From a virus, in IMG/VR virus record IMGVR_UViG_3300025711_000239, positions 1 to 64,000 of that record: a stretch of DNA of 64,000 bases; one strand, given 5' to 3'. Below are positions 1 to 64,000 of this stretch, piece by piece. The stretch's first letter is position 1. Each line of letters begins with the position of its first letter. Under the pieces are notes generated by a model, which was given only the letters and a program-made list of their open reading frames with translations, was not told the origin of the DNA and did not search any database. A program made the position numbers and the translations under genes.

Positions 1-483
1 ATGACAAAGAAAAAAGTTAACAAACCCGGTTCAGCCACTATTGCCCTCAATAAACGCGCACGTCATGAATACTTCATTGAAGAAGAGTTCGAGGCGGGTA
101 TGTCGTTGCAAGGATGGGAAGTCAAATCACTCCGTGCCGGTAAGGCTAACATCAGCGATAGCTACATTCTGTTGCGCGATGGTGAAGCTTACCTGTTCGG
201 CTCTACTTTCCAGCCGCTGGCGGTTGCTTCGACGCATGTGGTGTGTGATCCCACGCGAAGCCGCAAGCTGCTGCTGAAACAACGCGAACTCGATTCGCTG
301 TACGGTCGCGTCAACCGCGAAGGTTTTACCGTGGTTGCGCTGTCGATGTACTGGAAAAATGCCTGGGCCAAACTGAAAATCGGTGTGGCACGCGGTAAGA
401 AAGAGCACGACAAGCGTGACGACGTGAAAGAGCGCGAATGGAAGATGGACAAAGCGCGTATTATGAAGAATTCAAAGCGTTAA
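1..483 (+). CDS. smpB: SsrA-binding protein SmpB
   Basis: 160-residue SmpB, the normal family length. It binds the tRNA-like domain of tmRNA and brings it into stalled ribosomes for trans-translation. The core [16 protein letters not shown], the block [12 protein letters not shown] and the basic tail ending [10 protein letters not shown] match enterobacterial SmpB throughout. It starts at the first base of the window with ATG, so upstream signals are not visible. Its partner RNA ssrA begins 44 bases downstream on the same strand, the standard arrangement. This is host backbone, not part of the mobile region. Confidence 0.98.
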
Positions 484-527
484 GCGCTGGATTTTGGCGT
501 CGCTTGTCTGTAGTATTGAAATTTCTT

Positions 528-890
528 GGGGCTGATTCTGGACTCGACGGGATTGTGAAGCCTTAGGAGCATGCCGAGGGGCGGTTTGCCTCGTAAAAAG
601 CCGCAAAAAAATAGTCGCAAACGACGAAAACTACGCTTTAGCAGCTTAATAACCTGCTTTGAAGCCCTCTCTCCCTAGCTTCCGCTCTTAAGACGGGGAT
701 CAAGAGAGGTCAAACCCAAAAGAGATCGTGTGGATGCCTTGCCTGGGGTTGAAGCACTAAATCTAATCAGGCTAGTTTGTCAGTGGCGTGTCTGTCCGCA
801 GCTGGCCGGCGAATGTAAAGACTGACTAAGCATGTAGTGCCGACGGTGTAGTAATTTCGGACGCGGGTTCAACTCCCGCCAGCTCCACCA
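528..890 (+). ncRNA. ssrA: Transfer-messenger RNA (tmRNA)
   Basis: Complete 363-nt tmRNA. It starts GGGGCTGATTCTGG and ends with the tRNA-like acceptor and CCA (CAGCTCCACCA). The resume codon GCA is at 617 and the tag frame 617-646 encodes ANDENYALAA, closed by TAA at 647. The T-arm GGGTTCAACTCCCGCC is intact, so integration next door has preserved a functional 3' end. The 3' end of ssrA is a well-known attachment site for P4-type integrases. Confidence 0.98.
861..890 (+). other. Probable attL: integration site at ssrA 3' end
   Basis: The T-arm and acceptor part of ssrA lies immediately before the integrase gene at 1084, as in elements that use ssrA as attB. No second copy of this segment (attR) was found inside the 64 kb, so the far boundary lies beyond the window and the exact core cannot be fixed. 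The role is inferred from gene order and the known behaviour of P4-family integrases. Confidence 0.45.
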
Positions 891-934
891 AAATCCTTCG
901 AAGATGATTCCAGAGTCATCCGTAGAAGTCCTGA

Positions 935-968
935 AAGCCCGCACGGCACAAGCCCTGCGGGCTTTTTT
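935..968 (+). terminator. Rho-independent terminator after ssrA
   Basis: Stem AAAGCCCGC / GCGGGCTTT with a loop of about 13 bases, followed by a run of T. It lies 45 bases past the tmRNA end and fits as the ssrA terminator. Confidence 0.8.
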
Positions 969-1010
969 GTGTCTGTAACCTTCCGAGACGATCCGCCTGA
1001 ATCCAGAGAT

Positions 1011-1065
1011 AATTGGTATACGAATTGGTATACGCTAGAATGTATGCCATTTACGTATACCAATT
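1011..1065. promoter_or_regulatory. Triple 12-bp repeat upstream of int
   Basis: AATTGGTATACG occurs as an exact tandem pair at 1011-1022 and 1023-1034, and as an exact inverted copy at 1054-1065. The copies lie between ssrA and the integrase start at 1084. Such spacing suits integrase or excisionase arm-type sites, or an autoregulatory operator of int. The assignment is inferred from position and symmetry. Confidence 0.55.
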
Positions 1066-1083
1066 CATGCAGGAAATACAGTC

Positions 1084-2304
1084 ATGGCAAGGACTACGCG
1101 CCCACTAACCAACACAGAAGTTCTACGCGCTAAAGCAGATGTTAAAGATATGACTCTGCATGATGGTGACGGCCTTTTTTTAGTAATCAAAACCAGTGGC
1201 AAAAAACTTTGGCGCTTTCGCTATCAACGTCCTTCCACGAAGCAACGGACAATGATCGGATTAGGGGCTTTCCCCGCCCTTTCGCTTGCCAATGCCCGCA
1301 GTTTGAGAGCGGACTATCTTGCAATGTTAGCCAATGGAATCGATCCGCAAGTTCAAGCTGAGGTTGCACAGGAGCAACACCAAGTTGCTTTGGATAGCAT
1401 TTTCTCAACCGTCGCTGCTAACTGGTTCCACCTTAAAAGCAAAAGCGTCACACCTGATTACGCGAAAGATATATGGCGTTCGTTAGAGAAAGATGTCTTC
1501 CCGACTGTAGGTGAGATACCCGTTCAAAAAATTAAGGCGAGAACTTTAGTTGATGCGCTTGAGCCAATTAAAGCTCGTGGGGCGTTAGAGACGGTTCGGC
1601 GATTGGTACAACGAATAAATGAAATAATGACTTACGCAGTCAATACAGGCCTGATTGATGCCAATCCAGCGTCAGGAATTGGCATGGCTTTTGAAAAGCC
1701 TAAAAAACAGCATATGCCTACATTACGTCCGGAAGAACTGCCAAAACTGATGCACTCATTAGTTATGTCGAATCTCTCTGTGACAACTCGTTGCCTGCTT
1801 GAATGGCAACTCCTAACTCTAGTACGTCCTTCTGAGGCCTCAGGAGCTAGGTGGTCTGAGATCAACCTTGATGCAAAACTTTGGACAATTCCGGAAGAGC
1901 GTATGAAGGCAAAGCGAGAACACATTATTCCTCTATCACCCCAAGCGATAGAGATTTTAGAAGTTATGAAGCCTATCAGTGGTAGCCGCGAGCATGTTTT
2001 TCCTAGCAGGAATGATCCTAAACTATCAATGAATAGCCAGACTGCTAATGCAGCTTTAAAACGAATTGGCTATGGGGGCAAGCTTGTTGCTCACGGATTA
2101 CGTTCCATAGCAAGCACAGCCCTAAACGAAAATGGCTTCAATGCAGATGTAATTGAAGCAGCATTAGCTCACTCAGATAAAAACGAAGTAAGACGCGCAT
2201 ATAACCGCTCTACTTATTTAGAAAAAAGGCGAGAGTTAATGAATTGGTGGGGCATTATTGTTCATCAATCTGCAGGTTATAAATATATATCTGGTCCAAC
2301 ATAA
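1084..2304 (+). CDS. P4-type tyrosine recombinase (integrase)
   Basis: 406-residue site-specific recombinase of the P4/DUF4102 group. The N-terminal arm-binding domain (about residues 1-90, LHDGDGLFLVIKTSGKKLWRF) is followed by a SAM-like core-binding domain and the catalytic domain. Catalytic signatures visible are LVRPSEASGARW (first Arg), HGLRSIAS (His-x-x-Arg), LAHSDKNEVRRAYNRSTY (second His and Tyr nucleophile). It is intact and reads away from ssrA, so it is likely the enzyme that inserted the element here. The preceding 12-bp repeats may be its binding or control sites. No excisionase gene is adjacent; the AlpA-family regulator at 6916 may serve in that role. Confidence 0.95.
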   Translation: MARTTRPLTNTEVLRAKADVKDMTLHDGDGLFLVIKTSGKKLWRFRYQRPSTKQRTMIGLGAFPALSLANARSLRADYLAMLANGIDPQVQAEVAQEQHQVALDSIFSTVAANWFHLKSKSVTPDYAKDIWRSLEKDVFPTVGEIPVQKIKARTLVDALEPIKARGALETVRRLVQRINEIMTYAVNTGLIDANPASGIGMAFEKPKKQHMPTLRPEELPKLMHSLVMSNLSVTTRCLLEWQLLTLVRPSEASGARWSEINLDAKLWTIPEERMKAKREHIIPLSPQAIEILEVMKPISGSREHVFPSRNDPKLSMNSQTANAALKRIGYGGKLVAHGLRSIASTALNENGFNADVIEAALAHSDKNEVRRAYNRSTYLEKRRELMNWWGIIVHQSAGYKYISGPT

Positions 2305-2516
2305 AATTTTTTTAGCAAGATTCTATAAAGTTAAGTGAGCCGAAGCCGATAACGTTCAAAATCAATAAGATTAAAAGTTAGGAAACTCGAGGCCAAGATA
2401 TATCGTGACTAATTTAATTTATTCAATACATTAATCTAAGAAATGATAAACCCTGGGATATTAAATTTTTTTATACATTATGGTTTCATCTATTCATGGA
2501 TTTGAAAGGAACAGTT

Positions 2517-5500
2517 ATGGCTATAGAAGATGAGAGCGCAGAATTTCCCGTAAAAGTTCTGGAAGCGGCAGAACGAGTTTTTAATATTTTGTGGAATAGC
2601 GATTCCAATCAAGATTTATGGCACTGGCTGATTTTAGTAGTCAGCGCTTTTATTATTTGCTCATCAGTCTTGATTTTATTAATTAAGTCTTTTGGAGGGT
2701 TATTTGAAAATATAGCCAGTTGTATTGAATCTTATAAATCAAGCGGCCTTCCATTATGGCAGAACAAATCAAACAAAACATCAATAAAAAAGAGAAAGCA
2801 ATTTTGCGCAGTTCTTGAGGCTGACTTATCTTATTTAGCAAAAGCAGAAAACTGGAACGATCAGTATTTCACCGATCTTGAGGCTGAGGTTGAAACTGAA
2901 GGAGGTTATTATGCCTCGGCTTTGGACAAATTACGTAACAAAAAATCTTTTGGTCTACGTAAAGAATCATCCCTAATTCGCGCTATAACTAAAAGTACTG
3001 AACGAGCAATGCAACTTGTAGGCGAACCTGGATCGGGTAAAAGTGTAGCTTTGAGGCATTTAGCAAAACAATTTGCAGAGCGTGGTAGAAAATCCAATGA
3101 TAAAAATGCAGTTGTTCCGCTTTATGTAAATTTGCGTGAAATTGAATTAGACAATAAAGAAGATGTAAATGCAGATAGCATTCGTGAGTTTATATTAGAT
3201 AATATCCGACGAGGAGATGCGGATACTTCAGCTTTTGTGAGAGATAACTGGCAAGATTACTGTTCGAGAGGCATATGGCTTTTTTTATTTGATTCATTCG
3301 ATGAAATACCAGCAGTACTCCATGCAGAAACTGGAAGTAATGTAATAAAAAAATACTCACAAGCTCTGAGGCAGTTTTTAGAAGGAATGGGAGAGTGTAA
3401 AGGCATCTTAGCATCTCGTGAATTTAAGGGCCCAGAAGCTTTACCTTGGAAAAAACTGCGTATTTTACCTTTGACTGGTGAAAAGCAAGATGAACTGATT
3501 CTTAATTCTTTTCTTAATGAAGAAAACATGAAAATGGTACGTCAACATCTTGCAAGCTCGCATAGTAGCATAGGTTCTACACCACTTTTTTTAACACTAT
3601 TGTGTCGCTATGTAAGGGATGAATATAAGCCACCAAATAATGATCATGATATATTATTCCAGCATATTGATAGGCTATCGCGCAGAGAGCCTGAATATTT
3701 ACTTCGTAAATATAATCTCAATCCTGCAGAGCTTGTGATAGGGGCTGAACGTCTCGCTAGGCTGTTTGCAGAAGACGACGACCTGAGTTTAGCCCCATCA
3801 TTAGATCAAATAAGGTCTAAACTACCAGTTACTGAAATACCTGGCGACTCTCTTGAGAATTTAATTTCTGCATTAGTTGATTCTAAAATTGGACGCGCAG
3901 ATGTACCAAATGCGTCAATTGGAGATCGACGTTTTGCTTTTGCACATCGTCGTTACCAAGAGGCACTATTTGTCCGCTATCTGACCACACATCCAGAAGC
4001 CATTTCGCCATCAATTCTTCTCACTGAAAATCGTTGGAGAGAATATACGGTAACACTTCTGCAAACACGCGAATATGAGGAATTTAGCCATCTCTTAAGC
4101 CACGCAAGTTTTATCCTTAGCCAATGTGCTAGTCAAAATAAGTTTAAATTGTGCGGGCAGCCACCTTTACCATCAAATCTAGGCTACTATGATTGGTCGG
4201 ATGAGACTGCTATACAACTTCTTAGTTTACTACAAGAAGGATTAGCGCATAGATTACAAGATATACCTTACTCATTAGCCTCTGCTGTATTAAACTTCTT
4301 AAAGCCTAGGTGGGAAAAAGGGGACTCTTTTGATCGTAATGAAGTTTTGCGCTTAGGCGGCCTTCTCCCACACGATATTTTAGTTAAATATCTCGTTGAG
4401 ACATTTAGTGATGGTACCAAGTCTGAACGGCTCCATGCGTTTAAACAAACAGCTTTCACACAGAGACTTCCAGAAAAAGAAAAAGCTGTAGTCTTAAGAA
4501 TGCTTTCAAATCAGATAATCATGGCTAAAGATAGAGCAGAATTACTATCTATTGAAGCATTAGCCGCTAGGCTGCCATCTGATATGGGCGCAAATGTTGT
4601 TGTTAATAGAAGTGTCCGTTTAAGACGTAATTTCGGGTTATTAAGGAAAATTGTACCTAACTTTCTCATGGTTGATCATCCATCCATTTTAATTTCTATT
4701 TTTGGCTCTATTTTTAACACGCCTAGTTTTGGACCTAAGGTTTTACTTAGGCACATTAAAGATAACTATCAGAACACAAAGCCAAAGTATGACTTTAGTT
4801 TCTTTTCTTTCCTAGTAGTGTTCACTTGGGCAGTCCTTGCGGCAAATTTGATAAAATACCAATCAAATATTATTTTATTTACATTTGTCATGCAGTCGAT
4901 ACTAATCACTTTTCTTATTTATTTATTTTTACCTTTTTCATTCCGCCACTATGGCAAAAAGGTAAAGGCTGTCGACGTTATAATCTGGCTTATATCTTTT
5001 GTTAAAACCAAAAAAATCATTAAAAGTTTTATCTTACTCTCTACATCTATGAGTTTATTTTTCGTTTTTAACTATATTCTAGGATATTCAACCATGTGGT
5101 TAGTGCATGAATACCTTCCAACTTACCTTGATAAATTTAATGTAATAACGTCCAATTCTTACATTCTGTCTGGTTCAATAATTACGATCAGCATTATGTA
5201 TATTGTTTTACTTGCAAAGATTTCAATTTACTCAAAAAGAAAAAAACACTTAAACAAGACATCTTTAGCTAGATTAAATCATGCTAAGCAACAAGAGGGT
5301 TCTGATATTGCTGTAATTTACTGCGCTGAGAATCGCGAAGAGTTAATATATTGGCTTGAATATGATAGTGACCTGATGAGTGACGTTCATTCAATTCGTA
5401 TTTTTTCATCATTTATTTTGAGCATCTTACGTGCTGAAAATTCAGAATGCGAATCTGACGTCTACTTAAACCCTAAATGCCTGAGCTTCAGAAAAACAAC

Positions 5501-5585
5501 AGAAAACTCGAAAAGAATTAAAATAAACAGCAACTACAGTTGGATACGGCAAAACTTAGAGGACCGATTAATTAAAGCTTCTTAG
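2517..5585 (+). CDS. Membrane-anchored NACHT-family STAND NTPase
   Basis: Predicted STAND NTPase of 1022 residues. The ATG at 2517 is preferred over one at 2496 because AAAGGA lies 6 bases before it. One membrane segment lies at about residues 36-56. The NTPase has Walker A GEPGSGKS at 169-176 and Walker B WLFLFDSFDEIP (acidic residues at about 259-263), with a following LTG/PLFLTLLCRY region typical of NACHT modules. The middle third is probably helical repeat or sensor sequence. The last 280 residues contain four or five more hydrophobic segments, so both ends look membrane-bound. Bacterial NACHT proteins are known antiphage genes, and this one occupies the cargo slot between int and the cos-like region of a P4-like element. 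Antiphage activity is inferred. The gene is much more AT-rich than the satellite core, which suggests separate acquisition. Confidence 0.8.
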   Translation: MAIEDESAEFPVKVLEAAERVFNILWNSDSNQDLWHWLILVVSAFIICSSVLILLIKSFGGLFENIASCIESYKSSGLPLWQNKSNKTSIKKRKQFCAVLEADLSYLAKAENWNDQYFTDLEAEVETEGGYYASALDKLRNKKSFGLRKESSLIRAITKSTERAMQLVGEPGSGKSVALRHLAKQFAERGRKSNDKNAVVPLYVNLREIELDNKEDVNADSIREFILDNIRRGDADTSAFVRDNWQDYCSRGIWLFLFDSFDEIPAVLHAETGSNVIKKYSQALRQFLEGMGECKGILASREFKGPEALPWKKLRILPLTGEKQDELILNSFLNEENMKMVRQHLASSHSSIGSTPLFLTLLCRYVRDEYKPPNNDHDILFQHIDRLSRREPEYLLRKYNLNPAELVIGAERLARLFAEDDDLSLAPSLDQIRSKLPVTEIPGDSLENLISALVDSKIGRADVPNASIGDRRFAFAHRRYQEALFVRYLTTHPEAISPSILLTENRWREYTVTLLQTREYEEFSHLLSHASFILSQCASQNKFKLCGQPPLPSNLGYYDWSDETAIQLLSLLQEGLAHRLQDIPYSLASAVLNFLKPRWEKGDSFDRNEVLRLGGLLPHDILVKYLVETFSDGTKSERLHAFKQTAFTQRLPEKEKAVVLRMLSNQIIMAKDRAELLSIEALAARLPSDMGANVVVNRSVRLRRNFGLLRKIVPNFLMVDHPSILISIFGSIFNTPSFGPKVLLRHIKDNYQNTKPKYDFSFFSFLVVFTWAVLAANLIKYQSNIILFTFVMQSILITFLIYLFLPFSFRHYGKKVKAVDVIIWLISFVKTKKIIKSFILLSTSMSLFFVFNYILGYSTMWLVHEYLPTYLDKFNVITSNSYILSGSIITISIMYIVLLAKISIYSKRKKHLNKTSLARLNHAKQQEGSDIAVIYCAENREELIYWLEYDSDLMSDVHSIRIFSSFILSILRAENSECESDVYLNPKCLSFRKTTENSKRIKINSNYSWIRQNLEDRLIKAS

Positions 5586-5594
5586 CGAGTTAAT

Positions 5595-5634
5595 AAGGTC
5601 TCTGTCTTTTCATTTGACAAGCAGAGACCTTTTA
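5595..5634 (+). terminator. Terminator of the NACHT gene
   Basis: AAGGTCTCTG (5595-5604) pairs with CAGAGACCTT (5622-5631), followed by T residues, 10 bases past the stop codon. Confidence 0.75.
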
Positions 5635-5785
5635 TAAACACATCCGGAAGTTTAAAAATAACCCATCAATTTTACTTTTAAATAAAGACAGAAATGCAGG
5701 AGTTTAGTCACATACTGAGCATGTTAAGTGGTCAACTGAGTAGATTTTAAAGGTCCTCAATTAAAGGCTAGCTATAATTCAGCTA

Positions 5786-5940
5786 TTGCGCGCGCTCGTA
5801 CCCCCGCCACGCCTGCCCGCTTGATGTAGCAGTTTTCATGCGGCTGCATGAGTCCCTTCAGGCCGCGCCACTGCTGGCCTCAATAGCATAAACTCAGCTG
5901 CATTTATTCATGCGCTTTCATGCAGCATAGGCATGCACCC
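5786..5940. other. Candidate satellite cos region with CATGC repeats
   Basis: On the minus strand, 5786-5820 reads as a G-rich tract containing GGCGTGGCGGGGG, which resembles the P2/P4-family cohesive-end core (GGCG-GGCGGGG). Next to it, 5838-5943 holds several CATGC/GCATG motifs in both orientations. In P4 prophages cos lies between the int-side cargo and the delta-side genes, which is where this is. The 5635-5972 interval contains no credible gene. The assignment rests on position plus partial similarity. Confidence 0.42.
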
Positions 5941-5972
5941 ATGCGCTTCAGGCTGGCCAGAGAAAAGGGATG

Positions 5973-5998
5973 TAAAAAAACCGGCACGATGGCCGGTC
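5973..5998 (-). terminator. Terminator of the Ogr/Delta-like gene
   Basis: Read on the minus strand, ACCGGC (5997-5992) pairs with GCCGGT (5985-5980) and is followed by a run of T, 19 bases past the 6017 stop. Confidence 0.75.
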
Positions 5999-6016
5999 AG
6001 GAATTGCTGATGAAGC

Positions 6017-6289
6017 TCAACCGGGGGCGTTCTGGCGGTTCGAAAGTCTGCTGGCCGATCCATAACGGTTTAGCGTCTGCCGTTGTGGCGGTGATTCTTT
6101 CTCAGGGACTTCTTCAGCTACCTTCTGCGGCTTCATGATAATGGTGTCCAGGATCTCCAGCGTTGTGAACGTGCAGGAACAGTCGATATTACGACACTGA
6201 TACCACGTCTTTTTTAACGTACCTGTCTGATATTCGCTGGTACGCGTGTGTGCGGTCATGCTGCATTCAGGGCATTTCATTGCCATCAC
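6017..6289 (-). CDS. Ogr/Delta-family zinc-finger late activator
   Basis: 90-residue transcription activator of the P2 Ogr / P4 Delta family. The N-terminal zinc-binding set is CPEC near residues 5-8 and CRNIDC near residues 32-37, followed by the family signature TFTTLEILDTIIMKP. Such proteins switch on late promoters of the helper phage or satellite by contacting RNA polymerase alpha. It overlaps the start of the gene at 6286-6498 by 4 bases, which suggests coupling. The tail is short and variable, as usual. Capsid-size (Sid) and Psu genes that normally flank Delta in P4 are not seen. Confidence 0.85.
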   Translation of the reverse strand: MMAMKCPECSMTAHTRTSEYQTGTLKKTWYQCRNIDCSCTFTTLEILDTIIMKPQKVAEEVPEKESPPQRQTLNRYGSASRLSNRQNAPG

Positions 6290-6498
6290 GTTTTATCCTT
6301 CTGTTTAACGCCAGTCACCGTCCAGGCCGGAGTTAACGGTTTATTAAAGCCGTTATCGTTAGCTTTCTTCGAAGAGTGAGAGCCATTAGCGGCTCCGGTG
6401 AATGCATTGTGTCGTTGCTGGCACAGTCCAGCTATGGGATGGCGTTGTGTGATGGCCCAGACAAAATGACCTTCTTCTGGCTGGCGGCAAGGTGACAT
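6286..6498 (-). CDS. Small conserved satellite ORF of unknown function
   Basis: 70 residues beginning MSPCRQPEEGHFVWAITQRH. I recognise this opening as a recurring small ORF of P2/P4-like prophages, but no function is known to me. It ends 4 bases inside the Ogr/Delta-like gene and shares its strand, so the two are probably co-transcribed. It occupies the position where P4 carries sid but shows no similarity I can see to Sid. A non-coding alternative cannot be excluded. Confidence 0.45.
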   Translation of the reverse strand: MSPCRQPEEGHFVWAITQRHPIAGLCQQRHNAFTGAANGSHSSKKANDNGFNKPLTPAWTVTGVKQKDKT

Positions 6499-6536
6499 AT
6501 TGGGTCCCTGTTCAACTTTTAAATTTATATATATCC

Positions 6537-6637
6537 TTCACCATTCTTCACCTCAATAAAAAAGAGAGTAAATACAGTATATTAAAGGGTGAATGATTAA
6601 TGGTTATCCCTTCACCCAGTGTTCACCATGCTTCACC
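6537..6637. repeat. Phased TTCACC/GGTGAA array (candidate replication or control iterons)
   Basis: TTCACC starts at 6537, 6547, 6611, 6622 and 6632, with an inverted GGTGAA at 6588. Within clusters the copies are 10-11 bp apart, one helical turn. P4 alpha protein binds GGTGAACAG-type iterons at its origin, so this AT-rich stretch is a good candidate origin or regulator-binding site. The 6499-6915 interval has no convincing gene. Confidence 0.55.
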
Positions 6638-6855
6638 CAACTTTTTATGCAGATAAACCTTTTCGAGTGTTTATTTCGATTGTTTTAATGAAAATTAATC
6701 ATTAAAAACGATTTGCATAATTCATCTCAGCACTATTGGTCTATATTGCCCTATATTTACCTGTGCAAAAAACAGGCGGCTAATTTTTGCGCATTTGTAC
6801 CAGCTGCAGCACCCTTTCGCCTTGTTGCTTTGGCAGTAAATATGCTGAGAATAAA

Positions 6856-6915
6856 GAGCTACCCGACTTCGGACGTATCTGTCCGTATCACCACGGACTC
6901 AAAAAGAGGTAGCTC
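6856..6915 (+). promoter_or_regulatory. alpA: Inverted repeat masking the alpA ribosome-binding site
   Basis: GAGCTACC (6856-6863) is the exact complement of GGTAGCTC (6908-6915). The right arm abuts the alpA ATG at 6916 and overlaps the AGAGG ribosome-binding region. A smaller hairpin CGGAC/GTCCG lies inside (about 6870-6885). Folding would hide the start site, suggesting translational control. Confidence 0.5.
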
Positions 6916-7182
6916 ATGCACACCGTATTATCCGCAAACTCCTCCGCTCCTGCGGCCCCGGCTTTACCCGTAAACCCGGCGCTGAATGACCGCTTCCTGC
7001 GGCTGCCGGAAGTCATGCACGTCTGCGGCCTGTCCCGCTCCACCATTTACGACCTTATCAGCCGCAACGCCTTCCCGGCGCAGGTGTCGCTTGGCGGCAA
7101 GAACGTGGCATGGCTCGCCAGTGAAATCAGCGTCTGGATGAGCGATCGCATTGCAGCACGCGGTCAGGAGCGTACCGCATGA
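6916..7182 (+). CDS. alpA: AlpA/Vis-family DNA-binding regulator
   Basis: 88-residue AlpA-family regulator, equivalent to P4 Vis. The helix-turn-helix core is RFLRLPEVMHVCGLSRSTIYDLI followed by the wing-like FPAQVSLGGKNVAWLASEI and SVWMSDRIA, all family hallmarks. Vis represses the late promoter and works as excisionase in P4; AlpA in E. coli activates the ssrA-linked integrase of CP4-57. The same roles are likely here given the ssrA location. Its stop overlaps the next ATG (ATGA), starting a coupled gene series. The start is set by AGAGG just upstream, inside an inverted repeat. Confidence 0.9.
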   Translation: MHTVLSANSSAPAAPALPVNPALNDRFLRLPEVMHVCGLSRSTIYDLISRNAFPAQVSLGGKNVAWLASEISVWMSDRIAARGQERTA

Positions 7183-7400
7183 GGTTTTTGAACCATGCCG
7201 GTAAATCAAGCCAACCCTCTGTCGCGCTCGCAATCCCGCTTGTGCATATGGGTGGCGCCGGGATGGGTAAACCGCCACAGCCGCAGCGCTTTCTCGCAAT
7301 GAAGCCATCCTTCAGCATGCAAAGTGCAGCATCCCGTCCTCCGGTATCCGGACTGTTTCCCGTGGCGACATTCATCCCGCCAGCTGCTGAGGTTGCCTGA
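7179..7400 (+). CDS. Small coupled satellite ORF
   Basis: 73 residues with no recognised domain. It starts within the alpA stop (ATGA) and its own TGA overlaps the ATG of the next gene at 7400, so it would be translated by coupling. The sequence is rich in Pro, Ala and Ser. It spans the leader side of the P4 immunity region, and part of its conservation could reflect RNA rather than protein function. Confidence 0.4.
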
Positions 7401-7939
7401 TGTCATTTTTAACTGCTGCTTCCGGCTTGCGCGCCGGGGCCATTCCCTGGTACAGTAATTCCGCTGTCGCAAAATCGGCAGCCGGGATTGGCGTCCTGAA
7501 TATAACGTTGGCGACACCAGACGCGCCTTGCGTCTTTTTTTGTGTCTGTGCCCTGATGCACCCATTTTCCGGGCGACGGTTCTGTATCCGTTGTACCTTC
7601 CGCGTAATGGTGGCTCAGGCGGGGGCTTCTCACGAAGCGCCGGTTTCCAATGTTGCCGGTTACGCCAACCCCGTCTGGGCTACCACCAGTGAAATTGGCG
7701 TTTCCGGTGGTAGCTGTACGCTACTAACATTGGAGACTGCCATCATGGCTACGGTCCTTAATTCCCCATACCCTCAGTTTGTTTTCGTCTTTGCCGCCGT
7801 CCGCCGCTGCGAGCGCCAGCAGCATATTCACATGCTCCGCACCGTTGCCGCCGATGAGCGCGCCGCCCGCCTTTCGCTTTCCCGTGACTACGTGCTGTCC
7901 TTTGCCGCCCGCCTGCCGGTCCGGGAGGTGCGCGCATGA
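7400..7939 (+). CDS. Ash / Icd-like (cell-division inhibitor-like) satellite protein
   Basis: The C-terminal half ([53 protein letters not shown]) matches the Ash / 'host cell division inhibitor Icd-like' family common in P4-like elements. Several starts are possible. ATG 7400 is coupled to the preceding stop and gives 179 residues; ATG 7607 ([12 protein letters not shown]) matches where many homologues begin; ATG 7745 would give only the conserved core. The 5' part contains a terminator-like hairpin and the middle contains nested inverted repeats, so protein coding and regulatory RNA appear superimposed. Division inhibition is inferred from the family name. Confidence 0.7.
7519..7541 (+). 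terminator. Immunity-type terminator inside the Ash/Icd-like frame
   Basis: AGACGC (7519-7524) pairs with GCGTCT (7530-7535) with a run of T after it. It resembles a rho-independent terminator placed as t-imm is in P4, where premature termination of the early operon is part of immunity. If functional, it favours translation of the Ash/Icd-like gene from the later ATG at 7607. Confidence 0.55.
7646..7734 (+). ncRNA. Candidate CI-like immunity RNA region
   Basis: TCCAATGTT (7646-7654) is the exact complement of AACATTGGA (7726-7734). Nested inside, TACCACC (7681-7687) pairs with GGTGGTA (7706-7712). P4 makes a short CI antisense RNA in this part of its early operon, so a functional RNA is likely. 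The transcript ends and strand of action are not determined by sequence alone. Confidence 0.45.
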
Positions 7940-8160
7940 CTCACGCCACGATTTCTCACGCCGACCTCGTACGCCTTGAACACCTGCGTAACGCCGGGCG
8001 CTTTGTCAGCGATATGACGGCCTTTCAGGAGTGCCACGAACTCCCGCAGCCCGCTCAGCGCGAACAGCTGGCATCGCTGGTCTTTCTCATCACCGAGCAG
8101 CTGGATGAAGTGGTGACGCGCTGCCAGAACAACTGGATGAACGCGGAGGATGAATCATGA
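7936..8160 (+). CDS. Small P4-family protein of unknown function
   Basis: 74 residues ([21 protein letters not shown]...). Its ATG overlaps the preceding TGA (ATGA) and its stop overlaps the next start, so it sits in a tightly coupled operon leading to alpha. It is likely helical with no recognised motif. The position corresponds to the small ORFs between epsilon and alpha in P4. Confidence 0.7.
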
Positions 8161-8480
8161 AAGACCGCACCCTTTCGCCTGAACTGCGCGCCGCGCTTTC
8201 ACGCCGCGCCGTCGCCTGCGCGTGGCTGACAATCTGCCATGAACAGCAGCGCTACCCCGGCCTGACGCTGACGCGCCTTGAGCACTTTATCGAAACCGAG
8301 CTGGAGGGCTTTTACCTGCGCCAGCACGGACGCCTGCGCGGTCAGGAAATTGCCTGCGCGCTGCTGGACGACCTGCTTTCCACCGGGCCGCTGAAGTCGG
8401 CCCCGCGCCTGAGCTTTCTCGGCCAGGTGATGATGGATGAACTCTGCGGGCGCATGACAGACGCGCCGGTGCTGCACTGA
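8157..8480 (+). CDS. P4 ORF106/151-like protein (DUF5375-type)
   Basis: 107 residues, mostly helical, with the block [28 protein letters not shown] split across its N-terminal half. It is coupled by ATGA to the gene before it and lies 14 bases upstream of alpha. I place it with the uncharacterised small proteins that precede alpha in P4-like elements. The function is unknown. Confidence 0.65.
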
Positions 8481-8494
8481 GGGAGAACAGAACG

Positions 8495-10819
8495 ATGAAA
8501 ATGACCGTATCAGAAGCGGCCACCGCTGCGCGGGGCCACTGGCCCCGCATTCTGCCCGCGCTGGGCGTGAAGGTAATCAAAAACCGCCACATGCCGTGCC
8601 CGGTCTGTCAGGGAACGGACCGCTTTCGCTTCGACGATAAGGACGGGCGCGGCACGTGGATTTGTAATCAGTGCGGTGCCGGTGACGGCATGGACCTGGT
8701 GAAAAAGGCGCTCAGCATTACGTTCAGAGAGGCCGCCGTGCGCGTAAACGAACTGACCGGCAACCTGCCGCCGGTAGCGGCAGGCAACAGCACGGCAGCC
8801 GGTCCCGAAACGGACGAGGCATCCCGCGCCGCAGCGGCTGCACTGGCGCAGCAGCTGGTCAGCACGGCAAAGGAAGCGGCGGGCAACGCCTATCTGTCCC
8901 GGAAGGGGCTGCCAGAGCAGGCGTGCCTTACACTTTCAAAGGCGCATAAGGTGGCGTTAACGACCTACCGCACCGGCGATGTGGTTGTGCCCCTGCACGA
9001 CATGAGCGGCCAGCTGGTTAACGTGCAGCTCATCAATGCCAGCGGAGAGAAGCGCACGCTCAAGGGCGGCCAGGTGAAAGGCGCCTGCCACGTTCTCAGC
9101 AGCGCTAAGCCGGCAAAGCGCATCTGGCTCGCAGAGGGCTACGCGACCGGCCTGACGGTGCACAACCTGACCGGTGATGAGGTGTGGGTTGCGCTCTCAT
9201 CGGGCAACCTCCTTTCTCTGGCTGGCCTTGCCCGTGAAAACCACGCCACGCTGCAGCTGATGATTGCCGCCGACCGCGACCTTAACGGCAACGGTCAGGA
9301 TAAGGCGAAGAAGGCCGCTGATGTCAGTAAGGCCGTCGTCGCGCTGCCACCCGTGTTCGGCGACTGGAACGACGCCTTTGTGCAGCACGGCGACGTCCCG
9401 ACGAAGCAGGCGCTTGCTGAGGCCGCCGCGCCCGCCACCGCCAGCCCGTTTGACGTGATGAGCGAAGCGGAGTTTTCGGCCATGAGCGCCAGCGAAAAGG
9501 CGGAGCGCGTTGCTGAGCATTACCGCAATGCGCTGGCGGTGGATGCCAGCGGCGAAATCCTGTCACGCTACAGGGCGGGCGCGTGGAAGGTCATTTCGGG
9601 GAAGCAGTTTGAGCGCGACGTGGCGAAGCTGTTCCAGCGGCTGCGCGCGCCGTTCTCGGCGGGCAAAATTTCAGGCGTGGTGGATACGCTGAAGCTGATG
9701 CTGCCGCAGCAGTCCGACCCGGCGCGCCGCCTGATAGGCTTTCGCAACGGCGTACTGGACACCCGTACCGGCAGCTTCAGCCCGCACAGCAAACGCTTCT
9801 GGCTGCGCACGGTCAGCGAGGTGGACTTTACCCCGCCGGTTAAGGGCGAGACGCTGGCAACCCACGCGCCGCACTTCTGGCAGTGGCTGGACCGCGCCGC
9901 CGGACGAGACGCGGCAAAGCGCGATATTATTCTCGCCGCGCTGTTTATGGTGCTGGCGAATCGCTACGACTGGCAGCTGTTTCTGGAGGTCACGGGTCCC
10001 GGCGGCAGCGGCAAAAGCATCATGGCCGAAATCGCCACCATGCTGGCCGGAACGGACAACACCACCTCCGCGACCATCGAGACGCTGGAGTCATCGCGCG
10101 AGCGCGCGGCGGTGATTGGCTTCTCGCTGATAATTCTGCCCGACCAGGAGAAGTGGAGCGGCGACGGTGCGGGCATCAAGGCGATTACCGGCGGCGACGC
10201 GGTATCCGTGGACCCGAAGTACCGCGATGCCTACTCAACGCACATTCCGGCGGTGATTCTGGCGGTAAACAACAATCCGATGCGCTTCACCGACCGCAGC
10301 GGCGGCGTATCGCGCCGCCGGGTCATCCTGCACTTCCCGGAAATCATCCCGGCAAACGAGCGCGACCCGCAGCTGAAGGAAAAAATCAGCGGCGAGCTGG
10401 CCGTCATCGTGCGCCAGCTGATGCAGCAGTTCAGCCAGCCGCAGGACGCAAGGGCGTTGCTTCAGTCGCAGCAGAACTCCGATGAGGCGATGCGCATCAA
10501 GCGCGACGCGGATCCGATGGTGGACTTCTGCGGCTACCTGTTCACCACGCCGGAGCCTACTTCGCTTTACATGGGGAACGCCAGCATCAGGCCCTTACAG
10601 CCAAGACGCTATCTTTACCATGCCTATCTGGCTTATATGGAGGCGAACGGTTACAGGAATCCACTCAGCATGAAGATGTTCAGTCTGTCGCTGGAGAGCA
10701 TTATGCGTGAGTACGGGCGTCATTATCTGAAGCGGCGCACGAAGCTGGGGATGCAGACCAATCTCGATCTGACTGAGGAAAGCAGTTCTGACTGGCTGCC
10801 CAAGTGTGATGCCACCTGA
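8495..10819 (+). CDS. P4 alpha-like primase-helicase
   Basis: 774-residue multifunctional replication protein. The N-terminal primase zinc finger uses Cys35, Cys38, Cys57 and Cys60 (CPVC...CNQC). A TOPRIM-like section follows (IWLAEGYATGLTVHNL, MIAADRDLNGNGQDKA) and then a D5-type N-terminal region. The SF3-like helicase has Walker A GPGGSGKS at 501-508, a Walker B-like IILPDQEKW near 545 and a sensor VILAVNNNPMRF. In P4, alpha combines primase, helicase and origin recognition, binding GGTGAA-type iterons like the array at 6537-6637. It starts after GGGAGAACAG and is GC-rich like the satellite core. It is intact, so the satellite may still replicate with a helper. Confidence 0.95.
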   Translation: MKMTVSEAATAARGHWPRILPALGVKVIKNRHMPCPVCQGTDRFRFDDKDGRGTWICNQCGAGDGMDLVKKALSITFREAAVRVNELTGNLPPVAAGNSTAAGPETDEASRAAAAALAQQLVSTAKEAAGNAYLSRKGLPEQACLTLSKAHKVALTTYRTGDVVVPLHDMSGQLVNVQLINASGEKRTLKGGQVKGACHVLSSAKPAKRIWLAEGYATGLTVHNLTGDEVWVALSSGNLLSLAGLARENHATLQLMIAADRDLNGNGQDKAKKAADVSKAVVALPPVFGDWNDAFVQHGDVPTKQALAEAAAPATASPFDVMSEAEFSAMSASEKAERVAEHYRNALAVDASGEILSRYRAGAWKVISGKQFERDVAKLFQRLRAPFSAGKISGVVDTLKLMLPQQSDPARRLIGFRNGVLDTRTGSFSPHSKRFWLRTVSEVDFTPPVKGETLATHAPHFWQWLDRAAGRDAAKRDIILAALFMVLANRYDWQLFLEVTGPGGSGKSIMAEIATMLAGTDNTTSATIETLESSRERAAVIGFSLIILPDQEKWSGDGAGIKAITGGDAVSVDPKYRDAYSTHIPAVILAVNNNPMRFTDRSGGVSRRRVILHFPEIIPANERDPQLKEKISGELAVIVRQLMQQFSQPQDARALLQSQQNSDEAMRIKRDADPMVDFCGYLFTTPEPTSLYMGNASIRPLQPRRYLYHAYLAYMEANGYRNPLSMKMFSLSLESIMREYGRHYLKRRTKLGMQTNLDLTEESSSDWLPKCDAT

Positions 10820-10835
10820 AATTCATAATATTTAG

Positions 10836-10857
10836 AACCGGCGAAAGCCGGTTTTTT
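10836..10857 (+). terminator. Terminator after alpha
   Basis: AACCGGC - GAAA - GCCGGTT followed by T residues, 16 bases past the alpha stop. Confidence 0.85.
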
Positions 10858-10970
10858 GCGCTCGTTAAAGGCGCTAAATTCATCCAGCTCCATATAAAAA
10901 ATACATTCTCTGATATGTAAGAGAATTTCGCTTGCCACATTTGAAATGAGTCGAGTCCGCTATGAGCGCA

Positions 10971-11123
10971 GGCTGTGTAAAACTGTTTTGGTCGCTTAAT
11001 CTGCGTAAAACAGGGTTGAAAGCAGCGCTCATAAGTAAAATTTGGCTCAGCTAACCTGTCGATTAATTCCAGATTTTGCGTAGATGCACGCACTTCAGTA
11101 TGAGTCAGAGTTTTCACACAGCC
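10971..11123. mobile_element. 153-bp MITE-like element with terminal inverted repeats
   Basis: Ends GGCTGTGTAAAAC (10971) and GTTTTCACACAGCC (to 11123) are inverted with one extra base. Flanking 8-mers TGAGCGCA and TGAGCGAG agree at 6 of 8 positions, as expected for an aged 8-bp target duplication. It has no coding capacity. It sits in the loop of a hairpin formed by AGTCCGCT (10954) and AGCGGAC (11133). The end sequence and 8-bp duplication are reminiscent of IS256-family elements, which is only a suggestion. Confidence 0.55.
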
Positions 11124-11223
11124 TGAGCGAGGAGCGGACGCTAAAATGATGGCGACCGGGAAGTTCTGCCACATTAGACATAACACCCCGGCCACGTACG
11201 GAACGCGCGCAGCCTTAGAGCGG

Positions 11224-11624
11224 CTAGGGCAGTGCGTTCTGGTAGAGGTCCCAGCGATTGCCGTAGATGTCCTCGAATACAACCACCATCCCATACTCCT
11301 CCTGCCGCGGCTCCTGGCAGAAGTGGACGCCCTTTTCCTTCATGGCGTTGTAGTCGCGCCAGAAGTCGTTGGTCTGCAGGAACAGGAATACCCGCCCGCC
11401 GCACTGGTTCCCGATAAAACTCTCCTGCCGCTCGTTTGAGGCGCGAGCCAGGAGGAGATTACAGTCGCTTTCCGGGTTCGGTGTCACCACAACCCAGCGT
11501 TTGCCAGGCTCGGCGTGTCCTCAACCAAGGTAAAGCCCAGCTTGTCGGTGTAGTACTCGATCGCGCGGTCGTAGTCGTCGACCACTATCGCCACGTATCC
11601 CATGCATCGCTTTTGCGTTCTCAT
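11224..11624 (-). pseudogene. Frameshifted VOC/glyoxalase-fold protein
   Basis: The minus strand from 11624 reads MRTQKRCMGYVAIVVDDYD and onward in one frame, then terminates at GLW*. One base off, the reading continues as VVVTPNPESDCNLLLARAS through FEDIYGNRWDLYQNALP. Together they make one vicinal-oxygen-chelate (glyoxalase/bleomycin-resistance-like) protein broken by a single-base loss near 11500. It is GC-rich, unlike the cassettes after it, and may be host-derived cargo. A sequencing error would be the alternative explanation. Confidence 0.75.
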
Positions 11625-12082
11625 TTCTGCTCCGTCAGGTTTCAGGCACAACAGCCCGGACACCCTCTTTTAACATATAAGTGCCTGACCGCCCCCCCCC
11701 TGAGAGGCCCTCAGCGCGATTCTGGCGCTAACGAAGCGTTTCCGTCACTTTTTTCCGGCCAGAATCCTGAAAAACGGCCATGAAGATTACGGTGCATCTG
11801 AATTATTGTGCGGTAAGATTTACTCTCCACCGATTAGTGCTCGCAGATGCTGGAAACGTCCGCTTCAAATGGCACGAAGCGGACGCTAGCAAAAGGTTTG
11901 CTATGAGCGAAAACCGGAAGCAACAAAAAATGCATTTGCCGTTTCCGGTAGTTTATTGTATTTTTTAGTCGGCTTTATTCGTATGCCCGCGAAAGCAAGT
12001 TACGGATTCACTATCTCACTTTAATTTGTGAGAGGGGAATCTGCACTTGCGCAATTCTGCCTCTCACCCCACGGAGGCAAGC
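11625..12082. repeat. Intergenic stretch with a GTCCGCT hairpin
   Basis: No gene is supported here. It contains a run of nine C near 11692 and a perfect 10-bp hairpin CGTCCGCTTC (11857-11866) / GAAGCGGACG (11876-11885). Related GTCCGCT or AGCGGAC arms occur near 10954, 11133, 13514 and 23069, which suggests a dispersed small repeat family. Confidence 0.5.
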
Positions 12083-12301
12083 ATGTCTAATAATAATCTC
12101 TCAGTTCCAGCTACCCGTAAAATCAAAGGAAAAGCGCTTACACGTATCGATCAAGAACAAAAAACGATCAATTCAGGCCCATTAGGCCCAGAACGCCTTA
12201 TCATCAATATCGCACTTGATTTCATGGAAAAATATCCTGGTATGTCTTGGGAGCAGGCTTTAGTTGCCGCCATGGGCTACTGTGATCGCACTCATAGCTA
12301 A
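12083..12301 (+). CDS. Small protein paired with a Sel1-like gene
   Basis: 72 residues when started at ATG 12083, which follows CGGAGGCAAGC, a strong ribosome-binding site; an upstream ATG at 12047 lacks one. The N-terminus is basic (ATRKIKGKALTRIDQEQK) and the C-terminus helical (IINIALDFMEKYPGMSWEQALVAAMGY). There is no recognised domain. It lies 14 bases before the Sel1-like gene and is probably its operon partner, for example as a small antidote or regulator; that role is a guess from arrangement. Confidence 0.6.
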   Translation: MSNNNLSVPATRKIKGKALTRIDQEQKTINSGPLGPERLIINIALDFMEKYPGMSWEQALVAAMGYCDRTHS

Positions 12302-12315
12302 TAGTGAGGCAGATA

Positions 12316-13356
12316 ATGGCGAAACCAAACATTACGAAGATCTTTCATAATGGGCATGCATATGAGCTTGAGTATGGTGGATGGTTAAATCATAGATATG
12401 GCGAGGCTAGCAAAGCTTTAACTGAAGTATATTCAAACGATATTCATCTCAACAATACTACTATTGGTGAATATAAAGCCGCGAAAAGTGATGAATATGA
12501 GGGAGTTAAAGATAAACGTGATATGACGTTTATGAAATACCTTAGGCAATCCTTTAAGACTGAATTTGATATGGAGTGGGATGAGACAATCAAGGGAATA
12601 AAAAAAGCTATTAACGATAGCTGCATCCCTTATCTAATTCGTCAAAAAGCAGATGCATCAGTTGAAGAAAAATCTACAGCTATTTACCTAGCTGCTGCAA
12701 ACGGTCATGTTGCTTCAACCTATTTCATTGCCACGGCTATGAGTGATGGGGATGATGAGAATTGCTTATATTGGTTAACTTTAGCTCATAAGCGGGGTCA
12801 CATTGGTGCTGCATATGATATGGCAGCTTATTTCTATCGAATAGGAAACACCTTAGATGCCCTAAGGTGTTTAATCGTCTCAGCTGATGGTGGCTGCGAT
12901 TTTGCGTATTTAACTCTATTTAACATCGAATTGTTGAAAAGCATGCTGACTATTCAAGATAGCTCAAAGTTAGATGCTATGTTGAATGAGCTGGTTGATG
13001 GATCGCACAGTTCGAGTGCTCGATACTTCAAAGCTGTACGGCTTTTGGCGGGAGATACACCAACAGAGGGTGTGGCTCTTATGAAAACTTTTCGTCAAAC
13101 GCCAAAGAAAAAGCCTGCTGATAAAGACATTGATGATGTATATCGGAACCAAATGGCTTTTACTGAAGAGTTCTTGCATACGGTGCTTAGTGATATTAGT
13201 TCTCGAAAGCCCCCTTTAGTATCACTAATGGAATGTTCGCTTAAGTTTTCAGACCCTCGCCGAGCAGAAGAGGGGAAGTCATTTGCGTTAAGTTTTGAGG
13301 ATTATAGAGAGTCATTAGAAATGTTCAAAAAATATAAAACAAATGAAAGTGCATGA
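12316..13356 (+). CDS. Sel1-like repeat protein
   Basis: 346 residues from ATG 12316, preceded by GAGGC; an upstream GTG at 12304 is possible. The centre contains Sel1/TPR-like helical pairs (AIYLAAANGHVASTYFIATAM, CLYWLTLAHKRGHIGAAYDMAAYF, ALRCLIVSADGGCDFAYL). Such repeats mediate protein contacts. The N-terminal 110 residues are unlike known folds I recognise. Together with the 72-residue gene upstream it forms a two-gene AT-rich cassette behind the alpha gene, a frequent place for antiphage cargo in P4-like satellites. Function is unknown. Confidence 0.65.
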   Translation: MAKPNITKIFHNGHAYELEYGGWLNHRYGEASKALTEVYSNDIHLNNTTIGEYKAAKSDEYEGVKDKRDMTFMKYLRQSFKTEFDMEWDETIKGIKKAINDSCIPYLIRQKADASVEEKSTAIYLAAANGHVASTYFIATAMSDGDDENCLYWLTLAHKRGHIGAAYDMAAYFYRIGNTLDALRCLIVSADGGCDFAYLTLFNIELLKSMLTIQDSSKLDAMLNELVDGSHSSSARYFKAVRLLAGDTPTEGVALMKTFRQTPKKKPADKDIDDVYRNQMAFTEEFLHTVLSDISSRKPPLVSLMECSLKFSDPRRAEEGKSFALSFEDYRESLEMFKKYKTNESA

Positions 13357-13703
13357 AAATAGGTAAGCAATCGATTCTTTTACGATTAGTACGGAGATCC
13401 AAACGGTTCACTCTGGTGCAAGCCGCTTTATGACGCTCTCTGTAGTAAATCCGAGTTCTTCGTTTCATGGCAACGTCCCCCTTGATTAAGGATAGCGTTG
13501 CATCGACCCATTGAACTCACACCGAGGAGCGGACGTTCGCAACTTGAATAATCGTATGGCTAACTTTGAGGTGTCTTAATCAACGGGGAACTGGTCAAGT
13601 GAGGAGGGAAAGGAACATTTTCGCGAAGTGAATTCTGCCTGCGGTTTGTTAGGCGCAGGCGGAATCTTATGTAATATTTTAACTTTTTGCAGTTGTTAAT
13701 CAC
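13357..13703. mobile_element. Intergenic remnant of an IS30-family end
   Basis: Positions 13441-13521 match 19073-19153 over 81 bp with three mismatches. The latter spans the start of an IS30 transposase. Here only the first nine or so codons (minus strand, MKRRTRI) survive. It marks a former IS30 copy and supplies a direct repeat around the 13.5-19.1 kb segment. The remainder of the interval shows no gene. Confidence 0.7.
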
Positions 13704-15239
13704 TCAGCTATATATGAATTTTAATGTTCTTTTTACATAGCTTTTAGCTTGTTCTATATCGTTGGAAACCTCCCCCCCATGATGTTGAGCATTTCCAAAA
13801 TCTTTGAGGTTGTATAATTCTTCAATATGCTTTTTCATTGAAAAATAATTTTTATTTTCGTCGCTTTCATTAATTATATCGAGCATTGCACCAAGCATAA
13901 TTTCATTATTAAAGTCAGTGGGGAAGCGGGTTTTCAAATAATCTTCCAATACTATGCGCATAGCCGGTAAAACCTCATGCAATTTATCATTGCATTCTCC
14001 TGATACAAAGGAATGTAATAATTTAATTCTTGCAACATAACTACTTTCAACAACCTTTTCATTCCATAATGAAATGCTACTAGTGTTATTATCGAAATTT
14101 TTACTTATGCTGTATTGCTGTGCAGAAGATAGCGATTTATCAGTCTTCATGAGATGTAAGAATTTTGCATCATGAGATAATATAAAAATCTGGCGTGTTT
14201 TTTTCTTTAATTCTTTTATTATTTCTTTTGTTGCATGTCTTCTGGATTCATCAAAGCTTGACATGGGGTCATCGAATACAACTATTGTTTTTTTAATGTT
14301 TTTAGAAGCGTCAAGTTTTGATAGGAAGAAAGCTAAAGAAATTGCTCTCTTATCTGCATCGCTCAGCAACGTATCAAAGTACGGCAGCCCATGTTGAATT
14401 GTATTGGATGCAAAAATGTCCACTTCAAAGTCATTCATGCCTATTGAATATTTTAATCTTTTGGAAAGATCACTTGAGAAATTTGATGATCCTAACTTCA
14501 TAACTTTGAAGTTAGTACCGAATTTACTGAGGTAGTAATTTATGCTGGCTTGATGTAATGTCAATTCATCATCGATAATGCTAATTAACTTTTCTTTTTT
14601 AATTCTTATGGATTCAATTAATGATTTTTTCTTGTTAAGAAGTTTTTTTGATTCTTCAAGAATTTCATTCTGATCCTTATTTTTCACGATAGAAGCTAAA
14701 TCATCTGGGTCTGATAATAGAAACATACTCTTAGTTTTTCCTGGGGACAAAGATAAATGAGAAATACATTCCGATAGTTTTTTATTTACTCCGCTTAGTG
14801 AGAGGTCGATTACTTCCAGTTCTTTAAAGACTTCTTTTCCTTCTTCATTTGCAAAAAGAAGTGAGAATAAACGCTCTCTTTGCTCTTTAAATATAGCATT
14901 ACCTGAGTAAACATTGTCATTGATAAAGGATGAGTCATAAACGGCCAGGCTCAGATCATTTAAATCCCAGCCTTTCTTATGATTAAATTTGAGAGTTTTT
15001 CCATTTTCTAACTCCAAGATGACTTGTGGCTCGGATTTTGATGATGGCAATCTTGCGTGTTTCATTATGAACCGAGGGCTGTTTCCTTCTAAAGATTTAA
15101 AAATAGATGCTAAGGTTGATTTTCCACCTCCATTATCACTATAAATCAAGTTGATGTCAGAAAATATTGGGAACTTAGAAGGTGTAGAGAAGTTAGCAAA
15201 CCTTCCAATATCTTTTATATATTTTATACTCTTTATCAT
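13704..15239 (-). CDS. SMC/ABC-type AAA ATPase, RloC/PrrC-like class (defence candidate)
   Basis: 511 residues from ATG 15239, which has GGAGG five bases upstream; a start at 15260 is less likely. The ATPase has a P-loop near 34-41 (SDNGGGKS, with Ser for the usual first Gly), a central coiled-coil insert, an ABC signature-like LSDADKRAISLAFFLSKL, Walker B and D-loop TIVVFDDPMSSFD, and switch His in IFILSHDAKFLHLM. This is the architecture of AAA_13/RloC/PrrC-type proteins. The C-terminal 130 residues (FGNAQHHGGEVSNDIEQAKSY after a helical region) may be the effector, but no anticodon-nuclease triad is evident to me. AT-rich and monocistronic. An antiphage role is inferred. Confidence 0.75.
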   Translation of the reverse strand: MIKSIKYIKDIGRFANFSTPSKFPIFSDINLIYSDNGGGKSTLASIFKSLEGNSPRFIMKHARLPSSKSEPQVILELENGKTLKFNHKKGWDLNDLSLAVYDSSFINDNVYSGNAIFKEQRERLFSLLFANEEGKEVFKELEVIDLSLSGVNKKLSECISHLSLSPGKTKSMFLLSDPDDLASIVKNKDQNEILEESKKLLNKKKSLIESIRIKKEKLISIIDDELTLHQASINYYLSKFGTNFKVMKLGSSNFSSDLSKRLKYSIGMNDFEVDIFASNTIQHGLPYFDTLLSDADKRAISLAFFLSKLDASKNIKKTIVVFDDPMSSFDESRRHATKEIIKELKKKTRQIFILSHDAKFLHLMKTDKSLSSAQQYSISKNFDNNTSSISLWNEKVVESSYVARIKLLHSFVSGECNDKLHEVLPAMRIVLEDYLKTRFPTDFNNEIMLGAMLDIINESDENKNYFSMKKHIEELYNLKDFGNAQHHGGEVSNDIEQAKSYVKRTLKFIYS

Positions 15240-15684
15240 ACTTCCTCCGTAGGAACTCAATGTAGAAAAATAAAGTTTAATTAAGTGACATCATATAGAA
15301 ACACTAATCATATATCTATTTGACGCATATATAATTCACTAAAAAAATGTCGTAGATATTAATATAACACTTTAAGGCAACTTTACAGCACATGTAAAGT
15401 TGAAACTTCCGGAAAAATAGATGAATTGAGCAGAAATTAAAACAGTATATGTTGAGTTTTGGTTTTATATGAAAAATTTTATAGTAATTAAGAAGACAAC
15501 CTCCTGATTGCTAAAAGCGCCGGTTCGACCGGAGAACTGCTGACAGCTCTTACCCAGTTACGCAAGTCCCTTAGATATTAAGCTTATTTTATCCATCAGG
15601 GATGAAACTGTCACCAATCATGCTGAATGCAAAATATTTGAACGGCAGTTACTGACACAGAGCTGCTGTTACAGCCCTCACAAA

Positions 15685-16290
15685 TTAAACTTCAATAGAT
15701 CCAGATATCTCCATGGCATCATCCACTTCAATACCGAGATAACGGACTGTACTTTCGAGTTTTTTGTGACCTAACAATAGCTGGATCACTCGAAGATTCT
15801 TCGTTTTTTTATAGATCAGATATGGCTTGGTTTTCGCGTAGAATACGTACTTTACAGGGTCTCGTCGAGACCCTGCTCATCAATCCATCCATGAAAATTA
15901 CGGTTATATTGCCTAGTTGAGATATGCCGTGAAGAACCGACGCGGGACTGGAACAGATAGTCGCTACTACGTAGATGAGCCATTTTTATCCACGCTGCTA
16001 CAGCCTCTCTGGTTCCCTTAGTCAGTTCAAACTGAACGGGCTTCCCGTTTTTTGCAGCAGCACTGTCGCTCTGCCCTAAACAGAGTGCCCATAGGCCACA
16101 TCAGAAACTTTTAACTTAACCAGATCACAGGCCCGAAGTTAACTGTCCAGAGCCATGTTAAACAGAGCTAAATCGCGCACTTTTCCTTCCAGCTTAAGTC
16201 TGATACGGAATCCCCAGATATGAGAGATTTGAAGAGGCCGTTTCTGGCCTAAGATACGGCACTTGTTCCAAGGGATGTTGTCATGCTCTA
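15685..16290 (-). pseudogene. Decayed tyrosine recombinase
   Basis: Minus-strand translation pieces match a single integrase type. 16290 to 16130 gives HDNIPWNKCRILGQKRP and RDLALFNMALDS followed by an in-frame TAA, then LRACDLVKLKVSDVAYGH. Near 15800-15685, NLRVIQLLLGHKKLESTV and RYLGIEVDDAMEISGSIEV end at TAA. The HxxR block between them is lost and frames shift. It is a dead island integrase. The preceding 15240-15684 stretch is AT-rich with no gene. Confidence 0.8.
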
Positions 16291-16409
16291 TTTCCTTTGG
16301 GTTAGGAGATGTGATTATGGTTGTCCCATATGAGCGAGAAGCAGATAATGGAGTGCTTATAAAAGTTTAATACTTGTCTCAGTCCGAGATTTTGGTAAGT
16401 ATTGATTCA

Positions 16410-17087
16410 CTATAGTTTTCCGCCAGCATAAAGGGAGGCCCATATAGCAGCACCAGCAAAGATAAGAACTAAAAATCTCTCAACCGTTTTGATAACTTTA
16501 TGTCTATATGTTGACTTGAATCTAAAGTCATTAAAAATAAGGTATTGCCTATAAATATAATTACTCATGTTGGAAGCAGAATGCTGTGAAGTGGATGTAC
16601 AATACCTAAAATATACAGAAAAATGTTTTTTTATGTGTTTGGGTGTTATTTGCGATGGGTTTTGATACTTGCCTATTATTATTTCAGTTTCATTGATTTT
16701 CCCAGCATTAGATTGATATGGCGCAACAAACACAAGAACATCACCGGATGGTCCCTGCGAATACCATAATTGAGCATTCCTTTCGAACGCAACTTCTAAG
16801 CTTTCGTTGTCTGGGGATGTTATGTTAAACCCCAAGAATCTGAGCCCAGTAAAAACATGAGTCGAATTAATATGTTGTGAACTAATAAGATTAGATGATT
16901 TGATTGGTTCATCATCTTTTGATCTGCTAATGTAAAGGCTCCCAAAGATATCGGTACTATGAGAGTCAGCATTTAAAATTTCAAACTCCCTTTGAATTCT
17001 ATCGTCCATAAACCTCCAATTTATGCGTTTAAAATATGCATTTAAACTATCTCTTCTTATTCTCTCTGCAGCGGACTTTAATTTCAA
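16410..17087 (-). CDS. Unknown protein with one C-terminal membrane segment
   Basis: 225 residues with no family I recognise. It is a soluble N-terminal domain of about 195 residues with a single hydrophobic segment near the end (FLVLIFAGAAIWASLYAGG), suggesting a tail-anchored or single-pass protein. It is AT-rich, flanked by the dead recombinase and the IS3 element, and has no operon partner. In this kind of accessory patchwork it may be a leftover defence or toxin component, but nothing in the sequence proves it. Confidence 0.5.
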   Translation of the reverse strand: MKLKSAAERIRRDSLNAYFKRINWRFMDDRIQREFEILNADSHSTDIFGSLYISRSKDDEPIKSSNLISSQHINSTHVFTGLRFLGFNITSPDNESLEVAFERNAQLWYSQGPSGDVLVFVAPYQSNAGKINETEIIIGKYQNPSQITPKHIKKHFSVYFRYCTSTSQHSASNMSNYIYRQYLIFNDFRFKSTYRHKVIKTVERFLVLIFAGAAIWASLYAGGKL

Positions 17088-17354
17088 TGTAAATCCTTAA
17101 ATATAAAAATAGTTCATCATATATTCATGGGTAAACTAGGAAGTTGTTATGCTGATGAGCATAACTGGCAATAAAATCAAAAAAGTTCCAAGCATACTAC
17201 ATCAACAAACATCGATGCGCTCACATTCAGTATGAGAAACTTAGTTACGTCTGCTAACCTGCTCCCCCTTAAACTAATGCAGCATGATGTTAGGAACTTC
17301 CGCTTTTGACCCTGACCCCGAATATGATCCAGACATAATCAGGAATAACCGGCT

Positions 17355-18209
17355 TCAGGTTGGTTGCTTATTCTGGCAACCGGCAGATTTTTCGGCAAAT
17401 TCGGATGGGGTCATCCAGCCCAGCGCAGAATGGGGACGACTCTGGTTATAGTGTATTCGCCAGGCTTCGATTTTGCACCGGGCATCCTCCATCAACATAA
17501 ACCAGTTCTCGTTCAGGCATTCCTGCCGCAGCCTGCCGTTGAATGATTCCACCGTGGCGTTATCCGTGGGCGTACCCGGTCGCGAAAAGTCAATCCGGAT
17601 ATCATGTTCGTATAACCATTTATCCAGCATTTTTCCCGCAAATTCAGAACCATTATCAGTTTTCAGTAGCTGTGGCAGCGGTCGCCTCAGCGCTATGTTA
17701 TTCAGCATCTCAGCCACTTCTGAGGACCGCAGGTTCTGGCCCATGCAGATCCCCAGACATTCGCGCGTGTAGAGATCGATTACCGTCAGCAGGCGAAGCC
17801 GGCGACCGTCAAACAACGCATCGGAGACAAAATCCATCCCCCATACATGATTGGGATACAACCCCTGCGGCTGGGGCTGCCGTTTCAGCGCAGATTTAAT
17901 ACGGCGGGGGCGCTTTAGCCGCAGCGATAATCCCTGCTCGCGGTAAAGCCGGTAAATGCGCTTGTGATTATCGCGCCAGCCTTCCCGTTTCAGCATGACG
18001 TGGACCCTGCGGTAGCAGTAGTGGACGCGGGTTTCGGTTATCTCCCTGATGCGCAGCCGCAGCGCGCTGTCGTCTGCCGCAACGGAGCGGTAGCGGAACG
18101 AACTGCGGCTGACCTGCAGCGCAAAGCAGACCTGTCTCTCACTGGCACCGTAGCGGGTCTGTTAGTCCCTGACCCACTCGCGCAGGCGTGCCAGCGTCAG
18201 CTCTTTTTT
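17355..18209 (-). pseudogene. IS3-family transposase OrfB, nonsense-broken
   Basis: The rve/DDE integrase domain is readable with its acidic triad in GMDFVSD, LLKTDNGSEF and NATVESFNGRLRQECLN. The frame from the slippery A6G at about 18204-18209 reads KKELTLARLREWVRD and then a TAA at about 18161-18163. It reopens at QTRYGASERQVCFALQ and runs to the stop at 17355. Only this one stop separates it from a full OrfB. Confidence 0.8.
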
Positions 18210-18469
18210 GCCAGCACGTCCTGCAGCGTGGCCTTGTCGAGGCTCAGATCGGCAACCAGCCTCTTCAGGCGAAGGTTTTCCTCCTCGAGCTGCCGCATAT
18301 GTTTCAGTTCTGAAGGCGAAATCCCACTGTACTTTTTGCGCCAAGTGTAGAACGTGGCGTCGGAGATGCTCAGCTTGCGGCAGACTTCCGGTACGGGCGT
18401 ACCCAGCTCAGCCTGCTTCAGGGCAAAGACAATCTGCTCTTCGTTAAATCGTGACTTTTTCATCGGCAC
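18197..18469 (-). CDS. IS3-family transposase OrfA
   Basis: 90-residue helix-turn-helix and leucine-zipper subunit (KKSRFNEEQIVFALKQAE, ISDATFYTWRKKYSG, LEEENLRLKRLVADLSLDK). It belongs to the IS407-like group of IS3. Its end contains AAAAAAG, where minus-one slippage would give OrfAB. It is intact, but the OrfB partner is interrupted. Confidence 0.85.
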   Translation of the reverse strand: MPMKKSRFNEEQIVFALKQAELGTPVPEVCRKLSISDATFYTWRKKYSGISPSELKHMRQLEEENLRLKRLVADLSLDKATLQDVLAKKS

Positions 18470-18543
18470 AACCTCCGCTCAGGGGAGTGAATATCATGCC
18501 GGAATTCTGTTTCTGAATGGAGCAGGATTTCGTGTCAGGGTCA

Positions 18544-19100
18544 TTTTTTTAATGCACCCCGGGTTTGTATAAAAAGCGTTTTATATATCGTTTCGTGTGG
18601 CACATGCATTTCCTGATTATCCGGATAACAGCGTTTCAGCCAACCGGCGATTTGTTCCGGCGACCAGTCCTGATGCATCTTCTCTGCGATGATTCTACAC
18701 TTTGGGTCTTTCAATTAGCTTGCAAGGTTTTAGTCTCAGAGCATTTTCCCACGCAGCAGTATCCGCTTTTGATGCACGGTATTGATTTGCACCAGCGTGC
18801 CTCTTTATTTCCCGGCTAATCGTTGAGGGGGCTCTCGATAGTTTGTTTGCGATCGCCCTGATGCTGATTTTGCTACCAGCGCTCTGGATATTTCCTCTCT
18901 TTCATCAAGTGAAAGCGCTAACGGATGCCGCTTTCGGACAGGGGGCGGTATCCACCAGTCTGGTGGATAGTGGGCATAATAGAAGAATGATATCTGTCGA
19001 ACATTCTGGCGATATCATGCAGGGAATCACCTTGCTTATATCTGTCCCAGATAATCGCCTTCTGCTCTGGCGTGTAGTTAATCCGAGTTCTTCGTTTCAT
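18544..19100 (-). pseudogene. Truncated, frameshifted IS30-family transposase
   Basis: The N-terminus MKRRTRINYTPEQKAIIWDR starts at 19100. Subsequent pieces in other frames read LSLDEREEISRALVAKSA, MHQDWSPEQIAGWLKRCYP and TIYKTLFIQTRGALKK, which ends exactly at the IS3 boundary. The DDE catalytic part is missing. The N-terminal 81 bp recur at 13441-13521. Confidence 0.85.
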
Positions 19101-19398
19101 GGCAACGCCCCCCTTGATTAAGGATAGCGTTGCATCGACCCGTTGAACTCACAACGAAAAGCAGACATTCTTTTCAGGATAACTCTCACTCCTCTTTTGA
19201 CTTATAGGATGTCAGTTATTTCGGCTATTTGTAGTTCAATGCAGTTGATTGAGTAAGGAATAGATCTGACTCGTTATGCAGGCCCTAGTACCAAAGCTTA
19301 AACCTGTAGACAAATTGCACAACCAGAATGTATAACGAATTGGGATTATTCTTATTTGCTGGCTGGTATCTGGCACCCTACCCACGGCTCTCACCTGG

Positions 19399-20349
19399 AT
19401 GACAAATATGGAAATTGAGAAAAACACGATTGATGATGTTATGCGTGCTGTGTTTGAAAATATCCTGTCAGATGGTGTTCCTGTTGAAACAACGCGGGGT
19501 CCGACAAAAGAGATTCTGGGTACACACATCATTTTGAGCAATCCGATTTGCCGGATTAGCAGAACAGAATCCAGAGGTAAAATATTCACCTGTCTGGGTG
19601 AGTTGATGTGGTACCTATCAGGCAGTGACGAGGTTGAATCTATTCGCTATTACATCTCAAAATACCAGGATTCTGCAGAAAGTGATGGCACAATTAATGG
19701 CGCTTACGGACCTCGTCTCTTTGGTACCAAGAATGAAATTAACCAGATTGAGAATGTCATCCGGCTTTTAAAAAAACGCAACACATCTAGGCGAGCAGCC
19801 ATACAGCTTTTTGACGCAAACGATATAGCCCATCCCTTCGTTGAAGTCCCCTGTACTGTCGGGCTCCAGTTTGCGATTAGGAATGATTCCCTCGATATGT
19901 TCACATTCATGCGCTCTAACGATGCGCGAGCAGGACTGGTTCACGACATATTTGCATTCACGATGCTTCAGGAAATGATTGCAAAAACCCTCGGTTTAAA
20001 TTTGGGCGTTTATCGCCATTATGCGGCAAGTCTGCACATCTATACCGAGGATATTCCCCTCATCGAAGCTGCGCTTAAAGAGGGTTATGCGCCATCTGCA
20101 CCAGTTATGGTGGCAATGCCCACAGAGGATATAAATCACTACTTATGCATCATTGTTGATGCAGAGAAACGCATCCGAGAGGGCGACATTCCAGACATTG
20201 ATACGCTAAGCCTGAGTGAATACTGGAAAGATGTCCTTCGTATGCTGGCGATATTCAGATGCAAAAAAGACAAGGACTTGCCAGCTGCTCGGTCCATTGC
20301 CGGGAAATTGCAAAATCAGTCATACAAAATTTATCTTGAGTGGTTGTGA
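19399..20349 (+). CDS. Thymidylate synthase-family pyrimidine (hydroxy)methyltransferase
   Basis: 316-residue ThyA-fold enzyme. By alignment to E. coli ThyA it retains Arg21 (TTRGPT), the nucleophile as Cys152 (VEVPCTV), the phosphate-binding Arg172-Ser173 and Asp175 (FMRSNDAR), and His213/Tyr215 (SLHIYTED). The base-reading residue Asn177 is replaced by Asp183 (VHDIFAF). In T4 dCMP hydroxymethylase and related enzymes this Asn-to-Asp change selects cytosine over uracil, so a (d)CMP methylase or hydroxymethylase is predicted rather than a thymidylate maker. The partner gene follows after 8 bases. Intergenic 19101-19398 shows no other gene. A weak ribosome site leaves 19408 as an alternative start. 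Confidence 0.82.
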   Translation: MTNMEIEKNTIDDVMRAVFENILSDGVPVETTRGPTKEILGTHIILSNPICRISRTESRGKIFTCLGELMWYLSGSDEVESIRYYISKYQDSAESDGTINGAYGPRLFGTKNEINQIENVIRLLKKRNTSRRAAIQLFDANDIAHPFVEVPCTVGLQFAIRNDSLDMFTFMRSNDARAGLVHDIFAFTMLQEMIAKTLGLNLGVYRHYAASLHIYTEDIPLIEAALKEGYAPSAPVMVAMPTEDINHYLCIIVDAEKRIREGDIPDIDTLSLSEYWKDVLRMLAIFRCKKDKDLPAARSIAGKLQNQSYKIYLEWL

Positions 20350-20357
20350 GGGAGAAA

Positions 20358-21296
20358 ATGAAACGACAGGATCTAATTGATGAAATTTCAGAGCAGCTCG
20401 AATCGTTCAGTACACACGAAATCCCGCTCAGGGGATTAGATACCCCCGACAAAATCACAACGCTCGCCGCACAGATACTCGACAGCAAGCGTCGTATTGA
20501 GTACGTCGGAGCCATTGGTAGAAATAAGATATCCCCGCTTCGGGGAAATCCCCACAGCGATATTTTTGATCCGCTACGAGCTGCATGGTTGCATGTTTAT
20601 GAAGGGAATGTAGATGAGGCGTGCTGGCTTATTTTCCTGTCCACCCACTTTGGCAAACATCTCAAATATGGTTGGCAATTGTGCGCCGACATTTATGGTG
20701 GACTCGGTGGCGATGTATGGACTTGGGAGAAAGTGGTTGCGGAAGTGGACACCTTTCACGCCTGGTATGAGGGCTGCTATCGCCAGATGCTGGCAGACGG
20801 TCAGAAAAGAAGGTTTGGGAACCATAGAAAGTACGAATCCCTCAAACCGGACAGCAAGCGCCCCCTTCCACGCGTTATCAGCTCATACGTAGCGTGGGTA
20901 GGAAACGTAGGTAGTCACGAAGCGCGATTTGCTGAAGCCAAAGCCGCATCTAGTAGTCAGGAAGAGTACTTTGATATTCTTTACCGAAGCATGAGGGCTG
21001 TTTTGTCATTTGGGCGGGCTGGAAGGTTCGACTTTCTGACAATGCTCATCAAGTTCTGCATTATTGATGCCAAGCCGGGAACGCTGTATCTGAACGGGGC
21101 AACAGGACCTCTGGATGGCGCAAACCTTCTATTTTACGGTGAAGCGAGAAATGCGGCCAATTATAAGGTATTAGACGATCTTCTGGCGAGGCTCAGCGCC
21201 TTCATGGACATGGGACTGCTTGAAATGCAAATTCTTGAGGATGCTCTTTGCAACTGGCAGAAATCACCCTCTCGCCACGTTTACTTTGGCGGATGA
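20358..21296 (+). CDS. Probable HMUDK-helical / thymine pyrophosphorylase-clade protein
   Basis: 312 residues from ATG 20358, chosen for GGGAG three bases upstream; ATG 20340 lacks a site. The C-terminal block FDFLTMLIKFCIIDAKPG and YLNGATGPLDGANLLFYG resembles the helical domain called alpha-glutamyl/putrescinyl thymine pyrophosphorylase clade 3 or HMUDK_hel, which in phages works beside thymidylate synthase homologues in hypermodified base synthesis. It is co-transcribed with the ThyA-like gene. That association supports a nucleotide or DNA-base modification step. The family call comes from memory of the motif and needs a profile search. It is not related to the convergent toxin-antitoxin-like pair except by position. 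Confidence 0.55.
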   Translation: MKRQDLIDEISEQLESFSTHEIPLRGLDTPDKITTLAAQILDSKRRIEYVGAIGRNKISPLRGNPHSDIFDPLRAAWLHVYEGNVDEACWLIFLSTHFGKHLKYGWQLCADIYGGLGGDVWTWEKVVAEVDTFHAWYEGCYRQMLADGQKRRFGNHRKYESLKPDSKRPLPRVISSYVAWVGNVGSHEARFAEAKAASSSQEEYFDILYRSMRAVLSFGRAGRFDFLTMLIKFCIIDAKPGTLYLNGATGPLDGANLLFYGEARNAANYKVLDDLLARLSAFMDMGLLEMQILEDALCNWQKSPSRHVYFGG

Positions 21297-21298
21297 TT

Positions 21299-22381
21299 TC
21301 AGGACAGATCTTCACGGTTATATTTGACTTTGAATTTGGCAAAATGATCAAAGGGAATTTTTTGGGCGTGCTGTAACTGCCCCAGCACTATCCCTTTTGA
21401 TACACCAATTTTCCGAGCAAATTTAATAATATTTTTCCAATTTCGCCCACTCAGCTTGTCAAACTCTGCACGGTATGCTGGGGGAATCAGGACGTTGCTG
21501 GAAAACTCGTTTGCTTCCTGTTCTTCTTTTTCAGAAAGGCCACTCATTCCTTCTATGCGGTGCTGTTCACAGTTGTGCAGAACCAGATGGCCAATCTCAT
21601 GGAACAACGTAAACCAAAAATGATCGTCTCTGAGATACCGAAAACTCATTATTAGTGTCGCTTTGCCAGACTCAAAAAAACAGGTAGCGCCGCTTGCTGG
21701 ACAACCTGTTGGCGTTGGCAGGATCACAAGCGCTACACCAGCGTCAGCGAGTATGCTGCGTATCGCAGGAAGAAATACTTTGGGATCAGCTTCAAGAGAA
21801 TGTTTTCTTAAAGCTTCTAGGCTGCCTTTAAGTATTTCCTTATCCCATGCATAAGTTCTCTGTTTTCGCGAAATATATTCAGCTTTCTTGAGCCAAGTTA
21901 TTACGGCCATTTCTTCCGTTCTGAAAGCTTCAGATTTTCTGAAAGCTATAGCAGTCTGTTTACTTTTATAATAATCAAACCATTCAGGTACAGATGAAAC
22001 GCCGAAAAAACTCAGGCAATACTCTACTTTTTTATTACCACTCAGGCCCTTCGGGATCCAACCCAGTTTACTCATATCTGACGTAGGCAGAGACTGAACC
22101 CATTCATTATTTTGGCGAATGATGGCATCTTTATGTTGGCGATATTTATTTTCACGACTGAGCCAGAAAGTCGTGCTGACATTGAAGAGAGATTCAAGTT
22201 TGTTGGCAATCTTCTCAGTGAGAATAAGCTCACCAGAAATCAACTCACGACTTTTAATCATGGAAAGGCCAACTCTTTTACTGAGCTCTTCTTCGTTGAA
22301 ACCAAGTTCATCCATGAGGTCTATTATGGTATCTCCGGGGGCTGACACCCAATCCGTGTTAAATCCGTTATCAGAAACCAT
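21299..22381 (-). CDS. HigA-like HTH protein with ImmA/IrrE metallopeptidase domain
   Basis: 360 residues. The N-terminal HTH (residues about 15-80, PGDTIIDLMDELGFNEEELS then LISGELILTEKIANKLESLF and TTFWLSRENKYR) is the HigA/VapA type. The C-terminal domain carries the zinc-peptidase motif HEIGHLVLH at about 260-268 and a downstream EQEANEFSSNVLIPP helix supplying the third ligand. It is typical of antitoxin-like or repressor-cleaving proteins. It overlaps the toxin-like gene upstream by 11 bases and ends 2 bases from the convergent modification gene. It likely represses its own operon. Confidence 0.85.
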   Translation of the reverse strand: MVSDNGFNTDWVSAPGDTIIDLMDELGFNEEELSKRVGLSMIKSRELISGELILTEKIANKLESLFNVSTTFWLSRENKYRQHKDAIIRQNNEWVQSLPTSDMSKLGWIPKGLSGNKKVEYCLSFFGVSSVPEWFDYYKSKQTAIAFRKSEAFRTEEMAVITWLKKAEYISRKQRTYAWDKEILKGSLEALRKHSLEADPKVFLPAIRSILADAGVALVILPTPTGCPASGATCFFESGKATLIMSFRYLRDDHFWFTLFHEIGHLVLHNCEQHRIEGMSGLSEKEEQEANEFSSNVLIPPAYRAEFDKLSGRNWKNIIKFARKIGVSKGIVLGQLQHAQKIPFDHFAKFKVKYNREDLS

Positions 22382-22823
22382 AATCTTCGCCTATATGAAC
22401 CAATTTCAACCGAGTTACCCGACCCCAATCAAGTGAATTGTCTGCCTGACGGGGTGGTTTGAGATGACCATTTACAAAGTACATCTTAACGCCTTCGCTA
22501 AGGTTAATTGTAACGTAATCGCATCCATTTTCGCATAAAAACTCTGTTTTAAGAAAACTTGGAAGCTCAGCTATCGATGCTGAAGACCAGATATCAGCAC
22601 ACCGCACGCGCAGTTTTGCAGCTACGGCATCACCGAACAAATTTATCCCTGCTTCTTTAAACTCAACTGAATCTCTGAGTTCGGAACTGTCACAAAAAAT
22701 CTGCAATGGGTTACCAACGCTGAGCGATTTATCAGAGAATATTATATTGTAATGTATAAAAAATCCACGGTTTAACGGGCAGGTACATGAGGATGTCAAT
22801 GAAATTTCAATAATTACGCTCAC
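22371..22823 (-). CDS. RelE/HigB-superfamily toxin-like protein
   Basis: 150 residues if begun at GTG 22823. The recognisable part starts near NIIFSDKSLS and ends LSEGVKMYFVNGHLKPPRQ and WGRVTRLKLVHIGEDYG, which resembles proteins often labelled 'killer suppression protein HigA' that actually have the RelE/HigB toxin fold. No ATG lies in frame; homologues would begin about 30 codons later, where only ATA/ATT-type codons exist, so the start is uncertain and the gene may be slightly damaged. It is paired by overlap with the HTH-ImmA gene. Confidence 0.6.
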   Translation of the reverse strand: MSVIIEISLTSSCTCPLNRGFFIHYNIIFSDKSLSVGNPLQIFCDSSELRDSVEFKEAGINLFGDAVAAKLRVRCADIWSSASIAELPSFLKTEFLCENGCDYVTINLSEGVKMYFVNGHLKPPRQADNSLDWGRVTRLKLVHIGEDYGF

Positions 22824-23175
22824 CGCTTAATTGAAACTGTCATCTAGGAACAGTGAACAAAGCTTATAACTAAAATCTCCACATTTTTCCGCTGTAGCTC
22901 TCTGGTCCTACCCACGAAATGCGAACTCACTTTGTTGCGGCCAATATTGATCTTCATTCGGCATTCTATTCTTTATCATCCATTTGGAACGCACCATGAC
23001 TAGTAAGCAGCGCATAAAGTACTAAGGGTACCTGACCAACTCTCCGTTGATTCACTCATAACGCTGTTAGCAATGTCCGCTTTTCGCTCAAAGCAGACTG
23101 TCAGATTTAATGATGTGCAGCCAGTGAAAACCGTCAGCTCAAGTCTGAGCTGACGCATATTATGAACCAGTAAAA
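22824..23175 (-). terminator. Intergenic stretch with operon-end hairpin
   Basis: It contains a perfect 10-bp hairpin CGTCAGCTCA (23132-23141) / TGAGCTGACG (23146-23155). On the minus strand a short T-run follows, which fits the end of the long phage operon whose last gene stops at 23176. No gene is seen in 22824-23131. A GTCCGCT-type repeat is near 23069. Confidence 0.6.
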
Positions 23176-24552
23176 TTAGTTCGTTGCCTGCGCGCTGACA
23201 GACTCGAAAATGGCAAAGCTTAACCCCTTCCCTTCACCAAATTCCTCCTCAATTTCTCCTGATACAGCCGTTAGCACATCATTCAGCGTCAGCTCACCGC
23301 CGCCGAACATATCCCCCAACGCCTGCTGCTGGTGTAACAGCTCGTCATTGATCTTTTGCCCCATCTTTTTAAACGCGGCCCCGATACGTTTTGCGCTGCG
23401 GTTGTTTGCCACGATAAACAGCGCCAGCGCTTCGGCCTCTTTGCTGGATTCTTCAAATAATCCCTGCTGCGCCAGCACTTCCTGTATGGCCTGTCCGCTG
23501 TCTTTAGCCTGGCGCACAAGCTTAATAGCATCCTGCAGCGCGGCGATTGCCTGCTGGTCGAGACCATCAACCGACTGCACGCCGTCCACCAGCCCGGTGA
23601 CGGCCTGCCGGTGAACGTCTCCGGATAGCATCTGCATCTGTGCAAACTCGCTTGCCGCCGTGTTGAGCGCCGTCAGGATGTTACGCATTTCTGGATCGGG
23701 CTCTTCGGATACCAGCTTAACCAGGCGTTCGTCTTTGTAGGCGCGGGCAAAGATCGCATTCTGCATGCGGTCAATCAGCTGCTTCGTCGGGCGCCCGTCT
23801 TCGGTTAGCAGCCCTGCCGTCGCAGTGTCGCCAATCTCTTTCATGAACGCCCGAATAAAGCCGTCATTTGAGCGCGCCAGAAGGTTGCCGTCGTCGGACG
23901 GATTGAAGATGGCCATCAGACTCTCGTCGAGCATTTCAGCATCAACAAAAGCCTTTTCACTCGCGGCCATTTCCTGCAAATCCGAAAGGTTGGAGTCTTT
24001 CGCAAACTGCGCACGATCAACATCAGTAATACGCTCACGCACCAGTACCGGCATATCCATCTGCGCGATATCGGATGCCTTCAGGCCATAGTCTTTAGCG
24101 TGGTCAATCAGGTATTGGCGATACTCGTCGGCCTGCCCCTGCTCATAGGCACGAGTGATCCCCATCGAACGGCCATTGCCTGACTCAACCACATTATCAG
24201 CGCCCACAATTGGCGCGCCGTGGCTGCTCATGCCTGAATCTGTCAGCTTTGCTGGTCGAAGGTTGCCCGCGATTTTGGATACCTGCACTTTGCTGGTCAG
24301 ACGGGTGCGGTCGCGTGGCTGTAGTTCAGCCGGGAAAAGTGGGTTTATGGTACCGTCGAGGTTGTTAGAAATAATCAGGTGGCGCGCATCCACCACCTTA
24401 AACGCGGTCTTCACTTCCTGCCCTTTACCAGTGACAACGTATGACGATCGCCCCGTCATGGTCTGCGCTTTACGCAGTGAGCCCACCAGCCCAATCAGGG
24501 CAAATATGCTGCCAGCGTCGCTCAGCAGATTTCGTAATTTCTCGTTAAGCAT
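23176..24552 (-). CDS. DdrB-like antirestriction protein (ParB-like domain)
   Basis: 458 residues. Residues about 45-160 (VVDARHLIISNNLDG, QPRDRTRL, VSKIAGNLRP, GAPIVGADNVVESGNGRSMG) form the ParB-superfamily domain found in P1 DdrB, 'defence against restriction B'. The remaining two thirds are helical (DIAQMDMPVLVRERITDVDR). In P1 the Dar/Ddr proteins are packaged in the virion and shield injected DNA from type I restriction. It is the last gene of a block with two DarA-related genes, separated from them by a terminator-like hairpin. Start ATG 24552. Confidence 0.75.
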   Translation of the reverse strand: MLNEKLRNLLSDAGSIFALIGLVGSLRKAQTMTGRSSYVVTGKGQEVKTAFKVVDARHLIISNNLDGTINPLFPAELQPRDRTRLTSKVQVSKIAGNLRPAKLTDSGMSSHGAPIVGADNVVESGNGRSMGITRAYEQGQADEYRQYLIDHAKDYGLKASDIAQMDMPVLVRERITDVDRAQFAKDSNLSDLQEMAASEKAFVDAEMLDESLMAIFNPSDDGNLLARSNDGFIRAFMKEIGDTATAGLLTEDGRPTKQLIDRMQNAIFARAYKDERLVKLVSEEPDPEMRNILTALNTAASEFAQMQMLSGDVHRQAVTGLVDGVQSVDGLDQQAIAALQDAIKLVRQAKDSGQAIQEVLAQQGLFEESSKEAEALALFIVANNRSAKRIGAAFKKMGQKINDELLHQQQALGDMFGGGELTLNDVLTAVSGEIEEEFGEGKGLSFAIFESVSAQATN

Positions 24553-24566
24553 TTTGATCCCAGGAA

Positions 24567-24592
24567 TAAAAAAACCCCGCCGAAACGGGGTT
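24567..24592 (-). terminator. Internal terminator before the ddrB-like gene
   Basis: On the minus strand AACCCCG pairs with CGGGGTT and a T-run follows (24574-24567). It lies between stop 24598 and start 24552, so the ddrB-like gene would be read by leak-through or its own promoter. Confidence 0.7.
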
Positions 24593-24597
24593 GATGT

Positions 24598-24993
24598 TTA
24601 AGCAGAGAGGCCACTGGCGGCTATCCAGCTGGCGGTCTGTTTTCTCGCGTCGTCGAGCTCCAGATAAACGCCGATGTAGTCACCAACGCGGCGCAGCGTC
24701 TCAACAAAATCAAGCTGCGCCTGGCTGGTAAACTTACTGGCCAGAAAGTCAGTAACCACTTCGGGAACGGGCTGATCTTCCTTCACGGGTTCCAGCTCTG
24801 GCTCAGTTACCGGCGCGGGTGCCGGTTCGCTGGTGGGGGGTACTGGCGCAGCGCCATACCCCAGTTGGAGCATGATTGCCTCCATCTGGTCATTGAGATC
24901 CAGAAGGTCCAGCCCCTTAACGGTCGGGGCTTTGATAATCAGCTCGTCCAACTGGTCCGCTAAATCTAGCTTTTGCAGTGCGGTTAAGGTCAT
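24598..24993 (-). CDS. Small protein of the antirestriction block
   Basis: 131 residues: helical N-terminus (QKLDLADQLDELIIKAP), a Pro/Glu-rich linker (APVPPTSEPAPAPVTEPELE) and a helical C-terminus. It overlaps the preceding large gene by ATGA. The linker style matches that of the 741-residue neighbour, so it may be a split-off or partner module. No family is recognised. Virion association is possible by context. Confidence 0.6.
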   Translation of the reverse strand: MTLTALQKLDLADQLDELIIKAPTVKGLDLLDLNDQMEAIMLQLGYGAAPVPPTSEPAPAPVTEPELEPVKEDQPVPEVVTDFLASKFTSQAQLDFVETLRRVGDYIGVYLELDDARKQTASWIAASGLSA

Positions 24994-27215
24994 GCGGCCA
25001 CCCCGTTACGCTGCACGGCCACCAGCAGATTGCTAAGGTGCTGCACAGCGTAATTGACCAGCGATTCGTTTTCATCGAATAAACCCGCGGCCGTCAGTGC
25101 GGCAATAGCCTCACGGACCTGGTTGCGGCCAGCACGGATCACGTCCATATCGTCGGTATCGAGCGAGGTCAGCCCCTGAAGGTAATCAATCGCCTTCTGT
25201 GCTTCCGTGTCTGCTTCCGGCACTGGCTCCGGCTGCGGTTCTGATTGTGGCTCTGGCTGCGGGGCTGGCTCTGGCTCAGAGGTGCTTAGTTCCTCCACCA
25301 GCGGAATACGCTTGCCGGTGATCATCGCGGCTTCTACAGCCTTCAGATACTCAGGGATTTGATTAGCTTCCACATAGTCCGCCGCCTGCTTCATCTGCTC
25401 ACTGCCATAACCCAGCGCTTCGGCCCAGGCATTTACTAGGTCAGACGCCCAGCCTACGAGATCGCCCAGGCGTTTCGCCGCCATCCAGAACGGGTCTGTA
25501 TTTTCACGATCGTCAGTCACGTCAGTCACGTCAGTCACGTCAGTCTCTTCCTGCTTTGGTTCACCTGCTGCCAGGGTCTGCAATCTGGCGTTAATGGCCT
25601 GATTGAAATAGACCAGGTCTTCACCTTCGGGATAGGCCACGCCAGTCAGGTTTTTACGGGCAACCATGCGCACCTGTTTTGCGTAAGTGTCCGGGTCTTC
25701 TGTGGACATTTCCAGATACTGCGCGGCGTAATCGCTCATCTTGTCGGCCACGGTTACGACCAGCGCATCGAGATCTGCATGCGTCGGGATTAGCTTCAGC
25801 TCAAAGTCAGCAATCTCTTTGTCAGTAAGCGGACGGTCGTAGGAAATGATGCCGTTACGCGCAACGCCGCTATATGGCTGGCCTTCTGCTGGCTGGTCGG
25901 CAACGGAGGCATATTCAGGCGGTACCGCGCCGATACCCACTGGCCGGTTTACCAGCGCATAACGCCAGACGGCTGCGGGTTTAACAGGATCGGGTTGTGG
26001 CTCTGGCTCTGGCTCTGGTTCTGGTTGCGGCGCCGGTTCAGGCTGTGGCGTCGGTTCAGGTTGCGGCTCCTGCGTCGATACTGGCTCAGCACTGACACGG
26101 TATTTATCCGCCGCGCCGGTGCGGTAGGCCTTCAGCAGTTTGGTAGCCGCTTTACCCATATCCGCGCCTTGGCTGGATTTGGACGGCATTTCAAACGTGG
26201 TCCCGTCCGCTTTGGTGATGATCACCTTGCCTTCAAGCTCGCCGTCCTGGTCATAGCTGTGATAGCGGACCGTCGCGGCGTTGCTCAGCGTCGCCTGTCC
26301 GTCTATGTTCAGGCGCGCTTTAACCTGGATAGTGCGATCGCTGAAAGTGTCCGTGCTTTCAGGCTCACTGGCTTTCGCCTGCTGCAGTGCCGCCAGCTGG
26401 CCGGTAAGGTCGGCATTAATCTGGCGCTGGGCTGCGACTTTGCCGCGCAGCATCTGCTCATTGTCCTGCTGCGTCTGCACGCGTGCGGTCTGTGTGTCCA
26501 CCACTTCCAGTAGTGCCGATTGCTGCTCTGCCAGCTTGTCAGTTTCCGCCTGGGTAGTTTCCACTTCGGCGCGCAGCTTAGCCTGGGCGTCCTTCTGCTT
26601 TGTGAATTTGCCACTGTTCTTCTCAATCAGGTTTGAAAGCGCCTGCGTGACCTGCTGCAGCGACACATCCCGTCCGCCAATCGGGGCCACGATGTGCGTC
26701 ACGTCGCGCTTGTTGATCAGGAACTGGAACGCCACCAGCGTATCCTGATTGCGGATCTTACCGTTGTCAGCAGTTGGAGAGTGGAACACCAGCGACACGC
26801 TTTGCCCGTCTGATAACGGGATTAGCGCACTCATAACCGGTATGCTGGCCACACGGCGCACTTTGCCAATCACCGCGCCGCCCACAGTTTTTTGCCCGGT
26901 AGTATCCGCGCCTGCATCGTCCGTACCGGCGCTGATATTGGTTCCATTCAGGCCACGGTTTAAGGCCTTCACGAAGGCGCGCATGGTCTGCGCCAGACGC
27001 ATGCGCTCGGTGCTGATCGCCTCAAACATCGCACCCGGCACCAGGCTTTCATTTCCCAGGTAGGTGTGATCGATATCGTCGATAGTGGCGCTTTCCAGCA
27101 TCATATCCGCGCTGCTGCCGGTCATCAGGCCGTCGTAAACCGCCTGCGCCAGCATTGCGCCCGGTGTGTGGCTTCGCAGGTCCAGCACCATGCGGTTGCT
27201 TAAAATCTCATTCAT
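24990..27215 (-). CDS. DarA-like antirestriction virion protein
   Basis: 741 residues. Residues 1-130 (RMVLDLRSHTPGAMLAQAVY, STERMRLAQTMRAFVKALN) resemble the DarA N-terminal domain of P1. A coiled coil spans about 200-285. A Pro-Glu/Gln linker covers about 383-411, and a second near 650-675. Four tandem Val-Thr-Asp repeats are encoded near 25516-25545. P1 DarA is a processed internal head protein needed for protection against type I restriction, so packaging with phage DNA is expected. It is coupled by ATGA to its neighbours on both sides. The linkers may vary in length between isolates. Confidence 0.65.
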   Translation of the reverse strand: MNEILSNRMVLDLRSHTPGAMLAQAVYDGLMTGSSADMMLESATIDDIDHTYLGNESLVPGAMFEAISTERMRLAQTMRAFVKALNRGLNGTNISAGTDDAGADTTGQKTVGGAVIGKVRRVASIPVMSALIPLSDGQSVSLVFHSPTADNGKIRNQDTLVAFQFLINKRDVTHIVAPIGGRDVSLQQVTQALSNLIEKNSGKFTKQKDAQAKLRAEVETTQAETDKLAEQQSALLEVVDTQTARVQTQQDNEQMLRGKVAAQRQINADLTGQLAALQQAKASEPESTDTFSDRTIQVKARLNIDGQATLSNAATVRYHSYDQDGELEGKVIITKADGTTFEMPSKSSQGADMGKAATKLLKAYRTGAADKYRVSAEPVSTQEPQPEPTPQPEPAPQPEPEPEPEPQPDPVKPAAVWRYALVNRPVGIGAVPPEYASVADQPAEGQPYSGVARNGIISYDRPLTDKEIADFELKLIPTHADLDALVVTVADKMSDYAAQYLEMSTEDPDTYAKQVRMVARKNLTGVAYPEGEDLVYFNQAINARLQTLAAGEPKQEETDVTDVTDVTDDRENTDPFWMAAKRLGDLVGWASDLVNAWAEALGYGSEQMKQAADYVEANQIPEYLKAVEAAMITGKRIPLVEELSTSEPEPAPQPEPQSEPQPEPVPEADTEAQKAIDYLQGLTSLDTDDMDVIRAGRNQVREAIAALTAAGLFDENESLVNYAVQHLSNLLVAVQRNGVAA

Positions 27216-27832
27216 TCTGCTGCCTCTTCCAGTTGGGCGATTTGCTCTTTCAGCTGGCGGGTGATCGCCTGCTCCTGATTAAGCTCGGTCTGTAAGCTGT
27301 CCGCGTTTTTCTGTGCCGCATCGGCATCCCGCGTCAGCTGCTCTGCCTTCGCCTGGGTTTCCGCGATCCCCGCTTTGTAGGCGTCACACTGCTGGCGCAC
27401 TTCGGCCAGCAGCTGCACCGATGATTTCACGCCGCGTTTTGGTTGCGGTGAGTCATCCTTGCTGGCGGCGGCGCGTGCCATCTTGCGTGCCAGCGCCTTC
27501 TGAAATGCCGTTGAGCCTTTCTTAAACAGCGCGGCCAGCTGGCGTCCGAGATCGGGGATCGTGGTGACGTGGGTAAACGGCACGTTTTTGCCGTTCAGCT
27601 TCAGACCGGAAATGTCGCCGCTGTCGTTGACCTGCACGGTCATGACCTGCCCATCCATACCGGTGAGACTGAAGGTTTTAGTGGGTACACCATCCTTTTT
27701 CCGGGCTGCGCCGGAGGCGGTGATTTTGGCCACCTCAAAGCCGCTGATGGCGATCGCCTTTTTCAGCTTAGCCAGCCCTTTTTCGTTGAGCTCGTCAAAG
27801 CTAAGCAGGACGTAGGTCTTAGGATTCGACAT
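27212..27832 (-). CDS. DarA-related (DarA_C-like) protein
   Basis: 206 residues from ATG 27832, which has AGGGGGAAT upstream; longer readings to 27940 run into the upstream gene. The N-terminal domain (NPKTYVLLSFDELNEKGLAK, KDGVPTKTFSLTG, VNDSGDISGLKLNGK) is the type annotated as 'defence against restriction DarA-related'. The C-terminus is coiled coil (QAKAEQLTRDADAAQKNADS). It overlaps both neighbours by a few bases in a lysis-antirestriction operon. Confidence 0.65.
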   Translation of the reverse strand: MSNPKTYVLLSFDELNEKGLAKLKKAIAISGFEVAKITASGAARKKDGVPTKTFSLTGMDGQVMTVQVNDSGDISGLKLNGKNVPFTHVTTIPDLGRQLAALFKKGSTAFQKALARKMARAAASKDDSPQPKRGVKSSVQLLAEVRQQCDAYKAGIAETQAKAEQLTRDADAAQKNADSLQTELNQEQAITRQLKEQIAQLEEAAE

Positions 27833-28274
27833 GGTATTCCCCCTGCTCTGACTTACTAAGCTGGTAAGTTCGGGTGACGGTATCCTGCAGCGGGAAAATA
27901 CGGTAAAGGGGATTAAGACGGCTGTTACCGTGAGTGACACGGACTGTCAGATACCATTCACCCGGCTCCAGATAACGCGTATCGATCAGTAGAAACTCTT
28001 CACTCACGCCTTTTGGCGAAAGGTCCAGCGTGCGCTGTTTGCCGGAGATAACCACTGTCGGATCGTTACTGTCGCGCAGCCAGTACTCAATTTTTGCCCC
28101 CGCCAGTTTGCCCGCGCAGGCAATGTTAAAGCGGACCGGGAATGCCAGGGCGTTGTCACGTACCACCGCTACACCGCAACTCAGTAATGCCACTTTTTTA
28201 CGGGCAATTGCGCAGCGATCAAATACCATCGCCGCCGCCATCGCTGTAATAAACAGATTCTGGTAATCAATCAT
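27819..28274 (-). CDS. LydB-like lysis-control protein (by position)
   Basis: 151 residues with a short hydrophobic N-terminus (LFITAMAAAMVF) and a beta-rich C-terminal part (IEYWLRDSNDPTVVISGKQR, GEWYLTVRV). It overlaps the holin-like gene by ATGA. P1 places lydB, a 147-residue antagonist of the LydA holin, in the same place. Sequence identity to LydB could not be verified, so the name rests on size and order. Confidence 0.5.
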   Translation of the reverse strand: MIDYQNLFITAMAAAMVFDRCAIARKKVALLSCGVAVVRDNALAFPVRFNIACAGKLAGAKIEYWLRDSNDPTVVISGKQRTLDLSPKGVSEEFLLIDTRYLEPGEWYLTVRVTHGNSRLNPLYRIFPLQDTVTRTYQLSKSEQGEYHVES

Positions 28275-28588
28275 TGGCCGGAGCCTCCTTTTGACCCAAA
28301 TACGCCGTTTATTGCCGCAATGAGTCGTTCTTTAAATACAGTTGAGAGTTCACGCCAGTTGTTGCTTGCAACTAACACGGCGAGGTAAATCACGATTTCG
28401 TCCAGTCCTTGCTGTCGCGCAAAAAAATAAGCCGTCAGTCCGGTAATCAGCGCCAGCACCAGCTCGGTGGTGAAATTGAATACGTTTGGTTTGATCCGGT
28501 ATTCGCGCACTCCCAGCAGGAATACGCCTGTGCCGCTTAGCAAAGACAGGAGAAGCGAAACCGCGAGCATTTTTTCTACGTCGGTCAC
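28271..28588 (-). CDS. LydA-like holin
   Basis: 105 residues with three hydrophobic segments (LAVSLLLSLLSGTGVFLLG, FTTELVLALITGLTAYFFA, IVIYLAVLVASN) and a short charged tail, as in class I-type holins including P1 LydA (109 residues). It would form membrane lesions that trigger lysis. It is the first gene after a terminator (28656-28682) and a promoter-like motif (28631-28650), so it heads the lysis/antirestriction operon. The endolysin itself is not in this window. Confidence 0.7.
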   Translation of the reverse strand: MTDVEKMLAVSLLLSLLSGTGVFLLGVREYRIKPNVFNFTTELVLALITGLTAYFFARQQGLDEIVIYLAVLVASNNWRELSTVFKERLIAAINGVFGSKGGSGQ

Positions 28589-28630
28589 ATACCCCCCTTA
28601 GCACCTGGTAATCAGGTGGCGTGAGAGTAC

Positions 28631-28650
28631 GGAGTCTGTAATTTAGAGAG
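28631..28650 (-). promoter_or_regulatory. Late-promoter-like motif before the holin
   Basis: The minus strand reads CTCTCTAAATTACAGACTCC. It resembles the motifs at 47600, 49793 and 60959, each placed before a minus-strand operon head. It lies 43 bases upstream of the holin start and right after a terminator. Confidence 0.45.
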
Positions 28651-28655
28651 GTAAC

Positions 28656-28682
28656 GAAAAACAGCGCCCGGAGGCGCTGTTT
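28656..28682 (-). terminator. Terminator after tail fibre assembly gene
   Basis: On the minus strand AACAGCGCC pairs with GGCGCTGTT and is followed by TTT. It closes the structural operon after the gene ending at 28713. Confidence 0.8.
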
Positions 28683-28712
28683 AGAGTGGGATACGGTTAT
28701 TTAGCCGCGTTT

Positions 28713-29252
28713 TTAATGGTCAGAGACGGGCGAAGGTACGGCTGGCCAGATGAGGGATTCAGTGGAGGACAGATCCATTGCCTTGAGCGCTTTTACATAG
28801 GCATTCCACTTCTTCAGAGAAGTACGGTCTTCATCACTGATTTCATCCAGTAACAGATCGTTTTGCCATTCATTCATAGTTTGCCGGGCCTCTGCGATTC
28901 GCTTATCACGCTCCGCCTCTGCCTGGTCTATCAATTCACGCGAACTATATACACGCGGAACAACAACCCCATCTACAAGTGACCATTTTCCTGACACATC
29001 AGCCTCTGCAGGTACATTTTCAGGGTTTAATTCAGTAACACTTAAATTAACCGGCCAAATCATAGATGCGTCTTTTTCGATGAAGCGAACAATGCCTTTA
29101 TCATCATAAGCAACTTTAATGGTTTCTTCGGAAAATTTATTGAGATGATAATACCAATCAAGACCATCTTCGGTGTGCAGGAAATAAGCACCTGGAACAA
29201 TCAGGTCACGATATTCATTCTCATATGATGTTAAATTTTTGAGAGTTAGCAT
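28713..29252 (-). CDS. Tail fibre assembly chaperone (Tfa/U type)
   Basis: 179 residues. The C-terminal part (ELIDQAEAERDKRIAEARQT, LLLDEISDEDRTSLKKWNAY, KALKAMD) is the caudoviral Tfa domain. It assists folding or trimerisation of the fibre encoded immediately upstream (2-base gap). Only one fibre/tfa set is present; P1's invertible duplicate set is not seen here. Confidence 0.88.
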   Translation of the reverse strand: MLTLKNLTSYENEYRDLIVPGAYFLHTEDGLDWYYHLNKFSEETIKVAYDDKGIVRFIEKDASMIWPVNLSVTELNPENVPAEADVSGKWSLVDGVVVPRVYSSRELIDQAEAERDKRIAEARQTMNEWQNDLLLDEISDEDRTSLKKWNAYVKALKAMDLSSTESLIWPAVPSPVSDH

Positions 29253-29253
29253 T

Positions 29254-32200
29254 TTATAGTTGTCCTATTGTGAACCAGTTACCAGCTACGGCTTTTTGAA
29301 TAGCGCGGTAAAAAATAGTGTCACCACCAGGTGACGAACCTTCGGTATACCATCCTGTAAATACGCACCCCCCAGGAGCCTTGAATGTCCCATTGAGTAT
29401 TCCTCCGCCCTCCCCAGCAAGACGTATATCCTGTACTGCATCACCTGAACCACGCTGAACAAAATTGCCTGAGACCCAGTTGCTCAAGTATCCGCCCCAG
29501 CACGCGCCATAAACATTGCCGTCACCTTGAACAAATGAGCTCCCATTACCGGTGTATACACGATCTCCGCTTACAATATTGCCACCAACATTGAGTTGCT
29601 GATTGAAGTAGCAATTGCCACCGATAGCAACGTCGTGACCCATATCGACCCTGCCGGTTCTAGCGTTAAAATAAAGAGGCCTGAGATTATTCCATGTCCC
29701 CATCGGATCATTTTGGTTCGTTGCCATGAAATAGAAGTTGGTACCATCGAAACGCTGAAAAACACCAAATCCTCCGCTAATGATTCGATAAGTATCCGGA
29801 GTGCCCGAGGCTATCGGCTTATCAAAATAAACGCGTAAACCCGGACCATCCAAACTTAAATAGCGACCATTATTGGAATAAAAGTCAAGCACTCCATCAG
29901 ACGGGCAAATTAAACCTGTATCGGAATCACCAATGTTAATTGATGCTGCAGAACCTGCAAAAGAACTTGTTCCGAAACTACCAATGCTTATATGGGTTGA
30001 TGCATAAAATGGCCCCGTAACATAAGCGCCATCGCTAAAATGAGCATCTTTATCGACATACAGAGAACTTTTTAAATTTGCCACGCCCAGCAAATTAATG
30101 TTGGCAGCGTCGATATTTAAGGCTGCCTGACCATTAGTTTTGGCGGTAGTCGCATCAACGATTATGCGAGCGTCGTAATCGTTTGTAGCAGTAGTCGATG
30201 AGTTGAAGTCGATATATGGTCTTGATGCCATAATACTCAACGAGGATTTTAAGTAGGCATCACCATATACAGTCAGCGGACCTTTAACATCAGCTCCCCC
30301 ATTGACTGATAAAGCCACTGAACTGGCAGGAATGTTTGTATCCATTCCACCAATTAACGTCTGGCCACGCAGGTAGTTTGGCGCTGTGCCCTGCATAAAC
30401 AGGTTCCAGCGGCTCACCCCGTCTCGCGCCGACTGACGCCCTTCAAAGGCATAGGCTGTAGCAATACTGGTACTGGCTTTATCGTAAGAGCGGAACGACG
30501 TCATGAGTGTTACCGACGCGTTGGCGTTCACAACACTACTGTTACCCCAAAATTCTACCCAGTCAGGCGTAGTTTGAACGGTGATGCCATCACCTACTGA
30601 CATTTCAACGCCGAAACCAACCCCGCGTGTCGTGGCATCTGCACCAATATTTGCGTAAGCCATCGCAGCAATTTGCGACGCCCCGGACAAATTGCCTTTA
30701 CCGGGTGAGTTATTTCCCAGTGTCAGCATACGGGCTGGGTTGTTATTGCCGTTTCCTAATGAGAGCAGCCCTTTATCACTGAACTGGGCCACGTCCTGTT
30801 TCCACGTTACACCATTATCCCGGCCATCCACGTCAAGACGCAGACTGCTGCCGTTACCTCTCCAGCGGAAGCCCGTTGAATCAGCATCACGGTCTATGAA
30901 GGTGACAGTAGGCGCAAAGCTGTTAACCGTAATACCCTGAGTGCCATCATTGCTGCTGCCCGTGACCACCAGCGCGGCAGCAGTCAGATCACCGACTGCA
31001 GTTGCACCCTTCGCCAGCACGTTTAATGGACCGGTAACGTCCGCACCGCCGCTAACCGCAAGGTTGCCGCCGACAATGGCGTTATTGCGGAGCTTCATTG
31101 TCGAAACGTTGGTCTCACCCGTGCCATCACCAGACAGCGTGAACCACGTATTCGGAATCGAGTTACCCCATGTAATGGTATCGGTATTGTCCGTAGACTG
31201 GCCCATATACCAGTGCAGAGAGTTATCCGCCTTTCGCCCGCGCAGATAATAGGCTTTGTCTTTGGTTTTAGCCTTTAGCTGCAGCGCAACCGAGTCTGCG
31301 GTAAAAAGTCCCGCGCCGTCAGACGTCAGGCCACCGCCACCTGTAATAGCCAGCCCGCCAGCACCCTGCAGCGTTGCTAAGCCGTCTCCACTGTTGAGGG
31401 CAAGGCGAGCCGCAATCACACCTGTTGATGTACGCGCATCAATCGTAATTTTACCGCCGCCGTGCGTCATGTTCGTGGTGGTTATGCCACCGAGAATTCT
31501 GCCACTCCAGGCATCACCGCTCACTGCTGCCACACGGCCAACAATCTGCATGATGTCTGTTTCGTATGCCGGAGGTTTGTCATCCAGCTGATCGGTCCGC
31601 AAAAAAGTCATCGACGGTACAGACGGCTCAGAGCGGATCACACCAATACGATATCCAGCGCTGATTTGAGAACCGACGTCCAGATTTTTTGAGACCGTCA
31701 GCTTTGGCGTGTTGATATTGGTCAGCTTACTTGTGCTGGTAATATCGTCGTTATCGCCTGCCTTTGCCGCGCCCAGCTTAATCAGGTCCGCCAGCGTCAT
31801 GCTGGCGCTGTCCATCACCTTCCGCCAGCCGTTTTTATCCGCGCCGTCTGATAGCCCGGACCACGCCCAATCGCCTGAAACTTTACCGGCTAAACGCAGA
31901 TACATCACGCCACCCTGCGCCACCAGCAGCTGAAGAAGTGCAGCGTCGGCATCATATTTCCGGCGCATGTTGAATAGCTGGCCACGCAGTGTTTGCGTGG
32001 TTTTGCCAAGATCAATCGGGCCATCATTGAAAGTACCGCTCAGTGTCCAGAAGGCATTCTGCTCAGTCACAGACACGTCAGCCAGTGAGGTAATTTTGCT
32101 ATCCAGGACCAGCGACGGCGCGCCAACACCAAACGCGCCCACGGCCATTAGCGCCCCCGGCGTCATATCCATAGGGTTAGTCTGCTGGTCTGCTGTTGCG

Positions 32201-32991
32201 GCAGTACCGAGGCCGAGGTGGTCACGGGCCTCCGCCACATCCGGCACATCCGCCAGATTTTTACTGGCTACCAGCTGCTTCTCATTGACCAGCTGATCCA
32301 GCTCGATGTTTTTACGGAACATCGCTTTGTCGTGAATATCCGAGCCGTTGTTAGCGATAACCATGTTGTTATCGATCAGCTCTTTAAGGATTTTTAGCCC
32401 CTTCAGGTTGGCCGCAATCAGCTCGTCGTCACTGGTGTAGATGGAATCCAGCGTGATCCCTACCTGCCGGTTAATACGGTAGTTGGTGACGATCATCGCC
32501 TGCGTAACCTGCGTGGTGCCGGTTGGCACAAGCACGCGGCAGAGCTCCAGCTGGTTCGGTTCCAGCGCTACAGAGATATCCTGCGCAAAGACGCGTGCGG
32601 CCTCAACTATGGAGGTGATATCTACCTGGTCAGTCTTAACACCCAGCTTGTAGTTTGCTTCCAGCACAATACGGGTAGTTTTGCCCGCCACGACCGGCAG
32701 TGTCAGATCGGCCAGGTGCTGCACGGTAATCTGGTGTGCGTTCACGTCGATTGAGGCCGCGCCCTGCCAACCTTCCGCCCCTTTTGAGGTAACAACAATA
32801 TTCAGCCCGGAACCAGCGACCGGCGAGAAGCCCAGGTAGAAGCCCGATCGCACAATGCCTTTCAGCTTTCGGTTTAATGCGGAACTGGTGTAAGTCTCCA
32901 GGTACTGCATATCCGCCGACAGCGGCGCGGTGCCATACGCCTTACCCGCCATAACGCCAATATCGGTAATTTCATTACTGCTCATGTGCAT
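29254..32991 (-). CDS. Tail fibre (P1 S-like)
   Basis: 1245-residue receptor-binding fibre. The conserved virion-attachment N-terminus (SSNEITDIGVMAGKAYGTAP, ITVQHLADLTLPVVAG) resembles P1/Mu-type fibres. The shaft has repeated segments of the form GGADVTGPLNV / GGADVKGPLTVYGDAYLKS, and a GWSDG-like WSGLSDGADKNGWRKV block occurs near residue 380. The C-terminus ending FYRAIQKAVAGNWFTIGQL is host-range determining. It overlaps the preceding gene (TAATG) and is followed by its chaperone. Confidence 0.88.
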   Translation of the reverse strand: MHMSSNEITDIGVMAGKAYGTAPLSADMQYLETYTSSALNRKLKGIVRSGFYLGFSPVAGSGLNIVVTSKGAEGWQGAASIDVNAHQITVQHLADLTLPVVAGKTTRIVLEANYKLGVKTDQVDITSIVEAARVFAQDISVALEPNQLELCRVLVPTGTTQVTQAMIVTNYRINRQVGITLDSIYTSDDELIAANLKGLKILKELIDNNMVIANNGSDIHDKAMFRKNIELDQLVNEKQLVASKNLADVPDVAEARDHLGLGTAATADQQTNPMDMTPGALMAVGAFGVGAPSLVLDSKITSLADVSVTEQNAFWTLSGTFNDGPIDLGKTTQTLRGQLFNMRRKYDADAALLQLLVAQGGVMYLRLAGKVSGDWAWSGLSDGADKNGWRKVMDSASMTLADLIKLGAAKAGDNDDITSTSKLTNINTPKLTVSKNLDVGSQISAGYRIGVIRSEPSVPSMTFLRTDQLDDKPPAYETDIMQIVGRVAAVSGDAWSGRILGGITTTNMTHGGGKITIDARTSTGVIAARLALNSGDGLATLQGAGGLAITGGGGLTSDGAGLFTADSVALQLKAKTKDKAYYLRGRKADNSLHWYMGQSTDNTDTITWGNSIPNTWFTLSGDGTGETNVSTMKLRNNAIVGGNLAVSGGADVTGPLNVLAKGATAVGDLTAAALVVTGSSNDGTQGITVNSFAPTVTFIDRDADSTGFRWRGNGSSLRLDVDGRDNGVTWKQDVAQFSDKGLLSLGNGNNNPARMLTLGNNSPGKGNLSGASQIAAMAYANIGADATTRGVGFGVEMSVGDGITVQTTPDWVEFWGNSSVVNANASVTLMTSFRSYDKASTSIATAYAFEGRQSARDGVSRWNLFMQGTAPNYLRGQTLIGGMDTNIPASSVALSVNGGADVKGPLTVYGDAYLKSSLSIMASRPYIDFNSSTTATNDYDARIIVDATTAKTNGQAALNIDAANINLLGVANLKSSLYVDKDAHFSDGAYVTGPFYASTHISIGSFGTSSFAGSAASINIGDSDTGLICPSDGVLDFYSNNGRYLSLDGPGLRVYFDKPIASGTPDTYRIISGGFGVFQRFDGTNFYFMATNQNDPMGTWNNLRPLYFNARTGRVDMGHDVAIGGNCYFNQQLNVGGNIVSGDRVYTGNGSSFVQGDGNVYGACWGGYLSNWVSGNFVQRGSGDAVQDIRLAGEGGGILNGTFKAPGGCVFTGWYTEGSSPGGDTIFYRAIQKAVAGNWFTIGQL

Positions 32992-33434
32992 TACGCCGTT
33001 TTCTGTTCAATGGTGACGATAAGGCGGTAGGCCTTACCACGGAATACGGAGTCCTGCTGCAGACACAGCACGGCAAACGCGTTACCGTCGCCATCCACCA
33101 GCGTCAGCGTGTTGAGGTCATAGGCTTTGCCTTCCGGCAATAAGGCATCATCCAGCTGGATAGTGATCGAGATATCCGCGCCGGTACTTGTGAGCACCAA
33201 AGGTGTTTCAGTGAACTTGCCTTCAAGATTGGCATTGCTGAACGTTGAGGGAATGTCCGCGATATTCCAGCCGCCAGCGGCGTTACTGGTGACGAGCGCT
33301 GACTTGCCCCAGTAGGCTTTGACCATCTGGAAGCGGCTACCCTGCCCGATGGAGGATTCAGCGCGACGGATGTAGTAGTAATCAAGCAGCTTCGCTTTAA
33401 ATAGCTTGCTGCTGACAGAGATAGTATCAGCCAT
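32991..33434 (-). CDS. Fibre-proximal structural protein (gpR/connector-like)
   Basis: 147 residues, beta-rich, starting MADTISVSSKLFKAKLLD, the opening seen in tail-collar or fibre-connector proteins of P2/P1-type phages. It is translationally overlapped with the large fibre gene (TAATG), which supports a role in attaching the fibre to the baseplate, like P1 R. It begins directly behind a hairpin whose stem includes its ribosome-binding site. Confidence 0.65.
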   Translation of the reverse strand: MADTISVSSKLFKAKLLDYYYIRRAESSIGQGSRFQMVKAYWGKSALVTSNAAGGWNIADIPSTFSNANLEGKFTETPLVLTSTGADISITIQLDDALLPEGKAYDLNTLTLVDGDGNAFAVLCLQQDSVFRGKAYRLIVTIEQKTA

Positions 33435-33460
33435 AAAAAAGCCTCTCAGAGTTAAGAGGC
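33435..33460 (-). terminator. Terminator-like hairpin overlapping a ribosome-binding site
   Basis: On the minus strand GCCTCT pairs with AGAGGC, followed by six T and then the ATG at 33434. AGAGG in the stem is also the only plausible Shine-Dalgarno for that gene. It may attenuate or gate fibre expression. Confidence 0.6.
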
Positions 33461-33495
33461 CAGAGGGTAAAGAGTTCGTAAAATCCGATGGTCAA

Positions 33496-34587
33496 CTACG
33501 CGACAAATTGCTCATAAAAAAGCGTGGTGATCTTGCTGGTACCGCTGCCGTCATCGGGTAGCGCCAGAATAAACTCCGGCGTCCCATCAATGGGAAAAGC
33601 CAATGTCACGCTACTGCCGTCCGTGCTGGTGGCTGTGATGCCCTGGCTATCGCCCTTCTGGATACCAATGTACTGTACGCCACCATCAGTAAATAACCGT
33701 GCACGGCCATCGCTGTCAGCACTGGCAATATAAATGGGTGCAGGCGCGGTGTCCGGCCTGCTGCGATAGTCATTCCACCAGGCGTCTGCGGCAAACATAT
33801 CGTAGCGTTCGCATCGCTTTACCTGCTGCACCGGCACTGCGGGAATATCGTATCCATGCTGTGTGGCCATGTGCAGATTTTTGATCTCCGACTGGAGATC
33901 GGAGTAAGACATTTTGGCCTGATAGTCGATTCCGGCACTAATAAGCGTGATGTTTTCAGCATCGGCTGACATTTCAAACGAGATAAAGAGCGCTACACCG
34001 TCAAATACGATGTGAAGCGGCAGAAGCGGCGCTATGATACGGTCAAATTGCGTTAGTAGCTTCTGAACTGCTTCACCCTGCTCCAGATAACCGTAACGCT
34101 CATAAAGCTCATTCAGAGCTACTGAGATTTGCGCCCGCGACGTCAGAAAGAACTCGCCATACTTCGCCTCTGCAATCGGCAGGCCTTCTTTCGTGGTGAA
34201 GAAGGTGCCATAAGGTGCCAGCTCCTGATCTATCGGCGCATACAGCTCCTGCCAAGTGACTGGCAGATTATCGAACTCGCGCCAGAACGTTGACGTGATC
34301 GGCTTATCAGTACCTTTAAAATGCACTTCGTCCAGACGCTGCGCCAGCAGCACGGGTCTGCTGGTATCTGTAGTCTCTGCCACAATGAAAAAGCGTCCAT
34401 ATTCGCTCATGCGTAGCGTCAGATCGTCCTTGTTCATTGTGTAGTAACTTTTGCGGTTAGTAATGCGATCCAGTATCGGCTCTACCGCATCTTCGAAAAT
34501 GCTCTGGAGAGTATTAGCAAACCCTGACCAAAGCTCAGAACCCTGTTTTTCTTTGGTCAGCCGGTCTTTTACCCAGTTTTTGATCAT
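33496..34587 (-). CDS. Baseplate wedge / tail protein (P1 late gene, gp53/I-like position)
   Basis: 363 residues. The N-terminal half (LQSIFEDAVEPILDRITNRK, YGRFFIVAETTDTSRPVLLA) is followed by LNELYERYGYLEQGEAVQK and a C-terminal beta region. No strong motif, but its place between the gpJ-like wedge gene and the fibre genes is that of P2 gpI-type tail proteins. It starts 9 bases after the gpJ-like stop. The function as a baseplate-to-fibre linker is inferred from order. Confidence 0.6.
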   Translation of the reverse strand: MIKNWVKDRLTKEKQGSELWSGFANTLQSIFEDAVEPILDRITNRKSYYTMNKDDLTLRMSEYGRFFIVAETTDTSRPVLLAQRLDEVHFKGTDKPITSTFWREFDNLPVTWQELYAPIDQELAPYGTFFTTKEGLPIAEAKYGEFFLTSRAQISVALNELYERYGYLEQGEAVQKLLTQFDRIIAPLLPLHIVFDGVALFISFEMSADAENITLISAGIDYQAKMSYSDLQSEIKNLHMATQHGYDIPAVPVQQVKRCERYDMFAADAWWNDYRSRPDTAPAPIYIASADSDGRARLFTDGGVQYIGIQKGDSQGITATSTDGSSVTLAFPIDGTPEFILALPDDGSGTSKITTLFYEQFVA

Positions 34588-34596
34588 GGCCGTGCC

Positions 34597-36030
34597 TTAC
34601 AGGTAGTTAATATCAAACGTGGAGTTAGCCACATCGAGATAAATAAAATCGTTCAATTGAAGGGCCGTTTTCATGTCATGCGTGGTCAGCTCATACGAGA
34701 TAAACAGGTTTAGCTCTTCAATGACACGCCACAGGTCTTTAACCTGCACTTGTGAGAAGTGTTTACCGGCCTCAACGTCATTCTGATCGCTGTCGCCAAA
34801 CGTGGTTGCGTCACGTCCAAATCGTGTCTGTAACGCTTCCTGCACAGCTTTACGTGCGTCAGAAATAATGACGTTCTTTTTCGCCAATGCGTTCAATGAG
34901 ATCGTGAATGGTTCTTCCTGCGTGGGAACGTATCGGAATTTTTTGTTAATCTCATTAGGGATGGCCGTGATAGCCGTCATGATCATGGTTTCAAGTTCAG
35001 CTTGTGTGTATCCAGGCTTATGCCCGCAAAAGAAGATTGTATTGATGTTGCTCAGCAGCTTAACGCCGGTTGAAATCTCCTGCTCCTGCTCACCCCAGGC
35101 ACTGATCCACGACATACCCGGTACAGCTCGATTCAGGAAGTATTTATAATCACCGCCCCATACTACCTGCTCGTCATACGCCACGTAGTACTGCGCCCGG
35201 TTGCGCGTTTCCTCCGTACTTTCAAAGCCACTGCCACCCGTGATTGGCGTCATGGTCACAACTTCAATCTTGCTATTCATATCGGCAATATTGCCCGCTG
35301 GCGTCAGCTTCTGGCCTTGTGTCAGCGTGGTATCGCCCCGGCTGCACCACACATCCAGATCGACTTTACTTCCGGTTTTCGGCATCTTGCCAATCGCGCC
35401 GTCACCAAAGCGTACGCCCAACTGCTCAGACGGCTTGTAGACCAACACGTAATGCTGGCTTGAGCCACGGGATAGACGAAACAACGGGTTATTCTTCCAC
35501 AGCGTTTTGTTCTCGTTTTCCGTCACGTAAACGTCCATTGAAACTGTTTCCTCCGTAATATCACGCGGCAGCATTACCGTATAAAACGGCGCTTCAGCGT
35601 CGATTGCGGAGGACACGTTAACGTGCTCCATCTGGCGGACGTCGTTCACCACGACGCTATGGCCAGCAGGGATAATCACCACATCGGTTGTGACATAGGG
35701 CAGCTGTGCGTTCGACAGGAACTCCGCGTAGATTGGCAGCTGAATGACTTCATTCGTTTTGTTGGTGATCTTCACACTGCCCCATGACGGCGTGATTAAG
35801 TGACCGAGATAATTACGGTCTTCGGCTGCGGCCAGAATGCTTGAGCGCTTCGTCGCCGTTGAGATAAAACCCTCCGTCAGACCGCGCTCAGCGGTAGTCT
35901 GTGCGGCGTAGATGATCTGCGCGCCAAACACGGCCATCATCTGAATGAACTGGCTGTTGGTAAATTTTTTCCACCAGCTGTTCGCCTGTAGTTGTCCGTT
36001 AAATTTTTCCAGAAGCTCCTGAATACTCAC
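34597..36030 (-). CDS. Baseplate wedge protein, gpJ/gp6-like
   Basis: 477 residues with baseplate J-like features: SVKITNKTNEVIQLPIYAEF, VRFGDGAIGKMPKTGSKVDL (the FGDG-x-GxxP signature), NRAQYYVAYDEQVVWGGDYK and KAVQEALQTRFGRD. Such proteins form the wedge ring that surrounds the hub and triggers sheath contraction. It is flanked by the gp25-like gene upstream (12 bases) and the tail gene downstream, the standard order in contractile phages. Confidence 0.82.
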   Translation of the reverse strand: MSIQELLEKFNGQLQANSWWKKFTNSQFIQMMAVFGAQIIYAAQTTAERGLTEGFISTATKRSSILAAAEDRNYLGHLITPSWGSVKITNKTNEVIQLPIYAEFLSNAQLPYVTTDVVIIPAGHSVVVNDVRQMEHVNVSSAIDAEAPFYTVMLPRDITEETVSMDVYVTENENKTLWKNNPLFRLSRGSSQHYVLVYKPSEQLGVRFGDGAIGKMPKTGSKVDLDVWCSRGDTTLTQGQKLTPAGNIADMNSKIEVVTMTPITGGSGFESTEETRNRAQYYVAYDEQVVWGGDYKYFLNRAVPGMSWISAWGEQEQEISTGVKLLSNINTIFFCGHKPGYTQAELETMIMTAITAIPNEINKKFRYVPTQEEPFTISLNALAKKNVIISDARKAVQEALQTRFGRDATTFGDSDQNDVEAGKHFSQVQVKDLWRVIEELNLFISYELTTHDMKTALQLNDFIYLDVANSTFDINYL

Positions 36031-36042
36031 AATTTACCCCGA

Positions 36043-36402
36043 TTAACTTTTGTTCATGGACACGGCCAGCGGGCCGTAAGATGTAATGAATGTAATTTGC
36101 CAGGTATCGACATTTTGCGGCGCGCAGCGGATAGCACGCAGACCCAGCCCAGGCAGATCGATACGCAGCTTGCGGATCAGCGCGGCCTCAATGGCAACTT
36201 CGGTTAAGTGGCCGGTTTCAGAGCCTACCGGCTCATGCTTGAAGTCCTGCATGGTGTTCCCCCATCCCGGCAGGCCATAAACGCTTCCCTGCGGCGTTCT
36301 TAGCCATTCTTCCAGCCGGGCAAGCCAGGCATCAGATTCCCCGCTCTTTACCACTACGCCGCCCTGATCCACGCGCATGAGGCAGTCAATTTCGTTTTGC
36401 AT
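36043..36402 (-). CDS. gp25/gpW-like baseplate protein
   Basis: 119 residues of the size of T4 gp25 / P2 W, with VYGLPGWGNTMQDFKHEPVG and ALIRKLRIDLPGLGLRAIRC as the recognisable sheath-initiator-type region. It lies 3 bases after the tape-measure stop and just before the gpJ-like wedge gene. In contractile tails this protein nucleates sheath assembly. The assignment combines length, order and modest motif resemblance. Confidence 0.7.
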   Translation of the reverse strand: MQNEIDCLMRVDQGGVVVKSGESDAWLARLEEWLRTPQGSVYGLPGWGNTMQDFKHEPVGSETGHLTEVAIEAALIRKLRIDLPGLGLRAIRCAPQNVDTWQITFITSYGPLAVSMNKS

Positions 36403-36405
36403 GTG

Positions 36406-39400
36406 TTAGTCCTGCAGTAGGTCGTTGAGCGCCGGATCACTGATGCTCAGGGTTGATGATGTGCGGGGTGCCGGTTGCGCCGTGTTAACCACTTTGTCCG
36501 GCGCGGTGTCGCTTTTTTTCTTCGTGACGCCCAGCAGTGCTTCCAGCTGGGTGCGCATACCTTTCAGCTCCTTGAGCATGTCCTGATCGTGATTGCTAGT
36601 ATCGCCACTCATCATCGGGCGCATGCCGCTGCGCGGAAGATCGGTCACGTTCTGGATCTGTGCCGGGTGATTCAGAAGCGGCTGCTGTGCAGGCCTTGTC
36701 TGCGCCGCACTGCCGCCGTTCAGATAGGATTTACCGGCGCTGGCCAGCGTCTCTGTTCCGCTGTCGAGCCAGCCACCAGCTTTGCTTGTAAGCGGAGAAA
36801 TGGCGCGCAGAATGCCCGGATCAGAAATGCCTGCTTGGTCCAGCACGCTGCTTACCATGTCGTTGCCGCTGAAGCCCCCAAGAGTCTGACTAAAGGTGTC
36901 GCTGATAGCGGGCATGATCGAGGCGCTGACGGCGTTTACCCCGTCTTTTGCACCGCCCAGCATGCGATCAAACAGCCCGTTGCCTTCAGCCGGTGTGGCT
37001 GGTGTTTGGGTGCTGGCCACAGTGATCGGCGTTTCAGACGTAGCAGAACCGGGACGGGCGCGTACGCTGCCGGTTGAGACGTGGGATGTGACGGCAGGAC
37101 GTGAACGGCTGGCTATCTGGTCCGGTGACAGTGCGGCCAGCTGGAGACCAGCAGGGAGTGATTCGCCAGCAGGCAGGGACAGGCCGCTGGTGGGACGTTT
37201 ACGGGACATACCGGCCACACCCAGTGATTCAGTTGCGCCCTGCACTTTCCCATCAGCCCACTCATTAAGCGCTTTGACCTGGCTCCATGCGCCAGCGCCG
37301 GCGTGTTTGATTTTCTCTACTGCGCCGCTGGCTGGCTTGTTCTTGTCGGCTTCCTTTGCTGCAGCAACCTGCGAGACCGTGGGCGCTGTTGGGGCGACTG
37401 CTGGCACTGCTACTGCGGGTGCTGTCACAGGTGCGGAAATTGGTGCCAGTGCGGCGGCGGGTGCCACCGCGCCCGCTGTCAGTTTCACCTTTTCGCCAGC
37501 AGAATAAAGCGAGTCTGCTGCAATAGGTGCCTGCCCCTGCTTCGCACGAGCTTCATTCACAGATTTCAGGGATTCATCGCTAAATTTCCCGCCGACCCAT
37601 TTACCATTTTCATTGTGACCAATGGCGTTCATCATGAAATCGTTCGTGACCTGCGGATTACCGCCCTCGATGGTGGCAATACCGCGCATCATCTGCGTCA
37701 TGACTTTGGGATCTTTGAGGTCCAGCTGCTGATCGCCACGCACGCCCAGCTTTTTCGAGAGCGAATCCACATACTGTGACGTATTGTTTTCACTCTCCGG
37801 CGCATACAGCTTGATAATGTCCTGTACGGTATTCAGCTTTTGGTATCCGGCAGCTTTAGAGGTGCCTTCTGAATAGCTGGTCAGCTGATTCGCCAGCGCT
37901 CTGAATCCTTCCTCCGGCGTGTTAAATTTGGCAAATCGCGCTTCACCTTTACCGTTTTTGGCCTCCAGGCTTGCGCCCTCCTGCCCCACATAGTTCAGAT
38001 TGCCAAAATTGTTGTTACGGAATGATCGAACCTTCGCATTTGCGCCACCCACATTGAGATCAGCGCCAATGCTGTTCTGCGCCACGTCGGCATAATCAGC
38101 AGTGCTTTTGCCCTGCGTACCTACGCCGTCCTCGCCCCACTCGCCACCCTGCAGCTGTGAACCCAGGCGGTTAATTGCCGTGACGGTTTTGGTAGTGCCA
38201 TCAGTGATCGCTTTCGTCTGCTCAGCGCTGGTACCGGTCAGCTTGTCATAGACGCCCGACGCGCTGGTTGAGAAGGCGCTGAACATGTCACCTACCTTGC
38301 TTAGCCCCGTATCCAGTCCCTTAGCTATATCGCCGGTATCAAACGTGAGTGATTTCGCAACCCCGTTCATACCCAGCGCAGAAGCGCCGGACGCCAGCAG
38401 GCCGGATGCACCAGATACCAGCCCGCCCATATTCAGCACGTTGGCGGCTGTGTACTCGCTCTTCTGCTTGCCGCTGACGGTATCGCCTCCTTTAAGACCA
38501 AAGGCTCTCTGCTGGCCGTCTGTGTCGTTGTACCCTTCGTATGCGTCCATGCCCGCGCCGATAACGGTCCCGACCAATGGGATCGCTTTAAGCGCAGTTT
38601 TACCAGCGACTTTACCTGCAACCTTCAGCCCGCCCTTTTCCGTTGTTTTCTCAGCTGCAGTCTGAGTAGCTTTCTCGCCAGCTTTAGACAGTTCTTCTCC
38701 AGTCACACCTCCAGCGGCAATAGTTGCACCGGCAGCAGCAGTTGTGGCCGCTGCACCGGCGACCGTTGCCGCCTTTTTGCCGCCTTTCAGCACTTCCATT
38801 GCCTTTGCCAATAGGCCTTTCTTTTTCGGCTTTGGCTTGGGGTTAGAGGCATCCGGCTTGCCTTTACCGTCCGGCAGCAGATCTCCGGCTATATCAGCCA
38901 CATCAGCAGCAGCTGACAGAGGTCCGCGTTTACGGCCGCGGCGTTTTCGCCTACCCGGAATCAGCGAGTCCATCAGCCCGCCAGCGCCTTTGCTGGACGT
39001 ATGAGACAGCTTTTTAACTTCCTCGCGCACGTCGTCCAGGGCATCCACAATGCGATCGTCATTGGCGGCGATAACTTTGGTTTGTTCCTGCGTGACCTGG
39101 ATAGCCTTAGCCTGTTGAGCGTTTTTAAAACCGTCTGCGGATTTTGGCTTACCGATTGCTGGTGGCGTTCTGGCTTCGGTAGTTACAGGTGGATGAATTA
39201 ATGGAGGCTCCATTTTCAGCGCAGCGTTGCCTTCCGTTTTACCCTGCATGAAGTTTTTTAGCGTAACGACGTTCTTACCAACTTCGGCAGAAATGTCATA
39301 CATGCCTTTACCCATCATCCAGAGCGGACCACCGGCAGCCGTGCCAGCAATGTCTGCGCCTGAAGACATACTATCGCTGTTCGTTTCAGTGGCAGATTCC

Positions 39401-40077
39401 AGCATGCTCCCCAGTGAACGGAAAAATCCCTGCTGCTGTTTTTGCTCAGCGCGACGCGCATTTTTTTCCTGAGTTGCAGCTGACGCAGCGGCAGAATCTG
39501 TACGTGCTTTAAAGCGACCTCCAGCATCACGACCAAGTGTTTTTCCCTCTGCCGTTCGGCTATCAGAGTCCACTTCTGAATCAGCTTTCGACTGACGAAC
39601 AGAACGTACATTTCTGACACTTGAAACGCCACCAGAAACACTAAAATTGATTTTTCCATTACCTTTCAAAGGTAATTTTTCTTCATTTACTATCCCTTTA
39701 GACTGCCTCCAGGCATCTAAAGACACAGAATTTTTATTTTTATTTCCTTTAGAAGGTGATTTATCAGCATTTGAACGTGTTTTTTTTACGTTTGAAAAGT
39801 CTTTATTTTCTGTAGGTAAATTTATTTCACTTTCTGTCTTATTTTTGTCTCTTGAAGCGTCAATTTTATGATCGATTTGTTCTTTTCTTCCTTCAACTCC
39901 TCTCCGAGAAAGGGATCGTGTAACACGCATCCCTGTAGTCTCTTGGCGGTTATTCGAAGGTTGAGAAGGGAGTAATTTTGATATTTCCTGACGTATAAGA
40001 GCCATTTCCTTTAGTTGGTCATGGCTGGCATGCTCAATTGCGTCAATAATCTGGTTTAATTCCTGGAAATTCTTCAT
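36406..40077 (-). CDS. Tape measure protein with murein hydrolase domain
   Basis: 1223 residues. The N-terminus is charged and coiled (QIIDAIEHASHDQLKEM), the middle holds Ala/Gly-rich hydrophobic stretches (AATVAGAAATTAAAGATIAA) common in tape measures. Residues about 684-836 (RNNNFGNLNY, RFAKFNTPEEGFRALANQL, KLYAPESENNTSQYVDSLSK, MRGIATIEGG) form a virion peptidoglycan-hydrolase domain of the type found in PRD1 P5-like and tail proteins. It starts immediately after the stop of the shifted-frame chaperone extension (TGA then ATG). It sets tail length and helps DNA pass the murein layer. Confidence 0.82.
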   Translation of the reverse strand: MKNFQELNQIIDAIEHASHDQLKEMALIRQEISKLLPSQPSNNRQETTGMRVTRSLSRRGVEGRKEQIDHKIDASRDKNKTESEINLPTENKDFSNVKKTRSNADKSPSKGNKNKNSVSLDAWRQSKGIVNEEKLPLKGNGKINFSVSGGVSSVRNVRSVRQSKADSEVDSDSRTAEGKTLGRDAGGRFKARTDSAAASAATQEKNARRAEQKQQQGFFRSLGSMLESATETNSDSMSSGADIAGTAAGGPLWMMGKGMYDISAEVGKNVVTLKNFMQGKTEGNAALKMEPPLIHPPVTTEARTPPAIGKPKSADGFKNAQQAKAIQVTQEQTKVIAANDDRIVDALDDVREEVKKLSHTSSKGAGGLMDSLIPGRRKRRGRKRGPLSAAADVADIAGDLLPDGKGKPDASNPKPKPKKKGLLAKAMEVLKGGKKAATVAGAAATTAAAGATIAAGGVTGEELSKAGEKATQTAAEKTTEKGGLKVAGKVAGKTALKAIPLVGTVIGAGMDAYEGYNDTDGQQRAFGLKGGDTVSGKQKSEYTAANVLNMGGLVSGASGLLASGASALGMNGVAKSLTFDTGDIAKGLDTGLSKVGDMFSAFSTSASGVYDKLTGTSAEQTKAITDGTTKTVTAINRLGSQLQGGEWGEDGVGTQGKSTADYADVAQNSIGADLNVGGANAKVRSFRNNNFGNLNYVGQEGASLEAKNGKGEARFAKFNTPEEGFRALANQLTSYSEGTSKAAGYQKLNTVQDIIKLYAPESENNTSQYVDSLSKKLGVRGDQQLDLKDPKVMTQMMRGIATIEGGNPQVTNDFMMNAIGHNENGKWVGGKFSDESLKSVNEARAKQGQAPIAADSLYSAGEKVKLTAGAVAPAAALAPISAPVTAPAVAVPAVAPTAPTVSQVAAAKEADKNKPASGAVEKIKHAGAGAWSQVKALNEWADGKVQGATESLGVAGMSRKRPTSGLSLPAGESLPAGLQLAALSPDQIASRSRPAVTSHVSTGSVRARPGSATSETPITVASTQTPATPAEGNGLFDRMLGGAKDGVNAVSASIMPAISDTFSQTLGGFSGNDMVSSVLDQAGISDPGILRAISPLTSKAGGWLDSGTETLASAGKSYLNGGSAAQTRPAQQPLLNHPAQIQNVTDLPRSGMRPMMSGDTSNHDQDMLKELKGMRTQLEALLGVTKKKSDTAPDKVVNTAQPAPRTSSTLSISDPALNDLLQD

Positions 40078-40280
40078 TCAGATCCGCTTCTGCTTCTTCT
40101 CAACTGCTCTGTGAGCGTGTTGTTCATCTGAATAGCGCGCCATAAAGGTAGTGCGTCAACGTCGCCTACGGGTTGGCGGGCTGTCAGCGTCAGGTTGTCA
40201 ATGATGGTTAGCCATCCACTGAGGGGAAAATCGTGGAACAAAAAATCCAGAGCGAAATGGGATAAACAGTTGAGTCGTGT
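40078..40280 (-). CDS. Shifted-frame extension of the tail assembly chaperone (recoding candidate)
   Basis: Minus-strand reading frame +1 relative to the upstream gene, open from a stop at 40281-40283 to TGA at 40078-40080, directly before the tape measure ATG. The unique part reads IDNLTLTARQPVGDVDALPL and ends EQLRRSRSGSE. No good start codon or ribosome site lies at its head; an ATG at about 40110 would give only a short tail. In tailed phages the two genes before the tape measure are usually joined by ribosomal frameshifting, so a +1 or -2 shift in the 83-base overlap (40198-40280) is plausible. A T6 run at about 40238-40243 is a possible slip site. Confidence 0.5.
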
Positions 40281-41016
40281 TCATCTGCATGCCCTCCTTT
40301 TCGCAGGCGCATGGCGGGAGCAGGAGACGAACCTCACCCTGTGTGATTTGCATCAGCAGGCCGTGCCGGAGGTTGCGCTGCATCAGTTGAATGTGAGCCA
40401 CCAGCGGAGCGAACTCGAGATCGGGAGTCATGCTTTTCAGTATGTCGAAGCGGCGATTTGCGGCCTCTTCAAAGTCTTCCGGATCGTCATCTAATGAGGT
40501 ACAAAGCGCGAACTCCGCGATGCGCATGCGCATAATGGCGGCTTCATAATCCGGCGCGTCGGCATCCGGCAGACCGGCGCGCATACGCTCCAGCATTTCC
40601 TGCCCGCGACCGGTCAGCGGCTTGAGCGTCCACTCAGTCGGCACGCCATTGACCGGGACATTCACACGCTCATAGGGCGCAATGGTCAGCAGCTCAACGG
40701 TCTCCGCCAACTCGCTTAGATCAAAGTCATAGGTGTGAAGCTCCTGGCAGTGCTCACAGCTGTAGTGAAACGCTTCCAGGTTATCAGCGCGGCTGTTAAT
40801 CATGATCCACCACAGCGCAGTACGTCGTTCCTGTGCGGTCCAGTCGCGGCTATCATCAATCGGGCCTTCCTGCAGTGCATTCAGGTATTCCGTAACGCGC
40901 CGCTCGTCGCCGAGCACGTCGGGAGAGCAGTACTTTAGTGCGTCTTCGATCACGGGCTGACGGAAGATGATTTCAGTAGCAGGGCGCGACGCCAGCGGCA
41001 GTGGAGGAATGATCAC
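40198..41016 (-). CDS. Tail assembly chaperone / baseplate hub-like protein
   Basis: 272 residues with a helical core (ALKYCSPDVLGDERRVTEYL), a zinc-like CEHC motif (SCEHCQELHTYDFDLS) and, further on, LKPLTGRGQEMLERMRAG and a C-terminal CAC. The layout recalls T4 gp26-type hub proteins, while the position before the tape measure is that of tail assembly chaperones. Its last 28 codons overlap another open frame that continues to the tape measure start. It is spaced 11 bases from the upstream tail protein gene. Confidence 0.6.
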   Translation of the reverse strand: MIIPPLPLASRPATEIIFRQPVIEDALKYCSPDVLGDERRVTEYLNALQEGPIDDSRDWTAQERRTALWWIMINSRADNLEAFHYSCEHCQELHTYDFDLSELAETVELLTIAPYERVNVPVNGVPTEWTLKPLTGRGQEMLERMRAGLPDADAPDYEAAIMRMRIAEFALCTSLDDDPEDFEEAANRRFDILKSMTPDLEFAPLVAHIQLMQRNLRHGLLMQITQGEVRLLLPPCACEKEGMQMNTTQLFIPFRSGFFVPRFSPQWMANHH

Positions 41017-41027
41017 TGTGTTGTCCT

Positions 41028-41750
41028 TCAGAATTTAATGAGGTTTGATGCGGATGATTGAACCTGGTTTGTAATTCCCCCGGTTACTCCTTTCAGCAAT
41101 CCGTTTGCGAGACTTCCCGCGCTGGTGTACTTCACAAACGTCACCGGAATGGTGGCAAACTCGCCTACGGCATCACGGGCGCGGGAGATCTCACCGATAG
41201 TGGTGATAAAGCCTTTCATTTCCTCTTCAAGCGTGGCGCGCCCGTCCTGTGAGACGCGGTAGATCCGGATGTTAAGGAGGTAGGCTGGCGGCAGATTAAA
41301 GGTGCCGTCTCCGTTATGGATCCGCGCACGGCGCTCCTTAAACTTCTGTAGAAGTTCGCCATCCTCGTTATCACGAACGGTCATCGAGACCGAGCCCGCT
41401 GTAACGTGAGTGGGCTTCACAAACTCGTTACCGCCAATCAGCTTGCTTTCAGTCTCAACATTGCCCGTGCTGTAGGTGATATCTTTCACGTACATGTCCA
41501 CGCGGGAGAAGCCATCTATCTCAATGTTCCACTGCCAGCCCTGCGCGTAACGGATGCGCATAGCCATTTCCAGTATTGTTTTTGCGTTGGCCAGCTCTGG
41601 CGGCAGACCGGCATACGATGCGCCGGCGCCGCCGCTCATGCTGGCGGAGGCGCGGGATAGGATGTTGGAGATCAGATTGCTTCCGGCCTGTTTGGCCGTG
41701 CTGGTGGCAAAGCCTTTGATGTTGCCAGCCAGACCGTTAAAAAAGCTCAT
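41028..41750 (-). CDS. Tail tube-initiator/baseplate protein
   Basis: 240 residues. The core (AQGWQWNIEIDGFSRVDMYV, SVSMTVRDNEDGELLQKFKE, YLLNIRIYRVSQDGRATLEE) has the beta pattern of tube-like proteins such as T4 gp54 and gp48 or P1 baseplate proteins. It follows a small head-tail gene by 9 bases and precedes the chaperone. The exact homologue is not identified. Confidence 0.55.
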   Translation of the reverse strand: MSFFNGLAGNIKGFATSTAKQAGSNLISNILSRASASMSGGAGASYAGLPPELANAKTILEMAMRIRYAQGWQWNIEIDGFSRVDMYVKDITYSTGNVETESKLIGGNEFVKPTHVTAGSVSMTVRDNEDGELLQKFKERRARIHNGDGTFNLPPAYLLNIRIYRVSQDGRATLEEEMKGFITTIGEISRARDAVGEFATIPVTFVKYTSAGSLANGLLKGVTGGITNQVQSSASNLIKF

Positions 41751-41759
41751 AGCGCCCCC

Positions 41760-42311
41760 TTACCAGGTGCTCATTGCGGGAATGATTGCCCGGCTTGTGG
41801 AGATCTGCATTTCCAGATCGGTTTTACGCTGGTGGAGCGTGGCCTCGTCCGGCAGAAAGGATGCGTCAAACTTCCCGGCGATGTGCAAACGGCGCAGGCG
41901 CTCTACGTTCGGGATAGCAATCAGCACTTCCAGGTAGTCTTCAAGCAGCCCGGTAATGTCTGCAGGTAACTGCGTTTTTTCGTAATCGCAGTCGCGGATA
42001 TTGCGAAAGTAGAGCAGGGTAAACGGCCATTTCTCGCGGCCAGTCAGCTCAAGCTCAATGGTTGAATCGTAGGGATCGGCATACACCAGCGCGCCATTGA
42101 AGTCATTCACGTTTACCAGAGACAGGTAATCAGACGGAAAAGGGAGGCTTGCGCCCCCCGTTTTCTCAATGCGTTTACGGCCTGGTACACCTGCCCGATC
42201 CTGATAAACGCCGAGAGCCTGGCGGAGAAGGCTGGTTAACAGCGCTTCTTCATCCACCAGCAGCGTCGTGAAGCGCGCTTTCACGGCCTCAAGCAGTTCG
42301 ACCGGCGTCAT
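41760..42311 (-). CDS. Tail or head-tail completion protein, unidentified
   Basis: 183 residues (TPVELLEAVKARFTTLLVDE, GGASLPFPSDYLSLVNVNDF, LLEDYLEVLIAIPNVERLRR). There is no clear motif. It is 2 bases from the tube gene upstream and 9 bases from the next gene, inside the structural operon. Its size and the mixed helix/beta layout would fit a connector or tail terminator. Structural role by context only. Confidence 0.6.
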   Translation of the reverse strand: MTPVELLEAVKARFTTLLVDEEALLTSLLRQALGVYQDRAGVPGRKRIEKTGGASLPFPSDYLSLVNVNDFNGALVYADPYDSTIELELTGREKWPFTLLYFRNIRDCDYEKTQLPADITGLLEDYLEVLIAIPNVERLRRLHIAGKFDASFLPDEATLHQRKTDLEMQISTSRAIIPAMSTW

Positions 42312-42313
42312 GA

Positions 42314-42805
42314 TTATTCAGCCCAGTTGTAAACAACGCGCAGCGGCATCTTCACAGCTGCAGTAGTGTCTTCAGAGCCAAAATCCACGGCATCTGAATA
42401 CACCTTACAATGCAGGTAACTACGGGTCAGGCCAGCGCTGTCACCGCCGTTAGACTCTGCTGCAGCAGCAAACGTGAGATCCACATATTCCTTGTTAAGC
42501 ACCATCTTGCGGACCGCTGCAAACACGTCGCCTTTGATGGTTTCAACACAGGTCATCTGGAACTCGCCAGAGTTCTTAATAGAACCATGCTGATTAAACT
42601 TCATGCCACCTGGTGCCACGTCTTCAACGTCCTCACGGGCCATTTCCGGCAGCTGCGTGGTACGGATCAGAATAGAGAGGTTTGGGTAGCCTTTAACGGT
42701 CATCCAGTACTCAGAGCCGATAAGTTTTTCACCCGCGGCAAGGTTCTGGTTAAAGCGCTTTTTCAGAAAAGCCGTGTCGGCTTTCGTGTTGGAAAATCCG
42801 GACAT
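42314..42805 (-). CDS. Tail tube protein
   Basis: 163 residues with SEYWMTVKGYPNLSILIRTT, FNQHGSIKNSGEFQMTCVET and the closing VKMPLRVVYNWAE. The beta-rich pattern and length fit the tube family of contractile tails (P1 Tub-like). It polymerises inside the sheath. Its location a few genes after the sheath gene supports this. Confidence 0.7.
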   Translation of the reverse strand: MSGFSNTKADTAFLKKRFNQNLAAGEKLIGSEYWMTVKGYPNLSILIRTTQLPEMAREDVEDVAPGGMKFNQHGSIKNSGEFQMTCVETIKGDVFAAVRKMVLNKEYVDLTFAAAAESNGGDSAGLTRSYLHCKVYSDAVDFGSEDTTAAVKMPLRVVYNWAE

Positions 42806-42815
42806 TATTTGTTCC

Positions 42816-43406
42816 TCAGATAAACATATATGGAATATCAGACTGGTTCTGGACGCTCAGGCCGGAGCACTGAAGCGTGACGGTGTTGTGTGTGTAATGC
42901 CCGTCCGCAGTGCGTGGCGCGTCCAACTGGTAGCCGACGCTTCGGATCACCACGTCCATCAGCTTCAGGCGACGGCCAACGTCCATAATCACGGGGAGAG
43001 GACGGCGGCCACCCGGCAGCGCGGCGTTCAGTTCAGGTGAGGCCATCTGCTGCAGGGTCATGATCGCGTCCATCACTTCCACCTTTGCGTTCATCGTGGC
43101 CATCAGGTCTACAACGATGCTGAACTCAGGCGGCTGCTGGCCTTCCCAGATAAGCAGGGAGTTGAAGTCCGACTTTGATGTACTGCCGCTCACCGCCTGT
43201 ACGCCGCCCGCCAGCTTGCCGCCAGCAGCACTCACTGCACCGGCGACGCCGCCCAGTGAGTCGTTGGCAAACGGGGATTCCCACATGGATTCAATGCTGG
43301 CTGTAGAGCCTTCCCCGATGTAGCCCACAACCATCGACGTTTCTGACGTGATATAGACTTTCAGGAAGGGGCTGACTCCATCCGGCATGATTGCACCGCA
43401 GATCAT
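42816..43406 (-). CDS. Baseplate/tail structural protein, unidentified
   Basis: 196 residues (MICGAIMPDGVSPFLKVYIT, FNSLLIWEGQQPPEFSIVVD, LPVIMDVGRRLKLMDVVIRS, GHYTHNTVTLQCSGLSVQ). The C-terminal half looks like LysM-associated or tail-hub proteins that link tube and tape measure, though no LysM is seen. It lies between the acidic head gene and the tube gene, 10 bases before the latter. Confidence 0.6.
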   Translation of the reverse strand: MICGAIMPDGVSPFLKVYITSETSMVVGYIGEGSTASIESMWESPFANDSLGGVAGAVSAAGGKLAGGVQAVSGSTSKSDFNSLLIWEGQQPPEFSIVVDLMATMNAKVEVMDAIMTLQQMASPELNAALPGGRRPLPVIMDVGRRLKLMDVVIRSVGYQLDAPRTADGHYTHNTVTLQCSGLSVQNQSDIPYMFI

Positions 43407-43421
43407 CGCGCTATCCTCATT

Positions 43422-43443
43422 GCAGCCGGGAATACCCGGCTGC
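43422..43443 (-). terminator. Intercistronic hairpin
   Basis: GCAGCCGGG / CCCGGCTGC, nine perfect pairs with a four-base loop and no T-run. It lies between 43450 and 43406. More likely an mRNA processing or stability element or a leaky terminator. Confidence 0.5.
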
Positions 43444-43449
43444 TATCCC

Positions 43450-44160
43450 TTACAGGCCGCGCTTCTTACGCAGTTTCATCGACTTTTTACGGTGCGCATT
43501 TGCCATTGAGCTATGCGCCTTCGTGCGGGCCTTTTTCAGCGCCTGTTTCTGGAGCGACGTCATGCGGCGCTTCTTCGGACGCTTGCGGATCAGCGTAACT
43601 ACGCCGTCGCGCACGGCTTTGAAGGTCGCTGATTCCAGCATGGCTTCGCCGCCTTCACCGCCAGCCACGGTGTAATCTGCGATCGCTTCGTCATCGTCTG
43701 CCAGGCCGGAAAGCGCCTCGAAAACGCTCTCAGCGGCGCTGTCGTCGTCGTCGTCGATCATGCTGGTGACGTCATCTTGATCTGCACCCAGGGCAACGGC
43801 GGCGTTCGCCAGCTGGCCCAGCGCGTCGTTGAATGCGTCTACCTGCTCATCATCCAGATCGTCGTCGTCAGACAGTGAATCCAGACCGGCCAGCACCAGT
43901 GCCAGCGCTTCAAAGCTGTCAGAATCGGCTTCGCCATCGGCCACCCAGCCCGCAAGCAGGGAAGCGGCTACTGAGCGGGTATCTTCGCCAGCGCGACGTT
44001 CTACAGCCTCAAACATCGCCACAATGCGCGCCGATGCAGCGTTGCCTAAACCCGCACTTTCCAGCATGGAATCTTTTACGGCTGGCTCTCCAGCCGGAGC
44101 TGGTGCTTCGAATGCCGCACCCAGCAGACCATGCGCGTTGTGATTAAAAATGTTGTTCAT
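43450..44160 (-). CDS. Acidic head/scaffold-like protein with basic tail
   Basis: 236 residues from ATG 44160, which has AGAGGAAATT upstream; the reading to 44247 overlaps the sheath gene. The middle is very acidic (LDSLSDDDDLDDEQVDAFND, IDDDDDSAAESVFEALSGLA) and the last 50 residues are very basic (IRKRPKKRRMTSLQKQALKK). This charge split is typical of internal head, scaffold or DNA-packaging accessory proteins. It lies 11 bases after the sheath gene. The function is unproven. Confidence 0.6.
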   Translation of the reverse strand: MNNIFNHNAHGLLGAAFEAPAPAGEPAVKDSMLESAGLGNAASARIVAMFEAVERRAGEDTRSVAASLLAGWVADGEADSDSFEALALVLAGLDSLSDDDDLDDEQVDAFNDALGQLANAAVALGADQDDVTSMIDDDDDSAAESVFEALSGLADDDEAIADYTVAGGEGGEAMLESATFKAVRDGVVTLIRKRPKKRRMTSLQKQALKKARTKAHSSMANAHRKKSMKLRKKRGL

Positions 44161-44171
44161 AATTTCCTCTA

Positions 44172-45749
44172 TTAACGGAACAGCGTTGGCTTGCCGACGA
44201 TGCGGCGTGAAGAGCCGGTAGGGCAGACAGACCAGGATGCTTCCCACAGGTCGATATCTTTCTGCACGACGGAGACAACGAATGGCTGGGTGCCTTGCGT
44301 GACGTCACGCGGCTTAACCAGTGCTTCAGCGGCAACAAAGCGCTCCAGCAGGTCGGTTAAGCCGTCAGTCAGGCCTTTGAAGGTAATACCGTCCGGTTCA
44401 TGCTTCAGCGCTTCTGCCACGTCATAAAAACCGCGTGCGATCGCGTTCATCAGCGAACTGATGTGCTGCAGGCGCAGGTAGTTGTTTTTGGCGAACGTGG
44501 TCAGGGAGTCGTCGATATACATGTTCCCGGCTTTGTCGAGGCTGACCGGGTTGATGCGCGCAGTGACAAATGCTTCGCGGTCGATCTCATCCAGGTTCGG
44601 GATAGGCTTGATGTTTTGACGGTTGATGATTGCGCGTGACACGCCAGCCGGTGAGTAATGCCAGCCGCCGACGTCGGAGACCAACGCCACACCTTTAGCT
44701 TTCGCCACAAACGCATCACAGGAGATACCCCAGTTAACGTTGGTGCCGGTGAATGCGTCGCGGGCGGTATACGGCCAGTAGTAGCGTGCTGGCTGGTGGG
44801 AACCGCCGAGACCGTGGCTCAGCGCTTCGGCCATTGCTGCTGCCGACAACTGCGCGCCATGCACGTCATAAAACATGTCGGTACGGGTGTCTTCAGCCAG
44901 CTTGACCAGCGCCGCGATCACGGTCGGGTCATAGCAGCCCAGCGACAGCACCGCCGTCCAGGTGAACATGGATTTACGCAGGACAGTCAGGGCTTTGGTG
45001 TAGTCCGCCGTGGCAATAGCTGACAGGTCGCCATCAGTGCCGCCGCTAAACTGCATATCTTCGAAGCCTTCGGTGATCTGCTGCATCTGGGTTTCAACGT
45101 CATCCGCTACAAGAGCGCGCAGGCGAGTCGAGCCATTTTCCAATGCGGTTGGCAGGAAGGCAGGCGATCCCATGTCGCTGGTGGCGTTGGTATTGAATGA
45201 AATCTGGTGAGATTCCAGCACTGACTCACCACCAGCTGCGTCAATTTCTTTCAGCGTCAGGATGTAGAAGCCCGGTGCCGTTGTGTCTGCTTCCATGCTC
45301 AGGGTGCGATTAGCTGAAGCGTCGCCATCCTCGATGTAAATCATCGCCGCAGCGCCTGCCGCCAGAGCCGGATCGGCTGACGGAGCAAAGTTGCTGGCCA
45401 CAACGCTCAGCTGCTGCATGGTTTTGTCAGCCATCAGAGACAGGGCAGGGATCTTCATACCCGGTGCAGCCACGCGAACAAGATAGCCATCACCGCCGTT
45501 AACGGCAGTCGCTACATGGCGCAGTGGTTCAAATGCAGCGCCGCTGCGCGGATGAATTGCTGCACCCAGCACTGACTCATAGTTATCAGCGGTTACGCGC
45601 AGGACAGCGCCGATTTTGCCGCGGCGGGCAATGACCAGACCGGCAAAGACGGACGCGCCGCCAGATGCAACGGAAGTCGTCGCATCAGCGTTGACTTCCT
45701 GCACCGCAATGCCGGACGCCTGGCCCACAGAAAAACGAATCTTATTCAT
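44172..45749 (-). CDS. Contractile tail sheath protein
   Basis: 525 residues with the sheath family layout. The N-terminal domain includes VFAGLVIARRGKIGAVLRVT, the middle DVETQMQQITEGFEDMQFSG, and the conserved C-terminal domain RAIINRQNIKPIPNLDEIDR then FVTARINPVSLDKAGNMYID and FAKNNYLRLQHISSLM. It forms the outer contractile tube that drives injection. It is expressed after the capsid gene, with a strong hairpin between the two that may set relative dosage. Confidence 0.9.
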   Translation of the reverse strand: MNKIRFSVGQASGIAVQEVNADATTSVASGGASVFAGLVIARRGKIGAVLRVTADNYESVLGAAIHPRSGAAFEPLRHVATAVNGGDGYLVRVAAPGMKIPALSLMADKTMQQLSVVASNFAPSADPALAAGAAAMIYIEDGDASANRTLSMEADTTAPGFYILTLKEIDAAGGESVLESHQISFNTNATSDMGSPAFLPTALENGSTRLRALVADDVETQMQQITEGFEDMQFSGGTDGDLSAIATADYTKALTVLRKSMFTWTAVLSLGCYDPTVIAALVKLAEDTRTDMFYDVHGAQLSAAAMAEALSHGLGGSHQPARYYWPYTARDAFTGTNVNWGISCDAFVAKAKGVALVSDVGGWHYSPAGVSRAIINRQNIKPIPNLDEIDREAFVTARINPVSLDKAGNMYIDDSLTTFAKNNYLRLQHISSLMNAIARGFYDVAEALKHEPDGITFKGLTDGLTDLLERFVAAEALVKPRDVTQGTQPFVVSVVQKDIDLWEASWSVCPTGSSRRIVGKPTLFR

Positions 45750-45768
45750 GTGAAATGTCCATGAAATG

Positions 45769-45794
45769 CCCCCTTAACGGAGGCGTTAAGGGGG
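45769..45794 (-). terminator. Hairpin between capsid and sheath genes
   Basis: CCCCCTTAACG (45769-45779) / CGTTAAGGGGG (45784-45794), eleven perfect pairs, tetraloop GAGG. There is no T-run on the minus strand, so a partial terminator or RNA-stability stem that favours capsid over sheath is likely. Confidence 0.6.
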
Positions 45795-45795
45795 A

Positions 45796-47541
45796 TTAGC
45801 TGCCGGTACCGGTGCCGGTTGCCGCTGCTTCAGGTGCGGTTTCGCCTTCGATCTTCTTACCAGTCAGCATGCTGTAAGCGCCGACTTTGGTATTGGTCAG
45901 GGTCAGCTTGGCGAAGTAGTTTTCACCATTGCGCGGGTGCAGCTCGTTCAGAGAAGAACCCCAAAGCGTGGTGCGGTTGACCAGCGACGGGTTGGTTTCG
46001 TGGACATACGGAATGGCTGGAACAGCGTCACCAGCGATCAGACCTGCGTCACCGATGGAATCACCGCGGCCGTAGAAAAGAATGTCTTCTTTACCCAGCG
46101 CCACGCCGTCTAACACGAACTGATCGCAGATAGCAGTAGGGACTTCGAAGATCTGGTAGATACCGAACAGGGTACCGATACGCTGGATGTACGGTGACTG
46201 CACAAAGTTAGGGTCAGCCTGGAATACGTTAGCAGGCAGGCTCTTCAGGAAGTTTGCCGCCTCACCACCAGCAAAACCGCCACGGATACCGGCTTTACGG
46301 GTACGGTTCACCATGTCGGTGCTCAGCTGGGTGACAGCATGTTTCATCAGGCCTACCCACGATTCGTAGGTCTGGCCTTCCGGCAATGCCACGTCGAACT
46401 CACGGCCATAGACAGCATGGAATGCCATCGTGCGCAGACGCATCATGTCCTGCTCATGACTCAGCCAGTTACGCATAGCAGTGAACTGGGTTGAGGACAG
46501 ATTGATACCAAACTCACGGCTCAGATCGGACGCGGCCATAACAGTGTGCTCAGATGCGATCACGAACTGTGACGGCTTAACGGTGAACTCACGCATGGAC
46601 TGGTTAATAACCGGGATCAGGCTTGGTGATTTCTCAACGTTGATCTCAACCTGTGCCGCCAGCTCAGTACCTTTAGCCGGTGCATCTGTGAAGGTGACAG
46701 CGATGGTGCCTTTCTCGTAATCGACCTTACAGGTAGCCGCAAACGCGTTGCCTTTAACGTCTTTATCGGAGAAATACAGGTTGCCGTCGCCGTCATCAAC
46801 TTTGCCCGGACGACGGTTGATCAGCAGTTTGGCGCGGCCAGCACGGATCGGCATATCAGCGCCTTCAACCGCTTTAATTGAGAAAGTGAAGGTTTTCTTG
46901 GTGCCATCCGGCTGCATTGCGGCAGGGAACGGATACAGGCGCTTCATCTGTGAGTACACAGCTGCAGACTGCATGTGCATTTCGTCGCCCTGCTCAAAAG
47001 AGCCGAACTTAGTACCGGCGACGTTCAGGAGCTCGTAAATCTTCGCTTCATCGCGCTCACACGGAACAAAGGTACACGCATCACTGGTGGCTGCGCCCAG
47101 CACCGCAGGCAGGATCAGCGCGGCAAACTGCGCCTGACGCATCACGCCATCAGAAGTACGCATGTCAGCTGCGACAGACTCAAACATCGCCTTGCCGTTG
47201 CCTTCATGCTTTTCAAGGGCTGATTCGATCATCAGGTTTTCCAGCGCACGGCTGGCGTTCGCCAGCTGGTCAGCTGGTGGGTAGTGACCATGACGCTCTT
47301 TATACTCGATCATGCTCGACGCCCAGGCGGTGCCAACAATACGGCAGAACTCAGGGTTAACGCCTTCAAACATCGGGTCACGGCCTGCTGCTGCGCCAAT
47401 GTTTACAGACATTTCGCCACGGTCAGAAATCATTGCGCCAGAAGCATTGCGCTGTGCATCAACGGTAAAAGCCATGACACGCGAGGCGCGGGTCATGATG
47501 TCCTGCTCACGCATACGTGCAGGGGTAATATCTTTGCTCAC
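45796..47541 (-). CDS. Major capsid protein (P1 gp23-like)
   Basis: 581 residues starting at GTG 47541 with AAGGGC upstream. A long N-terminal region is followed by a HK97/T4-like core (FAALILPAVLGAATSDACTF, FKVKPSQ-type segment EFTVKPSQFVIASEHTVMAA) and an insertion domain (residues about 230-320, FSIKAVEGADMPIRAGRA, GKVDDGDGNLYFSDKDVKG). The size and its place directly before the sheath gene match P1's major head protein and adjacent sheath. It is the first gene after a promoter-like motif at 47600. Confidence 0.78.
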   Translation of the reverse strand: MSKDITPARMREQDIMTRASRVMAFTVDAQRNASGAMISDRGEMSVNIGAAAGRDPMFEGVNPEFCRIVGTAWASSMIEYKERHGHYPPADQLANASRALENLMIESALEKHEGNGKAMFESVAADMRTSDGVMRQAQFAALILPAVLGAATSDACTFVPCERDEAKIYELLNVAGTKFGSFEQGDEMHMQSAAVYSQMKRLYPFPAAMQPDGTKKTFTFSIKAVEGADMPIRAGRAKLLINRRPGKVDDGDGNLYFSDKDVKGNAFAATCKVDYEKGTIAVTFTDAPAKGTELAAQVEINVEKSPSLIPVINQSMREFTVKPSQFVIASEHTVMAASDLSREFGINLSSTQFTAMRNWLSHEQDMMRLRTMAFHAVYGREFDVALPEGQTYESWVGLMKHAVTQLSTDMVNRTRKAGIRGGFAGGEAANFLKSLPANVFQADPNFVQSPYIQRIGTLFGIYQIFEVPTAICDQFVLDGVALGKEDILFYGRGDSIGDAGLIAGDAVPAIPYVHETNPSLVNRTTLWGSSLNELHPRNGENYFAKLTLTNTKVGAYSMLTGKKIEGETAPEAAATGTGTGS

Positions 47542-47599
47542 AATTCAGCCCTTTTTTCAGGGCGCGGCTGCGAGGGAATCTTTGACGAGGCAAATTTAT

Positions 47600-47615
47600 G
47601 CGGTTTGTACTTTGC
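47600..47615 (-). promoter_or_regulatory. Late-promoter-like motif before capsid gene
   Basis: Plus-strand GCGGTTTGTACTTTGC recurs exactly at 60959-60974, again upstream of a minus-strand operon head. Here it lies 59 bases before the capsid start. Related forms lie at 28631 and 49793. Confidence 0.55.
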
Positions 47616-47710
47616 GATGTGAGAGAGGCAAGAAAAGATTTTAAATTCTAAGGATAAATTTTATTTTTTGATGTACCTTTCCGGCATGTAATTGACCACT
47701 GGTAAACCTC

Positions 47711-48133
47711 ATGTCTTATAAGCTCTATTTTCAGTACGCCAACGGCACCAAATCGCACACCTTATCGACCGGAAGCCAGCGCGACGCCCGTCTCCATCTG
47801 GACTATCTGCTCAGCGAGAAAGAGCCACGTTCGCTGGCTAAGCAGATCGTCATCATGTACGGCGCTGAAATCATCATGGAGGCATGCCCCACGTTAGAGA
47901 ACGACGCTATCCGGGGTATGGCGCGCTGGCGCAGGGCAGGCAATACGCAGCAGATGCACAACCCGGTAACAGCGTCCATTTACATGCCATTAGCGGCGCG
48001 TGAATTTCTGGTTAATCAGGGTGACGGTTCCCTGGCGGCGGGTATGCGTAAAATTATGCTGGAGATAGGCGGGCCGGAAGTGGCAGCGGGCTACATGATA
48101 GAAAATCAGGCCGGAGAAGTCGCTGAGGCATAA
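47711..48133 (+). CDS. Plus-strand accessory gene of unknown function
   Basis: 140 residues (MSYKLYFQYANGTKSHTLST, IVIMYGAEIIMEACPTLEND, KIMLEIGGPEVAAGYMI). It is one of three plus-strand genes inside an otherwise minus-strand virion module, with its own terminator at 48137. That layout is typical of prophage 'moron' genes expressed apart from the lytic programme. No domain is recognised. Confidence 0.6.
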   Translation: MSYKLYFQYANGTKSHTLSTGSQRDARLHLDYLLSEKEPRSLAKQIVIMYGAEIIMEACPTLENDAIRGMARWRRAGNTQQMHNPVTASIYMPLAAREFLVNQGDGSLAAGMRKIMLEIGGPEVAAGYMIENQAGEVAEA

Positions 48134-48136
48134 AGT

Positions 48137-48160
48137 AAAACCGCCCAAATGGGCGGTTTT
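48137..48160. terminator. Bidirectional terminator
   Basis: AAAACCGCCC - AAAT - GGGCGGTTTT. It serves the plus-strand gene ending at 48133 and, in reverse, the spanin genes ending at 48161. Confidence 0.85.
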
Positions 48161-48463
48161 TTATAGCGTCTGATTATGGTCTGAAATTAGGCTGTTTCGC
48201 CGGTTGCATTCATCGACTATTGTCAGGATCCCCGCCACATAAGCAGGCAGCTGATCGGTGAATCCGGGTATGTTTTCATCCACCTGGCACGGCTGGTAGG
48301 CCTGTGCTTTTTGAGGCGGCACTTCCACCAGCTTTGTGACCGTCACGACTTCGGGTGTTAACTGCACGGGCTTTGTCCCGGAGCATGCGAATAACGCTGG
48401 CAGGCAAAGCAGTATGATTAACACCGGCAAGCAGTATCGCACGGTTGATCTCATCAATTTCAT
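48161..48463 (-). CDS. Rz1-like outer-membrane spanin lipoprotein
   Basis: 100 residues beginning inside the i-spanin gene in another frame, the classic Rz/Rz1 nesting. The signal peptide is lipoprotein type with lipobox LFAC at Cys27, followed by a Pro-containing linker (VEVPPQKAQAYQP). The mature 74-residue lipoprotein would join Rz across the periplasm to fuse membranes at lysis. Confidence 0.85.
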   Translation of the reverse strand: MKLMRSTVRYCLPVLIILLCLPALFACSGTKPVQLTPEVVTVTKLVEVPPQKAQAYQPCQVDENIPGFTDQLPAYVAGILTIVDECNRRNSLISDHNQTL

Positions 48464-48800
48464 TCTGACTATCCTCTTTAAGTTTCTCTAATTCCTGCTC
48501 CAGCTCGGCCTGCTTCTGCACGTATTCCTGGCGGTCCTTTTCCCGCTTAGCCAGTGTCTGCTGCAGCGTGGCCAGCTGCGCCTGCTGATCGGAAAGCGCG
48601 GTTTTCAGCGTGCTGTTATTGCCGGTTAGCGTTTTGTTATTGGTGATTAGCGTGGTGTTGGCTGATTCCAGCTCCGCGACGTGCGCAAAGTGATCCGTAA
48701 CGGTCACGTACCCTTTATGGCCCAGCATCAGTAGAGCCGCGCAGAGCGCTACCGCGACAGCACGTTTCAGCCAGCCGGTGAGGGTGATTTCACTGAACAT
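48276..48800 (-). CDS. Rz-like inner-membrane spanin
   Basis: 174 residues: an N-terminal anchor (KRAVAVALCAALLMLGHKG) and a long periplasmic coiled coil (LQQTLAKREKDRQEYVQKQA, ELEQELEKLKEDSQNEIDEI), then a tail. It pairs with the nested lipoprotein gene for the last lysis step. It lies 55 bases after the PAAR gene with a small hairpin between (48818-48836). Confidence 0.85.
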   Translation of the reverse strand: MFSEITLTGWLKRAVAVALCAALLMLGHKGYVTVTDHFAHVAELESANTTLITNNKTLTGNNSTLKTALSDQQAQLATLQQTLAKREKDRQEYVQKQAELEQELEKLKEDSQNEIDEINRAILLAGVNHTALPASVIRMLRDKARAVNTRSRDGHKAGGSAASKSTGLPAVPGG

Positions 48801-48855
48801 GATTATTCCTGTGTAAGCGCAGCCATGACGGCTGCGTGCATGAGAGTGAGGGCAA

Positions 48856-49140
48856 TCAATTCACCTGGAATCCGGCATCGCCTGTTGCGACTGTTGATCC
48901 GCATGAAACCTGATCGTCAACGCACACAATGCCTTTGCCATTGATGGTGAACCACGGACGGCCAGATACCGCCTTGCCGTTGTGGGTGCTTTTACCGTCT
49001 GTGTGGTCCTTAAACAGCTTACCGTCCACCAGCACGGCCTTACCGTTGATGGTTAGCCCCGCGTCAGCCTCTGCAGTCTGTCGCGGAGGGAAGGCACCGT
49101 GTCCGGAGCAAACGGAATCCAGCGTACCGGCAGCAGGCAT
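48856..49140 (-). CDS. PAAR-repeat spike tip protein
   Basis: 94 residues: TLDSVCSGHGAFPPRQTAEA, LTINGKAVLVDGKLFKDHTD, GRPWFTINGKGIVCVDDQVS. This is the PAAR-like fold that caps the puncturing spike of contractile tails, with Cys and His for a bound metal. Its partner spike gene is at 55484 in the same phage. Confidence 0.85.
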   Translation of the reverse strand: MPAAGTLDSVCSGHGAFPPRQTAEADAGLTINGKAVLVDGKLFKDHTDGKSTHNGKAVSGRPWFTINGKGIVCVDDQVSCGSTVATGDAGFQVN

Positions 49141-49177
49141 CAGGCCACCCCGGCGCCGGAGCGCGCCTTACTGGTCA

Positions 49178-49756
49178 TCACGACTCCATCAGTTCATAGA
49201 AGTCATCAGGGATATCACTGAATGTCACGAACAAGGCCAGCCAGACGGCGCGGCTTGCATCAGTGATAAAGCGCGACAGCTTGACGGTACTCAGTACCTT
49301 TTCAACCCACTTGGCCTGCGTCTGCTGATCTGCCGGAGACATTTCGCTCCAGGCGTCAGTAGACATATCGCGTCCCAAATTAAGCGCGTAGATCGCAGAC
49401 CACATTACCGGCATAAGCTCGATGGTTGCTGGCTCGTCGGACAGTGAATCTTTCATGTCCATATAGAACTCAGTCGCTGCCTGGCAGATGTAGGCAGGGA
49501 TCAGCATGTAGCGATGTTCCGGACGCATGGCCATCATGCGCACGCGGGTATCCTCCGCCGTGGCGTTCGCCATCGTCTGCTCAATCATTGAGTTACGAGT
49601 GGTGCGCTGTGAGGGGGTGAGACGCCAGTATGGCGTTTCAATCAGCGTCCGCGTTTCACGCGAGTAGTTGTACTCATACTGAAACTGCGGATCTTCGCGC
49701 AACGCCATGTTCAGGTTGTGGAATAGTTCAAAATGCGTGGGCTTACGGTTGCTCAT
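49178..49756 (-). CDS. Unidentified phage protein upstream of the spike tip
   Basis: 192 residues, mostly helical (NRKPTHFELFHNLNMALRED, YNYSRETRTLIETPYWRLTP, FIDM-type DMKDSLSDEPATIELMPV). It heads the operon that runs through PAAR and spanins, with a promoter-like motif 37 bases upstream. No family is recognised. The context suggests a tail or lysis-related role. Confidence 0.6.
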   Translation of the reverse strand: MSNRKPTHFELFHNLNMALREDPQFQYEYNYSRETRTLIETPYWRLTPSQRTTRNSMIEQTMANATAEDTRVRMMAMRPEHRYMLIPAYICQAATEFYMDMKDSLSDEPATIELMPVMWSAIYALNLGRDMSTDAWSEMSPADQQTQAKWVEKVLSTVKLSRFITDASRAVWLALFVTFSDIPDDFYELMES

Positions 49757-49792
49757 AATCCATCCGATCTGGTTAAACGAGCGAGGAGAATA

Positions 49793-49818
49793 GAGGGTTT
49801 GTAATTTAGAAGGGTGAG
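49793..49818 (-). promoter_or_regulatory. Late-promoter-like motif
   Basis: The minus strand reads CTCACCCTTCTAAATTACAA then ACCCTC, a variant of the motif at 28631, 47600 and 60959. It lies just ahead of the 49178-49756 gene start. Confidence 0.45.
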
Positions 49819-49949
49819 CTGCAGCATTTGCATTAGATTTTAAAGTATAAAATTTTCATAAAAATAACTTTAAGTTTTCGCCACTTTTCCCGTATAGTCT
49901 GGCTTCACGGCAGGTTGCGCCATCACTTATTGAAGAAAAGGAATGCGAA

Positions 49950-50357
49950 ATGAATGATGTTTACGGACGAATGATCACCGATGCTAATTTGCCTATTCAG
50001 AAAACCGTACTGGCATCTTCTGAAAGAACGGGCGTGCAGCTACTGGACTGCGGAGAAGACTGCCAGGGGCGCTATGAAGTGATCGCAGGAAATGTGCTGG
50101 TGGCCTGCACAGATGATTACGCGAGAGCGAGAGACTACTATTTCAAAGAAACCAGCCGTGTGAGTGCTGAATGTCAGACTGCTTACAACGTAAGAGCCAG
50201 AGAAGCAAAGGCGGCAGGGCTTATTGGCTATCTTTTCCGTGAGTATGCCTGTGAGCACATCACGATGGATCAGGCGCTGCAGTTGCTAAAAACACCGCGA
50301 GGCATTCCGGCAGAATCACTACCAGCCTTCTGGGATACCGGGATGAAGCTAACCTAA
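49950..50357 (+). CDS. Plus-strand accessory gene of unknown function
   Basis: 135 residues (MNDVYGRMITDANLPIQKTV, VLVACTDDYARARDYYFKET, YLFREYACEHITMDQALQLL) with AAAAGGAATGCG as ribosome site. It is divergent from the 49756 gene. Four Cys residues are present, but no domain is recognised. It is a likely moron or regulatory gene. Confidence 0.6.
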   Translation: MNDVYGRMITDANLPIQKTVLASSERTGVQLLDCGEDCQGRYEVIAGNVLVACTDDYARARDYYFKETSRVSAECQTAYNVRAREAKAAGLIGYLFREYACEHITMDQALQLLKTPRGIPAESLPAFWDTGMKLT

Positions 50358-50494
50358 GATTTGGCGGTTTCTTGACTCATTTACATGGTCCGGAAGTCCT
50401 TTATAGTGCCAAAGGAAGTTGATGTATGAGAGTCATGCACGTATATAATTGCGTTAGAATGACTTAACGTTTTAAGGATGAAAGGTAAAGCACC

Positions 50495-50815
50495 ATGACA
50501 GTTAATGAATCAGAGTTATTGAAGTCCGGTTTTACTGATGCTGATTTGAAAATAATCAAAAATAATATTGAAAGCTATGGTGGAACGCTGGACGAAGCAG
50601 TAGTGGAGTTAAGCAACAGATTTAGAGTCCTGTTATGGATCGTTTCAGCCTTCACGCTAGTATTTGTATTTCTTCTTTGTTTCTCGACTAAACCATACAT
50701 TTTAGGGGGAGGCTTATCTCTGCTGTTCTGTGCAGTCATTGTGACGTTTATTCAACCGCCAGTTCTGGCCTGGAAATCATGGCGCTACTGGCGGTCGAAA
50801 AAAGGCTTAGCGTGA
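50495..50815 (+). CDS. Small two-segment membrane protein
   Basis: 106 residues: a soluble N-terminal helix region (FTDADLKIIKNNIESYGGTL), then two hydrophobic segments (LLWIVSAFTLVFVFLLCF and ILGGGLSLLFCAVIVTFI). It lies convergent to the DUF4225-like gene with a 9-base overlap of ends. It may encode superinfection exclusion or an immunity-type membrane protein; this is a suggestion from size and location only. Confidence 0.6.
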   Translation: MTVNESELLKSGFTDADLKIIKNNIESYGGTLDEAVVELSNRFRVLLWIVSAFTLVFVFLLCFSTKPYILGGGLSLLFCAVIVTFIQPPVLAWKSWRYWRSKKGLA

Positions 50816-51619
50816 TTGATCACTTACGCTGAGTAAATCGAATGTCACCTTAGCCGTTACACCCCATCCGATTATTTTCATGGTCAGCTTTGGACGGCTC
50901 ATGGTGTCAATCTTACGGAAGTAATCGCGGGGCATCCATTTGAAAAGCCGCCATGCGGCAGGCTTTCTCGCCAGCCCCCAAACGCTGTAAACACTGGCTG
51001 AGAGTGTTAGCGTATTGTAGAAAGCCAGTCCTGACTCTGGTTTAAATCCCATGTATTTTGCAGCCTGCATTGCACCATCGGCAATAATTCCTTCTGTTTG
51101 TACGTCAGACAGGTTGGTAATAAATTCTTTGGTCACGCCATTAGCCCCGTCAACAACGAGAACGGCACCAGCCAGTATGCCAACAGGTGTCATTGTCGCG
51201 ATCATCAAAGCACCGCCGACAACAGAAAAACTTGAAAGCGCGACATGAACAGCGGAAATCATGTAACCCACAATTTTGTTGTTTTCGCGAACAAACTCCA
51301 CTTTGGCATAGAGTTGTGCTGCCTTTGTGAGCAGTAATCTTCCTTGCTCTTCAAGGTTTTCTGTTTCAGATCTAAGCTGTTTAACGCACTCCAGACATTC
51401 TTCATCAGATTTTGCTTGTCGGGCGGCGGCAAACTGCTTATCAACAACCGATTTTATTTCCTGGACAAACTGCATCCGGGTAAGACCATCGTTAAGATGT
51501 AAGGCTGACAGCCTGTTAGCTGTATTGATCAGCTTTCTGGCTTCAAGGTTGACCATTGTTTCAGCCCAGGCTTTATTCCTTCCACCTGAGCGCATCATTT
51601 CAAGCAAGACTGCGTCCAT
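50807..51619 (-). CDS. DUF4225-like membrane-associated protein
   Basis: 270 residues from ATG 51619 with AGGGAG upstream. The N-terminal half is helical (TRMQFVQEIKSVVDKQFAAA, LVTKAAQ-like LLLTKAAQLYAKVEF). The hydrophobic, glycine-rich middle (VVGGALMIATMTPVGILAGA, VLVVDGANGVTKEFI) resembles DUF4225 proteins of enterobacteria. DUF4225 has no settled function. It is flanked by convergent membrane gene and methyltransferase gene; possibly a toxin or exclusion factor. Confidence 0.55.
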   Translation of the reverse strand: MDAVLLEMMRSGGRNKAWAETMVNLEARKLINTANRLSALHLNDGLTRMQFVQEIKSVVDKQFAAARQAKSDEECLECVKQLRSETENLEEQGRLLLTKAAQLYAKVEFVRENNKIVGYMISAVHVALSSFSVVGGALMIATMTPVGILAGAVLVVDGANGVTKEFITNLSDVQTEGIIADGAMQAAKYMGFKPESGLAFYNTLTLSASVYSVWGLARKPAAWRLFKWMPRDYFRKIDTMSRPKLTMKIIGWGVTAKVTFDLLSVSDQSR

Positions 51620-51796
51620 TTTTATCTCCCTGTACATTACATCATCAATAATACTCGCTGATTACTGGCTGTAAACAGTGGCAGACCGTTCCATTGATCA
51701 TCAATGACACTCCAATAAAAATTGGCATCAAAAATACGTGCTCTGCTGATAGTCCAGCAAAGACAAAAAACCCGCATAAAGCGGGTTTCGTTCGTT

Positions 51797-54514
51797 TTAG
51801 AGAGCGGCAATTATGTCGTTGACCGTTTTGCGCGTCTCACTTTTGCAGGATACAGATCGGCGTGTGGCCAATGGGGTGATCCTGAAACCATTGCTGATAT
51901 ACAGGTACAGAATGGCAGGCGCGCTGCTGTTTGTGATTACCACCTTCGCCCCACGGTCCCGCGCTGCAACCAGACACTCCACCAGCCGCACCTGATCCGC
52001 GAACGTGAAAGAGGTGCCGCTGTAGGCCGTAAACCCGGCTTCGTCCGGCAGAGGCTCATACGGCGGGTCACAAAACACTACGTCACCTTCACCCGCCTGC
52101 GCGATCACATCCTCAAATCCGGCACACATGAACGTCATTTCTTTCTGCATGCCGGTGAAGTGCGCCAGTTCATCCATCGGGAAGTAGTTCGCTTCACCCT
52201 TTTTATTCCAGCCCACGTTAAACAGGCCTTTTTGATTGTACCGGCACAAACCGTTGTAGCTGGTGCGCATTAGCGCGAGGAAAAGCGCTGCGTGGCGTAC
52301 AGCGTGTGCCTCGCGCCCGTTAAACTCGGTCCGGATTGCATCATGTGCCTTACCGGATATGCAGCCTCGCTCCAGCTGGTAGGCCGTCTTAATTACGGCA
52401 TCAGGATTGCCCTGCAACTGATTGAACAGGTTAATCAGGTCCGGGTTAACATCACCCAACAGGTTGCGCTTAAAGCCTGCGTTGATAAAGACCGTACCGC
52501 TGCCGACGAAGGGCTCAATGAGACGGTCGCCAGCAGGAAGCATTGCCAGCACTTCATCCAGTACAGAGTATTTACCGCCCGCCCATTTCAGGAATGAACG
52601 GGGGTATTTGTCGTCTGCAATCTTGCGCGCCGGCGCACGCTTTTTCTTTGCGGCAGGCGGAGCGGGGAGGGCAGCTGGCTGAGTCTCAATTTCGCCAGTC
52701 ACCAACATGATTTGATTAGCAATACGATTGCCAATCCAGCGCATGACCGGCACGGGCATAGAGTTACCGATCGCTTTATAGCGCGGACCATCAGCCGCCA
52801 GCCGGTGCGCCTCTTCTTCCGGCATATCAGGGTGCATCAGGCGGAGGTATGCCAGTTCATCAGCGGCAAGTATATTGCGCTTCTTTTCCGGGATCAGGGT
52901 CCAGCCATCCGGGAAGCCCTGCAGACGCTCACACTCCTTTGGAGTAAGACGGCGAACTTCGCAGTGACTGACTACAGACGGGAAGCCCTGGCCGGGTTTA
53001 CCTCCACCAGCTGACAGTGCGCCGGTGATCTGGCCATCACCATTGAATAACCGGAGCTCGCCACGGGTGTTTTCAGCAAACGCAGCATGCTCTACGCAGC
53101 GGGCCACGCAGGGAGCTGCGTCACCTTTGCCCGTTTCCCCGGATTCAGCGCTAAGCGCATGGCAAACATCAGCCATGTTGCCGCGGCCATTACGCGCTAT
53201 GCGAGTCTGGAAGCCGTAAGCCACTGCTGGTGGCGCGCCAGCATTAGCATGGCTTTCAGCATGCCCGCCTGCCCGTAAAGTTGGAGATATGCCCTCTACC
53301 GCATCCTGCCCGTAGTCTTTGGAAGAGAACGCCAATATGACATTCTCCTGCCCTTGATTGCATCCGATGGTATGAGCCAAGTTATTTAGTAGGTTTGGAT
53401 CCTGTGTGCCGTGAATAACGCGCACTGCAATACTTTCATGGTCAGCGCCAGATTTAGCCCTTAATGCTGAAATCCCTTCAGCAAATGAGCCATGTCCATT
53501 AGAAGAGAAAGCCACGACAGGCGTACCACGCCCAGTACCATCTTCTGACGCATCATGACCTTCTGCTGTAAGGGTGTGGCTTACCTCGCCAGTAGCGCTC
53601 TGCACTGCAAACGTCTCTACGTCAAAATCATTGCGCTGGCCTTTTGCGGTCAGGCACGCGGCTACGTTAAGCGCACCTGAGCAGTTACCGCCGCCAAATG
53701 CTGAAATTAAGTGACCGGCTGCGGCGTGGGAGAAGTCAGGACCACCGACTCCAGAGCCGTTAGCAGTAAGGGGGGCAACTGCCTGCCCCGTTTCTCTGCG
53801 CGGCGGAGAATCCCGGCGCACGCCGTCGAACTCAAGAAGTACTTCTGCGGGATCAACGTCGTTTCGAGCACTTGAGACAACGAACACACGGCGGCGGCGT
53901 TGGGCCACTCCGAAGTATTGGGCATCGAGCAGTCGCCAGGCGAGTTTGCGCTGTCGTCCAATAACACAACCAGACTTTGGCCACTTCGCCACATGCTTGC
54001 CGTCGCTTTTTTTCCATCGCCAGCCAGGGCCGTTTTTCCCTTGCTCAGGTCGTGGGCCTGGTTCAAACGCTTCATCTTCTCCAGCCATTCCGGCAAGGAA
54101 GTATCCAAAGGCGTTGTCGTCGGTGCTGAGGCTTCCCGGCACGTTTTCCCACAGGTGGACGGCTGGTGGTTCGCCGTTTGAGACTCGTTTTTCATCAATG
54201 GCATTCGCTAAATCTACATAGGCAAGGGTGAGTTGACCGCGAGGGTCGTCAAGGCTTTTACGGAGTCCGGCGATAGAGAACGCCTGGCACGGGGTGCCGC
54301 CAACCATCACAGCGGGGGCAAGGATAGAGCCAGCGCGAACGCCAGCGGCAATTTTGGTCATGTCGCCCAGGTTAGGGACGTCGGGATAGTGGTGTGCCAG
54401 CACGGCCGCGGGAAACTTTTCAATCTCCGCGAACCATGCCGCTTTCCATCCCAGCCCGTCCCACGCCACGCTGGCCGCTTCAATGCCGGAGCAAACGGAA
54501 CCATAGGTGATCAT
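51797..54514 (-). CDS. Fused cytosine-C5 and adenine-N6 DNA methyltransferase
   Basis: 905 residues. The first ~585 form a C5 methylase with the SAM motif, the catalytic Cys76 in GGTPCQAFS, ENV at 123-125 and QRRRR at 205-209; the long target-recognition part (about 240-570) carries repeated short units of the LTA/LRA-x-G type (TLTAEGHDASEDG, SPTLRAGGH, ALSAESGE). After a Lys/Pro linker, residues about 635-905 form a Dam-type enzyme (FLKWAGGK, DPPY at 816-819). I recall P1 Dmt as a comparable two-domain enzyme. It protects phage DNA from host restriction and may mark packaging or replication sites. It overlaps rdgC by ATGA. Confidence 0.9.
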   Translation of the reverse strand: MITYGSVCSGIEAASVAWDGLGWKAAWFAEIEKFPAAVLAHHYPDVPNLGDMTKIAAGVRAGSILAPAVMVGGTPCQAFSIAGLRKSLDDPRGQLTLAYVDLANAIDEKRVSNGEPPAVHLWENVPGSLSTDDNAFGYFLAGMAGEDEAFEPGPRPEQGKNGPGWRWKKSDGKHVAKWPKSGCVIGRQRKLAWRLLDAQYFGVAQRRRRVFVVSSARNDVDPAEVLLEFDGVRRDSPPRRETGQAVAPLTANGSGVGGPDFSHAAAGHLISAFGGGNCSGALNVAACLTAKGQRNDFDVETFAVQSATGEVSHTLTAEGHDASEDGTGRGTPVVAFSSNGHGSFAEGISALRAKSGADHESIAVRVIHGTQDPNLLNNLAHTIGCNQGQENVILAFSSKDYGQDAVEGISPTLRAGGHAESHANAGAPPAVAYGFQTRIARNGRGNMADVCHALSAESGETGKGDAAPCVARCVEHAAFAENTRGELRLFNGDGQITGALSAGGGKPGQGFPSVVSHCEVRRLTPKECERLQGFPDGWTLIPEKKRNILAADELAYLRLMHPDMPEEEAHRLAADGPRYKAIGNSMPVPVMRWIGNRIANQIMLVTGEIETQPAALPAPPAAKKKRAPARKIADDKYPRSFLKWAGGKYSVLDEVLAMLPAGDRLIEPFVGSGTVFINAGFKRNLLGDVNPDLINLFNQLQGNPDAVIKTAYQLERGCISGKAHDAIRTEFNGREAHAVRHAALFLALMRTSYNGLCRYNQKGLFNVGWNKKGEANYFPMDELAHFTGMQKEMTFMCAGFEDVIAQAGEGDVVFCDPPYEPLPDEAGFTAYSGTSFTFADQVRLVECLVAARDRGAKVVITNSSAPAILYLYISNGFRITPLATRRSVSCKSETRKTVNDIIAAL

Positions 54515-55419
54515 CGCTTCGCCTCGCCGCCCAGCGCTTCCACCAGCCCGGAGAAGAAGCTGGAAAACTCAGACGTAAAGAGCAGAAAATCAGCCAGCAT
54601 GCGTGCGCGCTGATCCTCGCGGTCGATATCATCATTCTGCTGGGTGAGCATGTCAGCGTACTTAATGCCCTTAATGCTCAGGTCATCGGATACGCGGCAG
54701 AAAATGCGCTCCTGCCAGTCCAGGCTAAGCTGCGTGACCAGCTTTCCGGCCTCGATGTGTGTACGCATTTCGTCGCTCAGCAAATCCTGTTTTTTGCAGC
54801 GGATTTTGCCGCCATCTTCCAGTATTGCCGCCAGCTCAGCCTCGTCGCCCAGCGCAAAACCGGCAGGTAGTTCTGCGGCGCGCAGCCATTCAGTCAGCGT
54901 CAGCTCAATAGGATTAGCGGCCATCATTGGAATAACCGGCAGTGAGCCGATGGTTTTGCGCAGTAGCGCCAGCATGTCTTCAGCAGATTTAGCGCTGGCT
55001 GCGTCAACGTAAATACGGCTGTTAACGCTGTCGATCCAGATGTACGACTCAGAGCGCCGTGAAAAAGCACGCGGCAGAAGCACACACAGCGCCTCGTCTC
55101 TCAGGCTGACTCTTTCACTGCGGCGCACCTTGCGCGCCTGCTCACGCTCAATTTTCTCCACTTTCTCGGCAACGTAATCATTGAGCGTTGCGACTGGCAT
55201 GATTTTGGTTTCATGCTGACAGCACAGCAGGTACTGACCGTTCTCAGCCAGTAACATGCTGTCAGACGTCACATTGATCCAGCCTGATTTAGCCATGTCT
55301 TGCGCAGCACAGGGAGAAAACGCCATAGTCTGCAGCTGCTGCTCCAGTTCCTCCGCATCGAGCGGAATGTCCCGGTTCAGGCTGTAGACCATGACGTTTT
55401 TAAAGAAGGGGGATTTCAT
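54511..55419 (-). CDS. rdgC: RdgC-like recombination-associated protein
   Basis: 302 residues, the E. coli RdgC length. Family blocks FFKNVMVYSLNRDIPLDAEE, LLCCQHETKIMPVATLNDYV and ERVSLRDEALCVLLPRAFSR are clear, as are the C-terminal RIFCRVSDDLSIKGIKYAD and ADFLLFTSEFSSFF. RdgC forms a ring on DNA and restrains RecA. A phage copy coupled to the methylase may control RecA use during lytic replication or counter host RecA-dependent induction. It is divergent in orientation to nothing nearby and follows an AT-rich 64-base gap. Confidence 0.93.
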   Translation of the reverse strand: MKSPFFKNVMVYSLNRDIPLDAEELEQQLQTMAFSPCAAQDMAKSGWINVTSDSMLLAENGQYLLCCQHETKIMPVATLNDYVAEKVEKIEREQARKVRRSERVSLRDEALCVLLPRAFSRRSESYIWIDSVNSRIYVDAASAKSAEDMLALLRKTIGSLPVIPMMAANPIELTLTEWLRAAELPAGFALGDEAELAAILEDGGKIRCKKQDLLSDEMRTHIEAGKLVTQLSLDWQERIFCRVSDDLSIKGIKYADMLTQQNDDIDREDQRARMLADFLLFTSEFSSFFSGLVEALGGEAKR

Positions 55420-55483
55420 TCAGAAATGTCTCAACTAAAAGAGTTAATACATTCTAAATAAATTTTTATATTTAAGATAACCA

Positions 55484-56092
55484 TTACTGACTAAACTCGA
55501 ATTGCGCCGCGGTTGCGCTGAACGCTCCGCCAGACTGGAACACGATTTTCCCGCCTATCTTAATAGTCAGATTGCCGCCGACGTCGATTACCAGATTGCC
55601 CGGTCCCAGCAGGTAAATATCCCCGCCCTCATTCATCCCGATCCGCGAACCGCTGGCCGTATTGGCAATCTCATACCCGCCACCAGCAGACCGGATCTCC
55701 AATAGGTTATTGCGGTGCGACACAAAATCCGTAGTCGGATTCAGGGAAGGACGCGCTGGCGCATCGTCCACAGCTGGCGGCTCATACCCGCCACCCTGTC
55801 CGGAGGCTTCAGGCGCGACGCTTGGCACGCCGCCCGGTGCAGACTGCGCCGCGCCGGTGATTAGCGGGCGCCGGGTATCCGGATTGCCGCGGCCGTCTTT
55901 GTAAGGGAACTCCACCCATACCTGATCGCCAACGATACAGGGTATAAACGTGTTGCCGATCGGAAGCTGATATTCAGCCCAGGGCAGGGTATCCGCGTCC
56001 ACATCAGCCCACTGCGGAGTAAGGCGGATCTGCGCCCGCATATGGCCCAACGGGTCTTTAGTCGCCGTGATAATGGCACGCTGCTTACTCAC
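55484..56092 (-). CDS. Baseplate spike protein (gp5/gpV-like)
   Basis: 202 residues. The N-terminal OB-fold-like domain (GHMRAQIRLTPQWADVDADT, YQLPIGNTFIPCIVGDQVWV, PDTRRPLITGA) is followed by a Pro/Gly-rich linker and a beta-helix-like tail (GDIYLLGPGNLVIDVGGNLT, KIGGKIVFQSGG). This is the central puncturing spike, tipped by the PAAR protein at 48856. It overlaps the hub gene by ATGA-type spacing. Confidence 0.8.
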   Translation of the reverse strand: MSKQRAIITATKDPLGHMRAQIRLTPQWADVDADTLPWAEYQLPIGNTFIPCIVGDQVWVEFPYKDGRGNPDTRRPLITGAAQSAPGGVPSVAPEASGQGGGYEPPAVDDAPARPSLNPTTDFVSHRNNLLEIRSAGGGYEIANTASGSRIGMNEGGDIYLLGPGNLVIDVGGNLTIKIGGKIVFQSGGAFSATAAQFEFSQ

Positions 56093-57078
56093 TGATTGGG
56101 TACTCCTAAAATCATGCGCGTGGTGTAGCCAATCCGATCCTCATGGTGAATGACCGCAATGGCGATAAAGTTTTTGGGTAACGTTTCGTCTACTTGGTTT
56201 TCCGCGTCATAGCGGTGGATCTGCACGCCAATAACCATGCCTGCGGTGACGTCCGCGTTGCCGCTGACCTCAATATCCAGTTTGGGAACGATCACCCGCG
56301 CCATGTTTGTCAGCGTTGCCACGTCGGCGTCAGAAATGTATTTGACCGGCTTCGTCTTATCGCCCACGGCTACGTAGCCCTCTGTCATGGAATAGCCGAC
56401 ATACTGATAGTCCCGGCTGCTGGTGGCGGCGGCATCCTGATTGATGTTGCTCAGCTTGCTGATCGTGTAAGCCGCCTGGGGGTTGTTAGCCTCATAGACA
56501 AATGCTGCCTTTGTGCCGATTAGCTTTGCCATGTCCTTCATGCAGAACTTACCGCGGGCGCACCACACCAGCGCGCCATGATCGTCAGCTATCTGGCGCA
56601 GCACGCTGGACGGTTTCTCACCCATATTCAGGTGATAGGTCATCGCTTTGCGGAAGGCATCAGCCTCAATCGTCATTTTGCCAGCGAACTCTGCCATGAC
56701 GTCACCCGGCTGGCGGTCGGCATACAGTCGCACGCGAGCAGACGGGGTTTTGAGACGCTTCAAATCCGCTGACACGGCGATGATCCGCACCACGTCACCG
56801 CTGGCGGGCGCGGACGTCACGAAAAACGTCTCTGTGTACGCGCCGCGCTGCCCGGTCGGGTCGCCCAGCTCTGCCACCAGCTCAGCGCCATACCGGGCGC
56901 CCATTTCGTCCACCAGCTTTCCGGCTGGATCGTGCGTCTCCAGTACCAGCAGCGGCGCAGTCAGCGACGTTTTCTCGATGTAAATCACGGACGTTATCCA
57001 GCTGCGCGGCATTTCCGCGCCATTAAGCAGGACCGACTGCAGGAAGTACTGCATAGGCTTGTTTTGCTGATCAGCCAT
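56089..57078 (-). CDS. Baseplate hub protein (gp27/gpD-like)
   Basis: 329 residues: LNGAEMPRSWITSVIYIEKT, RQIADDHGALVWCARGKFCM, SSRDYQYVGYSMTEGYVAVG. The arrangement of beta domains and adjacency to the spike gene match hub proteins that connect tube and spike. The starts and stops overlap both neighbours, indicating tight coupling. Confidence 0.72.
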   Translation of the reverse strand: MADQQNKPMQYFLQSVLLNGAEMPRSWITSVIYIEKTSLTAPLLVLETHDPAGKLVDEMGARYGAELVAELGDPTGQRGAYTETFFVTSAPASGDVVRIIAVSADLKRLKTPSARVRLYADRQPGDVMAEFAGKMTIEADAFRKAMTYHLNMGEKPSSVLRQIADDHGALVWCARGKFCMKDMAKLIGTKAAFVYEANNPQAAYTISKLSNINQDAAATSSRDYQYVGYSMTEGYVAVGDKTKPVKYISDADVATLTNMARVIVPKLDIEVSGNADVTAGMVIGVQIHRYDAENQVDETLPKNFIAIAVIHHEDRIGYTTRMILGVPNQ

Positions 57079-57848
57079 CAGTTGCCTCCCGGTGCCAGCT
57101 GGGTGTCATAGCGGACGCTCCGGGCATCAACTTCATGCGCGGTCAGCACATCCACCATGACAATCAGCGACGCCTGGCAGGCGTAAATCCGATCCTGGGT
57201 GAACGGCGGCGACATATCGCTGAACATGATGGTTTTGGCGTCCTGAATGCTGCAGTTGATCTCAACGGGCCAGTGGACCAGCTTTTCCTGCGCCGTGAAG
57301 TTAGTGGTGAGCCGGGAGCGGAAGTTAGCGGCCAGCGTGTTGCACATCAGTGACAGCGTATCTTTGTCACTGGCAATCAGCGTGATGGAGTAATTGAGCG
57401 AGGCCTGTGTAGCCTCAATCTGGGCCAGCGGCATATCGCCTTGTGACGGGTCGGTAAACTGGCCCAGGTTGCGGTCTATCTCCTGGTCGTTGTTGTCATA
57501 GGTGATATCAAACCCGCGAGACAGGTTGATCAGCGGCAGGGCGTCACGGTTCAGGTCTGGCATGTCCGACGCCTTCACGCTGCGGCGTCCGGCGCCCGCC
57601 TGGCGCACGGCGCGCAGAAAATCCATGACGTCATCAAACTTGCCGACGAATACACGATCTTCCGGCTTTCGCGCCAGAAATGAGCTATAGCGCTGCTCAT
57701 GCTCCCGCGGCTTGGTTATGACGGCGCTGCTGAATACGTCATTCAGCGCCTTCGCTACGGCGGCGTCGGCGGCAGTAAAACCGGTACTCTCCACTTTTCC
57801 AGTGCGTGTAGTCACCCATTCACGGGTGCGGGAAAGCAGCTGATTCAT
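57078..57848 (-). CDS. Baseplate/tail protein, unidentified
   Basis: 256 residues (VAKALNDVFSSAVITKPREH, DITYDNNDQEIDRNLGQFTD, TRDI-free tail VDVLTAHEVDARSVRYDTQL). It overlaps the hub gene by one base and the upstream gene by four. The mixed alpha/beta layout and location suggest a baseplate or tail-terminator component. Exact family is not recognised. Confidence 0.6.
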   Translation of the reverse strand: MNQLLSRTREWVTTRTGKVESTGFTAADAAVAKALNDVFSSAVITKPREHEQRYSSFLARKPEDRVFVGKFDDVMDFLRAVRQAGAGRRSVKASDMPDLNRDALPLINLSRGFDITYDNNDQEIDRNLGQFTDPSQGDMPLAQIEATQASLNYSITLIASDKDTLSLMCNTLAANFRSRLTTNFTAQEKLVHWPVEINCSIQDAKTIMFSDMSPPFTQDRIYACQASLIVMVDVLTAHEVDARSVRYDTQLAPGGN

Positions 57849-58630
57849 TCGATCCGTCCGTTGCTGGTGGTGTCAAAATTGCGGGCAGGAATGCAGTAGT
57901 AAAGCGATCCGACATTCTGCGTACCGAAGCCGTAAATGCGGTGAACGTACCACCAGCGGCGTACCAGGTTGCCGCTGGCCATCTCTTCGTTCCACTCAAG
58001 GATTGAGCCAACCGGCACACCTTCAGCGGCGATGCGCAGGATCAGTACGTCGTCAGTAAATCCATCCTGTTCGCCATCGGCATCGAGCACCTGGAAACTT
58101 TCGCGCTCGTCCGGACAATCCAGCACCGTGACAATGACCGGATCAGCATCCTCATAGCTCAGGTGACGCTGGTTATTGTTGAGCTCGGTAAACGACGGCT
58201 GTTCAAAGCCCGTTTCATCGTCCACCTCGCCAACGTCGCGCATGTCCGGCAGGTATAGCAGCGCCTGAAACGCGCTGTAATCGCTCTCAATCGCTTTAAT
58301 CCAGTCGCGGCGGACCATGTTGTTAAACGAGGCGTGGCCTTTGTAGCGCGGCTTTAGCGCCGTGCTCTGTTCGCGTGCCGCGAGCGTGTCCGGGAGCGGG
58401 GCGCTCAGCGGGTCATGATCCTCACTGCTATTGCTGTTAGCGTCATCAGGACCGCCAGCGGTATCGCCATCGGGTGACGAGGCGGCGGTCGGCGCGGCGG
58501 CGTCCAGATCGATAACAGCGCTGCTGCTATCCGGCGTATCGACGGCGGAAGAGGGTTGCTCTGTTTCACTGCTGGTGGCCTCGTTGATCGTCGGTGGATT
58601 GTCGGCCAAAAATTCGTCGTACCGTCCCAT
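57845..58630 (-). CDS. Structural protein with disordered acidic N-terminus
   Basis: 261 residues. Residues about 10-90 are Ser/Asp/Pro-rich and probably disordered (DTPDSSSAVIDLDAAAPTAA). The folded part follows (GHASFNNMVRRDWIKAIESD, DVLILRIAAEGVPVGSILEW, RRWWYVHRIYGFGTQNVGSL). It is coupled to both neighbours. Tail or baseplate role from context only. Confidence 0.6.
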   Translation of the reverse strand: MGRYDEFLADNPPTINEATSSETEQPSSAVDTPDSSSAVIDLDAAAPTAASSPDGDTAGGPDDANSNSSEDHDPLSAPLPDTLAAREQSTALKPRYKGHASFNNMVRRDWIKAIESDYSAFQALLYLPDMRDVGEVDDETGFEQPSFTELNNNQRHLSYEDADPVIVTVLDCPDERESFQVLDADGEQDGFTDDVLILRIAAEGVPVGSILEWNEEMASGNLVRRWWYVHRIYGFGTQNVGSLYYCIPARNFDTTSNGRIE

Positions 58631-59847
58631 TACTGATTACCTGCTTTTGTCTGGTTTTTTGCGTATTCAATAAACATCTTCTCGGCTTGGGCGCGGGGCG
58701 TGCCGCTCAGCACCAGGGCGTCAATGAACGTCTGGCGCTGGATCTTCGCCTGGTCTGCCAGCTGCTGACGCAGAAGGGCGTTTTTGGCCTTTTCGTCCGC
58801 CAGTTCCGCCTGCTTCTTCGCGGCGCGGGTGCGCTGCGCTGCGGTCAGCTTCTTGGCACGGGTCAGCTGGCCGCGCAGTTTGTCGATCCGCCCGTCGTCG
58901 TTGTCCAGGCGCTTCGCAAGCGCGCCCATGCGCTTCTGATACTTCTCATGCTCACGCTTAACAGCGGCGACGTTCGTCTGCGAACTACGGTTGCGGTTGA
59001 ACTTCGCTTTGTCGGCGTCAGTGAAGTGCTCAGTGGTTTTGCGCGGGTCATCGCCATAGGCGTTGTTACTGGCGCTTTTATGCAATGCCTGGCCGATGCG
59101 CACCTGCCATGAGGCGGATTGCAGACGGGTGAAGGCGTGAATGACGTGCTTACAGGCGACGCCTTTCAGATTCGGGTTTTTCTCTTTGGGGTAGGCGTAC
59201 TCTTTTGGCGGGGCAAGCGCGAAATTGCCTGCTGTGGCGATGTAGCGATACCAGTACTGGTGACGGCCACAATCGCAATCAAAAGAGACGCGGCCAGCGC
59301 AGAGTCGCTTGGCAATTTTGGCTGCGCTGTCTTTGGCATCGGTGATTTCCTCTATCAGCTGATCCCACTCTTCAAAGCGGAATTTCACGCGGTGATGCTT
59401 ATCGAGCGAGGCGGCGGACGCCTCCACACTAACGGTCAGGACGTTATGTTTAAGCGTCGTGGGCGTGGCGCGCTTAATGCCACTTCCGTCATCTACCCGG
59501 TTGTTGGCGCGCTTAATGTCGATCTGCTGACTACCGGCCACCAGCTGCGCATACGTGATACCTGCCTGTGAAGAATTGAACTGCTGGCGGGCGCCGGCGC
59601 GATTTGCTTCGAACCCTTTCAGATCCTCTTTCGTGAAGAACGTGCCGGACTTCTTTTTGCCCAGGGCGATAATGTCGTCCAGCGCCTTGTTCTTCAGGGT
59701 CAGCGGGTTGAGCGTGCGCCGCGCTATGCGCCGGGATTTACGGCGGTCTTTATCAATCTGGTCAAAGACGCGGGAGAACTCTTTGGAGGAAAGCCCTGCC
59801 GTGTCGTAGCGCCCGGACCGTGTGCGGGCAAACGGAGTATCAGCCAC
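58630..59847 (-). CDS. SWIM-type zinc-finger protein of the virion operon
   Basis: 405 residues. A complete SWIM pattern is visible: Cys191-x-Cys193 (FDCDCGRH) and Cys232-x-His234 (GVACKHVIHAF), separated by 38 residues. The N-terminus is basic and helical, while the C-terminal 100 residues form a coiled coil (KRLDNDDGRIDKLRGQLTRA, AKKQAELADEKAKNALLRQQ). SWIM domains usually bind DNA or proteins. Within a baseplate operon this may be a structural or genome-end-binding protein. It overlaps its neighbours by one and eight bases. Confidence 0.7.
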   Translation of the reverse strand: MADTPFARTRSGRYDTAGLSSKEFSRVFDQIDKDRRKSRRIARRTLNPLTLKNKALDDIIALGKKKSGTFFTKEDLKGFEANRAGARQQFNSSQAGITYAQLVAGSQQIDIKRANNRVDDGSGIKRATPTTLKHNVLTVSVEASAASLDKHHRVKFRFEEWDQLIEEITDAKDSAAKIAKRLCAGRVSFDCDCGRHQYWYRYIATAGNFALAPPKEYAYPKEKNPNLKGVACKHVIHAFTRLQSASWQVRIGQALHKSASNNAYGDDPRKTTEHFTDADKAKFNRNRSSQTNVAAVKREHEKYQKRMGALAKRLDNDDGRIDKLRGQLTRAKKLTAAQRTRAAKKQAELADEKAKNALLRQQLADQAKIQRQTFIDALVLSGTPRAQAEKMFIEYAKNQTKAGNQ

Positions 59848-60172
59848 TGATTAGCTCCGGCTTGCCACCAGCAAAGTCGCGTATGCGCCCGCGCAGCCAC
59901 GCCATATCGGGCAGAGAAAGCGTCTGGCCTGCTGGCAGCGGCTCCATTTCTGACTCTATTCCGCATAACAGACGGAATACCCAGCGCAGATCGTCATTAC
60001 CTTCATAGGCGCGGTATGCCGCCAGGTCAGCGCGGAATATCTCGTCAAGACGGATGGTGTAGTCGCGGTTGTCTTCGTGGAATGAGGCGGATCGCTTGAT
60101 CACTTCCTGATGGAAGAGGCTGCGTAGCACCACGTCACTAATTGAGCGATCGTCAAGGCGGTTATAACTCAC
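59840..60172 (-). CDS. Small baseplate-operon protein
   Basis: 110 residues, helical (YNRLDDRSISDVVLRSLFHQ, DEIFRADLAAYRAYEGNDDL, WLRGRIRDFAGGKPELI). It overlaps the SWIM gene by eight bases and the first gene by four. No recognised motif. A tail or packaging role is inferred from the operon. Confidence 0.6.
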   Translation of the reverse strand: MSYNRLDDRSISDVVLRSLFHQEVIKRSASFHEDNRDYTIRLDEIFRADLAAYRAYEGNDDLRWVFRLLCGIESEMEPLPAGQTLSLPDMAWLRGRIRDFAGGKPELISG

Positions 60173-60822
60173 AGGATACGTTCCTCGTCACTGATTCGCT
60201 TGCCGGTCAGCGACTCCGGCACGGCTTCAGCGGCTTTGATTTTTTCATAGCCGATGATGCGTTTAAGCGTGTCCATAAGGGTCGGCTCCTGCTCTGCGGT
60301 CGCGGCGGTCATGGCATTGATGTAGTCCGCTGATGCCACGTTGTTGTAGCCCACAGCGAAGCAGCACAGAATGGTTAGTACCTGCTCCGGGCGTATCTCG
60401 CGCCAGTTGATCCGATAGACCTCTTCACCGCTGGCGTTGTATTCCACCTCAACGATGGAGTCTGGAATCTCAAATGCGCCCTTGTTCTCTGCTGGCAGCG
60501 CAATGTTGTCCTGCAGCAGGAGCTCGTTGTAACGCTCGATGCCAATGAGTACCGCTGCACGCCCGTCGCTTCCCCGCGTTTTTAGTGAGATATGGTTGCC
60601 GCCTACTTCGTTGGCCACTTTGCCGGTTGCTTCATCCACCAGCACCTTGAAGCCCTGTTTACGCAGTGCCTCAACGAAGGGGGCGAGTTTGGCCAGCTGC
60701 TTTCGCATGCCCTTTGGCAGCGTCTGCGGCTTTGACATAACGAGCGTGTGCTCTTCGTAAATGGCGGTGATCGCCATCGGCTGATTAGTGGAAAGACTGA
60801 TTACTGCGATTTTCTGTTTCAC
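60169..60822 (-). CDS. First gene of the baseplate operon, unidentified
   Basis: 217 residues: a beta-rich first half (IAVISLSTNQPMAITAIYEE, LVDEATGKVANEVGGNHISL), then IEVEYN-like IVEVEYNASGEEVYRINWRE and a helical tail. It lies directly behind the leader hairpin (60846-60864) and promoter-like motif (60959). No homologue is identified; it may be a late regulatory or maturation protein. Confidence 0.55.
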   Translation of the reverse strand: MKQKIAVISLSTNQPMAITAIYEEHTLVMSKPQTLPKGMRKQLAKLAPFVEALRKQGFKVLVDEATGKVANEVGGNHISLKTRGSDGRAAVLIGIERYNELLLQDNIALPAENKGAFEIPDSIVEVEYNASGEEVYRINWREIRPEQVLTILCCFAVGYNNVASADYINAMTAATAEQEPTLMDTLKRIIGYEKIKAAEAVPESLTGKRISDEERIL

Positions 60823-60841
60823 ATCTGTATCCCTGAAATGG

Positions 60842-60974
60842 CGAAAGGCCGCATATAGCGGCCTCTCTGGCTTTTAACGTTCCCAACCGCGCGTTGCAGA
60901 TTAGGTAAGTTGTCAAAAATTCCATCAGGGAACCGCTAACAGCTTAGGGTGACTGTAAGCGGTTTGTACTTTGC
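60842..60974 (-). promoter_or_regulatory. Leader with hairpin and late-promoter-like motif
   Basis: The motif GCGGTTTGTACTTTGC (plus strand 60959-60974) is identical to that at 47600-47615. Downstream in transcription, AGGCCGC/GCGGCCT forms a 7-bp hairpin (60846-60864) before the start at 60822. Intergenic 60975-61270 is very AT-rich with no gene and likely contains the promoter of the bacteriocin gene. Confidence 0.5.
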
Positions 60975-61270
60975 AAAGTAGTGTCAACGAATTTTTTTGC
61001 TGGCTAACATTTATCCACCTGAAAAAAATTTTCAGTTTTTTTAAGCACCTTTTAATTAAAGGTTCCAAAAAAGACAAACTCGCATCAGCCTTGAATTGAA
61101 GGGCTTTTACATAGTTATTTTTTTATTAAAAATTAACTATTTTTTTAGCAAACTATCCTAAATATTAAGAAACACACAGCTTTCAAGTGGTTGATTAAAG
61201 ATTATTAAACGTTGAATATAAAAATGGTCAGAAGATATAGCTTTTAAACTTAACTCTACGAGGTTTTAAA

Positions 61271-62053
61271 ATGGCTGAACAACCGCAATTGGATGTTACT
61301 GCTTCCGCTCCGAACTGGGGTCCATCGTATAACTTTAATGCTGTGCAAGATCCTAATTCATTACCTGCTGGAGATCCAAAAGCGCGTACTGATTTAATTC
61401 GTGCATATTATGACGGTACAGCTACGGCTAAATGGCTGCAAGACTGCCTGAACTATCTCGATAAAGATATGAACGTAGTTAAGGCTTTACTATGCCGCGC
61501 TGCTTACGCCGACTATCAGGAAGCCCATGGAGGTGTTGGCTACTATGGCTCAATCAAAAATGCGCCTGCTGACTGGCCACCATCTAGCCAAAACATGTTG
61601 ACAGACAAAGCTTTTGCGCCGCTAGCCGCGCTTTATCACTATGCTTTTGGAGACGGCTCAGCTATGGCTGTCGATCTCGGTCAGTTGAGTTTTAACTTTG
61701 ATCGTAATAATTTACCTCCAATAAATAATATTTTGAGCGGCGTTCACACTGGCGAATTTAATATTAATCAAAGCATCGGTTATGACTTTGCCAATAGCGA
61801 TCGCTGGGCGTGGTCTTATTTGGGTCGGGTAAGTTTGACTTTGTCTGGAACACTTAAAGTTGATCCAGCTGGTAATTGGAACTTTGACGGTCGCGTTAAT
61901 GGTGTGTCAGATCGTTATGATGCAAACCCAGATGCGAAACGAGGACAAATTGGCGAGTTACTGACACAAATTTTGGCGCGAATTCCAAATCACACTGAAT
62001 ATGAAATTTTTATGCAGGGTGAGCATCGAATTCAAATTAGCGGTACCCGGTAA
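61271..62053 (+). CDS. Colicin M-like bacteriocin (lipid II phosphatase fold)
   Basis: 260 residues, colicin M size. The C-terminal half aligns well with the ColM catalytic domain: YLGRVSLTLSGTLKVDPAGN, the core DRYDANPDAKRGQIGE and the ending YEIFMQGEHRIQISGTR. ColM Asp226, Tyr228, Asp229, Asn231 and Arg236 correspond to Asp214, Tyr216, Asp217, Asn219 and Arg224, but catalytic His235 is Lys223. The middle HYAFGDGSAMAVDLGQLSFN matches the translocation region. The N-terminal QLDVTA could be a TonB box. It would act in the periplasm on lipid II. The convergent gene resembles its immunity protein. The His-to-Lys change leaves enzyme activity in question. Confidence 0.88.
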   Translation: MAEQPQLDVTASAPNWGPSYNFNAVQDPNSLPAGDPKARTDLIRAYYDGTATAKWLQDCLNYLDKDMNVVKALLCRAAYADYQEAHGGVGYYGSIKNAPADWPPSSQNMLTDKAFAPLAALYHYAFGDGSAMAVDLGQLSFNFDRNNLPPINNILSGVHTGEFNINQSIGYDFANSDRWAWSYLGRVSLTLSGTLKVDPAGNWNFDGRVNGVSDRYDANPDAKRGQIGELLTQILARIPNHTEYEIFMQGEHRIQISGTR

Positions 62054-62060
62054 AATATCT

Positions 62061-62082
62061 AAAGGGGGCGTTTGCCCCCTTT
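62061..62082. terminator. Bidirectional terminator between bacteriocin and immunity genes
   Basis: AAAGGGGGC - GTTT - GCCCCCTTT. It closes the bacteriocin gene 8 bases past its stop and, read in reverse, the convergent immunity gene. Confidence 0.85.
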
Positions 62083-62083
62083 A

Positions 62084-62434
62084 TTAATTACCGTACTCAA
62101 TATCGGTTAGGTCAGAACATCGGGGCATGCCGGAGTAGGGGACGCCAGGCACTGCGCTAACAGTAAACGGTATCATTGCGATAGTAGGTCCTATCTGAAC
62201 ACCGCTCATATCCACACTCACATCCTTTCTAGCTAGATGATACTTCCCGAAAATACTGTTATCAGGACGCAATACATCCGCTATTACAGCATCAGCTGCT
62301 ATTGCCGGCTGAAGTGTTTTGCACGCTTCAGTGTCCGCCGCGATCTCATTTTTCATGTGTTGCTGAAGTGAAAAGTATCCGATCACCCCTATAGCAAAAA
62401 CTCCAATGGCAACTTTGCTAACCTTATTCATCAA
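62084..62434 (-). CDS. Colicin M immunity (Cmi)-like periplasmic protein
   Basis: 116 residues; Cmi has 117. An N-terminal anchor (VAIGVFAIGVIGYFSL) leads to a periplasmic domain with two Cys (ACKTLQ and PRCSD), as in Cmi, where they form a disulfide. The closing region IPFTVSAVPGVPYSGMPRCS and DIEYGN parallels Cmi's VPF...YYGMYHC...VEYAND. It is convergent to the bacteriocin, the same layout as cma/cmi on ColBM plasmids. It would protect the producer from lipid II degradation. GATAAT repeats at 62459 lie just upstream. Confidence 0.8.
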   Translation of the reverse strand: MMNKVSKVAIGVFAIGVIGYFSLQQHMKNEIAADTEACKTLQPAIAADAVIADVLRPDNSIFGKYHLARKDVSVDMSGVQIGPTIAMIPFTVSAVPGVPYSGMPRCSDLTDIEYGN

Positions 62435-62458
62435 ATATCCTATTCACTCAGATGTGAG

Positions 62459-62482
62459 AATGATAATCGTTTAATGATAATC
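62459..62482 (-). promoter_or_regulatory. Fur-box-like repeats upstream of the immunity gene
   Basis: AATGATAATC occurs twice (62459-62468 and 62473-62482), four bases apart. Fur recognises arrays of GATAAT-type hexamers, so iron control is plausible. The site lies 25 bases before the immunity start at 62434. Confidence 0.45.
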
Positions 62483-62554
62483 TTACATGTATTTGATGTG
62501 GCAACCAACCCAAAGCTGGTGATTAATATTGCTGCTAACCATATCAATTATTAT

Positions 62555-63223
62555 TCAAACACACTCAGTATCCGCCAGTAAGTGTTCGATGCTTGCCATA
62601 GTGTAAGCCTTGATCATCAATTCTTTTTCCGTGCCGTTATGCCGGGAGAATTCTGCTTTACCGCCTGTAATGCCGTCTGCGTGTACCGGCACCAGCCAGT
62701 TGAACTCAGCCCGGATTGCTGCCGGTGCAGCGTGCTGGTGATGATTATCGCAAAGGGGGAGCTGTAAAAGGTGCGCGCCGGGTTTTGTGCGGCCCTCGAT
62801 GTGATGCAGGTTGATTACTGGGGATTCCTTTCCGTGTTGTAAGCAGGCAATGCATGGAAGTTTACCCAGTGCATCCATAACAACGCGCTCGACTGCAGTC
62901 GGTGCGCGCCCTTTAAGGCCTCTTCCGGACGCGCTGGCGCGTGTTTGCCGCTTCGCTGCAACTGGAGCTGGCTTTTTCTCTCTTAGGCGCTCAGAGGCGC
63001 TTACAGCGCGTTTTACTGCTTTAGCTTTTTGCTCTGCAATCCACTCCGGGGAATTACGCTTTTCAATCTGCCTGGCAAGCATCCTGTTACTGCTGGCTTT
63101 CTGCTTTGCGTACTGCTGCTGGCGAAACTCCGGGTCTGCCAGTTTTGCTGCATGTCTTTCGCGTTGGCGTTGCTGTACTTTTTCCTGCTTTTCCCGTGCG
63201 GCCTGAAAATCTGCGCTTTCCAT
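62555..63223 (-). CDS. ref: P1 Ref-like RecA-dependent endonuclease
   Basis: 222 residues. The C-terminal HNH-like domain matches P1 Ref closely: GLKGRAPTAVERVVMDALGK, LPCIACLQHG, NLHHIEGRTKPGAHLLQLPL, CDNHHQHAAPAAIRAEFNWL and VPVHADGITGGKAEF. The N-terminal 90 residues are basic and disordered (QRQRERHAAKLADPEFRQQQ), the part that in Ref binds DNA. Ref cuts RecA-bound D-loops and stimulates recombination. It sits next to the replicon, supporting a P1-like origin for the region. Confidence 0.92.
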   Translation of the reverse strand: MESADFQAAREKQEKVQQRQRERHAAKLADPEFRQQQYAKQKASSNRMLARQIEKRNSPEWIAEQKAKAVKRAVSASERLREKKPAPVAAKRQTRASASGRGLKGRAPTAVERVVMDALGKLPCIACLQHGKESPVINLHHIEGRTKPGAHLLQLPLCDNHHQHAAPAAIRAEFNWLVPVHADGITGGKAEFSRHNGTEKELMIKAYTMASIEHLLADTECV

Positions 63224-63333
63224 GATTTAACCAAATCTAAATTATTTTTTAGATTGTTGATCACCTTAAGGGATCTGTAAAGCGATATGAAATTGTCCAC
63301 TGGTTATGGCTTTTAGTTAATCAGCACTGCGGG

Positions 63334-63404
63334 TTATCCACTTATCCACTGGATAGATCATATAAATCGATCATATAGAGATCATAAATAGATCCTAATA
63401 GATC
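63334..63404 (+). other. Plasmid origin: DnaA boxes and GATC cluster
   Basis: Two adjacent DnaA-box-like TTATCCACT units (63334-63341 and 63342-63350) are followed by five GATC sites at 63356, 63369, 63380, 63391 and 63401, spaced 10-13 bp. P1 oriR likewise joins DnaA boxes with a five-GATC repeat, giving Dam/SeqA control of initiation. Interval 63224-63452 has no gene. Confidence 0.75.
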
Positions 63405-63452
63405 ACCTTGCTTTCAACTTGATGAATTAAAAAGGAAAAAGTGGGTTTTACA

Positions 63453-63560
63453 TTAGTCTATTCATGGTGGGAGTTAGTCTATTCATGTTGAATGTTAGTC
63501 TGTTCATGGTAATTGTTAGTTTATTCATGGTAGGGTGTTAGTCTATTCATGGTGGCGGTC
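63453..63560 (+). repeat. Five RepA-binding iterons
   Basis: TTAGTCTATTCATG-type units start at 63453, 63474, 63495, 63516 and 63538, that is 21, 21, 21 and 22 bp apart (two helical turns). Copies 3 and 4 carry one substitution each (TCTGTTC, TTTATTC). They lie just before repA and are the expected initiator-binding sites. Confidence 0.88.
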
Positions 63561-63595
63561 ATAAATATTCACATTACTACGATCAGGCGATATCA

Positions 63596-64000
63596 ATGGA
63601 AAATGGTAATCAAATCAAGACAATAAACGATGCCTTGTCATTTGTTGGTGGTGAAGAAGGGAAGACTTATACACTGACACCAACGGCTAACAGAACCGTC
63701 CAGCCAATAGCATTGATGCGCTTGGGAGTCTTTGTCCCATCGGCCAAAAATAAGCCCATAGCCGGACGCGGAAACTCCAATATTGACGCTTCGGAAGACC
63801 TGCGCGAGCTCGAAATAGCTAAGGCAGAGGGCTACACCAACATTAACATTCGCGGCAGTCGCCTTGATATGAGTACAGACTTCAAGACGTGGATAGGTGC
63901 TATACGGGCGTTCTCTAAATATGGCGACCACTCCAATCGTATAGAGTTGCCTTTCACTGAATTTGCCAAACTGACGGGCATCGCTGTTGATGATATCAAC
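63596..64000 (+). CDS. repA: RepFIB-type replication initiator RepA (partial, runs off the end)
   Basis: 135 residues are visible from ATG 63596 with no stop before the window end. The sequence YTLTPTANRTVQPIALMRLG then VFVPSAK, ELEIAKAEGYTNINIRGSRL, DMSTDFKTWIGAIRAFSKYG and IELPFTEFAKLTGI matches the first winged-helix domain of RepFIB-type initiators. It binds the iterons just upstream to start replication and to limit copy number. Such replicons occur in P1-like and other phage-plasmids. Confidence 0.92.
   Translation, partial: MENGNQIKTINDALSFVGGEEGKTYTLTPTANRTVQPIALMRLGVFVPSAKNKPIAGRGNSNIDASEDLRELEIAKAEGYTNINIRGSRLDMSTDFKTWIGAIRAFSKYGDHSNRIELPFTEFAKLTGIAVDDIN

What the first reader, a model, noticed from the sequence alone, without database searches (positions are those of the whole stretch)
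61271..62434. Colicin M-like bacteriocin with Lys in place of catalytic His, plus convergent Cmi-like immunity gene, on a phage-plasmid
The C-terminal domain aligns along its length with colicin M and keeps the DxYDxN core and Arg, but ColM His235 is Lys223. The convergent 116-residue anchored protein with two Cys and a YSGMPRC / IEYGN ending parallels Cmi. A phage-plasmid carrying a complete peptidoglycan-targeting bacteriocin pair is unusual, and the substituted residue suggests either a new catalytic variant or an inactive decoy retained with its immunity gene.
Basis: partly seen in the sequence, partly recalled or inferred. Interest (0 to 1): 0.8.

Follow-up and report, generated by a model that had tools for sequence, protein, structure and literature searches.

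The report
His-less colicin M on a phage-plasmid
A P1-like phage-plasmid of Pantoea carries a colicin M-type bacteria-killing protein and its protective partner; the protein belongs to a small lineage, also found on another kind of phage-plasmid, that lacks the histidine thought essential for its enzyme activity yet shows every sign of being kept in working order.

Summary
The ORF at 61271-62053 is a colicin M (ColM) homologue (PF14859, E=4e-25). Codon 61937-61939 encodes Lys where ColM has His235. A convergent, anchored, two-Cys protein at 62084-62431 is a remote Cmi/YebF-type immunity protein. The host is a P1-like phage-plasmid of Pantoea agglomerans, where PGAP already annotates "lipid II-degrading bacteriocin".

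Lys is not a read error: it is present in three other Pantoea-type copies and in a 52%-identical Rahnella homologue. Nor is it a conserved new catalytic residue: in the same clade, two SSU5-like phage-plasmids have Asn and Ser there. Across 36 distinct ColM domains the site is H 21, F 6, K 4, W 2, Y, N and S one each, with at least four changes on a tree. Published Burkholderia ColMs lack this His and still kill.

What is new is a monophyletic His-less clade, mostly on phage-plasmids. In all of it, another active-site residue (pectocin M2 Asn198) is Arg, and a new His252 appears. All members keep the DxYDxN...R core and the immunity gene, and the catalytic domain is under purifying selection. 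This argues against a decoy. Most likely it is an active lipid II-hydrolysing bacteriocin cassette. Activity is untested.

The parts
60980..62600 (.). Cargo cassette: ColM-type toxin plus convergent immunity gene, inserted between the P1-like genes mat and ref
   Evidence: P. eucalypti pEuc3 aligns up to 60979 and again from 62604 with only about 69 bp between; other P1-like elements carry other genes in the same slot
61271..62053 (+). ColM-type bacteriocin gene, 260 aa
   Evidence: PF14859 E 4.3e-25; PDB relatives; PGAP name 'lipid II-degrading bacteriocin' on near-identical plasmids
61286..61303 (+). Probable TonB box (QLDVTA), at the position of DTLIVEA / ETLTVHA in relatives
   Evidence: Position in alignments; inference, degenerate match
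61598..62050 (+). ColM catalytic domain
   Evidence: Pfam match to residues 110-260
61826..61828 (+). Arg186 at the active-site Asn198 position of pectocin M2; Arg in all clade members, never in the 30 others (N 27, T 2, H 1)
   Evidence: Ungapped alignment; survey; Asn198 role from PMC11452297
61910..61942 (+). Catalytic motif D214-R-Y216-D217-A-N219-P-D-A-K223-R224
61937..61939 (+). Lys223, equivalent to ColM His235
62024..62026 (+). His252, clade-specific invariant His (ColM Ile263 position); possible but unproven replacement base
62060..62083 (.). GC-rich inverted repeat between the convergent genes, terminator-like (T-run on the - strand side)
62084..62431 (-). Immunity gene (115 aa from ATG; 116 aa from the TTG at 62434): N-terminal anchor, Cys38, Cys106, C-terminal Glu113-Tyr114, equivalent to Cmi C31, C107, E113, Y114
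   Evidence: roles of the Cmi residues from PMC8469651
62456..62488 (-). Fur-box-like AT-rich repeats (TGATAATC twice) upstream of the immunity gene, partly conserved in the two SSU5-like homologues
   Evidence: function inferred only
60169..60822 (-). mat-like maturation control gene, left neighbour
62555..63223 (-). ref, RecA-filament endonuclease, right neighbour

Best explanation
A lysogenic-conversion cassette on a P1-like phage-plasmid encodes a functional ColM-type bacteriocin. The toxin is probably released at lysis of a few lysogens, enters related bacteria through a TonB-dependent outer-membrane receptor, and cleaves lipid II in the periplasm, while the membrane-anchored Cmi-like partner protects lysogens. 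It belongs to a clade that dispenses with His235. The metal-binding Asp and the Tyr, Asp, Asn and Arg of the core are kept, and the active site is rebuilt with Arg at the Asn198 position. Shown: homology, residue identities, pairing, selection, location. Inferred: killing, lipid II hydrolysis, receptor, immunity, release.
For: Pfam and PDB homology. All clade members keep D214, Y216, D217, N219, R224, E229 and T232. Each has the same convergent immunity gene. Synonymous sites are saturated while pN in the catalytic domain is 0.15-0.36. The site is naturally variable: 15 of 36 distinct domains are non-His, with at least 4 changes on the tree, and non-His ColMs elsewhere also sit beside YebF-type immunity genes (L013 Tyr, L016 Phe). 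Burkhocins M1 and M2 lack the His and kill (PMC4661593). The immunity protein is remotely homologous to Cmi: hhalign 94.8%, periplasmic part 33.8 against at most 15.8 in 100 shuffles, with both essential Cys and the E-Y ending. Bacteriocin pairs on telomere phage-plasmids are proven weapons (PMC12042878).
Against: ColM H235A keeps only 1.4% activity and loses killing (PMC8469651). No enzyme or killing assay is known to me for this clade. The Pfam YebF model does not hit the immunity protein. The AlphaFold models are poor (pLDDT 65 and 43) and Foldseek found nothing. The TonB box is degenerate and the receptor unknown.
Confidence: 0.7

Rival explanations
1. Catalytically dead ColM that still blocks peptidoglycan synthesis by binding and sequestering lipid II; immunity is kept because binding alone is toxic.
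For: Pectocin M1 D222A has no lipid II hydrolysis but lyses E. coli from the periplasm (PMC5187517). ColM H235A has 1.4% activity. PmnH shows that degenerate ColM domains can be inactive (PMC5821083, PMC8469651).
Against: The clade keeps the metal-binding Asp and the Arg that the presumed dead versions (PmnH, PmdH) lose; a mere binder would not need the full catalytic set.
Confidence: 0.15
2. Inactive decoy or decaying pseudotoxin, with the immunity gene retained for defence against related bacteriocins.
For: Missing His; orphan immunity homologues are common on Klebsiella plasmids and orphan ColM immunity genes are described in Burkholderia and Pseudomonas (PMC4661593, PMC5277000).
Against: Toxin ORFs are intact in all seven clade copies found, the catalytic domain is under purifying selection, and the few differences between near-identical copies lie outside the motif.
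Confidence: 0.1
3. Lys223 is itself a new general acid/base replacing His235.
For: Lys in the window and in the 52%-identical Rahnella homologue.
Against: Asn and Ser at the same site in the two related phage-plasmid toxins, which share the other clade-specific residues.
Confidence: 0.05

Closest known systems
Colicin M / pectocin M / syringacin M / pyocin M (ColM-alpha, PF14859)
   Same: Catalytic domain and DxYDxN...R core, likely TonB box, about 260-aa size, convergent downstream immunity gene as in E. coli cma-cmi
   Different: No His235 (K/N/S); Arg at the Asn198 position; clade-specific His252; central domain not recognisably similar in sequence; carried on phage-plasmids
Cmi (ColM immunity, YebF-type) and PeiB (Pantoea-Erwinia immunity type B)
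   Same: N-terminal anchor, two Cys, C-terminal E-Y; same convergent placement as cmi; same topology and absence of a YebF Pfam hit as described for PeiB
   Different: Only remote similarity to Cmi (about 13-20% identity); whether it is PeiB itself could not be checked because the PeiB sequences are not given in the accessible text
Burkhocins M1/M2 (ColM-beta, Burkholderia)
   Same: ColM domain without the His that still kills
   Different: Different clade, signal peptide, different immunity types, BurM2 motif one residue shorter
Telocins of telomere phage-plasmids (Klebsiella)
   Same: Bacteriocin plus immunity cassette in a variable locus of a phage-plasmid, some attacking peptidoglycan
   Different: Other toxin families (pore formers and other peptidoglycan-degrading bacteriocins); N15-like linear phage-plasmids

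Membership tests
ColM bacteriocins (PF14859) | Significant match to the ColM catalytic domain | tested here: met
   E 4.3e-25, 88.8 bits against a cut-off of 27
ColM bacteriocins (PF14859) | Asp226, Tyr228, Asp229, Arg236 of the DxYDx5HR motif | tested here: met
   D214, Y216, D217, R224
ColM bacteriocins (PF14859) | His235 | tested here: not met
   K223. Not a strict membership criterion: the site is non-His in 15 of 36 distinct domains and the His is absent from active burkhocins (PMC4661593)
ColM bacteriocins (PF14859) | N-terminal TonB box | tested here: inconclusive
   QLDVTA at the right position, degenerate relative to DTLIV
ColM bacteriocins (PF14859) | Lipid II hydrolysis and killing | not testable with these tools
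   Needs an enzyme and a spot assay
Cmi-type immunity | Pfam YebF (PF13995) signature | tested here: not met
   No hit for the window protein or any close relative; the Cmi-type control set scores E 1e-3 to 1e-15
Cmi-type immunity | Profile-level homology to Cmi | tested here: met
   hhalign 94.8%, E 5.5e-8; without the anchor, score 33.8 against a maximum of 15.8 in 100 column shuffles
Cmi-type immunity | Membrane anchor, two Cys, essential C-terminal E113-Y114 | tested here: met
   Cys38, Cys106, E113, Y114 aligned
Cmi-type immunity | Protects against its toxin | not testable with these tools
   Needs a protection assay
P1-like phage-plasmid | RepB-family initiator, partition gene, terminase, portal, capsid, baseplate, mat, ref, circular plasmid relatives | tested here: met
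   98-99% identical to circular plasmid NZ_CP134741 over about 44 kb of the window

The most novel reading that the evidence does not exclude
A His-independent ColM lineage whose catalytic centre has been rebuilt (Asn198 to Arg, His235 free to vary, a new His252), giving lipid II cleavage by altered chemistry or on an altered substrate, spread mainly by two unrelated families of phage-plasmids that exchange toxin-immunity alleles.
Probability: 0.35. Interest if true: 0.6.

Novelty: new variant of a known kind. Interest (0 to 1): 0.42.

Why it matters
The ColM mechanism is unresolved, and His235 is listed as essential from alanine mutants of one enzyme. A natural, selected clade without it, with a coordinated change at the neighbouring Asn198 position, makes the role of this histidine directly testable. 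The finding also adds P1-like and SSU5-like phage-plasmids to the vehicles that spread bacteriocin-immunity pairs.

Tried and rejected
Scans of genome contigs with the single protein and a two-sequence profile found no relatives, so prevalence in cellular genomes is not measured. AlphaFold on 2-3 sequence alignments gave poor models, and Foldseek found nothing usable. A first family-wide DNA pattern was one codon short and found nothing. No LexA box near the toxin, so classical SOS control is not supported. PADLOC: no hit. The idea that the Lys is a sequencing error was rejected by independent copies. The weak HGF hit of the immunity protein in the PDB is chance.

Full report
Observation. The ORF at 61271-62053 (+) and the convergent ORF at 62084-62434 (-) exist as described. 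The first is a ColM homologue: PF14859 E 4.3e-25, with the best solved relatives pectocin M2, syringacin M, pectocin M1 and ColM. The match is ungapped from residue 157 to about 239, so window position + 12 = pectocin M2 position. D214, Y216, D217, N219 and R224 correspond to D226, Y228, D229, N231 and R236, and K223 to His235. PGAP names the gene 'lipid II-degrading bacteriocin' on two P. agglomerans plasmids that are 99.7% and 97.8% identical over the region.

Host element. The window lies in an IMG/VR virus record of 118,644 bp. From about 19.3 kb onward it is 98-99% identical to the circular 94-kb plasmid pFC61912-B_D, which carries a RepB-family initiator, a ParM/StbA partition gene, terminase, portal, capsid, baseplate, late promoter activator, lysis, mat and ref genes: a P1-like phage-plasmid. 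The cassette sits between mat and ref. In P. eucalypti pEuc3 the two are directly adjacent, with breakpoints near 60,980 and 62,600. In other P1-like elements the slot holds a HEPN-domain gene, an HTH/RelE-like toxin-antitoxin pair or an unknown gene. It is therefore a variable cargo site.

The Lys. The codon is the same in three other copies, so it is not a read error. A Rahnella aquatilis plasmid carries a 52%-identical toxin with its own 51%-identical immunity partner, convergent as here, and also has Lys. But a second phage-plasmid, IMGVR_UViG_3300013669_000001, related to Salmonella phage SSU5, carries a 54%-identical toxin with Asn, and a third, IMGVR_UViG_3300014631_000001, has Ser. All have the convergent immunity gene. 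The two SSU5-like contigs are 92-96% identical around the locus but strongly diverged within it, so toxin-immunity alleles appear to be exchanged at one site.

Family survey. A DNA pattern for DxYDxN-x4-R-x4-E-x2-T, free at the His position, was run over 2.9 million viral contigs. It was combined with the plasmid and phage homologues and gave 36 distinct ColM domains: H 21, F 6, K 4, W 2, Y 1, N 1, S 1. On a tree built without that column, the H/non-H state changes at least four times. The pattern imposes the other core residues, so their invariance in the pattern-derived set is not a result, but position 235 was left free. The domains were made non-redundant only at exact identity, so the counts include close relatives. 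Literature agrees. The motif is described as degenerate (PMC5821083), and burkhocins M1 and M2 lack the His and kill (PMC4661593). ColM H235A nevertheless keeps only 1.4% activity and no killing (PMC8469651), so in ColM itself the residue matters.

What distinguishes the clade. The window, Rahnella and two SSU5-like toxins form one lineage (100/100 support, long branch). Ten positions are invariant in it and nearly or wholly absent elsewhere. The most telling is R186, at pectocin M2 Asn198; in the 30 others this is N 27, T 2, H 1. Asn198 is described as a conserved active-site residue that, with Asp226, hydrogen-bonds a water and is approached by His235 and Arg236 (PMC11452297). H252 is also clade-specific. 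My inference is that loss of the His went with a rearranged active site, and that Lys223 in particular is incidental. I could not place H252 in space because the models were poor.

Active or decoy? Between clade members synonymous sites are saturated (pS 0.78-0.91) while pN in the catalytic domain is 0.15-0.36. Within Pantoea the differences are few, none in the motif. With the full set of other core residues and an intact immunity gene in each lineage, this argues for a functional toxin. Lysis without hydrolysis, as reported for pectocin M1 D222A (PMC5187517), remains a real rival.

Immunity protein. No Pfam or PHROGs family matches, and NCBIfam gives only a chance-level hit far below its cut-off. 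Profile comparison with Cmi/YebF-type proteins gives 94.8% probability. With the anchor removed the score is 33.8, against at most 15.8 in 100 column-shuffled controls. Cys38, Cys106, Glu113 and Tyr114 align with the Cmi residues C31, C107, E113 and Y114, all reported essential in Cmi. It fits the description of PeiB, a Pantoea-Erwinia immunity protein with Cmi topology but no YebF signature (PMC5821083), though identity with PeiB could not be checked. Upstream lies a Fur-box-like repeat, partly conserved in the SSU5-like homologues; iron control is inferred only.

Context on phage-plasmids. ColM genes with ordinary His also occur on Klebsiella SSU5-like elements and, in tandem, on another P1-like element. 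In Pseudomonas they are known cargo of prophages and tailocin clusters (PMC5277000). Telocins of telomere phage-plasmids are experimentally proven bacteriocin-immunity cassettes (PMC12042878). I found no paper describing ColM on P1-like or SSU5-like phage-plasmids in the held library, which does not cover most subscription journals.

Verdict. Real, correctly recognised, and a new variant of a known kind. The Lys as such is not the news. The His-less, Arg186-bearing clade on phage-plasmids is moderately interesting because it makes the role of His235 testable.

Noticed in passing
L002 3974-4351 (NZ_CP114855) and about 550 Klebsiella plasmid records: A 125-aa homologue of the immunity protein (33% identity, E 5e-10, both Cys and EY kept) is widespread on Klebsiella plasmids, mostly large conjugative ones; only 8 Klebsiella plasmid records hold a detectable ColM toxin, so nearly all copies are orphans. 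Possibly an overlooked protection against ColM-type bacteriocins.
   Followed up: partly
L024 1534-3906 (IMGVR_UViG_3300042922_000661): Another P1-like element carries two tandem ColM genes (both with His) and a divergent Cmi-like gene, like the tandem described in Pantoea ananatis Sd-1.
   Followed up: partly
L016 (CP122658): A 2.8-kb E. coli plasmid has three annotated genes: a helix-turn-helix gene, a ColM gene with Phe at position 235 and a YebF-family immunity gene.
   Followed up: partly
window 1-19293 and G000:C1 112634-118644: The left 19 kb does not match the P1-like plasmid and resembles bacterial chromosome and IS sequences; 3.8 kb at 19293-23086 recurs as a 99% direct repeat at 112634-116430, followed by a 654-bp inverted match. 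The record may be an integrated element or a chimeric assembly.
   Followed up: partly
window 62456-62488: Two TGATAATC repeats resembling a Fur box upstream of the immunity gene; AATGATAATCGTTT is shared with L020 and nearly with L057.
   Followed up: partly
CP060164 (L012): A plasmid labelled Acinetobacter venetianus gives the same match score and coverage as one from Pantoea sp. PSNIH1 and looks like a Pantoea P1-like element; possible contamination or mislabelling.
   Followed up: no
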